Notes under the pieces: model-generated
The model's input: the letters and a program-made list of their open reading frames with translations, nothing else
Told to the model about the DNA's origin: nothing
The model's database searches: none
Translations under genes and position numbers: made by a program
In this document: positions 1-48,272 of the stretch, piece by piece
Numbering within the stretch: the stretch's first letter is position 1
Layout of the letters: each line of letters begins with the position of its first letter
Origin: a virus
Direction: 5' to 3' (one strand)
DNA length: 48,272 nt
IMG/VR virus record: IMGVR_UViG_3300006735_000056
Coordinates: 1-48,272 of that record

Positions 1-3000
1 CGTCCGCTTTTGCATCTCGTCGCTGGTGTTCGTGAGGGCAAGGTTGTGCTTTTCGTCAACGGTGTGTTGATGGCCTCGCAGGAATTGTCACAGGAGTTTG
101 TGCTCAACAGCAGCAACGAGCCAGTCTTCATCGGCGGACACGGCGGGCAGTTTCGCGGCATTATCGAATCGCTGCACATCTCATCAGCGTTTTCTGATGA
201 GATGACGACCCGCAGTGCACCATTGGTCAGTAGTAGAACGGCCTGTTTGATGCGCTTTGAAGAGCCGATTTCGCCTATCAGCGGCACCTATACGTTCAGC
301 AGCATCGGTAGTTCCAGCGGTCTTTCAACGCTCAACATCGGCACCACAACGGCTGCCTCGTTGGCCAGTGCTCTGACAGGAAAGACACAGACATCAGGCA
401 CGGTTGATTTCACCAAGACCCCCTATTCGACAGGTGACTACAGCGTCGTTGATTTCGCGACTTCACCGGGCACAAAGCGCACGCACCTCGTTCCCCATGT
501 GCCGTTTAACCTCCTCATCAATCCCGGTGCTGTCAAGCGCAGCACCATGAAGCCGAACCAATCTCCGCCTGAGCGCGTCCGGCTGCTCTCAATCGACCTC
601 GGTGCTGGCACAGCACTGGTCAGTAGCGTCCACCTCGATTTCGTCAACAGCACGCACGACAGTCGCGATGTCCCGTCGCTGCATGACGGATTGCGACCAG
701 TGCTTCACAGCCGTAGTTCTGCGACGGGCGATGATTACTTCGTCGTCATCACTGGTGACAGCCTCATTGAAAACGGCTCAGGGCGCCCCTATCAGCCGCC
801 TCATTTTTCCACTCAGATTGTCGACCGCACAGGTCAGATGGTGCTCGATGAGGGGCATTTCGAGCAACACGGTATTGTGTATTCCGACCGCATGGCCACG
901 ACAGCAAGTGACAGCGACAACCCGTTCGCTGTGACGTGGCCGAGCACGCTTGACGCGTCGTTTCAAGTCGGGCACAGCGGACGCCACACGCTAAACCACG
1001 TCCAAGGGCACCACTACCTACGTCAGATGGCCGACCCGCAAGAGGAGATTCTCGACCAGCGTATTGACGCCGCCGATGTGCTGACGTTGATTTATGACGC
1101 AGCATCGAAGGGCATTGACAAGCAGTTCCCGATGAACTCACGCGTCGACTATTACCGCGAACTGGGCACTCTACCACTTCTCACCGTCGTTTCTTCTTCC
1201 ACCGCCTATGAGGAGGTGGATAACGGTTTGACGGGCGCATCTCGCGACCTTATCGCCATCGGTGGGCTAAGCGGAGGGTTGAGGTTTGACCCTTCGCCGT
1301 TCTTCCTCAAAGGCCCTGTGCCCGAAGATTACGCGAACGCCGATGCCGAACTGCGCAAGCATCACTTGAGGCCATCAGCGACTTCGCGTATTGCGGTGTT
1401 GGAGGTCAGCGGTCTGTCGAGTTACGGCATGTCCCCATACGTTGAGATTCACTATAACGCCATTGACCTCACTGGCGCGAGCATGGGCAAGACAGCGCCT
1501 ATGCTGATGGTGGAGAAGACTATACCAGCGGCCAACACGTTGCTCTCAGGTTCGACGTATGTGCTTGACGTCATCGAAACTGCGTTGTCATCAGGCGCTA
1601 CGTTGCACGCTCCCGGTGGCGTCATTTCCTTTGGCGCACCAAGTGACAGCGCGATGTCCCAGTTCTTTGCTTCAAATACTCTGATGGGTGACAACAGCGA
1701 AGGTTTCGAGAGTGACGATGAATTGGATGAGCGGTTCACGCCTCAAAATTACTCGACCATCGTTGCCAATCAACCGCGTAAGCCACCTCAAAACATCGCT
1801 GCATCGCACACCACAGCAACCCATGAGTCGCAGTTCAACAGGCTTGTGATACAGCAAATCGACGCCCCAACCGAGACGTTCACCAATCGTCGTGCTGTCC
1901 ACACTGACCACACCTCTCCAAGCAACGGTCAGTTCGATGTTGGGCGCACAGCAAGCGCGAGCAACGTGCACGAGATGTTCGACATCATTGACAATCACGC
2001 TGTCCTTTCTCCAAATATCAGAGCGCGGTATTTCGTTCAGCCCTCGAACCGCACGCGCACGCGACAACTGACGTATGCCCGTGGCGCTTTCACTCGTCCT
2101 AACGACTTCAACGTGGCTAAGGTCATGTTGCTCATGTCCCCCATGCGACTCCGCTCTGTCGCTGAAGATGAGAGCGATGAGGGTAGCCGCGCCACCATTG
2201 TTCGCTGCGTGGGTATGAATGCTGACGCGATGACCCGTAATGTCAGTGAGATTGGCTCAGGTAGCCCCAACTCGCATGTCGTCAAGGAAATTGAGCCAAA
2301 CGCACCCGTCGTCACTGTGACGCTCGGTGGAGTTGGCCAAGGGGCCTATGATACCAAACCTACGTTCGACCCAAGCCCAATGGCTCGTCTACCCTACAGC
2401 ACAAGGCGCGGTTATTCGGTGTATGCGACTTCGGCTCGCGTTGACTTGAGCGCTTCGCCACAGAACTTCCTGAACGTCGTGGCGCTCAACAACGACACAG
2501 ACGACCTCAAAACTTGGGCGACATACCCCTTCCCGAAGAAGGGACGCATCTATCTGAAGACGGGCGCCAGTGCAGAATACGGCAACAAAACGGGTGTCTC
2601 GTTCCACTTCGCCAATGCTTCAATCGGCAGTGGCACCTACGTCTTGTCCGATGGGCGTGAGGTGGCATCGTTCCACGAGTGGGTCGTTGGCTCGGGCCTC
2701 ATCCCTCAAGCATCTTCTCTGTCGGGCACAAGCAGCGATGTCTACCCACTGGGCGAGGTCATCCTTGGCGACGGGCACTTCTTTGCTGAAAACGCCGCAG
2801 ACGATGGCACGACGGTCAACGACCGCATGTTCCAGTCCATGGATAACGTCACGCACGATTATCAGTTGGGCACGCAGTTTGCCAGCACCCGTGCGTTGGT
2901 GGAGATTCCGCTGTTCAACGCGCAGTTCTTTGAGAACGTGAGCGAGGGCGTTCTACCCGGTCCCGATAACTCGTTGAAACTCCACGTCGACCCGACCATG

Positions 3001-6000
3001 ACGGCGCACACGTGGAATCCGTCACCAGTCGGTCGCCGCTTTCCTGAGAAGGCGCCGAGTGACCGCTCCGCCCGTGGTGCCTACGCCTATGCTGCCGAGA
3101 ACTCGGAGCAAGTGCGTGGTGCGACTATCATCCACAAAGCGGAGATTGTCAGCGGTAAATACCGACTACGCGTCGACAAGCCGGAAATCTTCCCCGCAGC
3201 CGTCACGTCGGCAGGTGCGTTCTCTTACGTCACCAATGTCGTGCGCTACCGCCGTGCCTTCCTCAGCAACGGTGAGTGGCTTATCTATGACAACGACCCG
3301 GCTACAGACGGTTATCTCCGATTTGAGGACGAAGACTGGTCTACGTCTGAGAACTTCCTGCGCGACTACGAGGTAGGGCACTCGCTGATGACGGCGGGCG
3401 GTTATGAGTCTGAAGCACTCGTGCCAATGGAGAGCGACATCCTCACCTCGTCCTCAGCCATGGAGCGGCGCAGCGAATATTACCACGACTCTGCAAGCGT
3501 CAAGACACAAGGTGGCAATGTCGATTACGGGCTACGCCAATACGTCAGCGCTGTTGAGTTCAAGGCCGGTCCAAAGTCAAACCCACACGCGAGCCGAACG
3601 GTGGCTAAACGCGCCAGTGGGACTGTGCTGTCGGTCACGCCGCTGGGCACAACGGCAAATTTCGGTGGCCTCGTTCTGCTGACGTTCTCCGAAGAGGATT
3701 TCGCAAAGTTCCCCAAGGTGCCCGTGCCTACCGACACGAACAATCTCATCACATTCACGACTGGCGACTACCACTACGAACTAACGGTGCCGTCGCCCGA
3801 CGGTAGCATTCGTCGCTTCATCTATTGGGGCAGTGCGGCGAACGTAGGATTGCGGTCATCCGACATGACGCCTGAAAATCTCGGCACGTCAATCGTTGTG
3901 CAGCCTGTTTTCACGGCATTGGCTGCGACGACACCAAACTACCTACTCGTAACATCAGCCGACTTCATCGCGGGTGAAAAGGCCACGCTCACCAAGCGCT
4001 CGTTCGACATTGGCTTCAGCGTGAACCCACTTGATGTTGCCTTAGAAACCACACTCAACATCAGCGACTCATTCCGACCGGGTGGCACAGGTGTTCGGAA
4101 ATCATGGACAGTCGCAAACGTCGCATCGACGAGCAGCATGACTGTGACCAACACCAGTTCGCTGTTCCTACAGTCCAACACCTTGGGGCTGACAGTGAAA
4201 GTCAACGACTACCTCTACGCTGAAACCAACACCGGTAGCGCTGTGACCGTAGTGCGCTACCTTGGTCGAGTGACGGCGATTGCTGACTATTCGGCTTCAT
4301 CCTCTCTGCCTCTCACCATCACGCTCGACGGCAGCATGACGTCAGCCACGCAATCCAACATCAACAGCGAGATTGCAGGTGGAAGCCTCACCATCCACCT
4401 CAGAGTCGGATGTCACGACGTGATGAAGAATGACGATGAGGCTGTGCTCAACCGTCAGTGGCTGTCTCCATATGCGCAGGGTGGTCTGCGCCATGGGGAC
4501 ACCGTGTGGGCGAACATGACGTATAACAACCCGCATGCGGTAGAGGGTATGTTCGCCAAAAGCCGTGGTGTCTTCAACGAAGCCTTGGTGTGGACCGGTT
4601 TCAACGACGGCGACGGCTCTTTGACGACCAGCGCACGCACAAGCATCCCGCTTGAGAACTTCTTGATTGGTGACTCTTGCCTTGAGACAGCGCAGAATTA
4701 TGCGCAGCACGTCAACAAGACGATTGAACTCAACTACACCAATCTCGGTTTGTCGACCAACCTCGCGCCCAAGGTCGCGTTTGTCGACCCATACCTCGCC
4801 AACGAAGAACACGCTCGGGTGTTGCTCTACGACGTCGCACACGACCGAGAGTTCGTCGCCTTCCAAGACCTGCACATGCAGGTGCAAACGAGCGCGAAAG
4901 CGGCAGAGATTGGCTGGCAGCGCGAGTTCGCAGCCAGCAACATCGTTGACGCCAGCACGGAGATTGACCTCGTGCCGTATTCGATTGGCTTTAACGGAGC
5001 CAGTCAACACGCCTTCCTAACGCAAATTGACGTTGCCGCTGGCTTCCTTTCGCAGAACAAATACGCACGCTCAACAATTCGTTCTCGCTTCATGGAGAGC
5101 GCCTATGCCCACGACATCGCGAATCACGTCGCGACATCGCTGCTCAACCCTATCGCAAGTGGGGCTGCGCTGACAAACATCGTCAAGCAACTGACCAACG
5201 TGACGCGTATCGCTCAGTTTGGCAAGGCGCATGGACACTTTGTGCACACTGGCTACCACAAGGCAGGCCCATTCGGCAACCGCTCGCTTGGTGACAGCAT
5301 TCTCCCACGCACCACAGATGGCTCTGCTATTCCGTATTGGGCTGACAAGATGCACACCTACACGCGCACGTCATTCAGCGACACGGGTAGTTTCCTGCTC
5401 AAACTACGTGAGCATCGAGAGAGCGTCACAGGTGCATCTTTCCGTGACCCATCCACTTTGTTCGATACACCCGATGGCACGCGAGTCGTGCCTGCATTCC
5501 TTGCTCTCAAGGGCATTCGCTCAGAGGCACTCAGCCTCACCACACATGACGAGGCTCGCTTGCAGCATCTGAAGCAGTGGACTGACATGGACTTTACGCG
5601 ACGTTTGACCATCGACCTTGGTGAAGTCGGTGCGCGTATTGGTGGGACAAGCATCCTCGCGGCTGCGAACGAGGTAGTGCGTCTCATCAATCAGGCTGGT
5701 GCAAAGCAAGGTCGCACACATGCACGCCGTCCATCCGAGCAATACCCCGGTGAATCAGAATCACTCGATTTGACTCGCGTTGGCGCTCGCGCTGCTGATG
5801 GCATACGTGACCCAGCGTCCTCGCACATCAACGCCGATTTCGCAGCGACTGGTTCGACCCATGACCCTGCGGTATGGTGGGACGAAGACAAGGCGTTCGA
5901 GTCGCATGACAAGGGCACACACATGGGCTATGTGCGCGCTCACGTCGGACGTATCGTGCAAGACACCAACGGCAACGAAGGCTTCAGCATCGTTGTTCAC

Positions 6001-9000
6001 AGCACAGTGCCCGGTGCGACTGGGCGAAACTTCTGTCTATGGCTCGACAACAGCAAAGGTCAATCGCGCTACACGCCGAAGTTCCTGATTGGTCACGGTG
6101 GACGCTATCGCACGTTCTGGTGCCAACCCGATGAACTCAGTGGAGAGAACATGCACCCCGCGCCGATGCCGCTCAACAAGCACGGCCGTCCGTTTGCACC
6201 AGTCACCACCCTGCAAGGCTACGTTGTTCCTGACGACAGCGGTGTTGAGTTCAAAGCAAGCAGCGATTTTGCACCCCGTGGTGATGAAACCTCTGACCCA
6301 GTTATGCGCGCCGTCTCTATGGCCACTGGCTCAGGACAGGCGCATAACACAGTGAACACAGAATCACTGGAGGTCGAGGGCTTCAACACGTCCTACGTCA
6401 CAGGTCTGCGCACGGGAACCAGCGCTGTCGCTCGCGTCAATTTTGGTGGACTTACTGCCTCTGGTGTTCCGGGCTTTGCTCCCGACGTCGGTAAGTGGGG
6501 TTTTGGTCGCAAAGGCGATGTGCGAATCGCTGCGCGCTATGGTCCAACCAAAGACACCAGTAGTGGAGCGGCTGCGCCAACGACCTATTCCAGTTATGTG
6601 CCCTCTGCTGATGTGCGCGAAGAAGCCATCGGTAATGCACCGCTCTATGGTTTCCGCTTCATTGACCACCGTGGTGTCGGACACGGTATTCGCTTCATCT
6701 ACCGCAGCATGGGAGAGTCATTCGCTTTAGACGAAACACAATTGCCGTCAACGATTGATGATGAAATTGCGGTCTTCATTGACGACCGAGACGTTGGACA
6801 AGGCGGCTTCACCATCGGCAAGCACATGCACGGTGTTGGTGATGCTACGGGCCGTTTTGGCGCAGCAGGCACCAATACGTCGCTCATGCCGTGGAGAGGA
6901 AACCGTTGGAACCCCGTGCCTTCGCCAAGCGCCGCGTATGACTGCAACGCAGCCTACGATTCATCAAGCAACAAAATCACTGTCACGCTACAGGCTCCGT
7001 ATAACGCGTGCCCTCATTTCGACGTCCTCGGCTACATGGGCTTCCCGCTAAGCCAAGGTTTGCTCCAACTCTCTGACCCGTTTGTGGATAGCAGCATGAC
7101 CGGTAGCCAAGGCCACGTTTTTTCCTACACTCACCGCACACGAGAGGGGAGCAGCGGCACACACGTCTTCCACGGCATCCAAGGCTCGACATTTACACCG
7201 AGTCACACGCACTCAGGCGGCTCAGTTTCAGCAAACTCTTCGTCAGTGTTCGGAACTGGGAGCATCAACATTCGCGCACTCATCTCTTCGACGGTCAATT
7301 GGACGACGCTTGTGACCGACGAACTGCTTGCTGCCATCACAGCCGCAGCCATCAACCTCGCAGACCCTAACGTTGAGGAGGGCGTGCCCTTTGACTGCCG
7401 CGACATGTTCGCTTCAGATGGGCGGACATTTGGTGAGTGGGGTGTGGCGGAGGACGCTATTCGCATTCGTGCGTTCAACGCCGCTGGTGGCGGCATCCGA
7501 CCCCTTTCGGACTTCTTCTCAGCGTCCCTGCATCGAGACTTTGCTATTCAGTCTGCTCACGTTGAGTTTGGCGACATTGAGGAAATCGAAGTTGACAATG
7601 GTGGCATTAGCCTCCCCAGCACTTCACGCGCTGCGACTGACGCCAGCATTGACAACGGTTTGAGGGCAGAGTGTGGGTATTTGCCATTCACCGTTCTGCA
7701 AGTCTTCACCAAGAGCAAGGGTAGCAACAGCAACACAGCCTCACCAGTTCTCGTTGACTCTCGCAACAACCCGGTAGACCCTGACGAATGGCACCGTCGA
7801 CTTATCGGCTACACTTTCACTGCAAACGCGGGGGACCATGTTCTACCGCGCGTCGACAACCCATCGGTCCTTCTGTTGGCTGCCGAAGTGACCAGCGACC
7901 CAATTCAACTGACCACGAATCAGGTGTGGCACTTTGCTCAACCTGCCGGTGAAGAAGGCACAAGCATCAGCAGCAAGACCAAGATTGCATCTTTTGGTAG
8001 TGTGAGCAACCTGCATGTGCAGAATGGTGACGTCTTGGTGACAAGTCAAAACGGTGCCAACAGCAAGACGCATCTCTCACTGGTGACTGGCACGAAGACC
8101 TCGACTTTCCCTACAAGTGACCCTGCCAGCAACGCTGTAGCGCAGCGCTTTGGCGACACTGCGCGGGCATTCCGCACTGCTGGGAGCCGCGTCTTGGGTA
8201 GCGTGTTCTCTCGTCCCATGCTCTTCTTCCGTGGTGGGCGCGACAGCATCGACCACTCAGTGCCACTGTTCTTCGGCGGTGGTTTCAGTGGCGTCACACT
8301 CGACATCAACGACGGCACCAAGAACGACTACAGCGAGTTCTTCACTCATCCATACGCGGCTGGACCAACTGGTGTCGCTGGTGTGCAGCACGCCAACGAG
8401 TTCCTCTCGTCCTACTCAATGCTCGACTGCAACGCTATGATGGCGTTTTTCCCCGGCACCCCGCTTTTGAACCAACATCGCGGCAACATCAATCCGCCGT
8501 TCTTCAACTCTGAAAACATGCTAACGCCTGACCTGAAACGCGGCACGCAGGGGCATCACAGCGACTACCCTGCCCCGTATTCGAGCGGTGTTAAGGTCCA
8601 AGTGCCAATCCCATTGGTGTTGCGTTTCGCACACCCCACTGCTCGATACAGCGACCACAGTGGGACCACAGATAGCAAAACCACTTACCTGATTTTCGGC
8701 CCCGGTCAAGCCTTCCCATTCACGGCTCAAACCGCTACCCCCGACAACAGCAGCGAACCACATCCCGGTCGTGCTTTGACTGTCGGTAACACATGGTCGA
8801 AGGTGCCAACGCATACCAGCGGCAAGCAGTTCCTCCACAACCACATCACCAATTCAACCGTCGGCTTCCTTCCTGAACTTCACTCTACGCAAGTCAACCG
8901 CTACCGAACACATTGGCGGCAGGCGATGAACTGGGAGCCTGCACAGGGCAAATCAAACGCCACACGGTTGCTTCAACGTCCCGAGTCAGGCCGTTTCTAT

Positions 9001-12000
9001 GGTGAGATGTTCACGTCAAACGGCGTGCTCAACAGCACCTCACTCGCTGACTACAGAACCGCTCATCCACTTCGGCATGCTGTGTTTATGGGATTCGGTA
9101 TGGCCAGCAATTCTGATTGGTGTTTCCACATGGACGGCGGTTATCACCCCGGTGGCTCGTGGTTGGACAATCAACTGACGTTCAATCCACCACACCCCAA
9201 CGACAACAGCCGCGTAGCAAAAAGCGGCGTGGCTGGTAATGAACTACACCCAAGCGCATTCCGCGTAGCAGCGCCGTTGGCCAACCGGGTGCTCTACGGC
9301 TCATCTGCATCTTTTGCCAGCGACACCATCGAGAGCGACGACGTCGAACTCGAATACATCGCTGTCGACGCCACGAAATGTCAGAATGGGGAGGAAATGG
9401 CTGCCCTGCTCGGCTCTGCCATCAACTCATTCCCCGGTGCTGGTGCACTGAAGGCTATGGGTGGGACGTTCCTACCCAGCATGGGGACCAGCAACCGGCA
9501 AGACCGCTACGGTTGGGTCGAAGTCACGGGAGTTGTCGCCTATTTCCTCAGTGCAAACGACACGGCTGGGAACGTCAAGACCAACGCCATCAAGGACAAC
9601 TTCATGACGCTGGCCTTTTCCAGTCAGATTTTGGCTGAGCAAGTTCCTGAAAGCGGTTGGTTGCGAACAAGTGCCGACTTTGACAACGGGGTAGACAGCA
9701 ACAACGATTCTGCTGCTTTCGCACCCTATCACAGTCGAATCGTCAAACTTGACACGAGTTCGAGCCAATACCACGTCACCTTCTATCTCGGTAGCAATCG
9801 CATCGCTGGTTCAAAGGCCTTTGAGTCGCTTAAGACGTGGAAGGACTACCTCGACACAGGTGTTGCTGCAGGCAATGAGGTTGTTCCCGATGTAAGCAGT
9901 GCAACCAAGGTCTACGTGTGGAGCAAAGCAGGTGTGCACCGATGGGACAACGCGGGTCGGCTTGAGGGCTATTCGCAAGTGCACTTCAGCGGCTTGGTCG
10001 ACGCCATCGACAGGACGCGGCCAGTTGGACTACCGGGTTGGCACGGTGAACGCTATTCCTACCTGAACACGCTGGCCGTGTCCGGCGCGTATTCTGCCGG
10101 CCTTGGTGCATGGCACCCGTCCCTCGGCTTCTCTCCATTCGGCGGTAGCATGGGTTGCGCGACTGTGCTTGGTCACTTGCCTCACATCGCGCCTATGCCC
10201 AATAGTCCCGAAAGTGGCTTGCCCAACGACGGGAGTAATGGCGCTGCCGACTTCCCTGACTACGACACACCCAACGGCCCGAACTACGACGCTGACGATG
10301 ATGGCGACCAGTCCTACAGCGCGAGTTTCGTTGATGCCAGCAGTAACAACACCCCTCCCATCACCACGTTTGACGAAAACGTGCACAAGGACTTACAGCA
10401 TGCTCAGGGTGTCTATGCCCGAGCCATGTTGGTCGTCGCTCACGAATCAGAACTGGCTTTGGTCGCCAAGCGCGACCGTGACGGTATCAGGTGTGTTGGT
10501 GACTGGTTGCGGTCCAAAGACGCAAGTAGCATTACGTTGGCCGGCACAACACTTTGGGACGACCGGATTCACGGTCAGGACCGCTTCATCGCAACAGCGA
10601 ACGCAGGTCCCAACATTGAGGCTCTCATCGTTGACGACACGACTCTGCCGACGGTGAGCAGTCCTACCGCAGCCAGTGGTTTGGTAGCCTCACCGTTCAA
10701 CGCTGAGTTCTTCTTGCACACGACCGTTTCAGCAGACACTGAACTTGAAAATGCTGAGCCGTGTCGCAAACCAACTGGCGACTTGTTCCTCGACATTGAC
10801 AAGAGCATCGGCTCTTTCTATTCCGCAAGCGCTGGTGCGCAGCGCAACATCATGGACCACTTCTATGAGGCAGGGAGCAACAACCCAATGGGTGGCTTGT
10901 GGGGCGGTAACACGCAGAAGAACTCCTACTGGATGGGTGACGTCAACGGTTATGAGATGTTCAAGCGTTCACCGGCCAAGAACTTCAGCATCGAACACAT
11001 CGTGTGGAAACGGATGGACGGAGGTAGCCTATCGTTGCCTGCCATGAACGCTCGTGGGCTTGGTGCTGTGCCATGGGTCAGCCGCGTTGAAGGTAGCAAC
11101 GCCTACACGACTGGTGAGAAACTGCTTGGCAACGTGCGTTTCTCGTTTGAAACGACAAACTCAGCGATGATGCCTATCATGCGAGCGCATGAACTCGGTC
11201 ATCCTCAATTGGCTGTTGACCCACCTGTTGAACTCCGCGATGTGTTGGAAATCCCCAACGAAGAGATGCAGTTTGACGACATGGTCGTTGTCGATGACAC
11301 GGGACAATCGCATACGTTGAACGGTGGCTCACCGCTGGGTGTTGTCATTCGCGCCTTCCGCTCCAGCGGCGAACGACTCGCGAGCGGGCTTGCCCCGTCT
11401 GTTGCAGGCACTGGGCTTGAGCCGAACATGACGATTCGTCTACCCGACCCCAACGCGATTCCCGGCAACATCCTTGTTCGCAGTGGGTTCGACCGTGTGC
11501 AAGCCTATCAGACTGAAACCATGGGTGATGGCGGTATGATGACCAATCCACAAAACCTCGGTCAACTGTTTGATGGGCTGACCGGGCCTTTCGACGCACC
11601 TGTGCTGTCCGAGGCAGGCTGGGAGCATATCGACAAGACAGGATTGGACAGCACCAGCAGCAAGTGGGACGCGGCGACGGGTGACAAGCCTCTGAGCAGT
11701 GCGTATGAACTGCACGACCGCACTCTGTTTTTCCACGTCACCAAGATGGGGCACAGTCACACCGACCGTTACCCAACAACCTACACGCACAGCGGGGGTC
11801 TGCAAAATCAAGCATTGACGGTGTCTTCGTATGCGAGCAGCACTGCTGTTTTGACCGCATCTGCGTCAATCACAACTGCAATCTTCGACGCCGACTTCGC
11901 CACGAAGGAAGTCATGGACGAAGGGTCAGGTAAGCAACGTAGGTTCCTGCGTCTCGCCACCGCAACAGACAGCGTCGTTGTTTCCTACACAGGCATCAGT

Positions 12001-15000
12001 GGGGCTACATTTACGGGAGTAGTTGGTGATATTGACCTTGACCAGTTCTTGCTCGACAACCCGCCTGCTTCGTCCACCATCAACGTCACTCCTTCCTATT
12101 ACGTGCCTGCTGGTAGCACTCGCTTCTTCGCAGCACGACGTTTGCGTGACCACGCGGAGGTCAGCGGTAACAGTCCCGACATGGCGCACACGCACTACTT
12201 GAACGGGGATGCTAACACGACAGGCTATGCCCGCTACAGCGTGCCACGTATGACCCCCATGCCCTACCCACGTATGGGGCACCACTTCGTCAACGCCACC
12301 ATGCCAATGCTACCCGGACACTGGGCGCATCCCGCTTATCAGGGCCTCTATTCGGGTCACGAAGCAGAACGTCGTGCGACGCTACGCGACCCTGACTACA
12401 TTCGTCTGTTGGAGCATGCTGACCTTGACGACTCTACTTTCGATGCTACCGTCTCAGACTACCTCCACCCTCTCAATCCGCAAATCCGCATTGGAAGCCT
12501 GACCGCTACACCAAGCGGACCCAGCGATATTCACGGTGGTGCCTTCACTTTGATGTTTGAGACGAAGGTGCGCTTCGACGGCTACGGTGTTCTTGCCTCA
12601 AAGGGCACGGCAGGGGACATGAACAAGTTAGGAGGTCACTCGATTGTGTTGGAGGCTGGTGGAAACTACACGCAAGACGGTCACTTCCCTGACCCCGCTG
12701 AGGTTGGTGCCTACCAGATTGTCATTCAACCCAATCTACACGAGACACAGATTGCTGGTTTCCATCACAACAATAGCACGACTACCGCCTTGCCAAACGG
12801 TAGCAAGCGTGCGCTCACAGCCCAGCAAATTCACCTTGTGGTCGGTATCAAGTATGACAGTGAGCGGGGTGGGTCGCCCATTGGTGGAGCAACGCTCATT
12901 CTTGCCGAGGCGACGTTGGCTGACGTGAGAGGTTGTGAAATCTTCGTGAATGAGGTCATTCTCGACCACGACCCCGACCACGGCAGTCACTTCACAAACA
13001 TCCCACCGATGCTGCTCTATAACCCACTGGGTGTGCAGGGTAGCGAGTCACCGACATTTACACGTCGGACTCAACCGTATCATCCGGGTATGTTTGAGGA
13101 CAGCACACCCGGACACACGTTGAACATCCCATGGTGGAGTATTTTTCACAAAGTAGCACCCGACGACTCTTCATCTACCGGTTTCAGGCATTTGGCGCTG
13201 TATCGCATTGACAACTTCTACCAGTTCTGTCGAGCGTCATCGGGTGCAGTCGCGGCACAACTGACGCTGGCTGGCTACCCCTCCATCAGTCCCGACATCT
13301 ATTCTGACGTGATGGCCAACGTCTCACTCAGTCCTAAGTGCACCGTTACCGGTAGCGGCTCAGGTTACATCGAGGTTGACGATGCGTCGTTCTTCCCGAA
13401 CAAACCAGCCTATGGGGAGCGTCTGCACTACGTTGACGCAAGTGGAAATGACAAGTTCATCACCTACACTCAACGCAGTGGCACGACTCACAACGCTGCA
13501 ACGATGAACCAACCTGACCGCTTCGTCACCAGTGCAAGTTCACCCGGTAACGGAACGGTTTTGCGACTAACGCGACCCTACAGTGAACGTATGACTGAAA
13601 CGCTGTTCACTCATTCCAAGAGCAGCGTGTTGACCCGCATCATGCCACAGATGCTGTCGGGTTCACGCGACACGAACAGCCTCTATTCGGCTGATGCGTT
13701 CTTGTGCATGTGGCACCACAACCTCGGTCGTCCTCACACGTTCTATTCCGACAGGGCGAGGACATGGGGCGGCACAACAACAGACCGCGCTATCAACAAA
13801 GCAGCGTATAACGGCATGCCCGAGCACTTCGAGACGGTCCATTACCACGCGGTGAACTACGCGGCAAGCCATGGCCCGTTCCATCTTGACTTCAAGACGC
13901 CCAAACCCGCGCAGCACTTGTCAGGCACCTTCAGTTCGGTCAGCGGTTCACCCTCTACACTGGTGTTTGGTGCAGACGTTTCAGGCGACGGTTTGGTCGG
14001 TAAGGTGCTGTTCACCGATGGGCGAGTCATTGGAACGGTTGCATCTGTTTCAACCACCGACGTCACGTTGACCGGTGACATCCTCTACACCCCCGCTGCT
14101 TCAACGACCGTCTACGTCGGTGCAGATGGTTCGGTTGACACGGCGGCCAACATTCACGCCATGACCGGGTATCAGGCTCAGGGTGGCACTTCAACGATGC
14201 TGACTCATTACTGGCCGTGCGGTAGTCGAGGTGGGCCGCTGGTCAGCCGACTCGACGGCTATGCGGCTTGGGCTGCCGGGTGGCATGTGCCTCGCCAATA
14301 TTCATCCGGTGGCGGTAAGCACTGGGTCGATGACGACGACGATGGCTCATACGCTGTGTCCAGTGGTTTGAGCGACGGCTCGTTGGTTGCGTCTCGCACC
14401 TATCCGTTCGGCTATCGCTTCGGTCTACGTCAACCGTGGAATCGTCCGCAGTGGGGCTTCTACGGTATGCGCGCACATCGCGAGGAAAGCCTGTTCAGTG
14501 GTTCACCAGCCAACGCCAATTATGCTGTGGGTAACGGCACCGGGCCATTGGTTGCATATGAGAATCAGACGTTGACAGCAAAGGGCGGAAGCAACAGCAA
14601 CCAAACGCTGAATCCGACATACGCTGGTATCATGGAACGTCAGACCAACTTCAGCGCCATGCTCGGTCCTGACAAGGCTGAATGGCAGGTTCGCTACAGC
14701 GACGGTCGCCGCATGACTCGCTCATTTGGTTGCCCTGTGCGCACCATTCGCAACGGTAGCGGCGCTCCGCGCGATTGGTGGGGTGACAGTGCCGGTTTGG
14801 GCATCTCCACGATTGATGCTGCTGTCGGGTATTACCTCGTTGACTGGTGGGGCAACACGCGTGGTGAAGACATTCGACGTGCCCCGGTGCGAGGCTTTGG
14901 TATTCGCCCAGCATGGGACGCGGGTGATGCGTATGAGTATGACCGCACCAACGGCCGCACGCCCTACGCTCGGCTCTATAACAACGGCAAACCGATTGTC

Positions 15001-16362
15001 AACCTCAAGGGTGTTGCTGACAGCAGCGGTGACGTGCTGAGCAGTCCTACCGCCGTCGTGCCTCGCTTTGGCGGTCGAGTCAACAAAACAAACAACGGTA
15101 GCGGCACCACGCTCGTTGACGTCTTCGCTCCCACCAACGCACTGCGCGTGGGCGACATGGGTGGCGGTCGTGGTGTCCGTTATCCGACGCAGTTCAACGA
15201 AGATGTGCTGGTCGAAATTAGCGACGTCTATCAAGCGTCAGGTGTTGTCTTGTCAGGCAACACCGCTGAGCCTGCCTTTGGTCAAGGACTCATCCGTCCG
15301 CTTGACAGTGAGGTGCAACCTGACGAAATCAAGCGCGGCATCAGCCGCCGTCTTGGTGTTGACGAGGATGGTTTGCTGAAGCCCGATGCCGTCGTCAGCG
15401 ACCGAGTCGAAAGCGTCACTGGCACCAGTGTCCACAAGGATGCGGTGTCGCGCTCATCCCCTCGCATCGGTATTGACGGTGAGACGACTGAATCGCTGTT
15501 CAACGGTGTTTCGACGGACATGGTCGCCATCAACAGCGAAGCCCACAGCCTGCACACTGACCTCGGTGTAGGGCAGCGAATTGTGCTTGAAGGCGGTATG
15601 CAGACTGGCTCACGGACGCTTGGCGACTATGACCTAACGACTCTGTCCTTCGCTGGTCAACCGCATGGTGGCGTTATGCGATTTACGCACACGAGCAACA
15701 TCAAACCAAGTGGCGGCACCTATGTCCTTGAGTCGCGCTCTTTCGCTGCGCCGTTCGATGACACAGGATGGGGGCGCTCAGGCTCCGGTAACACCAGCAA
15801 CCCGTTCCAAACCACAACTGCGACGTCTGCTCCGCACAACCTGACGACCACCAAGGTCACGTTCATGCTGCGCCCAGTTCGACTGCTTGACAACCAACAC
15901 GTTGCTGTCTTCCGCAGTGAGCGCAACGTCGCTGGCTCGACACCTCAAGACGGCGGCACGGCTTACGGCGCGACTGCGGGTGGAAAATATGGTCTGTTCA
16001 CGTATGAGGCGACGGACGCGACGTCAACGAACTACGTGCGCACGACCATGCCTGACGGCAACGCCCCGTATCACCCAGTCTACTTGATGGAGAGCAGTAG
16101 CGATACGGTGCCTGTCTCCAAGGGTCCGAAACTACCCGGCACTGCTGTCGCTGGTTTCGACAGCGACTCGCTCAAGAGCGTGGTTACACGACTCGTTGTC
16201 AGCGAGAACACGCTACAGCACTTCCGTAGCGATGCACCTCGTCGCAGCCTTTCCAAGAAGGACTTCTCAGTCAAGCCTCGGTTCAGTCAGTCGTTGCACA
16301 GCAAGGGGCATAAAGGGGATGTGGACTACGGTGCATCAGACCACAGTGGTGATGCGGCATGA
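1..16362 (+). CDS. giant virion-type protein, 5' end outside window
   Basis: The frame is open from base 1, so the true start lies to the left and the protein exceeds 5,450 residues. The visible N-terminal part (about residues 1-65) looks like a concanavalin/LamG-type beta-sandwich, with the pattern VLFVNGV then PVFIGG. A second LamG-like stretch lies near 12481-12960 (residues about 4158-4317), with FTLMFETKVRF followed by a FVNEVIL strand. Short beta modules resembling phage structural repeats are seen near 11990 (YTGISGATFTGV) and 13345-13500 (FITYTQRSG). The chain is rich in Ser, Thr, Gly and Asn, and I see no obvious membrane span, coiled coil or enzyme motif. It is the first of a run of plus-strand virion-type genes and overlaps the next gene by ATGA. 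A giant tail fibre, adhesin or baseplate-associated protein is the best inference; a tape measure is less likely because long helical repeats are lacking. Confidence 0.8.
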   Translation, partial: RPLLHLVAGVREGKVVLFVNGVLMASQELSQEFVLNSSNEPVFIGGHGGQFRGIIESLHISSAFSDEMTTRSAPLVSSRTACLMRFEEPISPISGTYTFSSIGSSSGLSTLNIGTTTAASLASALTGKTQTSGTVDFTKTPYSTGDYSVVDFATSPGTKRTHLVPHVPFNLLINPGAVKRSTMKPNQSPPERVRLLSIDLGAGTALVSSVHLDFVNSTHDSRDVPSLHDGLRPVLHSRSSATGDDYFVVITGDSLIENGSGRPYQPPHFSTQIVDRTGQMVLDEGHFEQHGIVYSDRMATTASDSDNPFAVTWPSTLDASFQVGHSGRHTLNHVQGHHYLRQMADPQEEILDQRIDAADVLTLIYDAASKGIDKQFPMNSRVDYYRELGTLPLLTVVSSSTAYEEVDNGLTGASRDLIAIGGLSGGLRFDPSPFFLKGPVPEDYANADAELRKHHLRPSATSRIAVLEVSGLSSYGMSPYVEIHYNAIDLTGASMGKTAPMLMVEKTIPAANTLLSGSTYVLDVIETALSSGATLHAPGGVISFGAPSDSAMSQFFASNTLMGDNSEGFESDDELDERFTPQNYSTIVANQPRKPPQNIAASHTTATHESQFNRLVIQQIDAPTETFTNRRAVHTDHTSPSNGQFDVGRTASASNVHEMFDIIDNHAVLSPNIRARYFVQPSNRTRTRQLTYARGAFTRPNDFNVAKVMLLMSPMRLRSVAEDESDEGSRATIVRCVGMNADAMTRNVSEIGSGSPNSHVVKEIEPNAPVVTVTLGGVGQGAYDTKPTFDPSPMARLPYSTRRGYSVYATSARVDLSASPQNFLNVVALNNDTDDLKTWATYPFPKKGRIYLKTGASAEYGNKTGVSFHFANASIGSGTYVLSDGREVASFHEWVVGSGLIPQASSLSGTSSDVYPLGEVILGDGHFFAENAADDGTTVNDRMFQSMDNVTHDYQLGTQFASTRALVEIPLFNAQFFENVSEGVLPGPDNSLKLHVDPTMTAHTWNPSPVGRRFPEKAPSDRSARGAYAYAAENSEQVRGATIIHKAEIVSGKYRLRVDKPEIFPAAVTSAGAFSYVTNVVRYRRAFLSNGEWLIYDNDPATDGYLRFEDEDWSTSENFLRDYEVGHSLMTAGGYESEALVPMESDILTSSSAMERRSEYYHDSASVKTQGGNVDYGLRQYVSAVEFKAGPKSNPHASRTVAKRASGTVLSVTPLGTTANFGGLVLLTFSEEDFAKFPKVPVPTDTNNLITFTTGDYHYELTVPSPDGSIRRFIYWGSAANVGLRSSDMTPENLGTSIVVQPVFTALAATTPNYLLVTSADFIAGEKATLTKRSFDIGFSVNPLDVALETTLNISDSFRPGGTGVRKSWTVANVASTSSMTVTNTSSLFLQSNTLGLTVKVNDYLYAETNTGSAVTVVRYLGRVTAIADYSASSSLPLTITLDGSMTSATQSNINSEIAGGSLTIHLRVGCHDVMKNDDEAVLNRQWLSPYAQGGLRHGDTVWANMTYNNPHAVEGMFAKSRGVFNEALVWTGFNDGDGSLTTSARTSIPLENFLIGDSCLETAQNYAQHVNKTIELNYTNLGLSTNLAPKVAFVDPYLANEEHARVLLYDVAHDREFVAFQDLHMQVQTSAKAAEIGWQREFAASNIVDASTEIDLVPYSIGFNGASQHAFLTQIDVAAGFLSQNKYARSTIRSRFMESAYAHDIANHVATSLLNPIASGAALTNIVKQLTNVTRIAQFGKAHGHFVHTGYHKAGPFGNRSLGDSILPRTTDGSAIPYWADKMHTYTRTSFSDTGSFLLKLREHRESVTGASFRDPSTLFDTPDGTRVVPAFLALKGIRSEALSLTTHDEARLQHLKQWTDMDFTRRLTIDLGEVGARIGGTSILAAANEVVRLINQAGAKQGRTHARRPSEQYPGESESLDLTRVGARAADGIRDPASSHINADFAATGSTHDPAVWWDEDKAFESHDKGTHMGYVRAHVGRIVQDTNGNEGFSIVVHSTVPGATGRNFCLWLDNSKGQSRYTPKFLIGHGGRYRTFWCQPDELSGENMHPAPMPLNKHGRPFAPVTTLQGYVVPDDSGVEFKASSDFAPRGDETSDPVMRAVSMATGSGQAHNTVNTESLEVEGFNTSYVTGLRTGTSAVARVNFGGLTASGVPGFAPDVGKWGFGRKGDVRIAARYGPTKDTSSGAAAPTTYSSYVPSADVREEAIGNAPLYGFRFIDHRGVGHGIRFIYRSMGESFALDETQLPSTIDDEIAVFIDDRDVGQGGFTIGKHMHGVGDATGRFGAAGTNTSLMPWRGNRWNPVPSPSAAYDCNAAYDSSSNKITVTLQAPYNACPHFDVLGYMGFPLSQGLLQLSDPFVDSSMTGSQGHVFSYTHRTREGSSGTHVFHGIQGSTFTPSHTHSGGSVSANSSSVFGTGSINIRALISSTVNWTTLVTDELLAAITAAAINLADPNVEEGVPFDCRDMFASDGRTFGEWGVAEDAIRIRAFNAAGGGIRPLSDFFSASLHRDFAIQSAHVEFGDIEEIEVDNGGISLPSTSRAATDASIDNGLRAECGYLPFTVLQVFTKSKGSNSNTASPVLVDSRNNPVDPDEWHRRLIGYTFTANAGDHVLPRVDNPSVLLLAAEVTSDPIQLTTNQVWHFAQPAGEEGTSISSKTKIASFGSVSNLHVQNGDVLVTSQNGANSKTHLSLVTGTKTSTFPTSDPASNAVAQRFGDTARAFRTAGSRVLGSVFSRPMLFFRGGRDSIDHSVPLFFGGGFSGVTLDINDGTKNDYSEFFTHPYAAGPTGVAGVQHANEFLSSYSMLDCNAMMAFFPGTPLLNQHRGNINPPFFNSENMLTPDLKRGTQGHHSDYPAPYSSGVKVQVPIPLVLRFAHPTARYSDHSGTTDSKTTYLIFGPGQAFPFTAQTATPDNSSEPHPGRALTVGNTWSKVPTHTSGKQFLHNHITNSTVGFLPELHSTQVNRYRTHWRQAMNWEPAQGKSNATRLLQRPESGRFYGEMFTSNGVLNSTSLADYRTAHPLRHAVFMGFGMASNSDWCFHMDGGYHPGGSWLDNQLTFNPPHPNDNSRVAKSGVAGNELHPSAFRVAAPLANRVLYGSSASFASDTIESDDVELEYIAVDATKCQNGEEMAALLGSAINSFPGAGALKAMGGTFLPSMGTSNRQDRYGWVEVTGVVAYFLSANDTAGNVKTNAIKDNFMTLAFSSQILAEQVPESGWLRTSADFDNGVDSNNDSAAFAPYHSRIVKLDTSSSQYHVTFYLGSNRIAGSKAFESLKTWKDYLDTGVAAGNEVVPDVSSATKVYVWSKAGVHRWDNAGRLEGYSQVHFSGLVDAIDRTRPVGLPGWHGERYSYLNTLAVSGAYSAGLGAWHPSLGFSPFGGSMGCATVLGHLPHIAPMPNSPESGLPNDGSNGAADFPDYDTPNGPNYDADDDGDQSYSASFVDASSNNTPPITTFDENVHKDLQHAQGVYARAMLVVAHESELALVAKRDRDGIRCVGDWLRSKDASSITLAGTTLWDDRIHGQDRFIATANAGPNIEALIVDDTTLPTVSSPTAASGLVASPFNAEFFLHTTVSADTELENAEPCRKPTGDLFLDIDKSIGSFYSASAGAQRNIMDHFYEAGSNNPMGGLWGGNTQKNSYWMGDVNGYEMFKRSPAKNFSIEHIVWKRMDGGSLSLPAMNARGLGAVPWVSRVEGSNAYTTGEKLLGNVRFSFETTNSAMMPIMRAHELGHPQLAVDPPVELRDVLEIPNEEMQFDDMVVVDDTGQSHTLNGGSPLGVVIRAFRSSGERLASGLAPSVAGTGLEPNMTIRLPDPNAIPGNILVRSGFDRVQAYQTETMGDGGMMTNPQNLGQLFDGLTGPFDAPVLSEAGWEHIDKTGLDSTSSKWDAATGDKPLSSAYELHDRTLFFHVTKMGHSHTDRYPTTYTHSGGLQNQALTVSSYASSTAVLTASASITTAIFDADFATKEVMDEGSGKQRRFLRLATATDSVVVSYTGISGATFTGVVGDIDLDQFLLDNPPASSTINVTPSYYVPAGSTRFFAARRLRDHAEVSGNSPDMAHTHYLNGDANTTGYARYSVPRMTPMPYPRMGHHFVNATMPMLPGHWAHPAYQGLYSGHEAERRATLRDPDYIRLLEHADLDDSTFDATVSDYLHPLNPQIRIGSLTATPSGPSDIHGGAFTLMFETKVRFDGYGVLASKGTAGDMNKLGGHSIVLEAGGNYTQDGHFPDPAEVGAYQIVIQPNLHETQIAGFHHNNSTTTALPNGSKRALTAQQIHLVVGIKYDSERGGSPIGGATLILAEATLADVRGCEIFVNEVILDHDPDHGSHFTNIPPMLLYNPLGVQGSESPTFTRRTQPYHPGMFEDSTPGHTLNIPWWSIFHKVAPDDSSSTGFRHLALYRIDNFYQFCRASSGAVAAQLTLAGYPSISPDIYSDVMANVSLSPKCTVTGSGSGYIEVDDASFFPNKPAYGERLHYVDASGNDKFITYTQRSGTTHNAATMNQPDRFVTSASSPGNGTVLRLTRPYSERMTETLFTHSKSSVLTRIMPQMLSGSRDTNSLYSADAFLCMWHHNLGRPHTFYSDRARTWGGTTTDRAINKAAYNGMPEHFETVHYHAVNYAASHGPFHLDFKTPKPAQHLSGTFSSVSGSPSTLVFGADVSGDGLVGKVLFTDGRVIGTVASVSTTDVTLTGDILYTPAASTTVYVGADGSVDTAANIHAMTGYQAQGGTSTMLTHYWPCGSRGGPLVSRLDGYAAWAAGWHVPRQYSSGGGKHWVDDDDDGSYAVSSGLSDGSLVASRTYPFGYRFGLRQPWNRPQWGFYGMRAHREESLFSGSPANANYAVGNGTGPLVAYENQTLTAKGGSNSNQTLNPTYAGIMERQTNFSAMLGPDKAEWQVRYSDGRRMTRSFGCPVRTIRNGSGAPRDWWGDSAGLGISTIDAAVGYYLVDWWGNTRGEDIRRAPVRGFGIRPAWDAGDAYEYDRTNGRTPYARLYNNGKPIVNLKGVADSSGDVLSSPTAVVPRFGGRVNKTNNGSGTTLVDVFAPTNALRVGDMGGGRGVRYPTQFNEDVLVEISDVYQASGVVLSGNTAEPAFGQGLIRPLDSEVQPDEIKRGISRRLGVDEDGLLKPDAVVSDRVESVTGTSVHKDAVSRSSPRIGIDGETTESLFNGVSTDMVAINSEAHSLHTDLGVGQRIVLEGGMQTGSRTLGDYDLTTLSFAGQPHGGVMRFTHTSNIKPSGGTYVLESRSFAAPFDDTGWGRSGSGNTSNPFQTTTATSAPHNLTTTKVTFMLRPVRLLDNQHVAVFRSERNVAGSTPQDGGTAYGATAGGKYGLFTYEATDATSTNYVRTTMPDGNAPYHPVYLMESSSDTVPVSKGPKLPGTAVAGFDSDSLKSVVTRLVVSENTLQHFRSDAPRRSLSKKDFSVKPRFSQSLHSKGHKGDVDYGASDHSGDAA

Positions 16363-17603
16363 GCGTTTCGGATTTTGGCCGCGATTCAAACGAGCCGCCC
16401 ATGACCAATGACGAATATCAACAGTGGATGCAAAGGGTCATCGAGTATGCGATGAAGCCGGGGCAACAATATCGCTCAGACCAACAATTGACGTTGAATG
16501 ATTTGTTCGGAATTGTCCCGACCGACAAAGCCATGAACACGCGAAAGTTTGCGAGTGGGGAATACCCAAACGCATGGTGGTTTGCCAACCGTTCTCCTGA
16601 CAGGCAGAGGGCGGAATCGTTAGGCGCGCACGAGAGGCAAATCGCACAAGACATGTCAGTCTACGGTCACGGTAGAGACACTACGAAGGTGCCCACCGCT
16701 CAACGAGCGAAAGACTCGCGCAGACCTGTCGCCATTGTGGAGCGCAGAACCCCGAAAACACTCCACGCCCGTGACCATAGAGGTGTGAGGGATGCTTGGA
16801 ATCCTGACCAATACATTAGGTCGTTCAGACTGGTGGACAATGAAGGAAAACCGCTGTCTGTCATTGATGATGGTGGGTATCACCAACCGGGAGAAGGGCA
16901 AAGAGAAGCGGTTCGGGGCTTTAGCGGTCAAACGACTGGCCCCAAGCGTAGAGGACACTACCGCAATTTGATGGAAGGTTTGGTTCGTCACGGACTCAAT
17001 GTTCGCTCAAATGACCGCAACGATATGTCACATCCGTTTCACACCAAGTTTCAACGAACGCTACCCCGCGACATAGCGGTTCAAGCGAGTATTCGCGACC
17101 GCAGCGGAGATGTTGAACACTATGCTGAAGGAGAATATGACCCTTCAGATGTAAGACCGTATGACGCCTTGCTTTATGAACGAAACATCCCATCGTCGCC
17201 TGAAAACTGGGGCGACTTGAGCGGCCCAACGCGCAGCCGATTTCCCATCACCGTGGAGCACAGAGAGCGCATACCCTTCAGCGAACACCCCGAGTGGGAT
17301 GGCTCAAAGCAAACGCAGTTGTTTATTCCAAAACGACCAATCGGCGTATCGCCGTCCGTGTGGGCGGCCACAAATCCAATTGAGCGTAGGAATCGGGCTG
17401 AGCAAGATTTGAGAAGCAACATGGACTGGTGGTTTAGCCGGCAACAGCAGGGGGAGCAGGCGCTACGGCAGGGTGGCGTCTCGCTGGACGAAACATTGGA
17501 TTTGGGTTTGTTGCCCGGAATAAGCCAACCACCAATGCCTCGAATGGAGTATGAAACAAACCCTCGCTTCGTAGGTGTTAAATCTACACCTGATGTCATG
17601 TGA
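16359..17603 (+). CDS. unrecognised 414-residue protein of structural cluster
   Basis: The start ATG overlaps the stop of the giant gene (ATGA). The protein is polar and rich in Arg, Asp, Asn, Pro and Trp, with no membrane span or signal peptide. Around residues 198-230 there is a stretch reading RRGHYRNLMEGLV, then RSNDRNDMSHPFH. This recalls the C-terminal part of GNAT-like domains in some phage proteins, where a 'Y..L...L...G....S..RN.MS' pattern occurs; that resemblance is weak and is inference only. Its place between a giant virion-type gene and the HMG-CoA lyase does not settle a role. It could be a minor virion protein or an injected protein. Confidence 0.75.
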   Translation: MSVSDFGRDSNEPPMTNDEYQQWMQRVIEYAMKPGQQYRSDQQLTLNDLFGIVPTDKAMNTRKFASGEYPNAWWFANRSPDRQRAESLGAHERQIAQDMSVYGHGRDTTKVPTAQRAKDSRRPVAIVERRTPKTLHARDHRGVRDAWNPDQYIRSFRLVDNEGKPLSVIDDGGYHQPGEGQREAVRGFSGQTTGPKRRGHYRNLMEGLVRHGLNVRSNDRNDMSHPFHTKFQRTLPRDIAVQASIRDRSGDVEHYAEGEYDPSDVRPYDALLYERNIPSSPENWGDLSGPTRSRFPITVEHRERIPFSEHPEWDGSKQTQLFIPKRPIGVSPSVWAATNPIERRNRAEQDLRSNMDWWFSRQQQGEQALRQGGVSLDETLDLGLLPGISQPPMPRMEYETNPRFVGVKSTPDVM

Positions 17604-17605
17604 CC

Positions 17606-18451
17606 ATGCGCGTGACCATTTACGAAGTCGGACCTCGTGATGGGTTGCAGTCACTACCACATGTCGTGCCTGTTCAACAACGACGTCAACTCATTTCATC
17701 GCTCTATAACGCAGGTTTGCAGCACGTCGAAGAGGTGTCCTTTGTCCACCCCAAAGTGCTGCCGCAGATGGCCGATGCAGAGGATGTCTACAGCGGTAAG
17801 GGCGATGCCCTTGTGCTCAATAAGCGAGGCTATGAGCGAGCCGTTGCTGCGGGTGTTGAGCGCATCAACATCGTGCTTTCGCCTTGTGAGTCGTTCTGCA
17901 TCAACAACATGGGTCGCAGGTATGACGAATTGGTGTTGAACTATCGGACGTTTATGCGAGACGTTCCGAAGGACAAGGTGCGTGTCTACCTGTCCATGGC
18001 GTTTGGCAGTCCTGACAGCGGCGTGTTTGACGCTCGCACACTACGCCGCTGCATCAACGACGCCAAGATGTTCGGCGATACGGTTGTGTTTGCAGACACT
18101 GTCGGTGTGGGCACAGCCAACGACGTTTGGGAAATGTCGCGCTTAGCACAAGACTACGGTATGCACGCTGCTTTACACCTACATCATCGTGGCGACGAAG
18201 GCAAATCGCTTGCACTTGTGCGTGCAGGCATTCTTGCCGGTATCACTGAGTTTGACGCCAGTATCGGTGGGTTGGGTGGATGCCCCTTCGCTAAAGGAGG
18301 CGGGGCAAACATTGCCACTGAATCGCTGGCTCGTCACCTCCACGCTTGGGGTCTTGAGACTGGCCTTGACAGTCGAGCATTGAGGAGTGCAGCGGCTCTT
18401 GCCTTCACGATGAGGCACCCACAGCCGCAGATAACAGAGGCGCACTGCTAA
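17606..18451 (+). CDS. hydroxymethylglutaryl-CoA lyase (DRE-TIM metallolyase)
   Basis: The predicted reaction is cleavage of 3-hydroxy-3-methylglutaryl-CoA into acetoacetate and acetyl-CoA, using a divalent metal in a TIM barrel. Numbering is from the ATG at 17606. The opening EVGPRDGLQ carries the catalytic Arg11 and metal Asp12. EEVSFVHPK followed by PQMAD matches the HMG-CoA lyase substrate loop. FADTVGVGT is the conserved ADT strand, HLHH holds metal ligands His191 and His193, and GGLGGCPFAKG with NIATES gives the family signature, including Cys226, Asn235 and Glu239. Length (281 residues) fits the bacterial family. The usual NEK after GLQ is replaced by SLP, and the D of HxHD is His. A GTG at 17600 is an alternative start overlapping the previous stop. 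Isopropylmalate or homocitrate synthase is excluded by the GGLGGCP signature. Nothing around it is metabolic, so it is an auxiliary metabolic gene candidate. Confidence 0.93.
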   Translation: MRVTIYEVGPRDGLQSLPHVVPVQQRRQLISSLYNAGLQHVEEVSFVHPKVLPQMADAEDVYSGKGDALVLNKRGYERAVAAGVERINIVLSPCESFCINNMGRRYDELVLNYRTFMRDVPKDKVRVYLSMAFGSPDSGVFDARTLRRCINDAKMFGDTVVFADTVGVGTANDVWEMSRLAQDYGMHAALHLHHRGDEGKSLALVRAGILAGITEFDASIGGLGGCPFAKGGGANIATESLARHLHAWGLETGLDSRALRSAAALAFTMRHPQPQITEAHC

Positions 18452-18477
18452 AGCGCATCACCGCTTGGGGTGGAGTG

Positions 18478-19860
18478 ATGGCTTACCTTGGTAGCAAGCG
18501 CAGGTCCAGCGACTATGACGCTGTGATGAAGCAAGTGCGCAAACCGGTGTTTGTCGACAACGCGCTACACCTCGGTGAGTTCACTGCTCAAGGCGTTGAC
18601 AAAACCAAGGTCACGGTGCGGCAGCGTAAGGCTGCAAACTACCCCATTGCGACAGAACGCACCTTCGCCATCGAAGAGGGGCAGGACGAGATTACGCTCA
18701 CGCATACTGGTGCGCCGGGTCACTCGACAACCGCTGCACGCTATGACGACACAGCACCCATGCTCTACAGCAGTGAAAAGCCATCGCAACGCCTACGCCT
18801 CGGCTCTGTTCTCAGCAGTGCCAACGGTCTACGCATGTCGGTGCGAAACAAGCGTGGTATGACACTGAGCGAACTTGGCTTTGAGAGCGACAGCGGGCAC
18901 GTCGCCTTCCCATGCGATGCTGGCTTAAGAACTACGGACATGGCGATGCGATTGGGACAGGACATTGACTCACTCACATCGGTCAACCTAACCGGTCCCC
19001 GCACTGCTCAGTCAGGGAATGTTCGCCGTCGTCACAGCACGACCTTCGTTGCGAAGAATTTCAAAGCCGTGAACCTGCTCACTGCGCTACGCTTCCTCGG
19101 TCGACACGATAACCGCGTTGCTTTGTTCGACCGCTTTGGCAACCTCATCTATGCGCCGTTCACCTATGGTGGACCCGGTCGCATTGTTGAAGCCAGTTTG
19201 CGTTCGGGCGGAGCCAACACCGACCCAACCGACGAAAGCGTCACTGCCGTAGCGGTTGTCGGTATTCCTTTGGCTGTGAACGAGAGAGCCTTTGCCGAAG
19301 TGCGAGACTCAGAGCGAGAGAGTGGTCGTGGGGCCAACATCATCGAAGAACCGCAGCGCATCGAGGACTTCACGGTCAGCAGCAACGAAGGTGCCCGCCG
19401 CGTCGCGCGTGCGGTGCTCAAGGCCAACAACCTGAGCGCTGGTAAGAAGACCAGCGCAGGTCATCCTGACGCATTCGATTTGCGACCCGGTGGCGTCATT
19501 GAATATGAGAACGTCAAGCGTGTGTTGACTGAGGTAAGGCACCGCCTGAGTTCCAACGAATCCGACCTCGTTTTCCTCAATGTGGACATCGGTATCGAGG
19601 GTGTGCTGCAGGGCATCAGTGAGGGTATCGGGAACGTCGACCTTGAGCCTGAGACGCAGGAGCAGGTGCGCGAACATGTGCTATCGCTGTTCGGAGATGT
19701 CGAAATTCGCTCTATCGCCATCGTTACGCTTAGGGGGCATGGCGATTCAGGTATGCTTGTGGGACGCGCTATGGGTCGCGGCATTATCGGTGGCACGACG
19801 TCGTCGCAGACCATTGGTGGTAGCAAGACGCAAGCCATTGTGTTGAGAGGTGACAACTGA
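18478..19860 (+). CDS. probable tail/baseplate structural protein
   Basis: This 460-residue protein starts at ATG 18478 behind GGGGTGGAG; an adjacent GTG at 18475 is the alternative. It is soluble and beta-rich, with no signal peptide. A segment near residues 320-350 (DLRPGGVIEYENVKRV) resembles the 'G..I.l....' turn seen in tail hub and late-control (gpD-like) baseplate proteins, followed by a VRHRLSSNESDLVFLNVDI stretch. The C-terminus is Gly-rich (GRAMGRGIIGGTTSS). It is followed with a TGATG overlap by a small gene and then a fibre-like gene, an order common in tail modules. The tail assignment rests mainly on context and is inference; the gene itself is certain from length, start site and spacing. 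Confidence 0.7.
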   Translation: MAYLGSKRRSSDYDAVMKQVRKPVFVDNALHLGEFTAQGVDKTKVTVRQRKAANYPIATERTFAIEEGQDEITLTHTGAPGHSTTAARYDDTAPMLYSSEKPSQRLRLGSVLSSANGLRMSVRNKRGMTLSELGFESDSGHVAFPCDAGLRTTDMAMRLGQDIDSLTSVNLTGPRTAQSGNVRRRHSTTFVAKNFKAVNLLTALRFLGRHDNRVALFDRFGNLIYAPFTYGGPGRIVEASLRSGGANTDPTDESVTAVAVVGIPLAVNERAFAEVRDSERESGRGANIIEEPQRIEDFTVSSNEGARRVARAVLKANNLSAGKKTSAGHPDAFDLRPGGVIEYENVKRVLTEVRHRLSSNESDLVFLNVDIGIEGVLQGISEGIGNVDLEPETQEQVREHVLSLFGDVEIRSIAIVTLRGHGDSGMLVGRAMGRGIIGGTTSSQTIGGSKTQAIVLRGDN

Positions 19861-20201
19861 TGCCAGTGAGTGACCGACTGAAGCGCATGCTGCTTGAAAC
19901 CATTGAGTCCAACATTGATGAGATGGTCATCGGCTTTGATGGCACACCGTCAACCAGTCAGGACGGGGCTGCGGGACGACCTGCCATCGTCATCACACCC
20001 ACAGTGCGTATCACCAGCGACAGCACTATTCTTGTCGAAGGCTTCATACCAGCGACCGAGTCATTCACGGACACGCTGAAGGAAGTCTTCGTTCAACTGC
20101 GCGGCACCAACCCCATCCCAATCGCTCGCCACACTATCGCTCCAATCTTCAAAACGACCGGCAACGAAATGCGGATTCAAGTCATCATCGAGGTGAAGTG
20201 A
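19860..20201 (+). CDS. small structural protein upstream of fibre
   Basis: A 113-residue protein whose ATG overlaps the previous stop (TGATG), behind a GAGAGGTGACAACTG ribosome site. The N-terminal helix is RLKRMLLETIESNIDEMVIG. It is followed by beta strands with VITPTVRITSDSTILVEGFIP. The build (helix, then 'G.dGTpst', then Val/Thr/Ile strands) is like small phage proteins that precede tail fibres, but no named family is recognised with confidence. The gene sits one base ahead of the fibre gene and probably shares its message. A baseplate or fibre-connector role is inference from context. Confidence 0.65.
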   Translation: MPVSDRLKRMLLETIESNIDEMVIGFDGTPSTSQDGAAGRPAIVITPTVRITSDSTILVEGFIPATESFTDTLKEVFVQLRGTNPIPIARHTIAPIFKTTGNEMRIQVIIEVK

Positions 20202-20202
20202 C

Positions 20203-22716
20203 ATGGCAAACCCAATCTCAGGACACACAAAGGGCAGTAACGAGGGGCTTACCGACGGTGAGCATATCATCTCGCCCTCGCTGACGAACATCTACGAGGG
20301 TCTGCATGGCAACGGTATTCTGTCGCCATATGACACGGCCTACACTGGTGCGAACCGCAACACACCTGCGTCTTTGCCCGGAGCCATCAGTCAAGGTGCC
20401 AATGCTTCAAAGGTGACAGTCAAGGCCTTTGAGGCCATCATTGACGGCATCCTGTATGACTTCGGCGGAGGCTCTGATGTCACCATCACGCTCGGCTCTA
20501 CGGGCGACCACCTAAGCGGTGGCTCAACCACCAGCCTGACCAGTGGACAGGAGTGTCTGTTCATCATCATCGCGACTGCTGCTGGTGTGAAGTTCACTCA
20601 ATCCAACATCATCACAAGCGCTGTGGGCGCATACCCGTCTGTCACGGGCACTTCGGCCGCATACCTGACAGATGGCAAAGGAACGCAGAACCAACAGTCG
20701 TTTGTGTTGGGGACGGTGCGAGCGACCAACTCAGGAGGCTCGACCGTTGGTCCGGGCATCCAAGCCCTCTCAGAGTTCAACGACAAGCGTGTGTTCCTAC
20801 GCCCAACGCCTCTCTTCTTCTCGCCTGTGACCAAAGGCAACGTCGGCAGCACGACGGGTATCAACAGCCACACAGGGCTTGCTGGTGCCCACACAGGTGA
20901 ATCGGGTGACTTGGGTGATACGGGCGTGATTTGGCAGTCGTTCAACAGCGACAACGAGTCAATGCTGTATTACACTCGCAAGGACAGCAGCAACCGCCAC
21001 ACTCACCTGCTTGGACCGACGAACATCAACGTCAGCAGCCCAAGCGGTAACCTGACGTTCACGTTCGACAGCGACCAAGTCTTCGTGTTGACGCCGAGCA
21101 CGACCATCAACCTGAACCCCAGTGGCACATTCCCACCGGGACATACGGTCTTCGTGTCTGTGCCCAGCGGCAGCACCGTCACCTTCGACTCGACTGGTCT
21201 GAACTCAAGCGTGGTTGCGACTGAAGCCACCATGTTCGTCTATGACGGCTCGAACTGGAAGAAGGTCATGGTGAGCGGCACCATCAGTCCAGCCTCCAAC
21301 GGAGCCAGCGGTCGCGTTCAACTGTCCGATGGCGCGGGTGGCTTCACCAGCGATGCTGCTTTATATTTCACGGCAGGGACTCCTGACACCCTGACCGTTG
21401 ACGGGAAACTCAACGTCACCGGTTTGATTGACCCAACCGGTTTGGTCATTGACGAGAAGGCCAACGTCGCAGCCACAGGTCACACCACCACAGCAGCCAA
21501 AGGTCTGCTATGGGTCAAGAACGATGAGCCAAATCGCCTCTATTTCACAGACGACGCTGGGACTGACAAGAAGGTCATTCATGCCACGGACAGCGTCACT
21601 GAACTGAGCGACGTGAGCAGCGTTGGCTCCGGTGCCATCATCACTGGTTCCGAGCGTAGCAAATTGAGCGGCATCGCGACTTCCGCTACGGCGACAGCAG
21701 CGCCGGCAATTGAGGACAACAGCGGCACGCCTGCGTTTGCATCAGGCATCACGAAGGGCGAAGTGCTCACGCTCATCAACGTCGCTGACGGGGCGACTGC
21801 AAACGCGGGCACAGTCACGAGTGTCGCTACGACGGCACCCATCACGGGCGGCACCATTACGGGGTCGGGCACAATTGGCATCAGCGCCGCAACGACGAGC
21901 GCAGCAGGGTCAATGTCTGGTGCGGATAAGACGAAACTCGACGGTATTGATGCGAATGCAGTTGATGCCGCAGGTGCCGTCGCTGCCGTTGAAGCGGAAG
22001 CAGGGTTGAACTTTTCGACCTCATCGAACGATGCGATTATCGAAAACACCACACAGGATAAGGACATCATCTTCAAGGTCAATGATGGCAGCGTGAGCAC
22101 AGAAGTCATGCGCATTGACGGTGATGTTTCAAGAGTTGGTATTGGAACTGATACCCCAGATGCGAGGCTACATCTTGAAGGCTCGGCTAACGACGACGTA
22201 GTTCTTTTGGTCACAAATCCGGGTGGAAACGCAGGGTCCACTCAAGGCAAGGTGCATATTGGTTTAACGCACTCCCACACCAATACTGTTCCAAGTGCTA
22301 CCATTTCTGTAATTGAAAAAACTGTTGCTGACCATAGAGGACATCTGACCTTTGGCACGAGGACAACTGCTGCAGCCACCGCTGTTCCTACTGAAAAAAT
22401 GAGAATTACTGACGGTGGAAGGGTAGGTATCGGAACTACTTCTCCCGCACAGGTTTTGGATGTCGTAGGAACCATCAGGCAATCAACGGTAACGAACGCT
22501 GTTCTTATCACAAATGCTAACGGTGACTTGGGGGCTGCGAGCAATCTTGCTGACTTAGCCTATCTCGCCCCCGGTGGTGCGCAAACCGACACTTTCACGG
22601 CCACAACTTCCAGTGGGAGTTGGGCGGGTGCAGTGCCTACGACACTCCAAACCGCCATCGACAGGCTTGCTGCGCATATTGTGAACATTCCGGGCGCACC
22701 ACCGCAAATCCCATGA
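20203..22716 (+). CDS. tail-fibre-like protein
   Basis: An 837-residue protein with a good ribosome site (GAGGTGAAGTGAC-ATG). The N-terminal 180 residues include KAFEAIIDGILYDFGGG and FIIIATAAG, like the virion-attached domain of phage fibres. The middle is Gly/Ser/Thr-rich, with AITT-type strands and SGADKTKLDGID, a coil motif frequent in fibre proteins. Near the C-terminus are two copies of the fibre motif: RVGIGTDTPDARLHLEG (about residue 645) and RVGIGTTSPAQVLDVVG (about residue 741), each followed by beta strands. It ends with LQTAIDRLAAHI. Host-cell recognition is the likely role. The stretch from about 22130 to 22560 uses more A+T-rich codons, including AGA, AGG and GGA, than the rest of the gene. 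This is the last plus-strand gene. Confidence 0.85.
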   Translation: MANPISGHTKGSNEGLTDGEHIISPSLTNIYEGLHGNGILSPYDTAYTGANRNTPASLPGAISQGANASKVTVKAFEAIIDGILYDFGGGSDVTITLGSTGDHLSGGSTTSLTSGQECLFIIIATAAGVKFTQSNIITSAVGAYPSVTGTSAAYLTDGKGTQNQQSFVLGTVRATNSGGSTVGPGIQALSEFNDKRVFLRPTPLFFSPVTKGNVGSTTGINSHTGLAGAHTGESGDLGDTGVIWQSFNSDNESMLYYTRKDSSNRHTHLLGPTNINVSSPSGNLTFTFDSDQVFVLTPSTTINLNPSGTFPPGHTVFVSVPSGSTVTFDSTGLNSSVVATEATMFVYDGSNWKKVMVSGTISPASNGASGRVQLSDGAGGFTSDAALYFTAGTPDTLTVDGKLNVTGLIDPTGLVIDEKANVAATGHTTTAAKGLLWVKNDEPNRLYFTDDAGTDKKVIHATDSVTELSDVSSVGSGAIITGSERSKLSGIATSATATAAPAIEDNSGTPAFASGITKGEVLTLINVADGATANAGTVTSVATTAPITGGTITGSGTIGISAATTSAAGSMSGADKTKLDGIDANAVDAAGAVAAVEAEAGLNFSTSSNDAIIENTTQDKDIIFKVNDGSVSTEVMRIDGDVSRVGIGTDTPDARLHLEGSANDDVVLLVTNPGGNAGSTQGKVHIGLTHSHTNTVPSATISVIEKTVADHRGHLTFGTRTTAAATAVPTEKMRITDGGRVGIGTTSPAQVLDVVGTIRQSTVTNAVLITNANGDLGAASNLADLAYLAPGGAQTDTFTATTSSGSWAGAVPTTLQTAIDRLAAHIVNIPGAPPQIP

Positions 22717-22729
22717 GGTGAAGGAATGG

Positions 22730-22752
22730 GGTTGTTCTCTTGATTCACAACC
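22730..22752. terminator. weak inverted repeat at convergent gene junction
   Basis: Plus-strand and minus-strand transcription meet here. GGTTGT at 22730-22735 pairs with ACAACC at 22747-22752 around an 11-base loop. The right arm overlaps the stop codon of the minus-strand zinc-ribbon gene. The stem is short and no T-run is attached, so a bidirectional terminator is only a possibility. Confidence 0.2.
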
Positions 22753-22981
22753 GCTTCTTAGCGGGTGTTGTGTTGGCTATCTTGTTGGTGCTGACTTTTC
22801 CCTTGCTCCTCTTTGAGCGCTTGAAAACGCTGTCCACCCACAAGTGACCGCACTCCCTACACTGCCAAATCGAGATGCGCTCCTTGTCAGCATCAAGGAA
22901 ACGACCGTTGATGCGACGAGGAATGTGACGGTGTCCGCACTGGCGGCAGACGACCTTCATACGGTCAAGGAGTCGGCCCAT
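22745..22981 (-). CDS. zinc-ribbon protein
   Basis: A 78-residue protein starting 6 bases after the thermosome stop. CRQCGH (Cys12, Cys15) and CRECGHLW (Cys41, Cys44) form a standard four-cysteine zinc ribbon. The C-terminal third is strongly basic (KRSKRSKGK, then AKKRL), which suits nucleic-acid binding. It is the last gene of the long minus-strand replication operon. The exact target, DNA, RNA or protein, cannot be read from the sequence. The opposite strand under its basic tail reads as a hydrophobic peptide, which I treat as a shadow. Confidence 0.8.
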   Translation of the reverse strand: MGRLLDRMKVVCRQCGHRHIPRRINGRFLDADKERISIWQCRECGHLWVDSVFKRSKRSKGKVSTNKIANTTPAKKRL

Positions 22982-22987
22982 AGAGGG

Positions 22988-24499
22988 TCAACCTTCCTTG
23001 CGACCGATGATGTCGTCAATGCGCAGCATGGCGGTTGTGACCTCTGTTGCGGTCGTGATAGCGCTGCGGACGAGCGTTTCAGGCTCGTAGACGCGCCACT
23101 TAGCCATGTGAACGATACCGCCGTTGTGCACGTCAGGACCGTAGCCGTAGCCTTCGTGACGCATGGCGAGAACAGTGTCCAAACCTGAGTGTCCGGCGTT
23201 CTCAGCAATGGTGCTGGGAATGATTTCCAGCGCGTCAGCGAAAGCGTCAATCGCCATCTGTCCTCGCCCACCGACCTCCGATGCACGGGAGCGTAGACGA
23301 GAAGCCAGTTCAAGGTAGGCGGTGCCGCCGCCGTAGCAGAGCCTGTCGCCGTTATGAATGAGCGAGACGACACCGAGGGCATCATCGAAGCCACGTTGCA
23401 CCTCATCAAGTGTGGACTGTGTCGCACCAAACAGCACGAGTGTGGCCTCGCTGGAGGCGATGTCGCTGGCCACGAAGAGGTAGTCCACGTCGTTATACCG
23501 GCGGCGGTCCACGACCGCTCTACTAACGTCCATACCGTCCTCGGCCATATGGTAGGGCTTGGAGCCGAACTCATTTCCGAGGCGCTTCATGGTGCTCTCA
23601 GGCACGCGCCTGACGACGAAGATGTTGCGCTTTCGCAGGTATTGCACGACCGTGTCGTGCACACCGTCGCGCACGAACACGATGTCGGGCTGCGCTGCTT
23701 CGATGCGCTGCGCGGCCTCCAGCAAATGCTCGCGGCCTGCATTCTTCACCGCGCCGTATGACGTAGCATCGACCTGCACCTGCACGTTTCCGTCTTGCTT
23801 CTGCTCTTCCAACCCGCTGTTGATGAGCAGAGCGGACAGCGATTCGGTGTCCGTGAATTGACCGTCAGTAGTGACCACGTCTTTGTTGATGACGACGCCC
23901 TCAAACAGATAGGAGTCTTGCAGTGAACCACCGGGAGCGGCCAGCACGCGCACGTCCTTGACATCACCAACGGCTTCAATCGTCTTGACGCAGAGTTCAG
24001 CCACAGCGTCTGTAGCAGCCTCCAACGACTTGCCCGTAATCGCCGTGCTTGCGATGTCCGTAAGTCGGGGAGAGTCAGTGCGTTTGCTACCTTTGCCGGA
24101 AACGTCGGGGAGCGTCTCCAATACAGGAAGTTCCTCCAACACCATGCGCAGTGCGTCGCTGTAGCCACGTCCGATGATGTTGGGGTGTAGGCCCTTGTCG
24201 AAAAGCGTCTCTGCGTTGCTGAGCAACTGCCCTGCGAGCACCACACTGCTGGTCGTGCCGTCGTAGCAGTTCGTCTCCTGCACCTTGGCTACTTCAACCA
24301 GCATCTTCGCAGCCGGGTGAGCGCTATCGAGTTCGCGTAGAATGGTCGCGCCGTCGTTGGTGACGATGACGTTGCCGCCACCGTCGACCATCATCTTGTC
24401 CATGCCCATCGGGCCAAGCGTGGTCTTCACCGTCGCGACAACGCGCTTCGCTGCCTCAATATTCAGTCGTTGTGCTTTGTGATTCGTGTTCTCTGTCAT
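22988..24499 (-). CDS. group II chaperonin (thermosome subunit)
   Basis: An ATP-driven protein-folding chaperonin of the archaeal/eukaryal type, which forms a double ring with a built-in lid in the cytoplasm. Conserved signatures in order: VKTTLGPMGMDKMMVD (about 24-39), VTNDGATIL (46-54), a DGTTSSVVLAG nucleotide loop (80-90), DAFADALEIIPSTIAENAG, and MLRIDDIIG at the end. The usual Gly before DGTT is Tyr79 here (CYDGTTS), while the catalytic Asp80 is kept. The length (503) is about 40 residues below typical thermosomes, mostly at both termini. The start overlaps the exonuclease stop by 4 bp. Magroviruses are known to carry such a gene, and folding of large virion proteins such as the giant product is a reasonable inference. 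Confidence 0.95.
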   Translation of the reverse strand: MTENTNHKAQRLNIEAAKRVVATVKTTLGPMGMDKMMVDGGGNVIVTNDGATILRELDSAHPAAKMLVEVAKVQETNCYDGTTSSVVLAGQLLSNAETLFDKGLHPNIIGRGYSDALRMVLEELPVLETLPDVSGKGSKRTDSPRLTDIASTAITGKSLEAATDAVAELCVKTIEAVGDVKDVRVLAAPGGSLQDSYLFEGVVINKDVVTTDGQFTDTESLSALLINSGLEEQKQDGNVQVQVDATSYGAVKNAGREHLLEAAQRIEAAQPDIVFVRDGVHDTVVQYLRKRNIFVVRRVPESTMKRLGNEFGSKPYHMAEDGMDVSRAVVDRRRYNDVDYLFVASDIASSEATLVLFGATQSTLDEVQRGFDDALGVVSLIHNGDRLCYGGGTAYLELASRLRSRASEVGGRGQMAIDAFADALEIIPSTIAENAGHSGLDTVLAMRHEGYGYGPDVHNGGIVHMAKWRVYEPETLVRSAITTATEVTTAMLRIDDIIGRKEG

Positions 24500-25104
24500 T
24501 CCCAGTCCACCTCAATTTCAATCAGAGAGCCGTCCTCCAGTGAACGACTCTTGACAATCCCGTGCTCTTGCCCGTGACGGTAGAGGTCATAGGTCAATTG
24601 AGCGTCTTTGAGGCAATATTCAGCCACTTCAAGATAGCGTCCCGCACGCCACGCTTCGGGCGCGTCTGCGCTTGTCATGCTCTTACCCACATCAAGCGTG
24701 TTGCGGCACAGCATCTCAAGGCTGGTCGCGACATCGTTCCCACCCGTCGCCTTGGAGACGAGCAGTCTCGTGTCGATGACGCTGTCGGCCTTACCGATGA
24801 GGTCGCCCGCTGTCCAGCAATCCAGTGCTGCGCTCAGGACAGGCAAGTCGAACTTGCGGATGTTGTGTCCGAGCACCTTCCCTCCTTCATCGAGGTGCTT
24901 CTGCAGGTGGTCGCCAAGCGTGCGAGGGTGCAATTCGTGCACCGTAGCAGCAGCCATGTCGATGTCTTGCTTGCTGAAGACGTCACCCACCTCACCGTCC
25001 CATGTCGCCACCACGGTTGGCTCAAACAGCGAGTGTTTGTCCCACCCGCCAATCTCGTAGGAATAGTTCCCAGTCTCGATGTCGAGAGCCATGATGCCAC
25101 TCAT
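24496..25104 (-). CDS. DEDD-family 3'-5' exonuclease
   Basis: A 202-residue RNase H-fold exonuclease of the DnaQ/PolB-proofreading type. Motif I is ALDIET (Asp8, Glu10), motif II GHNIRKFDLPVL (Asn81, Asp86) and motif III YCLKD (Tyr163, Asp167). All metal ligands of the DEDDy subclass are present. It is a stand-alone domain; the viral PolB carries its own exonuclease domain, so this enzyme probably trims other 3' ends, for example in repair, primer processing or RNA turnover. It overlaps both neighbours by 4 bp (ATGA) between the helicase candidate and the thermosome, so it is co-translated with them. Confidence 0.88.
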   Translation of the reverse strand: MSGIMALDIETGNYSYEIGGWDKHSLFEPTVVATWDGEVGDVFSKQDIDMAAATVHELHPRTLGDHLQKHLDEGGKVLGHNIRKFDLPVLSAALDCWTAGDLIGKADSVIDTRLLVSKATGGNDVATSLEMLCRNTLDVGKSMTSADAPEAWRAGRYLEVAEYCLKDAQLTYDLYRHGQEHGIVKSRSLEDGSLIEIEVDWE

Positions 25105-26510
25105 ACGACTGCCTCCTCTTTCAGACGTAGATAGACCTGTCGACCGTCTTTGGCGACGTCAAAGTGATGCGCTGCCCAGTCGTTGAACTTTTTGAAGGCT
25201 GTTGGTTTGGTGACATGTTGGTCGACCATGAAGAGGTCCAACATGGCTGCCTTCTTGCGCCAGCCCTCGCCTCGCTTGTCCAGTTCGACAGGAGCGATGG
25301 CGTTGTAGACGCCCAACCAGTCCTTCCAATTGGCGGCCTTTTCGGCCTTCTTTGCGCCGACCTCGACCTCGCCCTCCAACCACTGAATCAGGTTCTTGAA
25401 CAGGTCATACAGAATGTCCTTGGCCATGTCGACGTGCCTACCCGTGACCGTCCACGTGTTGTCCATGAGCGCCATGTGTGTGGCGAGGATGACGGTGTAG
25501 TTCTCCATCGCGGGCACGAAGGACGCGACCACGTCAGAGATGGTGAAGTCGAGGTTGTCAAGCAGGCTGTAATAGTCGTCAATCGCATCATCTGCGGCTG
25601 CGTAGAAGGACTCATCGGCGCTGAACATGTCAAACATGATGTCTTGCAGAATGTCCTCTTGGTCCTCGCGGTCCATCTCGTCCCATTCGGTGAACGTCGT
25701 CTCAGAGAGGTTCAACACACGGTCGCGTAGCCGCTTCTCCAAGTCGGTGAAATACGTCACGATGTCGTCGTAGGAAACCTCGCTTGGCTTCGGCTTGGTG
25801 AACGCCCTGCGCACACGGCGGCGACTCACCTTCTTGCGGCGGTCCGTGTCCCAGTGTGCCCAGTAGAGCAGCACACGCTGGAAGATACCCTTGGTCAGAA
25901 CGTATTCCTTCACGCCCTTGGGCGGGAACGTCGTAATCCACATAGACGCCAATGACTCTGTTTCGATGGTGCGACCGCTCAGGTGCTTCACCAGTTTGTT
26001 GCTGTTGCTCCCGATTGGGTTGCACGCTGACTGCAGGTAGAGCACCGTCTCCTGACTGTGCTTACCGGGGTTGAGAATGATGGACCCCTCGTCAAAGTTC
26101 AACGCCTTCTGACCACCGAGCATACCCTCCGTTTCGACTGTGATTTGCTCCTTCTTGCCGTCGTCGTTGACAATGGTTTCTGTAGCCGTGCCGCCCACAA
26201 GCCCAGCGTCAGAGCCTGTGGTGTAAGCGACCGTGTCCAAACCGACGTCATCCATCACGTCACCGATAAACTCCCATGCGATGGACTTGCCAGTCCTCGA
26301 CGGTTGAATCCAAAACATGTGAACACGGGGGTCGAGGTGTGTCTCATCCCAATAGATACGCAGGTATGGAGCAGCAATCTGCCCCTGAATGAAAAAGAAC
26401 GACAGCATCGCTGGAATGTCGTTGTCAATGCTCACTTTGCTGAACTGCTCAATGTAGCCCCGCATGAAGTCGTTGTTCTGCACAATATCGTAGCCTTCTG
26501 CCTTTCTCAT
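25101..26510 (-). CDS. P-loop ATPase, candidate replicative helicase
   Basis: A 469-residue protein with Walker A QPSRTGKS (69-76), Walker B ALNFDE (136-141), a sensor-like strand SMWITTF (189-195) and a candidate arginine finger in GIFQRVLLYW (Arg212). The arrangement resembles the DUF3987-type helicases of phages and, more distantly, MCM-like AAA+ ATPases. The C-terminal 70 residues (DLFMVDQHVTKPTAFKKF, then RQVYLRLKEE) look like a winged helix. No other helicase is recognised in the window, so it is the best candidate to unwind DNA for the PolB replisome. The start ATG follows GAGAGGGAGAAC. The Walker A lacks its first Gly (QPSRTGKS), which lowers certainty about the subclass. Confidence 0.7.
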   Translation of the reverse strand: MRKAEGYDIVQNNDFMRGYIEQFSKVSIDNDIPAMLSFFFIQGQIAAPYLRIYWDETHLDPRVHMFWIQPSRTGKSIAWEFIGDVMDDVGLDTVAYTTGSDAGLVGGTATETIVNDDGKKEQITVETEGMLGGQKALNFDEGSIILNPGKHSQETVLYLQSACNPIGSNSNKLVKHLSGRTIETESLASMWITTFPPKGVKEYVLTKGIFQRVLLYWAHWDTDRRKKVSRRRVRRAFTKPKPSEVSYDDIVTYFTDLEKRLRDRVLNLSETTFTEWDEMDREDQEDILQDIMFDMFSADESFYAAADDAIDDYYSLLDNLDFTISDVVASFVPAMENYTVILATHMALMDNTWTVTGRHVDMAKDILYDLFKNLIQWLEGEVEVGAKKAEKAANWKDWLGVYNAIAPVELDKRGEGWRKKAAMLDLFMVDQHVTKPTAFKKFNDWAAHHFDVAKDGRQVYLRLKEEAVV

Positions 26511-27220
26511 GTTCTCCCTCTCCTGACTGTTTGTTGTAGTCGAACTTCCTCTTCGCTGCTGAGGACCTCTATAATCATGGCCCTCTTTTTGTCACCAAGT
26601 CCCTTGACTTGCTTCAGTGAGGCTGGATGCAGCATCTCTTCGATGCTACCGCACTTGTCCAACAGGCGGTCGGCCAAGTCAGGCCCGATACCGGGCATGG
26701 CGAGTAGAACGTCCTTGCGGACGTCGTTGGTCGAGACACGGCGAATGGCGCGTGCGCCGTGTGCACTTGCAGGCTTGTGCAGTTTGTCGTGAAGTTTCAC
26801 GATGAATAGAGATGCCTCGCTAACGTTGGCGGTGTAGAACACCTGACAGTCGAAGTCCGCCATGATGCGCGCAATCGTGCCGGTCAGTTCGCTCTGAATG
26901 CGACTGTAGGTCAAACGCTTGCGGGGGTTCTTGTTCTTGGCCATGGCCAAGTATTTGTCAATGCCTCCGTGAATGAGCAGGAAAAAACGTTCGTGGTTTG
27001 CATCCATGTTCTCCAACTGACGCCACAGGTGGCCGCTGTGACTGGACTGGAACAGGTCGGTGATGCTCTTCGCTTCGACGCAAGAACGACCCAGTAGGTA
27101 GTCTCCTACCACCAGCCGCTGTCTGACAACGGCAAGACCGGCCTTGTTCGCCTTACGCTCCACAGCGTCGCACAGAGGGCCACGCTCGTTGCTATCAATG
27201 ATGAGGTCAGGTTTTGGCAA
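26507..27220 (-). CDS. XPF/Hef-type (ERCC4) structure-specific nuclease
   Basis: This nuclease likely cuts branched DNA at forks or recombination intermediates. I choose the TTG at 27220 as start: AGGAGGGGAGTCG precedes it, and residue 3 leads straight into the ERCC4 core (PDLIIDSNERG). The longer frame upstream runs over a separate zinc-protein gene. The nuclease motif is VGDYLL (Asp40) and VEAKSITD (Glu49, Lys51, Asp55); the canonical ERKxxxD has Ala instead of Arg. The C-terminal third holds a tandem helix-hairpin-helix (LLAMPGIGPDLADRLL and VKGLGDKKRAMIIEVL), as in Hef and XPF. Length is 237 residues, lacking the Hef helicase part. It sits between the zinc protein and the helicase candidate. 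Confidence 0.88.
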   Translation of the reverse strand: MPKPDLIIDSNERGPLCDAVERKANKAGLAVVRQRLVVGDYLLGRSCVEAKSITDLFQSSHSGHLWRQLENMDANHERFFLLIHGGIDKYLAMAKNKNPRKRLTYSRIQSELTGTIARIMADFDCQVFYTANVSEASLFIVKLHDKLHKPASAHGARAIRRVSTNDVRKDVLLAMPGIGPDLADRLLDKCGSIEEMLHPASLKQVKGLGDKKRAMIIEVLSSEEEVRLQQTVRRGRT

Positions 27221-27416
27221 CGACTCCCCTCCTGTGATATGGGCACAAGTCTGCCCATTGACCGCAGCGCTTACCGCTGCGCGTAGTGGCCGAGCAACGC
27301 CAGTCTTCAGGTGGTCCCAAAGACCGGCACGATTGACAGAAAAACGGCCCCGTGTAGCAGGGCTTGCGAATCCTCCGAGCGTTGCAGAGTTCACATTTGA
27401 CCTTCGGCATTGTCAT
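27207..27416 (-). CDS. small double zinc-binding protein
   Basis: A 69-residue protein with two possible metal sites: CELC plus CQSC (Cys8, 11, 27, 30), and Cys41, Cys51, Cys58 with His61. Start ATG 27416 follows AAGGAGAGGA; ATG 27410 is an alternative. It overlaps the end of the winged-helix gene by 26 bases and the start of the nuclease by 14 bases, which is typical of this compressed operon. The conserved cysteine spacing and ribosome site favour a real gene over the out-of-frame extension of the nuclease. Function unknown; DNA or protein binding is likely. Confidence 0.72.
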   Translation of the reverse strand: MTMPKVKCELCNARRIRKPCYTGPFFCQSCRSLGPPEDWRCSATTRSGKRCGQWADLCPYHRRGVVAKT

Positions 27417-27750
27417 TCCTCTCCTTGATGCGCTCTTTGCTCGTGTCGTAGCGCCCTTCCTGAACGGCTGAGAACAGTTCCTCTCCTGTTGGACTCAGCA
27501 CGTAAGTGAGTGTTGTGTAGCGACCGCCCATGATGTCGGTCGTGATGCTTTGACCTACCCGCTCGAACGCCTCGTCTTTCCTCAAGATGTTCGACAACTG
27601 TGGACTGGTCATGCCGTGTTTGGTTGTGCTGTTCACGGCTCGCAGGATTTCATCATGACTCATCGCATCGGTTGCCTTGCCCAAAATGCACACAACCCAG
27701 CGTCGCAGTCGCTTGTTCTTTGTCTTCCTCGGTATTTTTGCCACGGTCAT
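27391..27750 (-). CDS. winged-helix DNA-binding protein
   Basis: A 119-residue protein. The start is the ATG at 27750, behind TGTGGAGGC and overlapping the primase stop (ATGA); the longer open frame is read-through over the primase gene. The sequence LRRWVVCILGKATDAMSHDEILRAV, followed by MTSPQLSNILRKDEAF and a wing reading RYTTLTYVLSPTGEELF, fits a winged helix-turn-helix. The flanks are basic at the N-terminus and acidic/basic mixed at the C-terminus. It may regulate the operon or serve as a replication accessory factor, since it lies directly behind the primase. Confidence 0.72.
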   Translation of the reverse strand: MTVAKIPRKTKNKRLRRWVVCILGKATDAMSHDEILRAVNSTTKHGMTSPQLSNILRKDEAFERVGQSITTDIMGGRYTTLTYVLSPTGEELFSAVQEGRYDTSKERIKERNDNAEGQM

Positions 27751-28850
27751 GCCTCCACAATGGTGCCGTCGTGATAACGACACTTGCCGACGCACATCCC
27801 GTCGTTCTCGATGGTCGAGCAACGGGGTGCGCTCAGACCTGTCTTGTTGGGGCCACCGTATATGATGCTCTCGACTTGAACTCGTGTCGTGTGGGCATCG
27901 TAATCGACCCACCCCTGACGCTCGATAATGCTGCATATTTCGTCAATGTGCTTCTGCCTGTCCTCATTTGTGACGGCTTCGGGGCGGAAGAACCAGCGCA
28001 AGCGTGCGGCGAGGTAGGACACAAGGTGCAGTCGTTGCCGGTGCGTTGGGTTGCCCATGCCGAGTGCAGGTGAGAGACACGGAAGCACGATGATGTCGTC
28101 CAGCGTCACGTCAGGTAAGTCTTCTACCCTCTCGACATTGGCCTTGAAATTGTTGCGACGTTCGGGTAGCGCGATGCTGACTCTCGTTGAGCCGTGCTTG
28201 ATGTAGCCGGGGCGCGGGTCTTGAGCGAGGTCGTCCAAGTCGTCGTAGTCGCACGTCATGATTTCCTCGCTGCTGAGCGGAATGCTCCAGCACGCTCGCC
28301 TCGCGTTATATGAGTTCGGAATGCGAATCATGCCACTGGTGTCGAAGGCGACGGCTGGGTCGCTGCAGCCAAGTTCCAGTTTGTTGTGCCACTCCCTCAT
28401 CAACAGTCGCCCACCCTCCTTGATACGGCGCACGTCCGACGCTGAGGTGGGCATGTAGGTCTGACTCAGGGGCACCCATACGTGGAAGCCACCACCGCTG
28501 AACCACACGTAGTGTTGTAGGTCTTGCTCAAGCAGATAGGTGTGTAGCCGGCGGACCTGCTGCTGCATGTAGTCAAACTCCACCTCGGCTCCTCGCTGCT
28601 TGAAATCCTTGCAGTCGAAGTCCAAGATGAAGTGGTGAATGACCGGTGTGTCGTAGTCAACACGATGGTGTCGTGGGGCCTGTGTTGCTCTATAGCCGTA
28701 GGCTGTGAAGTAGGCGTTGCCGCTTCCATTCTTCCCACGCCAGTAGCGCTCCAGTTCAGTCCACGAGCGCACGATGTAGCGACCGCCCTGCTTTCCATCC
28801 GACCCAATCTCCAGCACTTCGCGAGGGAAGTCGAGCGGAACGAAAGCCAT
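27747..28850 (-). CDS. archaeo-eukaryotic DNA primase, small-subunit type
   Basis: This primase synthesises primers for the viral PolB. From ATG 28850 (GGAG eight bases upstream) it has 367 residues; a GTG at 28859 is the alternative start. Catalytic motifs: ILDFDCKD (Asp77, Asp79), SGGGFHVWVPL (His123, the sxH motif) and AFDTSGMIRIPNSYN (Asp170). The last 30 residues carry PRCSTIENDGMC, then GKCRYH, with Cys344, Cys353, Cys357 and His360. This recalls the cysteine cluster of the large primase subunit (PriL C-terminal, Fe-S) fused to some viral primases; whether it binds zinc or Fe-S is open. It is flanked by a winged-helix gene and an unrecognised small gene. Confidence 0.9.
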   Translation of the reverse strand: MAFVPLDFPREVLEIGSDGKQGGRYIVRSWTELERYWRGKNGSGNAYFTAYGYRATQAPRHHRVDYDTPVIHHFILDFDCKDFKQRGAEVEFDYMQQQVRRLHTYLLEQDLQHYVWFSGGGFHVWVPLSQTYMPTSASDVRRIKEGGRLLMREWHNKLELGCSDPAVAFDTSGMIRIPNSYNARRACWSIPLSSEEIMTCDYDDLDDLAQDPRPGYIKHGSTRVSIALPERRNNFKANVERVEDLPDVTLDDIIVLPCLSPALGMGNPTHRQRLHLVSYLAARLRWFFRPEAVTNEDRQKHIDEICSIIERQGWVDYDAHTTRVQVESIIYGGPNKTGLSAPRCSTIENDGMCVGKCRYHDGTIVEA

Positions 28851-28855
28851 GTGGC

Positions 28856-29167
28856 TCACTCCAAGATGCGCTTGATTTTGCGGCTGGCCTCGTTGAAGAC
28901 GAGGTAGGCTTCAGTTTCATGCAGCAGTTGCGGGGTATGAGCGACAACGTGGATGGTCCAACGACGGGTGCCTGCATCTTCGTCTACGCCGAGTTCGACG
29001 TAGTCAGTCAGTCGCATCTGCTTGTGAACGGTGACTTGCGCCAGTTCGTCATGCAGCAGGCTGTGAGCCACAACCACTTCGACACCTTCGGGCATTTTCT
29101 TCTGTAGCACGTGGCGCAGTTCTTCACAACGCTCTGCTGTCTTCTTCTTCAGTTCATCTCTGTTCAT
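28856..29167 (-). CDS. unrecognised 103-residue protein
   Basis: A 103-residue protein starting with an overlap to the Cas4-like gene's stop. A charged helix (RDELKKKTAERCEELRHVL) is followed by strands VEVVVAHSL and TRRWTIHVVAHT and a final basic helix (EASRKIKRILE). The alternating helix-strand order suggests a small alpha/beta fold. There are no catalytic motifs I can name. Placement between a Cas4-like nuclease and the primase suggests a DNA-replication accessory role; this is inference. Confidence 0.75.
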   Translation of the reverse strand: MNRDELKKKTAERCEELRHVLQKKMPEGVEVVVAHSLLHDELAQVTVHKQMRLTDYVELGVDEDAGTRRWTIHVVAHTPQLLHETEAYLVFNEASRKIKRILE

Positions 29168-30117
29168 TGTTCAGGCCTCCATCGTGGGCACAGTTCCATG
29201 TAATCGCAGAAGCCGCACTTGAAGTCGGATGAGGTTGGGAGGAAGTCACCGGTGAGATGAGCGTCCACCAAGGCGGTGAGACGCTTCTCAACGGACTTGG
29301 GCGCATAACGCCCACCCGGACCATTCACTGACTCATAGTCCCAGTGAGGTCCAGTGCCACCGTTGATTCCGCCGCCGGGGAAGGCCCAGCCCCATCCTGT
29401 GATGGGGAGGAACTCACCGTGCGGACTGTTCTCCAGCATCATGCGATAGAACTGCATTTCAGCGCGCATGTCTGATGCCTTGTTCGGCTTCCACTTACCC
29501 GTTTTCAGTTCCATCAGGACAACCCCTTGGCGACTGTCATCAAGGAACATACGGTCGATGTAGCCCTTCATGTGGATGGGAACCTCTGTGCCGTCGCTCG
29601 CGACGACCGTGCGAGACGCATGAATCTCGGCCTCGTTGCCCACTGGGAACCAGTCGCGCACTTCGTCCTCTGCGCAATTGCATAGTCGTTCAAACTGCCA
29701 CGTCACGTAAATGCGCAACTGCTCAGGCTCACCGTAGATGTAAGGCTCGGGTGGGATGGGTAGTGCTTCAATGCACATCGTCAGAGCCGTCTCTCTGTCA
29801 CCTGATTGGATGAGTTCGTAGACTGTGTCTACGATTGGGGTCATGGCCTTCCACCAATATTCCACAGCGTCGTGAACGTTGCTCCCACGAACGTGGTAGT
29901 CGCGTGTCTCTCCCGTGTGGCCGAGCACCTTCTCGATGAAATATTGCTGAGCGCACCAGTGGAATGTGCCCAGCGTTGATTTGCTCACGCGCAAGATGGT
30001 GTCTTCCATGTCAGGTTGCCACGCATAGGTGCTCTTGTCATAGGACTTGAGTAGGTCTTTGTGCTCGTAAGAATCACGCTCGTTGTTTCCCCCTTCGGGG
30101 TTGGGATTCCACCTCAC
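29164..30117 (-). CDS. Cas4/RecB-like PD-(D/E)XK nuclease with Fe-S cluster residues
   Basis: A 317-residue exonuclease-type protein. RecB-family motifs: RGSNVHDAVE (His82), GYIDRMFLDD (Asp188), VLMELKTGKW (Glu203, Lys205) and MQFYRMML (Gln222). Cys55 (FHWC) together with CGFCDYMELC at the end (Cys301, Cys304, Cys310) gives the four-cysteine iron-sulphur cluster of Cas4/AddB-type nucleases. No cas1 or CRISPR repeats are nearby, so a role in viral DNA end processing or recombination is more likely than spacer acquisition. The start GTG overlaps the preceding stop (GTGA); an internal ATG at codon 37 is possible, but the N-terminal 36 residues are polar and not diagnostic. Confidence 0.9.
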   Translation of the reverse strand: MRWNPNPEGGNNERDSYEHKDLLKSYDKSTYAWQPDMEDTILRVSKSTLGTFHWCAQQYFIEKVLGHTGETRDYHVRGSNVHDAVEYWWKAMTPIVDTVYELIQSGDRETALTMCIEALPIPPEPYIYGEPEQLRIYVTWQFERLCNCAEDEVRDWFPVGNEAEIHASRTVVASDGTEVPIHMKGYIDRMFLDDSRQGVVLMELKTGKWKPNKASDMRAEMQFYRMMLENSPHGEFLPITGWGWAFPGGGINGGTGPHWDYESVNGPGGRYAPKSVEKRLTALVDAHLTGDFLPTSSDFKCGFCDYMELCPRWRPEQ

Positions 30118-30410
30118 TGAAACGCACCGCCCATGGACGGCTCGTTGTCTGAGCGGTCATACTCCACGTTCTTGCGCTTCGTGTAGACAGTCTTACCTCG
30201 CTTGAACAGGTCCATGTCCAGTAGGAAATGGTCGGGAACGTCCTCGGACAAGTTCATCTCGATGATGGACTCATATGGCACGATACGTGTCCCGCCCTTC
30301 ACGAGTTTGAATGAGGCGAAACCTGCGAACGGTCCATCCATGGGCACGAACTCGCCCGTAAAGGTCGCACGTTCAGTGCGTGAGACAGCGTAGGTGATTT
30401 CCATCATCAT
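30114..30410 (-). CDS. unrecognised 98-residue protein
   Basis: A 98-residue product starting ATGATGATG at 30410 behind GAGGAGGTGAAGGA and overlapping the MazG-like stop. The upstream in-frame extension is read-through of that gene and is rejected. The sequence is mostly beta (MEITYAVSRTERATFTGEFVP, GFASFKLVKGGTRIVPYESI), then an acidic segment and a basic one (KRGKTVYTKRKN). It resembles small SH3- or OB-like folds, but no family is recognised. Co-translation with the MazG-like and Cas4-like genes is clear from the overlaps. Confidence 0.72.
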   Translation of the reverse strand: MMMEITYAVSRTERATFTGEFVPMDGPFAGFASFKLVKGGTRIVPYESIIEMNLSEDVPDHFLLDMDLFKRGKTVYTKRKNVEYDRSDNEPSMGGAFQ

Positions 30411-30592
30411 TCCTTCACCTCCTCCATCAGCCGCTGCACGTAGACGGCAGCGTCCATCAGTTCTTCCTGCAGGTGTTGCAGCCACTCAAGCAGCGTGAGG
30501 TCCGCACGTTCCATGGTGACGCCGTATTTGACTTCGCCCACCTTGGCTCTTCCCTGAATCTTCTCGCACACTTCGTCTTCAATTCTGCTCAT
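30407..30592 (-). CDS. MazG-like small helical protein
   Basis: A 61-residue helical protein. ATG 30592 is chosen because GGTGA lies five bases upstream. The pattern VGEVKYG, then LTLLEWLQHLQEELMDAAVYV, matches small phage proteins annotated as MazG-like or all-alpha NTP pyrophosphohydrolases (R..KYG...L....WL.H..EE..D.A.Y). The Glu-Glu...Asp set can bind magnesium in larger relatives. Here only the second half of such a fold is present, so enzymatic activity would need a dimer or tetramer. It sits immediately behind PolB, where nucleotide-pool functions are common. Confidence 0.65.
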   Translation of the reverse strand: MSRIEDEVCEKIQGRAKVGEVKYGVTMERADLTLLEWLQHLQEELMDAAVYVQRLMEEVKE

Positions 30593-30597
30593 ATCAA

Positions 30598-32976
30598 TCA
30601 CCAATAGTTCGTAGGCGCAGGCGCACCTGCGGCGACATTCAAATCCCAGCCGAGGCTGTCATAGATGTTCTTGAGTTTCGACTTGACCATGACGTCAAGC
30701 ACCTTCTCCCAGTCGACGTGATAGCGTCGTAGTTCAGCCTCTTCACGGAAAGCGATGTAGGTGGCTTTGCGCTCCTCTCCCTTGAGTGTGAAGTGGTCGG
30801 GCACCTCGTCTTTGAATCCAGCAACGTAAGTCCACGTCACGCTGTCGCCCTTGCGCCACGGCTCGGTGCCGATGTGTTGATTGTAATACAGAGCCGCCTT
30901 GGCTGCTGGTGTTGGGGACGAGTAGTCATCAGGCTCTTTGGTCAGACGGGTGGATGCGATGACATCTTCCATCCTGACCTTACCGGCCTTCACGTCAAGT
31001 GCGATGGCGCGTAGTGTTTCAGTGACCTCATCCTCGGAGGCTCCGTGACCGACCATGTTCATGGCCGTGCGTTGCACACGCTTTGTGATGGTGGAACTGC
31101 TCGATGCCTTGAGTTCATAGCCCGACACTTTCAGTTGTCCGGCTTCGTTCTCAGGCCACGTCTTGAATCCGAAGTAGCGGTTCTTCACAGGTGCCGTGGT
31201 CCAGTAATGGAAATACGCCTCAAGTTCCACGTCCATGTAGGACAGCGACAGTTTCTCCTGCGCTGTCTTGGTCAGGTGCTCAGCAAGCGCCTGTGCCTTG
31301 TCAAAGGGCACTTGGATGAACGCTGAGTCAGTGTGACCGAATAGTGAACGGTAGCCCAACTCCTCGCTCTCAGACATCAGGTGACGGATGGCCTCACGCC
31401 CACGGAACGTGATGGATGATGCTACGTCGTTGTCGACCCACATACCTTGCACAGCCTTCATTCCCATGTAGCCGTAGCAGGCGTTGACCGAAACCTTCGC
31501 CGCCATCTGTAGCATGTTGAAACCCAGCCGCTCCTCGTCTGTCTTGGCCTTCCGCATCTTGCGCTTATACTCAGCACGCAGTTCCAGCATCTCTTCGACA
31601 ATGGACGGTAGCACGCCCTTCGTCTGTTGGTCCCAGTGCGTGCCGTTGCCTAACGTCTTGATACCCGGTCCCGGCCCAGCACGTTTAGTGGTGGGGCACA
31701 GGTTGTCGCTGCGAATGATGTTGGGATATAGGGAAGCGTAGTCAACACAGGCCACACCCTCGTGTCGACCCGGCACTGGGTCGGGGATGTGTGCGGCCTG
31801 CATGTGCTCACGCTGCACGTATTTGGCACTGGGTGCCTTCAGGTCGGTGCGTCTGCTGATGAGGCCACGGATGTAGCGTGAGACGTTGTGTGTGCTCGCC
31901 CACTGCACGCCACACAATTGCTGCATGGCCACGAAGAACTCGATGGCGTTGAGCCGCTCTGCGATGTTGGCCAGCAGTGTGGTGTCGCGCAGACAATAAT
32001 CCACGAAGTCGTCGTAATATTCACGCCACCCGTTGTGGACAGTCATGCCCTCAATCTCATCCGTGAGTTTGGAACCGAGGTCCAGCAACTCAGCGAATGT
32101 GGCGAGTTTGCGATTGGGCACCTGCCCACGTCCTGACTTCTGCCATAGCGTCTCAAATCCGCTACCACTCTTCCAGTGAGCGGCAGAGTCCCAACACAGG
32201 CGACCCTTGATGGGTTGTTGTGTGTCCTTGTAGCCACCGTCCTTGAACGGTTTGAACACCTTGCCCAAGGGCGACAGTCGCTCAGGTTCGTCCATGCGAC
32301 TCATCATGTGCGGTAGGTCCGCCCACATGATGGCGTGCGCCACGAGGATGTCGGGGTCGCACTCTTCCATGTGCGTTAGGAAGGCATCGTGCATGTCGCC
32401 TTCGCTACCGAACTCAAACAGAATGTAGCCACCCTCCCGGTCAACGTATCGCTCACGAGGTGTAGTGATGTTGGGTCGCCATGCGAAGACGACATTCTCA
32501 TCACTGTGGCTGTCGACCACGGCCATGACCGTAGTGAACGCGTTGTTCCTGTCTGTGTTCCACTCCAAGTCGAAGTGCCACACACGCGGATGGAACTCAG
32601 GTAGTCCGTCCGGGTAGAGAGTGAAGAGGATTTGGTCGGCGTAGTTCAGGTCCGCCTCATACGTGGGCGGGATGCCACGGGCGTTCTTCAGTTCCCACAG
32701 GGAGGTAGGATTGTCGAAGGACACCTTCACCAACGCCGTGCCATCGAGCGCTGTCGCTCGCTCGGTGGGGTGAACCACCGCACTGGGGAACTGGAGCCGC
32801 AGTTTGCGCAGTCTGCGCTCACGCGATGCGGCTGGAATCCAGCAGAACGGACGGACGTAGTCTTGGTGTCCGGGGGCAATGATTCGCTCCACCACGTTAC
32901 CTGCCTTGCTTCGCATACGCAGGTAGATGGACGGGCCTTCGGCGGCACCCTCCGGGTAGAACGTGTCGACAATCAC
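30598..32976 (-). CDS. polB: family B DNA polymerase with proofreading domain
   Basis: This is the replicative polymerase, 792 residues. Exonuclease motifs: HFDLEW (Asp136, Glu138), VAHAIMWADLPHM (Asp220) and YCLRD (Tyr327, Asp331). Polymerase motif A is VDYASLYPNI (Asp412), motif B KVSVNACYG (Lys494, Asn498, Tyr501) and the KxRY motif KNRYFG (598-603). Motif C reads FGHTDSAF (547-553), where His replaces the first Asp of the canonical DTDS; the second Asp (550) is kept. The start is GTG 32976, four bases beyond the clamp stop, with no good ribosome site, which suggests coupling to the clamp gene. The length is at the short end of archaeal PolB. The clamp, RFC and primase genes complete the replisome. 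Confidence 0.96.
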   Translation of the reverse strand: MIVDTFYPEGAAEGPSIYLRMRSKAGNVVERIIAPGHQDYVRPFCWIPAASRERRLRKLRLQFPSAVVHPTERATALDGTALVKVSFDNPTSLWELKNARGIPPTYEADLNYADQILFTLYPDGLPEFHPRVWHFDLEWNTDRNNAFTTVMAVVDSHSDENVVFAWRPNITTPRERYVDREGGYILFEFGSEGDMHDAFLTHMEECDPDILVAHAIMWADLPHMMSRMDEPERLSPLGKVFKPFKDGGYKDTQQPIKGRLCWDSAAHWKSGSGFETLWQKSGRGQVPNRKLATFAELLDLGSKLTDEIEGMTVHNGWREYYDDFVDYCLRDTTLLANIAERLNAIEFFVAMQQLCGVQWASTHNVSRYIRGLISRRTDLKAPSAKYVQREHMQAAHIPDPVPGRHEGVACVDYASLYPNIIRSDNLCPTTKRAGPGPGIKTLGNGTHWDQQTKGVLPSIVEEMLELRAEYKRKMRKAKTDEERLGFNMLQMAAKVSVNACYGYMGMKAVQGMWVDNDVASSITFRGREAIRHLMSESEELGYRSLFGHTDSAFIQVPFDKAQALAEHLTKTAQEKLSLSYMDVELEAYFHYWTTAPVKNRYFGFKTWPENEAGQLKVSGYELKASSSSTITKRVQRTAMNMVGHGASEDEVTETLRAIALDVKAGKVRMEDVIASTRLTKEPDDYSSPTPAAKAALYYNQHIGTEPWRKGDSVTWTYVAGFKDEVPDHFTLKGEERKATYIAFREEAELRRYHVDWEKVLDVMVKSKLKNIYDSLGWDLNVAAGAPAPTNYW

Positions 32977-32980
32977 AGTG

Positions 32981-33745
32981 TCACGCCCGTTGGTCTACGA
33001 CAATGAGGGTGGCCTCTCCGCTGTCCCATGACTGCATGAGAATCAACGGCGCTGACTCCCCCACGTTGAACTTGGTCTGACTGGGATTGAGCAGAGGCAC
33101 TGTCTCGATGAACCACGCTCCGTAGTTCGCTTTGACCTTGTCACCCACAGCATCGCTTACCGGCGCCGAGGCGAAATAGCGCGCCTCGTGAGCCTTACCT
33201 GCGCGGATAACGAACTCCTTCTCGGCGGGGTTGACCGTCACCTCAAACACAGGGCTGCTGTCGAGAATGCCACTCATGGCCTTGATGGACATGAGGTCGC
33301 TCAAATCCAGTGAGCCGGACGTAGACACATCCTTGTTGGCGAACATCGTCTCCTTGGAGTCAACGTAGCCTTGGAACATCTTGGCGACAATGGATGCACG
33401 CGAAGCACTGGTGATTGATGTCGAGGTAGGAAACTGCACCTTGGACCGGCCGGCGATGACGAACAACGTCTTGCCTGAACCTGTCTGCTTTAGCGTCACG
33501 AACTCACTCTTGCAGCGCTTGATGAACTGCCGTGTCTTGTCCAAGTCACTGATGTAGAACGTCCCGCTGTCTTCCTTGCCCTCGTAGGGGATGAGTTCTT
33601 TCCGACGTAGGTAATACGTCTGAAACGCAACCTCAGCCTCCATGACTCCGCCCGCACTCAGCGTGACCAGCAGGTCTTCAGCGACTGCGCCGAAGGACGA
33701 CAGGAATGCGTTCAGTGCCTTCGCTTTGAACTTCATGCTCGGCAT
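32981..33745 (-). CDS. PCNA-like DNA sliding clamp
   Basis: A 254-residue sliding-clamp protein that would ring DNA and hold PolB. Two beta-rich halves of similar build are seen. The N-terminal KALNAFLSSFGAVAEDLLVTL resembles the first helix and strand of PCNA, and the C-terminus ends with APLILMQSW followed by ATLIVVDQRA, like the PCNA tail strands. The divergence from cellular PCNA is strong, so identification leans on length, fold pattern and position between PolB and small genes leading to RFC. The start overlaps the previous stop as TGATG; ATG 33736 is an alternative three codons inside. Confidence 0.8.
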   Translation of the reverse strand: MPSMKFKAKALNAFLSSFGAVAEDLLVTLSAGGVMEAEVAFQTYYLRRKELIPYEGKEDSGTFYISDLDKTRQFIKRCKSEFVTLKQTGSGKTLFVIAGRSKVQFPTSTSITSASRASIVAKMFQGYVDSKETMFANKDVSTSGSLDLSDLMSIKAMSGILDSSPVFEVTVNPAEKEFVIRAGKAHEARYFASAPVSDAVGDKVKANYGAWFIETVPLLNPSQTKFNVGESAPLILMQSWDSGEATLIVVDQRA

Positions 33746-33969
33746 CAGATAGACCCCCTGTATTTACGAGGCTTAGACCCCATGCCGACACGCTCTGTCG
33801 TCTCGATTGAGAGACGTCGTTGGTTGTCGCCAATGATATCAGCGAAGTCGGTAAGGCTTGACTGCTTGAGCACATGACCACCGCAGTGCACACAGATGTG
33901 TGGCTTCTGCGTAGGCTCAGGCTCAGGCTTGCCGCCCATGACTTTCTTCCACAATTTCCATTTGCTCAT
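33745..33969 (-). CDS. small CxxC protein upstream of clamp
   Basis: A 74-residue protein. ATG 33969 follows AAGGAGAGAGAAAG; the open frame further upstream lies in non-coding DNA and has no ribosome site. The N-terminus is basic and aromatic (SKWKLWKKVMGG), then a PEPEPTQKP linker, a single CVHCGGH knuckle, and an Arg-rich end. One CxxC pair can bind metal only as a dimer or with histidines. It is the first gene after the 141-bp non-coding stretch and is translationally coupled to the clamp. Function unknown. Confidence 0.72.
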   Translation of the reverse strand: MSKWKLWKKVMGGKPEPEPTQKPHICVHCGGHVLKQSSLTDFADIIGDNQRRLSIETTERVGMGSKPRKYRGSI

Positions 33970-34110
33970 CTTTCTCTCTCCTTGAATGGTGCACAGGTGG
34001 GGGGACACGCAGGAAGAAGAAACGAACCTCCCCTGCGCCCAGCCACGGTAAGATACCGTGGGGGTGAAACCCTTCGCGCGTCTTTATTTTGCAGACCCCC
34101 GTGTTGTGCA
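33970..34110 (-). other. 141-bp non-coding stretch inside the replication block
   Basis: This is the longest gene-free stretch in the window. On the minus strand it holds an AAAATAAAG TATA-like run (near 34081-34090), a perfect palindrome (34043-34061) about 27 bases downstream of it, a second inverted repeat CGCAGG/CCTGCG (34009-34014 with 34032-34037), a pyrimidine-rich segment and the ribosome site of the next gene. No open frame with a start is convincing. An internal promoter with operator, an attenuator, or a replication origin are all possible; I cannot choose between them. Confidence 0.5.
34043..34061. promoter_or_regulatory. perfect palindrome CCACGGTA-AGA-TACCGTGG
   Basis: Two 8-base arms match perfectly around a 3-base spacer. 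The palindrome lies where transcription would begin if the TATA-like run at about 34085 is used on the minus strand, so it could be an operator for a viral repressor. As RNA it forms a compact hairpin and could instead stop or attenuate transcription from the RecA-like gene. Confidence 0.5.
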
Positions 34111-35112
34111 TCACAGCGAGCCGTCGTAGAGTTCGGGCAACCCGAACCACTGCGGCTCCTTTCCTGCCTCCGTGATGAGTGTAGTGCGACGCTGGCCCTG
34201 CAGTTTTGCATTGGTCTTGCTCTTGTCGAACGTGACTTGATATTCGCTGCGGATAACTTCGCCCGTATCTTCGTCCTTCTCGTCCTTGCGTTCACAGCGT
34301 AGAATCTGATACACGTAGTTGTTGGACGACTTCTCGTAGTCAGGGCGCCACTGTGGTGCAGTGTCCTCGCTCTTACCGAATGAATAGTTCGTCAGACGCA
34401 GGTGCGTCTCCCAAAAGACGCGCACGCCGGCCTTGACCAACCCACGGCAAATCGCCGTCAGTTGGTGGAATCGAGTCTTGCGAATGGCCCAGTCCCACTG
34501 GTGCCCCACCTTCTTGTTCCAGTCAGCAGCCTCGATACCATCCTTGGCGATGTTGAGGTCAACGATACGCATGCAGTTCACACACACGCTGTCCCACAGG
34601 TCGATGCCCGTGATGTGAACACCCCACAGACGAGGACCATCATAGTCGGGATTGCGTTGACTTTGAGCGCACTCCAATGCGAACTGCCCAAGGCTCATCA
34701 CACGTTCGTGTGTGAGAGGGTAGTCGTAGGCCGTGCGGTCCTTCTTCATCATGACCCAAGGCTCCCAGACACGGATGCTCTGCCGAGAGGAGTGGAAGGC
34801 CGACTTGTTGGCGGCAAGGCCACCGTCGAAGTCGAAGCCCCACAGTTCCATCTTCTTCTCTTGCTCAGTGCGCTCAGGCGCTTGTAGCCACTTACCGAAG
34901 GCGTCCGTGACTACGGCCGTCTTCCCTGTGTTGTCATGGCCAGCGAGCACACAGAACGTATGTGTCTGCGGCATGTGGTCCATGGTGGTCAGTTCTTGCC
35001 GGAGGTCTGCGAAGGGGTCCGCACTCTCACGCTTGTGAGGTGGCGTCTGCTCAATGACCTTCTGCTCCTTCTGCTCTTTCTCTGCTTGCTTCGTCTTTCC
35101 AAATCCTGCCAT
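34111..35112 (-). CDS. RecA/RadA-superfamily ATPase (Sak4-like)
   Basis: A 333-residue ATPase with Walker A GHDNTGKT (58-65), WGFDFDGG following the first strand, and Walker B HITGIDLWDSV (Asp171). A single RecA core without the helix-hairpin-helix N-domain of cellular RadA is like the Sak4-type phage recombinases (AAA_24), which anneal or pair single strands. The first 45 residues are charged and probably disordered (KEQKEQKV, then KRESADPF). It sits next to a possible ssDNA-binding protein and RFC, consistent with recombination-dependent replication or repair. The C-terminal half (RSEYQVTFDKSKTNAKL) is typical of this group. Confidence 0.8.
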   Translation of the reverse strand: MAGFGKTKQAEKEQKEQKVIEQTPPHKRESADPFADLRQELTTMDHMPQTHTFCVLAGHDNTGKTAVVTDAFGKWLQAPERTEQEKKMELWGFDFDGGLAANKSAFHSSRQSIRVWEPWVMMKKDRTAYDYPLTHERVMSLGQFALECAQSQRNPDYDGPRLWGVHITGIDLWDSVCVNCMRIVDLNIAKDGIEAADWNKKVGHQWDWAIRKTRFHQLTAICRGLVKAGVRVFWETHLRLTNYSFGKSEDTAPQWRPDYEKSSNNYVYQILRCERKDEKDEDTGEVIRSEYQVTFDKSKTNAKLQGQRRTTLITEAGKEPQWFGLPELYDGSL

Positions 35113-35122
35113 TCATCTCACC

Positions 35123-36457
35123 TCAGTTGAACTGGTTTCGGCCAGTGTCCCCACCAGTCTGTCGACGGCGGATGCGGCGCGGGTCAGCGAAGACACCCAT
35201 GACCTTCAGGTTGGGGATGTCAGCACCGTCCTTGCGCTTGACTGCGACGCGACCGACGACGAGCACCGTTGAGCGCTCAGCGTAGGGAATCTCGTCTTCA
35301 CCGTCACGGGCGATGAATGGATTGGTCAAGTCGTGACACGCACTACCCATCCAACCCATGACCTCGGAGGAGTCGCCACGTCCGTGTTCGGACTGGAGCG
35401 CCATGCTGGTGAGGGCAATCGAATACCCACGCCCGTCCTCGTCGTATTGGTTGTCGCGAGGCTCGCTGCTCAGGCGGTTGACCGTGCCACGAGTGATGAC
35501 TACCGGTCCCTGCTTCCCCTGTTCACCGTTGTTCAGGCTGAACGTGCGGCTACGAGACTCGAACACTTCCACGAGGTCTTCAAGCGGTGCGAAGGCATCG
35601 TGAAGTTCCATGTCAGTCCACGCTCTGAACGGATGTAGAGCGGAGCGGTCGTCCTCAGACACGAAGTCGTCGCTGTAAGTGATGCTCTTATGCACACCAA
35701 GACCGGTGCTAAGCACGTCGGCCCAGTCCTTCGCCACGTTCTCGTTTGGTGGACGAGCAGGAACGCGGCAAGGAACGCCAATCCGAATCTCCATGTCTGC
35801 ATCCTCGCCTTGGCAGTCAAGCCGCCACTGCTGAATCGCTGCGTTTTCAGTGAACTTGCCTTCCTCTGCGCCGAGGAAGTAATAGTTCCGACCCATCATG
35901 CTCATGGCCTTGGGCTTACCGCTCTTGGCCAGCAAACAGACACGCTCGTTGTCAGCAACGAATGAGTGCTCGGGCACTTCGTCCGAGGGCATGGAGGTGC
36001 TCTGCTCACCCTTGTTGGTGACGAGCGCCCATGTCTCTCCTCGCTTGATGTAGTGACCGACGAAGCCGTCTCCAACGGCCTTGTTGGGGTCGAGAGTGAA
36101 GTCACGCTTGGCCCTACGCACGAGGTTCGCGCGGCGGTCATAGCGCTTGGGGTCGACGCCGAGGAACCAACCCACGTAGTTCACAGTGCCAGCCATCGCG
36201 TTGCCACCGCTGGCGGCACGCGTTTCGACAAGCATCATCTCGGTCCAGTCAACGAGGAGGTCTTCGTCCTCGTCTTCGGGTTGGTCGCACGAAAACTCCT
36301 TCGCGACGTAGGCTCGCCACTCGGCAAGCACTTCATCGTAGGGGCGCTTCGTGCGCTCGCCGTATTTGGTGAGGCGCTCCACCACTCCTGTGGGGAGAGC
36401 AACCTCGGCATTCGTTTCACTGGCATCGTAGTTCGGTTCTTCGTATTCTTCTGTCAT
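35123..36457 (-). CDS. possible OB-fold ssDNA-binding protein
   Basis: A 444-residue protein. The start is ATG 36457, chosen because AAAGGAGGTGGCGGT precedes it and it overlaps the RFC stop. The N-terminal 90 residues are acidic (EEYEEPNY, then QPEDEDEDL). The C-terminal part contains STVLVVGRVAVKRK and LKVMGVFADPRRIRRRQ, which look like OB-fold strands with a basic tail. Lying between RFC and a RecA-like ATPase, it is where an RPA/SSB would be expected, and no other such protein is visible in this operon. No zinc knuckle typical of RPA41 is present. The assignment is inference from context. Confidence 0.5.
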   Translation of the reverse strand: MTEEYEEPNYDASETNAEVALPTGVVERLTKYGERTKRPYDEVLAEWRAYVAKEFSCDQPEDEDEDLLVDWTEMMLVETRAASGGNAMAGTVNYVGWFLGVDPKRYDRRANLVRRAKRDFTLDPNKAVGDGFVGHYIKRGETWALVTNKGEQSTSMPSDEVPEHSFVADNERVCLLAKSGKPKAMSMMGRNYYFLGAEEGKFTENAAIQQWRLDCQGEDADMEIRIGVPCRVPARPPNENVAKDWADVLSTGLGVHKSITYSDDFVSEDDRSALHPFRAWTDMELHDAFAPLEDLVEVFESRSRTFSLNNGEQGKQGPVVITRGTVNRLSSEPRDNQYDEDGRGYSIALTSMALQSEHGRGDSSEVMGWMGSACHDLTNPFIARDGEDEIPYAERSTVLVVGRVAVKRKDGADIPNLKVMGVFADPRRIRRRQTGGDTGRNQFN

Positions 36458-37353
36458 ACCGCCACCTCCTTTCTGAGACGTGCCACGAGGCAGTCCACAA
36501 AGGAATAGGAACTCAACCGCCACTCGAACATGACGGGGAGCATGTCACCGAGCACGGCCATGATGTCGAACGTTCTGTCGGCATCCATCTCGAAAAACTC
36601 GGTCAGGCTGTTGAGGAAACCGTTCATCACGGTGTTGAGGGGGCGTCCATTGTCCAGCGACCTATAGAGCGCGGCACGTAGTTCCATCCACTCGCCGCCA
36701 ATGGCGGAAAGGGATGCGTTGGAATCTTCACCACCCTTGGCCAACATCTCTCTGATGTCATCGGGCTGCATGAGTTCAATGTCGCGCACGAACTTGCGCA
36801 AGTCCTTGCTGTGATAGGCATACAGGGAGGCCGTGTAGTCGTGAACCACTCCGTGCTTGAACAGCGCCCACTCGTTGACTTCCTCAATTGATGGGGGCAC
36901 GAACTCGAATACCATGCACCGGCTCCTGATGGCCGGTCGGAGTTTGCTCAGGTCGTTGGCGGTGAGGATGAAGAGAGCATTCTCTGCACCCTCCTCCATG
37001 ATTTGCCGCATGGCGTCTTGTGCGGCGGGTGTGAGGCCATCGGCCTCGTCAATGAAGATGACTCGCCGCTTAGCGCCAAGCGGCGCAGTGAGCGACAGAC
37101 GCTTGAGTTCACCTCGGACGAAGTCAATACCTCGCTCATCAGAGCCGTTGCTCTTGGTGTAGTTCACTGGGTCGAAGAAGTCGCCCAGCATCAAACGCGC
37201 CAGCATCTCTGCGGCCGTCGTCTTACCCAATCCCGGTGCACCGTGAAACAACACAGCAGGTGGGAATTGCCCACTGGTGTGCCATGCCTGAGCCTGTCGG
37301 CGGAACGCCTCGTGGCCACACAGTCCGTTCAGAATCTCTCCGTAGTCCGTCAT
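36454..37353 (-). CDS. replication factor C small subunit (clamp loader)
   Basis: An AAA+ clamp-loader ATPase that would load the viral PCNA-like ring. Walker A GAPGLGKT (38-45), Walker B VIFIDEAD (98-105), sensor 1 LTAND (130-134) and the SRC arginine-finger motif RSRC (143-146) are all present. Length (299) is slightly shorter than cellular RfcS because the C-terminal collar is diverged. No large subunit is seen, so a homo-oligomer or use of the host large subunit is implied. It is the first gene after a promoter element (37370-37389) with GGAGGAGAGG as ribosome site, and opens the replisome operon. Confidence 0.94.
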   Translation of the reverse strand: MTDYGEILNGLCGHEAFRRQAQAWHTSGQFPPAVLFHGAPGLGKTTAAEMLARLMLGDFFDPVNYTKSNGSDERGIDFVRGELKRLSLTAPLGAKRRVIFIDEADGLTPAAQDAMRQIMEEGAENALFILTANDLSKLRPAIRSRCMVFEFVPPSIEEVNEWALFKHGVVHDYTASLYAYHSKDLRKFVRDIELMQPDDIREMLAKGGEDSNASLSAIGGEWMELRAALYRSLDNGRPLNTVMNGFLNSLTEFFEMDADRTFDIMAVLGDMLPVMFEWRLSSYSFVDCLVARLRKEVAV

Positions 37354-37369
37354 CTCAACCTCTCCTCCT

Positions 37370-37389
37370 CTGTTTCTTTAAATACTCAC
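37370..37389 (-). promoter_or_regulatory. repeated promoter element, copy A (before RFC)
   Basis: GTGAGTATTTAAAGAAACAG on the minus strand differs from the other two copies at 3 of 20 positions. TATTTAAA is a good archaeal TATA box, centred about 27 bases before the RFC ATG, so transcription would begin almost at the start codon, although a strong GGAGGAGAGG also lies between. The element contains the stop codon of the gene upstream. Confidence 0.65.
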
Positions 37390-37778
37390 AGCGATTTTTG
37401 CTCGTCAAGTGCGCTCTCGGGCGTGAAGTTGTCCCACTGGATGGCCCACTCTTCGAGGTTGTCTGCCTTGTTGAGCGGATGCTTGATTTGGAATTGATAG
37501 CGGAGGAAGTTCAGGTAGGCTGTCGGGTTCAGCATCTCGATGCCCACGTAGTGGTCAATGAAGTGGAAGGCAAACTCGATGTCCGCCCTTCCTTCATAGG
37601 ATTCCTTTAGCGGCTTTTCAGTGAGAGCCTCCCACGCTTCCGCTGCTTTGGGCGAGAGTGGGGGTATCTTCAACGACGAGCGAACTCTGAACCCATGCCG
37701 ACTTCTCTCTGAGGCGACAACGTAGCAATGGGCCTTCAGGGATGAGGCAATGTAGAATGCGAGTTCTTTTGGCTTCAC
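37386..37778 (-). CDS. unrecognised 130-residue protein
   Basis: A 130-residue soluble protein, starting with an overlap to the previous stop. The N-terminus ELAFYIASSLKAHCYVVASER alternates helix and strand. The middle is LTEKPLKESYEGRADIEFAF, and the end is aromatic and acidic (EEWAIQWDNFTPESALDEQ). No metal or nucleotide motif is visible. It is the last gene of the middle operon; its stop codon is embedded in promoter copy A. Function unknown. Confidence 0.72.
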   Translation of the reverse strand: MKPKELAFYIASSLKAHCYVVASERSRHGFRVRSSLKIPPLSPKAAEAWEALTEKPLKESYEGRADIEFAFHFIDHYVGIEMLNPTAYLNFLRYQFQIKHPLNKADNLEEWAIQWDNFTPESALDEQKSL

Positions 37779-38914
37779 TGTTCTCCCTCCAGCAACCCTT
37801 CGATGGCGTCCACGTATTGTGAGATGTCAGTATAACCAAGGTCGGGTCGTTCTTCTCCAACAAGCCCTCGCGTCATCTGACCGTCTTTGAAGTCAATGGG
37901 TATGACCTCGACCACACGGATGTCGTCTTCGTTGTGTGGGCGTCGGGACAGTGTGCCTGCATCAGCCATCTCACCGAACTCGCACAAGTCGATACCGTCC
38001 AGTGCCTCAAAGCGAGCCGGACCTTTCACGCCGAAGCGGAGGTTGAGGTAGCACATGGCTCGCATTGGGTAGACTGCGATGCGGTCTTCGCCGTCTCTCA
38101 TCTCGACACGCATGGTGTTCTCATCGAGCAAGGCTTGCTCCGCCTCCCCCTTCGTGACCATGTCCTCCTCGTAGAAGACAAGGCCAGTCTTGGTGAGTGA
38201 GAAGACTGCACCCGGCACCACTTGTCGAGTGTCGATGACTCCCGCTCGCATGCGCTCACCGTTCCGCAGGTAGACAGCACCGCTGTCGTCAACGAAGCCA
38301 AGGCGGCCCTTGGGCACGATGGCGTAGCACCGTTGTGCAGGCATGTCGGGTGAAGGTAGAGCGCGTGCTGCACGAACAACCGGTAGTCGCTGGAGGGCTG
38401 CGTTCACCTTCGGCGCTCCTGCGAGGATGTGACCGATGTTCTCACGGTTCAGGTCCAAGCCTCGTGGGATGGGGACACGGCGTGAGCGGCATAGTCCCTG
38501 CATGAATGCTCGTCGGCTAATGACGGGTGGTGAGTTCAGCATGCAGCGCCACACGAGGCGGGCCTCCTTCTCGCTGAACTGTCGCGTGATGTCTGAAAAC
38601 GATGCTGCTTCATAAGGGAAGAGCGCGACCTGCATGACCGTCATGTTCCTCGACTCGTAGGCTGCGCTCTCAGATGCGAGAGCGAACCACAAGTCCTCTT
38701 CAGGGAAGTGAGCCATGGCCACGTCAGCGAACAGCCCCGTCTCATGCTCGACCTTACCGGCAACGGTGCCGGGGCGCAGTCGTGCGAATCCGGGGAAGAA
38801 GAAGTCGTAGCAGTGCTCGACCTCCTCGCGCGTTTCCAATCGAGCCAAGGCGTCAACGTGACGCTCGCCATGGCACAGTCGTTCGTGTATGTCTGCCAGT
38901 TTGTTGAACTTCAT
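37775..38914 (-). CDS. unrecognised protein with weak DNA-ligase resemblance
   Basis: A 379-residue protein. Residues 110-145 (ITRQFSEKEARLVWRCML, then RRAFMQGLC) resemble the adenylation-proximal N-terminal helices of ATP-dependent DNA ligases. Residues 190-222 read MPAQRCYAIVPKG, then VYLRNGERM. The last part matches ligase motif Ia (RNGE), and the P-rich entry resembles the stretch before motif I. In that alignment KxDG reads VPKG, so the nucleotide-binding lysine and aspartate are missing. Other ligase motifs are not clear. It may be a decayed or repurposed ligase, or the match may be chance. Overlaps on both sides place it in the middle operon. Confidence 0.65.
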   Translation of the reverse strand: MKFNKLADIHERLCHGERHVDALARLETREEVEHCYDFFFPGFARLRPGTVAGKVEHETGLFADVAMAHFPEEDLWFALASESAAYESRNMTVMQVALFPYEAASFSDITRQFSEKEARLVWRCMLNSPPVISRRAFMQGLCRSRRVPIPRGLDLNRENIGHILAGAPKVNAALQRLPVVRAARALPSPDMPAQRCYAIVPKGRLGFVDDSGAVYLRNGERMRAGVIDTRQVVPGAVFSLTKTGLVFYEEDMVTKGEAEQALLDENTMRVEMRDGEDRIAVYPMRAMCYLNLRFGVKGPARFEALDGIDLCEFGEMADAGTLSRRPHNEDDIRVVEVIPIDFKDGQMTRGLVGEERPDLGYTDISQYVDAIEGLLEGEQ

Positions 38915-39639
38915 GCTGCTTCCTCCATCAAGATTTCAATGAGACTCACCATCAGTGCGGCCGTCTTAGGCTCGACAGGTAGTGAGGCTACGCGCTCCAT
39001 AGCGTCGCTTAGCCCAGTCGTTCTTGAAACGACCTCGCCTAAGCAATACGGAATCGGTTCTGAAGACACCCTGCCCACCTCGTATGAGTTCATCACCTTC
39101 GCTTTGTCTCGCATTTTGAACGCGGTGCCTTGGTCAAAATACGGCCCGATGACGTTACCGGGATAGAGGCGTGGTCGGTTGCCGCATTTGCTGCACTTGG
39201 CTTGGACGCGGCGCCGACCGGGTGCGTCATCAGGAATCGGCATGCTCCTACGCAGGACGCTCCAACTACCGCAGTGTGTGGAGTTGTCATATGCTCCACC
39301 GCGCGTTTCGTTTGTTGATGTGCACTGGTAGACGTAGTAGAGCGCCCCCCTCGCCTTGGCGTCTTCACCCTTAGCGTCTAAGCGATTTTCGATGTGGGTG
39401 AGTGCCGTCTCAGCATCGCGCTTGGTGTGATACGGGCCATGTGTGTTGGCTGGGTTCACGCGGAGGCGATGTGTGCAGTCTTTCTGTGGGCAGCGGATTT
39501 GTGGCCGGTTCCAGTCTACGGAACTCCGGCGTTGAATAACGCCCCACTTGCCGCACGGTTTTCCACGTCGATTGCTGCCACGAGATTCAGAAGAGTGGCA
39601 GCACTGGATAACGTAATACAGAGTCTCAGTCATCCTCAT
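38911..39639 (-). CDS. protein with tandem duplicated zinc domain
   Basis: A 242-residue protein made of two copies of one metal-binding domain and an alpha-helical tail. Copy 1 (about residues 7-80) has LYYVIQC, CGKWGV, RCPQKDC and NPANTHGPY. Copy 2 (about 100-176) has LYYVYQC, CGSWSV, KCSKC and YPGNVIGPY. The candidate ligands are Cys13, 29, 50, 55 and Cys106, 123, 149, 152. The tail (SDAMERVASL, then MVSLIEILMEEAA) is helical and may dimerise. The domain is not one I can name. Nucleic-acid binding is likely. It starts with ATGA overlap, with ATG 39633 as an alternative. Confidence 0.8.
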   Translation of the reverse strand: MRMTETLYYVIQCCHSSESRGSNRRGKPCGKWGVIQRRSSVDWNRPQIRCPQKDCTHRLRVNPANTHGPYHTKRDAETALTHIENRLDAKGEDAKARGALYYVYQCTSTNETRGGAYDNSTHCGSWSVLRRSMPIPDDAPGRRRVQAKCSKCGNRPRLYPGNVIGPYFDQGTAFKMRDKAKVMNSYEVGRVSSEPIPYCLGEVVSRTTGLSDAMERVASLPVEPKTAALMVSLIEILMEEAA

Positions 39640-39746
39640 GCCTCCGTAAATTCCCAGTAGATGTATTCCTCAGTCTCGATGACCACCTTCAGGTTCGGGT
39701 GGTTGCACGAGCACCACGCTTCTTCGCAGTTGTCGCCGTGCGTCAT
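39636..39746 (-). CDS. 36-residue cysteine-containing mini-protein
   Basis: The ATG at 39746 follows GTGGAGGTGACGGC and overlaps the previous stop, while the longer upstream frame is read-through of the neighbouring small gene. Cys7, Cys12 and Cys14 in NCEEAWCSCNHP could bind metal. The rest is acidic and aromatic (ETEEYIYWEFTEA). It overlaps the next gene's start by 4 bp. The strong ribosome site and coupled overlaps are the evidence that it is expressed. Confidence 0.55.
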   Translation of the reverse strand: MTHGDNCEEAWCSCNHPNLKVVIETEEYIYWEFTEA

Positions 39747-39763
39747 GCCGTCACCTCCACGCC
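39743..39763 (-). repeat. gene-junction repeat, copy 1
   Basis: On the plus strand TCATGCCGTCACCTCCACGC and the following C cover stop, start and ribosome site at once. It matches the copies at 40113 and 40214 at 19 of 21 positions. Confidence 0.6.
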
Positions 39764-39916
39764 TACGGCATCGGCACTCGGTAGCATGAAGCAGTTCGTG
39801 AACGTAGCACCACAGTAGTAGCACTCAAAGCGCACGGTAGCCGTTTCAGAAGAGAAGGATGCGCTGCCTTTGGTTGCCGTGAAAGTGCAGCCTTGGAAGT
39901 CTGAACCACAGGTCAT
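39743..39916 (-). CDS. 57-residue CxxC protein
   Basis: This gene is too short for a usual ORF cut-off, but ATG 39916 has GAGGAGGCGAGCGC in front and both ends overlap neighbours by 4 bp. The protein has Cys3 and Cys10, then a CYYCGATFTNC stretch (Cys32, Cys35, Cys42), and ends GVEVTA. The pattern looks like a small zinc-binding module. The CYYC knuckle and the GVEVTA end recur in the 34-residue product at 40113-40217 (CFYC, GVEVSA), which suggests the two are related. Confidence 0.62.
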   Translation of the reverse strand: MTCGSDFQGCTFTATKGSASFSSETATVRFECYYCGATFTNCFMLPSADAVGVEVTA

Positions 39917-40116
39917 GCGCTCGCCTCCTCTTCAAGTTCCTGAACACGAGTCATCGTCATGAGAATGTGGCCCTGTGCGCTTTCCCATAGGACGTCAGCA
40001 AGCGCGGGGTTCTTGTCGGTGGCCCGAGCGTGGCGTTCGCCCATGCGGAACAGTTTTCTGAGGTCAGCCTCAATGAGTTCATACAGGCTCTCAATCTTCG
40101 TGGGTATTCGGGTCAT
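39913..40116 (-). CDS. unrecognised 67-residue helical protein
   Basis: ATG 40116 is chosen, with GGAGGTGA in front; the longer frame covers the neighbouring small gene. The sequence is almost all helix (ESLYELIEADLRKLFRMGER, then WESAQGHILMTMTRVQELEE) with a short basic middle. It would suit a helical-hairpin dimer. No motif gives a function. Confidence 0.65.
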   Translation of the reverse strand: MTRIPTKIESLYELIEADLRKLFRMGERHARATDKNPALADVLWESAQGHILMTMTRVQELEEEASA

Positions 40117-40133
40117 GCGCTCACCTCCACGCC
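40113..40133 (-). repeat. gene-junction repeat, copy 2
   Basis: TCATGCGCTCACCTCCACGC plus one C on the plus strand, identical to the copy at 40214-40234. Confidence 0.6.
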
Positions 40134-40217
40134 GATGCTGACGAGGAACGCAAGGCTCCCCGTGCAATAGAAACAGACACGGGTGAAGAACAGGATGCTC
40201 TTTCGTCGCTCGCTCAT
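40113..40217 (-). CDS. 34-residue CFYC mini-protein, possibly membrane-associated
   Basis: Very short but framed by identical stop-start-ribosome-site junctions on both sides. After a basic start (SERRKS) come ILFFTRVCFYCTG and SLAFLVSIGVEVSA, which is hydrophobic enough to insert in a membrane. The CFYC pair and GVEVSA end relate it to the 57-residue neighbour. It may be a shortened duplicate of that gene. Confidence 0.5.
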   Translation of the reverse strand: MSERRKSILFFTRVCFYCTGSLAFLVSIGVEVSA

Positions 40218-40234
40218 GCGCTCACCTCCACGCC
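40214..40234 (-). repeat. gene-junction repeat, copy 3
   Basis: Same 21 bases as at 40113-40133; in the upstream gene it encodes the terminal RGVEVSA. Confidence 0.6.
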
Positions 40235-40732
40235 TCGCCACCAGTCAGGAGCGGGCGTGCCCTTCTCCCACTTGGCGAACTGCTTGGAATGGTAGTAGGC
40301 ACGGTATGCCTTGACCGCATCATCGTCACGGTATTCGTCAGGCATGGCCTGAGCGAACGGGGTGAGTCTGTGCGTAGTATTGGAGAAGCGTGGTGTCAGC
40401 GCCAGTGAGTTCATGTGAACGATGGGTTGCCAGCAGGCATGCTCCTTGCCGAAGCGAGCCTTGTATTCGATGCACAGGGCGAGAGCATGTGAGCCGAGCC
40501 AGTCAAGATTGGCCCATGAATCTCCGGCCCAGCGGGTGCATGGGTGATGTGCGTAACCCCCGAGGTATGGCCGTCCGGCTTTGGTCAGCGGCATGTCCTC
40601 ATCGGTGGCACCCCATCGGCGCAGGGCCGAGGCCATCATCTGTGCAGCCTCGACGCACATCTTGGGCACATGCTTGTCGCAGTGCATCTCAGCGGCAGTG
40701 ATTGGGTTTTCGTCAAGCACGAAGATGTTCAT
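40214..40732 (-). CDS. conserved phage-type protein of the MNIFVLD family
   Basis: A 172-residue protein. ATG 40732 gives the family-typical start MNIFVLDENP; ATG 40738 adds two residues. Visible signatures are AAEMHCDKHVPKMCVEAAQMM, HHPCTRW with WLGSHALALCIEY, and a C-terminal FAQAMPDEY, VKAYRAYYHSK then FAKWEKG with PDWW. This set is shared by many phage proteins, sometimes annotated as pyrimidine-dimer glycosylase-like, although no activity has been shown to my knowledge. The conserved Cys/His/Asp (CDKH, HPC) may form an active or metal site. In a sunlit-ocean virus a DNA-repair role is attractive, but it is not proven here. Confidence 0.78.
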   Translation of the reverse strand: MNIFVLDENPITAAEMHCDKHVPKMCVEAAQMMASALRRWGATDEDMPLTKAGRPYLGGYAHHPCTRWAGDSWANLDWLGSHALALCIEYKARFGKEHACWQPIVHMNSLALTPRFSNTTHRLTPFAQAMPDEYRDDDAVKAYRAYYHSKQFAKWEKGTPAPDWWRGVEVSA

Positions 40733-40734
40733 GT

Positions 40735-41052
40735 TCATTCCTCCTCCTGCTCAGGGCGCAGTGCAGCCCACGGGTCTTCCACAGAATCATCGTGGCCTTG
40801 GACAGCGTAATGCCGTCGAGTCCTAACGCCGCAGACAGAACACTCGAAATCAGCGAACCACACGATGTCGTCAGGAATGGCCCAAAGTTCGGGGTCTTCT
40901 TGGTGCCCGAAGTCCTTCATCTTCCAACTATGATGTTCGTGAAAGCAGATGGAGTCAGCAAAGCCACTGACGTTGAATCTCTCCAACAGCAGCATTTGTT
41001 CTTGCAGTTCTCTCATCCGTCCACGGATGTTCTCGGCAGTAACGCGGGTCAT
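40735..41052 (-). CDS. unrecognised 105-residue CxxC protein
   Basis: A 105-residue protein starting at ATG 41052 behind GGTGATGAAGA. The N-terminal half is a helix rich in Arg, Glu and Leu (IRGRMRELQEQMLLLERF). A HEHHSWKMKDFGH stretch and FECSVCGVRTRRHY follow, so His38, His40, His41 and the CxxC pair may bind zinc. The acidic end PEQEEE is encoded by the ribosome site of the next gene (GAGGAGGAGG). Function unknown. Confidence 0.7.
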   Translation of the reverse strand: MTRVTAENIRGRMRELQEQMLLLERFNVSGFADSICFHEHHSWKMKDFGHQEDPELWAIPDDIVWFADFECSVCGVRTRRHYAVQGHDDSVEDPWAALRPEQEEE

Positions 41053-41240
41053 TCTTCATCACCTTCGATGTAGCGTTGGAACTCCATGTAGTCGAACTCC
41101 ATGGGCCAACTTTGAGATTCGTAGAACTTCTCAAGGTAGGTGTGCATGCGGCGCTGCTCAGCGTAATACTGCTCACACATCTTCTCCAGTTCAGCAATAC
41201 GCTTCTTGGCCTTAGCCAGTGCAATATGAACGCCGCTCAT
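41049..41240 (-). CDS. small coiled-coil protein
   Basis: 63 residues, nearly all helical: KAKKRIAELEKMCEQYYAEQ gives heptads of hydrophobic residues, followed by an aromatic segment (FDYMEFQRYIEG). Overlaps of 4 bp join it to both neighbours. It may act as an oligomerisation or adaptor protein; nothing more can be read. Confidence 0.62.
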   Translation of the reverse strand: MSGVHIALAKAKKRIAELEKMCEQYYAEQRRMHTYLEKFYESQSWPMEFDYMEFQRYIEGDEE

Positions 41241-41608
41241 TCCTCTTCCTCCAGTGGCATGACGTTGGATAGAACCTCAGCGTAGATGGGGTGCATCCAA
41301 TCGCTCGGTCGTGGTTGTGTCCCGACGCCGAAGATGTCCAACGTCAGTGCTCGCATCTTCTGTGTGCTGACGGGTAGTCCCTCGCGCTTGGCGAGTAGGT
41401 AGGTGCAGTCGACCGTCAACCCGTGGGGTGTGCGCTGCATCTGCCAGTCGGCGTGGTGCGTTAGGGATTGCACCGCGTGCTTGACCGTGACGAACTGGAG
41501 GGGCGTCAAGCCCACAGCCAGTGCAAGGTCAAGTGCACGGTCCTGCCCAAGATGGGCCTGACGTGTTCGTTCGATGGCGTCAATCTTGGTTTGGTCCTTC
41601 ACACCCAT
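41237..41608 (-). CDS. unrecognised protein, possible single cyclin-like repeat
   Basis: A 123-residue helical protein. The second half (TVDCTYLLAKREGLPVSTQK, then RALTLDIFGVGTQPRPSDW) has the spacing of a TFB/TFIIB cyclin repeat, in which 'aa.LYlAa...g...T...vA...gV...tiR' is conserved. The N-terminal half is two amphipathic helices (DLALAVGLTPLQFVTVKHAV). The zinc ribbon and second repeat of a full TFB are missing. If real, it could help select viral promoters; the match is by eye and weak. It overlaps the SANT-domain gene by 10 bases. Confidence 0.62.
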   Translation of the reverse strand: MGVKDQTKIDAIERTRQAHLGQDRALDLALAVGLTPLQFVTVKHAVQSLTHHADWQMQRTPHGLTVDCTYLLAKREGLPVSTQKMRALTLDIFGVGTQPRPSDWMHPIYAEVLSNVMPLEEEE

Positions 41609-42357
41609 CCCGCCTGCGATGCTGCGATACCCAGCAAGAGTGCCATGGCCATGAGGCCAAGCGACCTAAGCCAAGCGAAGCGGTCCTCCGCCAGTGGTTG
41701 CAGGGTGGGCTGCTCTTGCTCAATGTCTTCGACCTCCTCTACAGGCACAGGACGAACAGCCGCTCGGGTGTTCGACGGTGTGACCGCCCAGCGGAAGTGA
41801 TTCTGAAAGAAGTCCGGCTCTGTCTTGGTCAGACGATGCCAACATTCCTCAACGTCAGCACGGTAGGTGGTCATCACCTGTCCGAGACGCACCTTGCTGT
41901 AGCGCTTGGAGTTGTGGAGTCGGCACATGATGGCGTTGACTTTGTGAGTGATGCTGGAAACAGAGCGCCCAGTCGCATCTGAGATTTTGTCCACGGGCAC
42001 TTGGTCGCAGAACATCTCCCACACTGCAAGGACTTCTGCGTCAGTCCATCGGCTGTAGTGATTCCGTGTCTTGGATTCAGGCTCAGGCTCAGGCTCAGGT
42101 GTAACAGTCACCTTGGCTCTGTTCCACTTCTTGAACTGCATCTGACAGGCTGCTGCCGTTCGACCAAAGCGTTCAGCGATGGCTGCCCACTTCCATCCTT
42201 CGTCTCTCATCTGACACATGACGGGGTAGAGGGAGTCGTCCCACTTACCGTAGTGGCTCTGTGGTTGCACACTCTCTTGTTCAGGTTGTTCAGGCGGCTT
42301 GGTGCGTTGTTGCTCTCGTCGCTGTCGCACAAGTTCTTGCATCGTTGGTTGGTTCAT
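41599..42357 (-). CDS. two Myb/SANT-like domains with C-terminal membrane segment
   Basis: A 252-residue protein. Domain 1 (about 37-78) reads GKWDDSLYPVMCQMRDEG, then WAAIAERFGRTAAACQMQF. Domain 2 (about 101-146) reads SRWTDAEVLAVWEMFCDQ, then KISDATGRSVSSITHKV. Both have the W...W spacing and third-helix pattern of Myb/SANT DNA-binding repeats as used in archaeal and phage proteins. A PEPEPEPES linker lies between them, encoded by a short GGCTCA tandem repeat on the plus strand near 42075-42099. Residues 229-249 (WLRSLGLMAMALLLGIAASQA) form a hydrophobic helix at the very end. The combination suggests a DNA-binding protein tethered to the inner face of the membrane. The start follows GAGGTGAAAGA. 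Confidence 0.75.
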   Translation of the reverse strand: MNQPTMQELVRQRREQQRTKPPEQPEQESVQPQSHYGKWDDSLYPVMCQMRDEGWKWAAIAERFGRTAAACQMQFKKWNRAKVTVTPEPEPEPESKTRNHYSRWTDAEVLAVWEMFCDQVPVDKISDATGRSVSSITHKVNAIMCRLHNSKRYSKVRLGQVMTTYRADVEECWHRLTKTEPDFFQNHFRWAVTPSNTRAAVRPVPVEEVEDIEQEQPTLQPLAEDRFAWLRSLGLMAMALLLGIAASQAGWV

Positions 42358-42935
42358 TCTTTCACCTCGGTTTCAATCTCCAATTGGAGTGCGTCAATGT
42401 CCATCACTGCTGTGGACATGGGAATGGCTTCGACCTTGAGCAGCGTGTCACCTGCACGCTGCCTCTCAGTCTTGCCGAGAATCTGATTCAGTGCTGCGTT
42501 AAGAGCGGGGGCGTGGTCCGCTGTGGTTGTTTCCCACCCGGACTCGTCAAGGATGATGGCTGCGATGTCGTCCACCGCCTTCTGGACAACGGGTCCGACC
42601 GTAGCAGCGTCGCTGTCTTTGGGAACGAAGTTGCGAATGGCCATGGCGAGCAGACGACTCATCACCTTCTTCGTTGGGATGCTGACGTGAATGCGCTGCG
42701 TCACAGAGGAGCAGCGACGGTAGCCACGCCCTTGCGTCTTACCACCCTCGTGGTCTTCGGTCCTGAGCAGGACAGTCGTGCCGGTGGTTAGGTCTTGCAC
42801 AAGCAGGTGCGGGTCAGCGAAGTAATCCTCGCCGTCGTCCCGCCTCGCTCGTTCTGCTTTGGAGATGACCGAGCCGAGGGAGGACAGTGCCTTGCCGACG
42901 CCATCCGTCCACTCCAGTTCTGCTGCTTGCTTCAT
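42354..42935 (-). CDS. unrecognised 193-residue protein, first gene of middle operon
   Basis: A 193-residue soluble protein. ATG 42935 follows CAGAGGAGGTATAGTC, directly downstream of promoter copy B. A charged helix (KALSSLGSVISKAERARRDD) and strands LLVQDLTTGTTVLLRTED come first, then SSVTQRIHVSIPTKKVMSRL. The C-terminal half is helical (VGPVVQKAVDDIAAIILDE). There is no recognisable motif. As the first gene behind a strong promoter it may act early. Confidence 0.75.
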   Translation of the reverse strand: MKQAAELEWTDGVGKALSSLGSVISKAERARRDDGEDYFADPHLLVQDLTTGTTVLLRTEDHEGGKTQGRGYRRCSSVTQRIHVSIPTKKVMSRLLAMAIRNFVPKDSDAATVGPVVQKAVDDIAAIILDESGWETTTADHAPALNAALNQILGKTERQRAGDTLLKVEAIPMSTAVMDIDALQLEIETEVKE

Positions 42936-42948
42936 GACTATACCTCCT

Positions 42949-42968
42949 CTGTTGCTTCATATACTCAC
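42949..42968 (-). promoter_or_regulatory. repeated promoter element, copy B
   Basis: GTGAGTATATGAAGCAACAG on the minus strand; identity with copy C extends over 26 bases. TATATGAA lies 20 bases before the ATG at 42935. The TGA stop of the PC4-like gene is inside the element. Confidence 0.65.
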
Positions 42969-43231
42969 TCCGACCTTTCGGCTTCCTCTGCTGCATCTTC
43001 CATTTCAGCGATGGCCTCAACCAATCGCGGGAGCATCTGCTTGGCCTGTGACAACGTGATGCGGACGCCGTGACGTGTGTGCTGGTTCTTGCCGTCACGT
43101 GTGTTGATGATGCGTAGGTCAATCCAACGCTTGCCATAGAACTCCAGTGAAGCAAGGCGCACGTCGCCTGCTCCGTCCTTCCACTTTCCCTCCATGCTGG
43201 AGGAACGCCACACTACTTTCTCATCGCCCAC
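42965..43231 (-). CDS. PC4-like ssDNA-binding/transcription coactivator fold
   Basis: GTG 43231 is taken as the start because GAGGTGAAGCAA precedes it, and the earlier in-frame GTG (43282) overlaps a separate zinc-ribbon gene. The 88 residues contain LEFYGKRWIDLRIINTRDGK, then GVRITLSQAKQMLPRLVEAI. This is the strand-turn-strand-helix pattern of PC4/YdbC-type proteins (k.vdiR.w...G...kkGi.l....w..l). Such proteins bind single-stranded DNA or melted promoters as dimers. The acidic C-terminus (EMEDAAEEAERSE) resembles regulatory tails. It is the last gene of the right operon. Confidence 0.62.
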   Translation of the reverse strand: MGDEKVVWRSSSMEGKWKDGAGDVRLASLEFYGKRWIDLRIINTRDGKNQHTRHGVRITLSQAKQMLPRLVEAIAEMEDAAEEAERSE

Positions 43232-43343
43232 TTGCTTCACCTCGTCGCTGATGTGCCCACAGAGCCTTGTGGCATCTGACACAGATGTTGAGTTCAGGAT
43301 GGAGAATGCGGTCTTGCTTCAGGCACATCCTGCAGCGGCGCAC
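43221..43343 (-). CDS. 40-residue zinc-ribbon mini-protein
   Basis: The gene uses GTG 43343, two bases past the previous stop, with GAGGAGGAG upstream. Cys4 and Cys7 in CRMC and Cys21 and Cys24 in CVRC form a complete zinc ribbon. The ends are basic (MRR and HQRRGEASGR). It overlaps the start of the PC4-like gene by 11 bases. It falls below usual ORF-length limits, but the cysteine spacing and ribosome site support it. Confidence 0.68.
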   Translation of the reverse strand: MRRCRMCLKQDRILHPELNICVRCHKALWAHQRRGEASGR

Positions 43344-43345
43344 GT

Positions 43346-44038
43346 TCACTCCTCCTCAATCAATCCGCGGAAGTCACAGTAGGTTCCCCACATCCACGGA
43401 GGAACCTTCACGCCAGTGTGAGGGCACGTCTTGCCGACAAGGAAGCCGCCGTGGCCGGATTCAGCATAGTCGAACATTTGCTGGCGGGTCAACGCACGGA
43501 CGTAGCCGAACTTGCAGTGGTAGCGCATGAACAGGTCATCGCCCGCAAGCAGGTTATAGTCGTCAGGATTCATGGGGATGGTGGTGTCGCCGTGTGGGAC
43601 CATGATGGCCCACTCATCAATGCTGGCCGTCTCGCCGTCATCCAACAGCACCTCACGTTCACCGATGAACTCAGGGTAGGCTTCCTCAAGCGGAAGGTCC
43701 ACGAGTCGTGTCCCGTCCTCGGTCGCCCATGACGTTGCGATGGCTTGCTTCTCCTGCAGTTCCTGCCTGAACGCCTCTTCGGGCGACAGGGCTGGCGAGG
43801 TGAGCATTGCGTTGTCGTCAACGACGGTGATGTTGACCGACTCAGCGATGGCTTTGATGCGCTCGTGCATTGACGCCGCTTCCTCGTGGTTGATGCGTTG
43901 CTCAAGAGTGAGCGTCACCTCGTCCGTCTTGCGGTAGCGCAGCCCAGTTCCATCGGGACGCCACACTGCACCGGGCGCCATGCGCCCGACGTGTTCAAGC
44001 ATCCATACCTTCAGTTCAGCATCTTCTTCCTTAGTCAT
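43346..44038 (-). CDS. unrecognised 230-residue protein
   Basis: A 230-residue acidic protein starting at ATG 44038 behind GAGGAATTGAG. The N-terminus is a charged helix (EEDAELKVWMLEHVGRM). The middle contains LLDDGETASIDEWAIMVPHG, and the C-terminus has YHCKFGY, CPHTGVK and WGTYCDF, with His/Cys residues that could bind metal. No enzyme motif is identified. It is joined by overlaps to both neighbours. Confidence 0.75.
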   Translation of the reverse strand: MTKEEDAELKVWMLEHVGRMAPGAVWRPDGTGLRYRKTDEVTLTLEQRINHEEAASMHERIKAIAESVNITVVDDNAMLTSPALSPEEAFRQELQEKQAIATSWATEDGTRLVDLPLEEAYPEFIGEREVLLDDGETASIDEWAIMVPHGDTTIPMNPDDYNLLAGDDLFMRYHCKFGYVRALTRQQMFDYAESGHGGFLVGKTCPHTGVKVPPWMWGTYCDFRGLIEEE

Positions 44039-44367
44039 CTCAATTCCTCCATGTTTCCAAAAGCCCTACCCGGTTTGGGGTAGAGGAGCATCTGATTGCA
44101 GCACCACGCTGCGAAGTAAAACCACTCTTCCATGGCGATGACGATGCCATCAGCAGGCTCCGTATCACAGAAGGGGCACGACGAGAAGTGCTCGTCAGGT
44201 GACAGGTAGATGGCGAGCACCTCGCATGAGCCACGTTCATCAGGGAGGTTGAGTGTAGACTCAGCGATTTCCACTTCGACACCATCGCCTACCCTCCACT
44301 TACCGTCGCGCGTGATGTTCTCAGGGATGAGTTCGCTCGTCACCTTGACATCATCAACACCGCTCAT
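44035..44367 (-). CDS. unrecognised 110-residue cysteine-containing protein
   Basis: A 110-residue protein with beta strands at the N-terminus (WRVGDGVEVEIAESTLNLP), then CEVLAIYLSP, and CPFC with a later CC (AAWCCNQM). CPFC plus CC may form a zinc site. ATG overlaps the previous stop by 4 bp. Function unknown; the neighbours are also unrecognised proteins of the right operon. Confidence 0.72.
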   Translation of the reverse strand: MSGVDDVKVTSELIPENITRDGKWRVGDGVEVEIAESTLNLPDERGSCEVLAIYLSPDEHFSSCPFCDTEPADGIVIAMEEWFYFAAWCCNQMLLYPKPGRAFGNMEELR

Positions 44368-45998
44368 GCCGCAGCCACCGGTTTTTCAGTCTGTTCCTTC
44401 TCAGGCTCCTCAAAGGTGCTGTCACCAAGGTGTGCTACGTTCCATTCGTTGCTGTAGAACAGGTTGAGGTATGACTCAAAGAAAGCGGTTGGCTTGCTCG
44501 CAATCACAGTGAGCCAGTCGCGCGGCGCGATGAAATCTTCAGGGTTGGTGTCGGGCTGAAGAACAAAGTTCGCAACCTTTCTCTCCATGCTCCACGTCCA
44601 CGGCTTCGGTAGTGAAACGTCAGCACCTGTGTAGTGTCGGTTGACCACCTGACCCTCCATCAACAGGTCAGCGAACTTGGTCGCCCACTGCTCTGCTGCT
44701 TCTTCCGAAAGATGCCACACATGAGACGTGTTGAACAGAGTGTTCGACCAGTTGCTGCTGCCTTTCCTGAGTATGGGGCGGTAGATGACCACCGATTCAG
44801 TCGGCTTCCAGCAATACTTGGCGATGGTGTGACCGTAGGACTGGTAGGACGAGTAGACCTGATATTTCCAGCCGTTCACCACGTCGCCAATCTTGCGCTT
44901 CTTGGAGTTCGTGTAAGCCAGCGAGGCCTTGACCTCAGCAAGCCAGCCCCAGTCCGTCCAAGCGAAGGTGGCCGACTTGCGAACACCTTCCTTGTCCACG
45001 ATGCAATCGCTCCGCTTGACCATGCGGTTGACGGACTTCATAATCGCGGACTTGAGTTTCTTCTCGCTCACGTTCTGCAGTGCCGTCCGCTTGACTTGCG
45101 CCCACGGGACAAGAACACCTGCCTTGAGTCGATGACCCCCGACAGAGTATGAGTTGACGATACCCTCCTGACCCTCGGAGCCAATCACTCGGGTGAACAT
45201 CGGCAACAACTCGCCCGTCTTGCGAGAGACAAGAGCATACCAGCCCGTCTGACTCTTGTGGTTGCGGTGGTGAAGACACTCCTCGGGGTTGTCGAAAGCG
45301 CACTCGCCCTTTGTCGAGTCCCAACCATAGACCATGTTTTTCTTGGCCGTTTCTTGATTCATGACGAACGTGCCGTGGTGCTTGAAGATGAAGTCCTTGA
45401 CCTTCGCGAAGGCTGGGTCATAGATGAGTGCGCTGTAGGTGAACACATCGGATGTAGCAAGCCTGAGCGATGGAATCATGTCAGCGATTTCTGCCTTCCT
45501 TTCTTCACTGACTTCGTTTCCACCATTCGCATTCTTCTCAATGGTCACGAGGCTGTCAAGCATTTTGATTTGGGCGTAGTAGTTCCCGCTCGCAGGTTTG
45601 ATTTCTGCTGGCTTCTTTCCTGTCTCGTCCCGAACCACCTTGATACCACTTAGGATAGGCACATGAGCGTTAATCATGTCGTGGCCACAGAATCCCTTTG
45701 CAGGGATGTCAGGGTCAGGCCCCTTCATGTAGTCGAGGTAGCACTCGGTTGCGAGGAAACCTCCACGAGTGAAGTCGTTGACCATCTCATCAACGGTCAG
45801 TCGCTTACCCGGTCCAGCCTTTGCGAGCGTGTAGGCCACGGCTGCGTCGAGAGGGTAGGCGTCACCAACCATGGTCTTCGTCCGACCAATCACGTTGGCG
45901 GCAATGGCTGGCTCGTTGCTGAAGTCCACACTGTCTGCGACAAAGCCGCCCACCTTCGCGTGGTGCCAAGTGCGGTGTCCACGCCACTTGCTGCTCAT
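44364..45998 (-). CDS. unrecognised 544-residue protein of right operon
   Basis: The largest gene of the right operon. ATG 45998 is chosen: GGGGGTGAGTCA precedes it and it overlaps the previous stop by 4 bp; the longer frame is read-through. The protein is soluble, moderately basic in the middle (VSEKKLKSAIMKSVNRMVKR) and aromatic toward the C-terminus (SSYQSYGHTIAKYCWKP, then STFEEPEKEQTEKP). There are no nucleotide-binding, nuclease or membrane motifs. Position directly behind promoter C in a block of small regulators suggests early expression and possibly host takeover. That is inference. Confidence 0.75.
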   Translation of the reverse strand: MSSKWRGHRTWHHAKVGGFVADSVDFSNEPAIAANVIGRTKTMVGDAYPLDAAVAYTLAKAGPGKRLTVDEMVNDFTRGGFLATECYLDYMKGPDPDIPAKGFCGHDMINAHVPILSGIKVVRDETGKKPAEIKPASGNYYAQIKMLDSLVTIEKNANGGNEVSEERKAEIADMIPSLRLATSDVFTYSALIYDPAFAKVKDFIFKHHGTFVMNQETAKKNMVYGWDSTKGECAFDNPEECLHHRNHKSQTGWYALVSRKTGELLPMFTRVIGSEGQEGIVNSYSVGGHRLKAGVLVPWAQVKRTALQNVSEKKLKSAIMKSVNRMVKRSDCIVDKEGVRKSATFAWTDWGWLAEVKASLAYTNSKKRKIGDVVNGWKYQVYSSYQSYGHTIAKYCWKPTESVVIYRPILRKGSSNWSNTLFNTSHVWHLSEEAAEQWATKFADLLMEGQVVNRHYTGADVSLPKPWTWSMERKVANFVLQPDTNPEDFIAPRDWLTVIASKPTAFFESYLNLFYSNEWNVAHLGDSTFEEPEKEQTEKPVAAA

Positions 45999-46720
45999 TG
46001 ACTCACCCCCGACAGATTCTTTGCGGTCCTTGTTTCCATCATCACTGTGTGTCCTTTCCACTTCATTCTGTTCACCATCTCTTGGGGTAGAATATCCATC
46101 TTCACATCATGGAAGAGGGGAATCTTCACATGCTGGGGAATGAAACCGTCTTCGTCAAGCGAGAGTTCCATGACCACTTCGCCATACATCTCAATTGGTT
46201 GAGGCTCCACCATCATTTCCGCCCGACATCCGTAGTCCACCCACGTGAGGTCGGTATAGAAGGTGGTATCGAACGACCTATCAACACCAGTTACGTGAGG
46301 ACTCTTGGCTCCATACACGAGGTAGAACTTCGCGTCTTTCATGAGATTCTCCCAGTGCTTGACCAGTGGCTTCCACTTCAACTTCGGAGCAGGACTCTCC
46401 TTGGCACACTTCCTCAACGGGAACATGTTTGCAGGACAGGTGGTCATCGTGGAGTTGAGCACTTTCAACATCGCCAACTCGCGCTTGTCGCTGTAGAGCG
46501 TGCGGGTCAGACCGTATGTGGTGAGTTGAAACGCGCAGTTGCTGTTGCGTTGGTCGTTGGCAAGGGGAATGACTTCACCATCAACCTCCATGACCACGAT
46601 GAACCTGTCGTGGGGGTCAAGCCTCGCGGGCGAGGCCAGTCGGGAAACGTAATGACCGTGAGGTTTCAGCGTCTTGTGTTTCTTCAGCGTCATTTCCCAG
46701 TGTTCCATCAGTCGTCCCAT
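45995..46720 (-). CDS. unrecognised 241-residue protein
   Basis: A 241-residue soluble protein that starts right after the upstream stop with GGAGGTGGCTTGA in front. It has basic N-terminal helices (WEMTLKKHKTLKPHGHYV), strands FIVVMEVDGEVIPL, and a second strand cluster (AKFYLVYGAKSPHV and FDTTFYTDLTWVDYG). The distribution of strands suggests a beta-sandwich. No catalytic motif is seen. Together with the next two genes it forms a set of unrecognised proteins of similar composition. Confidence 0.75.
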   Translation of the reverse strand: MGRLMEHWEMTLKKHKTLKPHGHYVSRLASPARLDPHDRFIVVMEVDGEVIPLANDQRNSNCAFQLTTYGLTRTLYSDKRELAMLKVLNSTMTTCPANMFPLRKCAKESPAPKLKWKPLVKHWENLMKDAKFYLVYGAKSPHVTGVDRSFDTTFYTDLTWVDYGCRAEMMVEPQPIEMYGEVVMELSLDEDGFIPQHVKIPLFHDVKMDILPQEMVNRMKWKGHTVMMETRTAKNLSGVSQ

Positions 46721-47230
46721 TCAAGCCACCTCCATGTCATAACCGCCGTCGAGCGACGGGGCTGCAATCGCTCCCATCTCAACGAGTGCTGACTGTGCTG
46801 CACCCACAACGGGGTTCATCTTGAGTTCCGACGTATCGGCGTCCATCTCCCATGCAAGAGCGTGAACGAACCACTCGTGGTATTCTTCCGCGTCGAAGGT
46901 GCGAACACCATGAACAGTGACCACCGGGCGAGCCGGGTCGGGACTCATCACGAGTTTGAGTCCGGGGTAGCACGAGCGTGGAGTGTCAATGTCCTGCGGA
47001 GCGTGCTGGTAGAAGAGCGCCCAAGCGATGCCATCAACGGGGTTGGGTAGCGTCATGGCGTAGTGTGCCCAGCCAAGGTGCATCGAAGCATTCTTCTGCC
47101 CGTAGTCTACGGCTGCGCTGAGAGTATCACGTCGCATGTTGAGGTAGTCAATCACCTGCTGTGGTAGCGGAATCTCAGTCCCTTTGGGGAACTTCGCGCT
47201 CAAGATGCCTTCCATCTCGTTCAAGTTCAC
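46721..47230 (-). CDS. unrecognised 169-residue protein
   Basis: A 169-residue protein. GTG 47230 overlaps the previous stop (GTGA) with GAGGTGAGGAAGA upstream; ATG 47215 is an alternative. It has helices (QQVIDYLNMRRDTLSAAVDY), aromatic WAHYAM and WALFYQHA, and a strand VTVHGVRTF before YHEWFVHALAWEM. No family is recognised. Confidence 0.72.
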   Translation of the reverse strand: MNLNEMEGILSAKFPKGTEIPLPQQVIDYLNMRRDTLSAAVDYGQKNASMHLGWAHYAMTLPNPVDGIAWALFYQHAPQDIDTPRSCYPGLKLVMSPDPARPVVTVHGVRTFDAEEYHEWFVHALAWEMDADTSELKMNPVVGAAQSALVEMGAIAAPSLDGGYDMEVA

Positions 47231-47646
47231 TCTTCCTCACCTCCGCTAACGTAGTGCTCGGGCTGCATGGTGACAGCGACGCCACCTTCCTGAGCGAAGT
47301 CAATGAGTTCCTTCACCGAATGGTTGTCCGGGTGGACGCTGAGCACCAGCCCGTCAGGGTGGTTGAACTCACTGCCTTTGATGAAGAACTGATACCCGTC
47401 AGGGGTAGCCCACAAGTGCAGTGGGACATAGAGCACGCTTGATGATGCGGCACTCTTCAGTTCAGCGTCTTTCTCTCCGAGCCACGTCGTGACTTGGGTA
47501 GGCACACGGAGTTCGTGCGCACACCCATATTCACGGTTCGTGTGATGTTCAGCCGACACACCCTGCACATGCAGGCGGTGTGCGTCAAACTGGCACCGGA
47601 CTTGCAGCCGGTTGTTTGTCTTCGTTTCTGTTTCATTGTTGTTCAT
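47227..47646 (-). CDS. unrecognised 139-residue protein, first of right operon
   Basis: A 139-residue protein using ATG 47646 with GAGGTGAAGACC in front; GTG 47655 adds three residues. It has a polar N-terminus (NNNETETKTNN), strands RLQVRCQFDAHRLHVQGV and SVLYVPLHLWATPDGYQFF, and an acidic end. It is the first gene behind promoter copy C, so it is likely expressed early and strongly. No domain is recognised. Confidence 0.72.
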   Translation of the reverse strand: MNNNETETKTNNRLQVRCQFDAHRLHVQGVSAEHHTNREYGCAHELRVPTQVTTWLGEKDAELKSAASSSVLYVPLHLWATPDGYQFFIKGSEFNHPDGLVLSVHPDNHSVKELIDFAQEGGVAVTMQPEHYVSGGEEE

Positions 47647-47674
47647 GGTCTTCACCTCGTTGTTGTTTGTTCCT

Positions 47675-47694
47675 CTGTTGCTTCATATACTCAC
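47675..47694 (-). promoter_or_regulatory. repeated promoter element, copy C
   Basis: Same 20 bases as copy B, in a 77-bp gap. Here the distance from TATATGAA to the ATG at 47646 is 35 bases, so the message would have a leader of about 10 bases containing the ribosome site. The rest of the gap (47695-47723) shows nothing else. Confidence 0.7.
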
Positions 47695-47723
47695 TCTGAA
47701 AATCGAGTGACTGGAATGTGATG

Positions 47724-47993
47724 TCACTTCGTGTGGTAGTCACGAATGTATTCGGCACGACGCTTGCGAGCACATGATTTGCAGCGTCGTGCGCGTTGGT
47801 GCATGTTTGTGATGTCTGTGCCGCAATCTGCGCAGTGTGGATGTTTGCGCGGGTATGGCTTGGCAGCGCGTTCAAGCCGCCTGTATTCGTTCTGATAGGT
47901 GCGCTGTCGTGCCTCAAGGCAATCGAAGCAGAAGCGAGCGCGTGGGGATTCCGGTCGGTTGACCGGGTGTTCGCATGATTCACACTGCTTCAT
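47724..47993 (-). CDS. tandem zinc-finger protein
   Basis: An 89-residue basic protein with two similar four-cysteine sites: CESC with CFDC (Cys4, 7, 22, 25) and CADC with CKSC (Cys54, 57, 71, 74). Each is followed by a basic helix (LEARQRTYQNEYRRLERAAK and ARKRRAEYIRDYHTK). The duplication within one protein and the basic helices look like a nucleic-acid-binding protein or HNH-like scaffold without the catalytic histidines. It overlaps the preceding gene by 4 bp. Confidence 0.8.
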   Translation of the reverse strand: MKQCESCEHPVNRPESPRARFCFDCLEARQRTYQNEYRRLERAAKPYPRKHPHCADCGTDITNMHQRARRCKSCARKRRAEYIRDYHTK

Positions 47994-48259
47994 GCGTCCA
48001 CCTCCATACAGCGTTCACAGGTGCAGAAATACAGGTAGGACTGGTCTTGCTTCTGATGCCGTCCGATTTCCGGCTGGCCGCGAAGTTTGTTACCAAGGCG
48101 CTGTGTGTTGGTCAGGTAATGCTTGGGAATACCGCGCTCCTTGAGTTCCATCCACAGTTCACTGACCGTCACCATGCGGTCGAATTCACACAGGACAGGT
48201 GAAACGTATCGCTCGATGAGGTATCGTGTCCCTCGTGCCTTCTTCCCGGTCAACGCCAT
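47990..48259 (-). CDS. winged-helix-like protein with CxCxxC end
   Basis: An 89-residue protein. The middle (RMVTVSELWMELKERGIP, then TNTQRLGNKLRGQPEIGRH, then a wing QSYLYF) fits a winged helix. It ends CTCERCMEVDA, a possible metal site. ATG 48259 is the first start in view, with GGGAGAC in front. The frame is open to the window edge, so a longer N-terminus cannot be excluded. A regulator of this arm is plausible. Confidence 0.65.
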   Translation of the reverse strand: MALTGKKARGTRYLIERYVSPVLCEFDRMVTVSELWMELKERGIPKHYLTNTQRLGNKLRGQPEIGRHQKQDQSYLYFCTCERCMEVDA

Positions 48260-48272
48260 CTCAAAGTCTCCC

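Follow-up and report, generated by a model that had tools for sequence, protein, structure and literature searches.

Why should a virus of archaea carry a gene for an HMG-CoA-lyase-type enzyme next to the genes for its own virion? In archaea HMG-CoA is the compound from which mevalonate, and hence the isoprenoid membrane lipids, are made. The source record is a 48.3-kb virus contig, which was analysed over its whole length (the window), and the gene in question is a complete open reading frame of 281 codons that starts with ATG and has its stop codon within the coordinates given in Table 1; an alternative in-frame start, GTG, lies 6 bases 5′ of the ATG. Comparison with a 95%-identical copy in another record gave a dN/dS of about 0.05, which identifies the frame as a gene under purifying selection.

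The 281-aa protein belongs to the HMGL-like (DRE-TIM) family and its fold is nearest to that of HMG-CoA lyases. The sole Pfam match was HMGL-like (PF00682; 1.4e-22, residues 3-264), which at 80.8 bits passed the curated gathering cut-off of 29 bits. NF004283 (HMG-CoA lyase) was by far the best of the NCBIfam models with 205.5 bits, followed by models for homocitrate synthase (37.2 bits), isopropylmalate synthase (25.6 bits) and aldolases (about 20 bits). Since the curated cut-off of NF004283, 246 bits, is not reached, the protein is filed here as HMGL-like and of the HMG-CoA-lyase type, which stops short of calling it a proven HMG-CoA lyase. HMG-CoA lyases also headed a sequence search of the PDB (best match 2ftp, 2.1e-37), and they came first, with Z values of 35-36, when the AlphaFold2 model (pLDDT 95.1, pTM 0.92) was compared by Foldseek and VIA; other DRE-TIM enzymes reached at most 27.3. 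Profile scores and structure rule out membership in the isopropylmalate or homocitrate synthases. The initial annotation, made from the sequence alone, had named the enzyme from the motifs GPRDGLQ, SFVHPK, HxH (HLH here), GGLGGCPFAKG and NIATE. All of these are found in the translation, and the identification is borne out by the Pfam, PDB and NF004283 results; that the protein does not go with the homocitrate/isopropylmalate synthases follows from profile scores and structure, not from a tree.

In the human lyase R41, E72, Y167 and C266 are critical residues and D42, H233, H235 and N275 are the Mg ligands (PMC6941031). The predicted metal ligands of the viral protein are D12, H191, H193 and N235, in the same order, and the predicted catalytic residues are R11, E42, R126/Y128, D164 and C226, with R11, E42, Y128 and C226 corresponding to human R41, E72, Y167 and C266. 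The motifs for R41-D42, R165/Y167, HxH, C266 and N275 are kept in 86 of 86 viral sequences, and the equivalent of E72 is kept, by a strict pattern, in 84. The edge of the active site is different. HxHDT was present in all 40 sampled cellular lyases and in none of the 86 viral proteins, whose counterpart is HxHH in 77 cases and HxH followed by E, V, K or G in the other 9. This clade-wide replacement means that specificity could differ. In addition, the profile alignment sets Val161 against human Ser201, the human numbering being inferred from a sequence match.

The register around the histidines deserves comment. An ungapped HMMER alignment pairs R195, not H193, with human H235, which would amount to the loss of a metal ligand. 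This was ruled out: HxH is present in 86 of 86 sequences, and in a profile-profile alignment the two ligand histidines are matched by H191 and H193, with a two-residue insertion right after them. The models agree with this register, as the viral one has a strand at 187-194 and a helix at 198-210 and a bacterial one a strand at 209-214 and a helix at 220-229, with HxH at 212/214. The most divergent viral lyases (loci L368, L369 and L370) read GGLGGCFS instead of GGLGGCPF, and their middle part is shortened; they retain RDGLQ, HxH, the Cys and the Asn.

The contig is that of a magrovirus-type archaeal tailed virus, of the Poseidoniales type, and the window is a 48-kb fragment of such a genome. 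The published magrovirus plan combines PolB, a chaperonin, replisome and clamp-loader genes with genes for the head and the tail, terminase and maturation protease among them, arranged as two opposed modules on 90-110 kb (PMC10768690). The gene content that defines Magrovirales is found in the genes of the window together with those of an 82.8-kb relative (G002). Besides PolB and the thermosome, the minus strand of the window encodes an ERCC4-type nuclease, a PD-(D/E)XK nuclease and an AAA clamp-loader-like protein. Among the matches listed from a phage collection, the best relatives of the PolB are haloarchaeal tailed viruses (22-25% identity). When 27 lyase-bearing records were tested, PolB was detected in 23 and the chaperonin in 24. 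In four records (G013, G018, G026 and G027; loci L041, L066, L089 and L090) the PolB matches fall in two separate places, and the TCP-1 match is much weaker than in other magrovirus-type records.

Table 1 Features of the window around the lyase gene, with the evidence for each.
Feature	Coordinates	Strand	Evidence or remark
Giant ORF, 5453 aa, probable tail/adhesin protein	1..16362	+	Open at the left end of the window; weak Laminin_G_3 match
414-aa ORF directly upstream of the lyase, family c24	16359..17603	+	No Pfam/PHROG match
HMG-CoA-lyase-type enzyme, 281 aa	17606..18451	+	Pfam, NCBIfam and PDB sequence matches, AlphaFold2 model, residue conservation
Codons of H191-L192-H193-H194, replacing HxHDT, two-residue insertion after	18176..18187	+	Profile-profile alignment, models, comparison of 86 sequences
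461-aa ORF directly downstream of the lyase, family c14	18475..19860	+	No Pfam/PDB match
113-aa ORF in the same operon-like run, family c18	19860..20201	+	ORF listing and locus families
837-aa ORF ending the plus-strand run, family c7	20203..22716	+	ORF listing and locus families
78-aa zinc-ribbon-like protein adjoining the thermosome gene	22745..22981	-	Many weak zinc-ribbon matches
Thermosome/TCP-1 chaperonin, convergent with the lyase-bearing run	22988..24499	-	Family match
Family B DNA polymerase (PolB)	30598..32976	-	Family match

Within the window the lyase gene occupies the 3′ end of the head-tail module, and the thermosome and replication genes follow downstream in convergent orientation (Table 1). 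Its neighbours of 414, 461, 113 and 837 aa gave no convincing family match, so that a virion role is assigned to them from position and strand. Two of these families recur with the gene: c24 is met close to the lyase in other records of the magrovirus type, and c14 in 26 loci. The 82.8-kb relative has the same local gene order; on its plus strand a conserved block is followed by terminase, maturation protease, tape measure, a 5613-aa ORF, a 405-aa ORF and then the lyase. The giant ORF, in the window as in this relative, is very large for a predicted archaeal-virus protein. A chimeric contig is ruled out, as the same context is seen in records from other samples, including the 82.8-kb contig. 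Two statements of the initial annotation hold: the virus is archaeal and of the Poseidoniales type, as PolB, thermosome and clamp loader indicate; and the gene sits in a structural module, insofar as the neighbours are virion genes by position and strand, and has no recognised metabolic neighbours. The check that it proposed on related viral contigs found the same gene at the same place.

How general is this arrangement? Viral contigs were scanned twice, which yielded 91 loci, many of which share one contig. Among 38 records no shorter than 70 kb, chosen by two genes other than the lyase (the A5 nuclease and the A6 conserved head-block protein), 29 or about three quarters have the lyase, one of them as a partial match at a contig end; this share may be high, since both markers come from lyase-bearing viruses and only the 80 nearest were retained, and the records are not independent. 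The lyase is thus widely retained in the long relatives. Its place varies. In 38 loci the lyase has the head block (c4-c6-c5-c3-c2) on its downstream side; in another 33 the lyase is among the tail-end genes, 27 times shortly before the convergent replication genes. Its direction is fixed: in 80 viral loci and the window, all 229 head-module and all 128 tail-end neighbours point the same way as the lyase, and all 150 replication-module neighbours point the opposite way. The gene has been relocated and retained; it stands at one or the other end of the morphogenesis module, always with virion genes. The space between lyase and head block is crowded by ORFs of the multi-copy cluster c0 (112 ORFs in 50 loci, e.g. 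L078:5443-6282), one with a DUF5872 match, which are possible surface or fibre proteins.

For 23 lyases, identities were correlated with the identities between the corresponding head-block markers (Mantel r 0.47; none of 2000 permutations as high), which is in keeping with mostly vertical descent of the gene. When 86 viral and 40 bacterial sequences, the latter picked with virus-derived patterns and mostly actinobacterial, were placed in a quick maximum-likelihood tree, a branch with support of 100 separated the two sets. This is consistent with a single origin of the lyase in these viruses and with an old viral lineage. In described phages the lyase was matched, at 30-32% identity, by no more than two Acinetobacter records and an unannotated faecal contig. 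The Acinetobacter case was rejected as an example from a described phage, since the record examined looks like a bacterial leucine-catabolism operon. The two records, 'Acinetobacter phage MD-2021a' of 328-379 kb (L372, CAKLQH020000001.1; also CAKLQF020000001.1), show carboxylase subunits, an enoyl-CoA hydratase, a lyase labelled leuA_2 and a LysR regulator, and are probably bacterial chromosome mislabelled as phage.

As to substrate, time of expression and metabolic purpose, we infer the following. The protein would be an Mg-dependent TIM-barrel enzyme that cleaves a CoA ester, and that it splits the HMG-CoA of the host, thereby salvaging carbon from lipid synthesis, is in our judgement the likeliest explanation, though no better than an even call. 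It agrees with the fold, the retained active-site residues, the purifying selection, the wide retention of the gene and its unvarying codirection with the morphogenesis genes. During infection the viral lyase would convert host HMG-CoA to acetyl-CoA and acetoacetate; the carbon returned to acetyl-CoA would supply energy and building blocks, and the same cleavage would curb host lipid synthesis. A non-enveloped lytic tailed virus needs no new lipid, so that HMG-CoA carbon would go back to acetyl-CoA. HMG-CoA synthase and reductase were found in none of 31 related viral records by a search that detected both families in 4 of 4 archaeal genomes. As no leucine-pathway gene was recognised near the lyase either, the substrate must be host-supplied. 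Speaking against HMG-CoA cleavage are the missed NF004283 cut-off, the absence of HxHDT and the assignment of the gene to leucine degradation by Xu et al. (PMC10160649).

In the latter assignment the lyase would serve the last step of host leucine catabolism, the same conversion of HMG-CoA to acetyl-CoA and acetoacetate, and a viral boost of this pathway would yield energy in a proteolytic host fed on amino acids. The chemistry is identical, and Poseidoniales are described as proteolytic, with many genes for amino-acid degradation (PMC6461757). However, flux need not be limited by the final step, and no other gene of leucine degradation was recognised beside the viral lyase, unlike in the Acinetobacter record with its carboxylase and hydratase; we regard this explanation as rather unlikely, though still a contender. 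No paper was found by literature searches on mevalonate and on leucine or HMG-CoA in Poseidoniales or Marine Group II. The altered active-site edge raises another thought, namely that the viral lineage has shifted to a different CoA ester or hydroxy acid, such as a citramalyl-CoA-like compound or a longer 3-hydroxy-3-methyl acyl-CoA, and that HxHH marks the new specificity. The replacement of Asp-Thr throughout the clade, the two-residue insertion, the Val at the position of human Ser201 and the missed curated cut-off would all fit. Every published catalytic and ligand residue is retained, however, and the fold most resembles that of HMG-CoA lyases, so a shift of this kind seems unlikely to us. 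Finally, the location of the gene within the morphogenesis module, codirectional with its neighbours, might suggest a virion-associated protein that has no enzymatic function and only borrows the fold. The metal ligands and the catalytic Cys are invariant despite pairwise identities down to about 31%, and we consider such a role highly improbable.

Returning to cleavage of host HMG-CoA, the presence of the lyase in most long genomes of the group points to one metabolic node, the HMG-CoA that feeds archaeal membrane lipids. If drain and salvage are indeed its purpose, these viruses would tax archaeal lipid synthesis. The hosts of magroviruses are among the most abundant archaea of the surface ocean, and the viruses themselves are, to our knowledge, known solely from metagenomes. 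A wider proposition, which we put forward with considerable doubt, is that HMG-CoA lyases of an old subfamily specific to viruses, in which the edge of the active site has been rewired (HxHH), are near-core in magroviruses, that this subfamily shuts off or salvages archaeal lipid synthesis or acts on another CoA ester, and that it survives relocations because it must be made together with the virion genes.

Compared with cellular HMG-CoA lyases (human HMGCL, 2cw6; bacterial 1ydn, 1ydo, 2ftp and 6nds), the viral protein has the fold, the Mg ligands and the catalytic Arg, Glu, Tyr and Cys in common, but identity is only 29-33%, HxHH and two extra residues stand in place of HxHDT, and both the stretch after ADAEDV and the C terminus are shorter. 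Isopropylmalate and homocitrate synthases and 4-hydroxy-2-oxovalerate aldolases share the TIM barrel and the HxH metal site, but match the viral protein far more weakly (profile scores of at most 37 bits, Z at most 27.3). Among viruses, the gene is not new, contrary to the initial annotation, which knew of no such case in archaeal viruses: the ICTV profile of the Aoguangviridae (2023) names HMG-CoA lyase in magroviruses (PMC10768690), and Xu et al. (2023) described magroviral HMGCL as an auxiliary metabolic gene (AMG) of leucine degradation and magroviral AMGs as sporadically distributed (PMC10160649). Likened by description, the Aoguangviridae Poseidoniales virus YSH_150918 and the HMGCL of Xu et al. 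agree with our contig in enzyme annotation, taxonomic order, PolB, clamp loader, chaperonin and opposed modules, whereas the GC content of the window is about 53-60% (in 1-kb steps) as against 31.5% in YSH_150918. In the ICTV profile and in Xu et al., where the lyase figures as one auxiliary gene, we found no discussion of active-site changes, position or prevalence of the lyase. What is added here to these known systems is the prevalence of the gene, its fixed strand with a shifting place, the viral active-site signature and the coherence of the viral sequences as one group.
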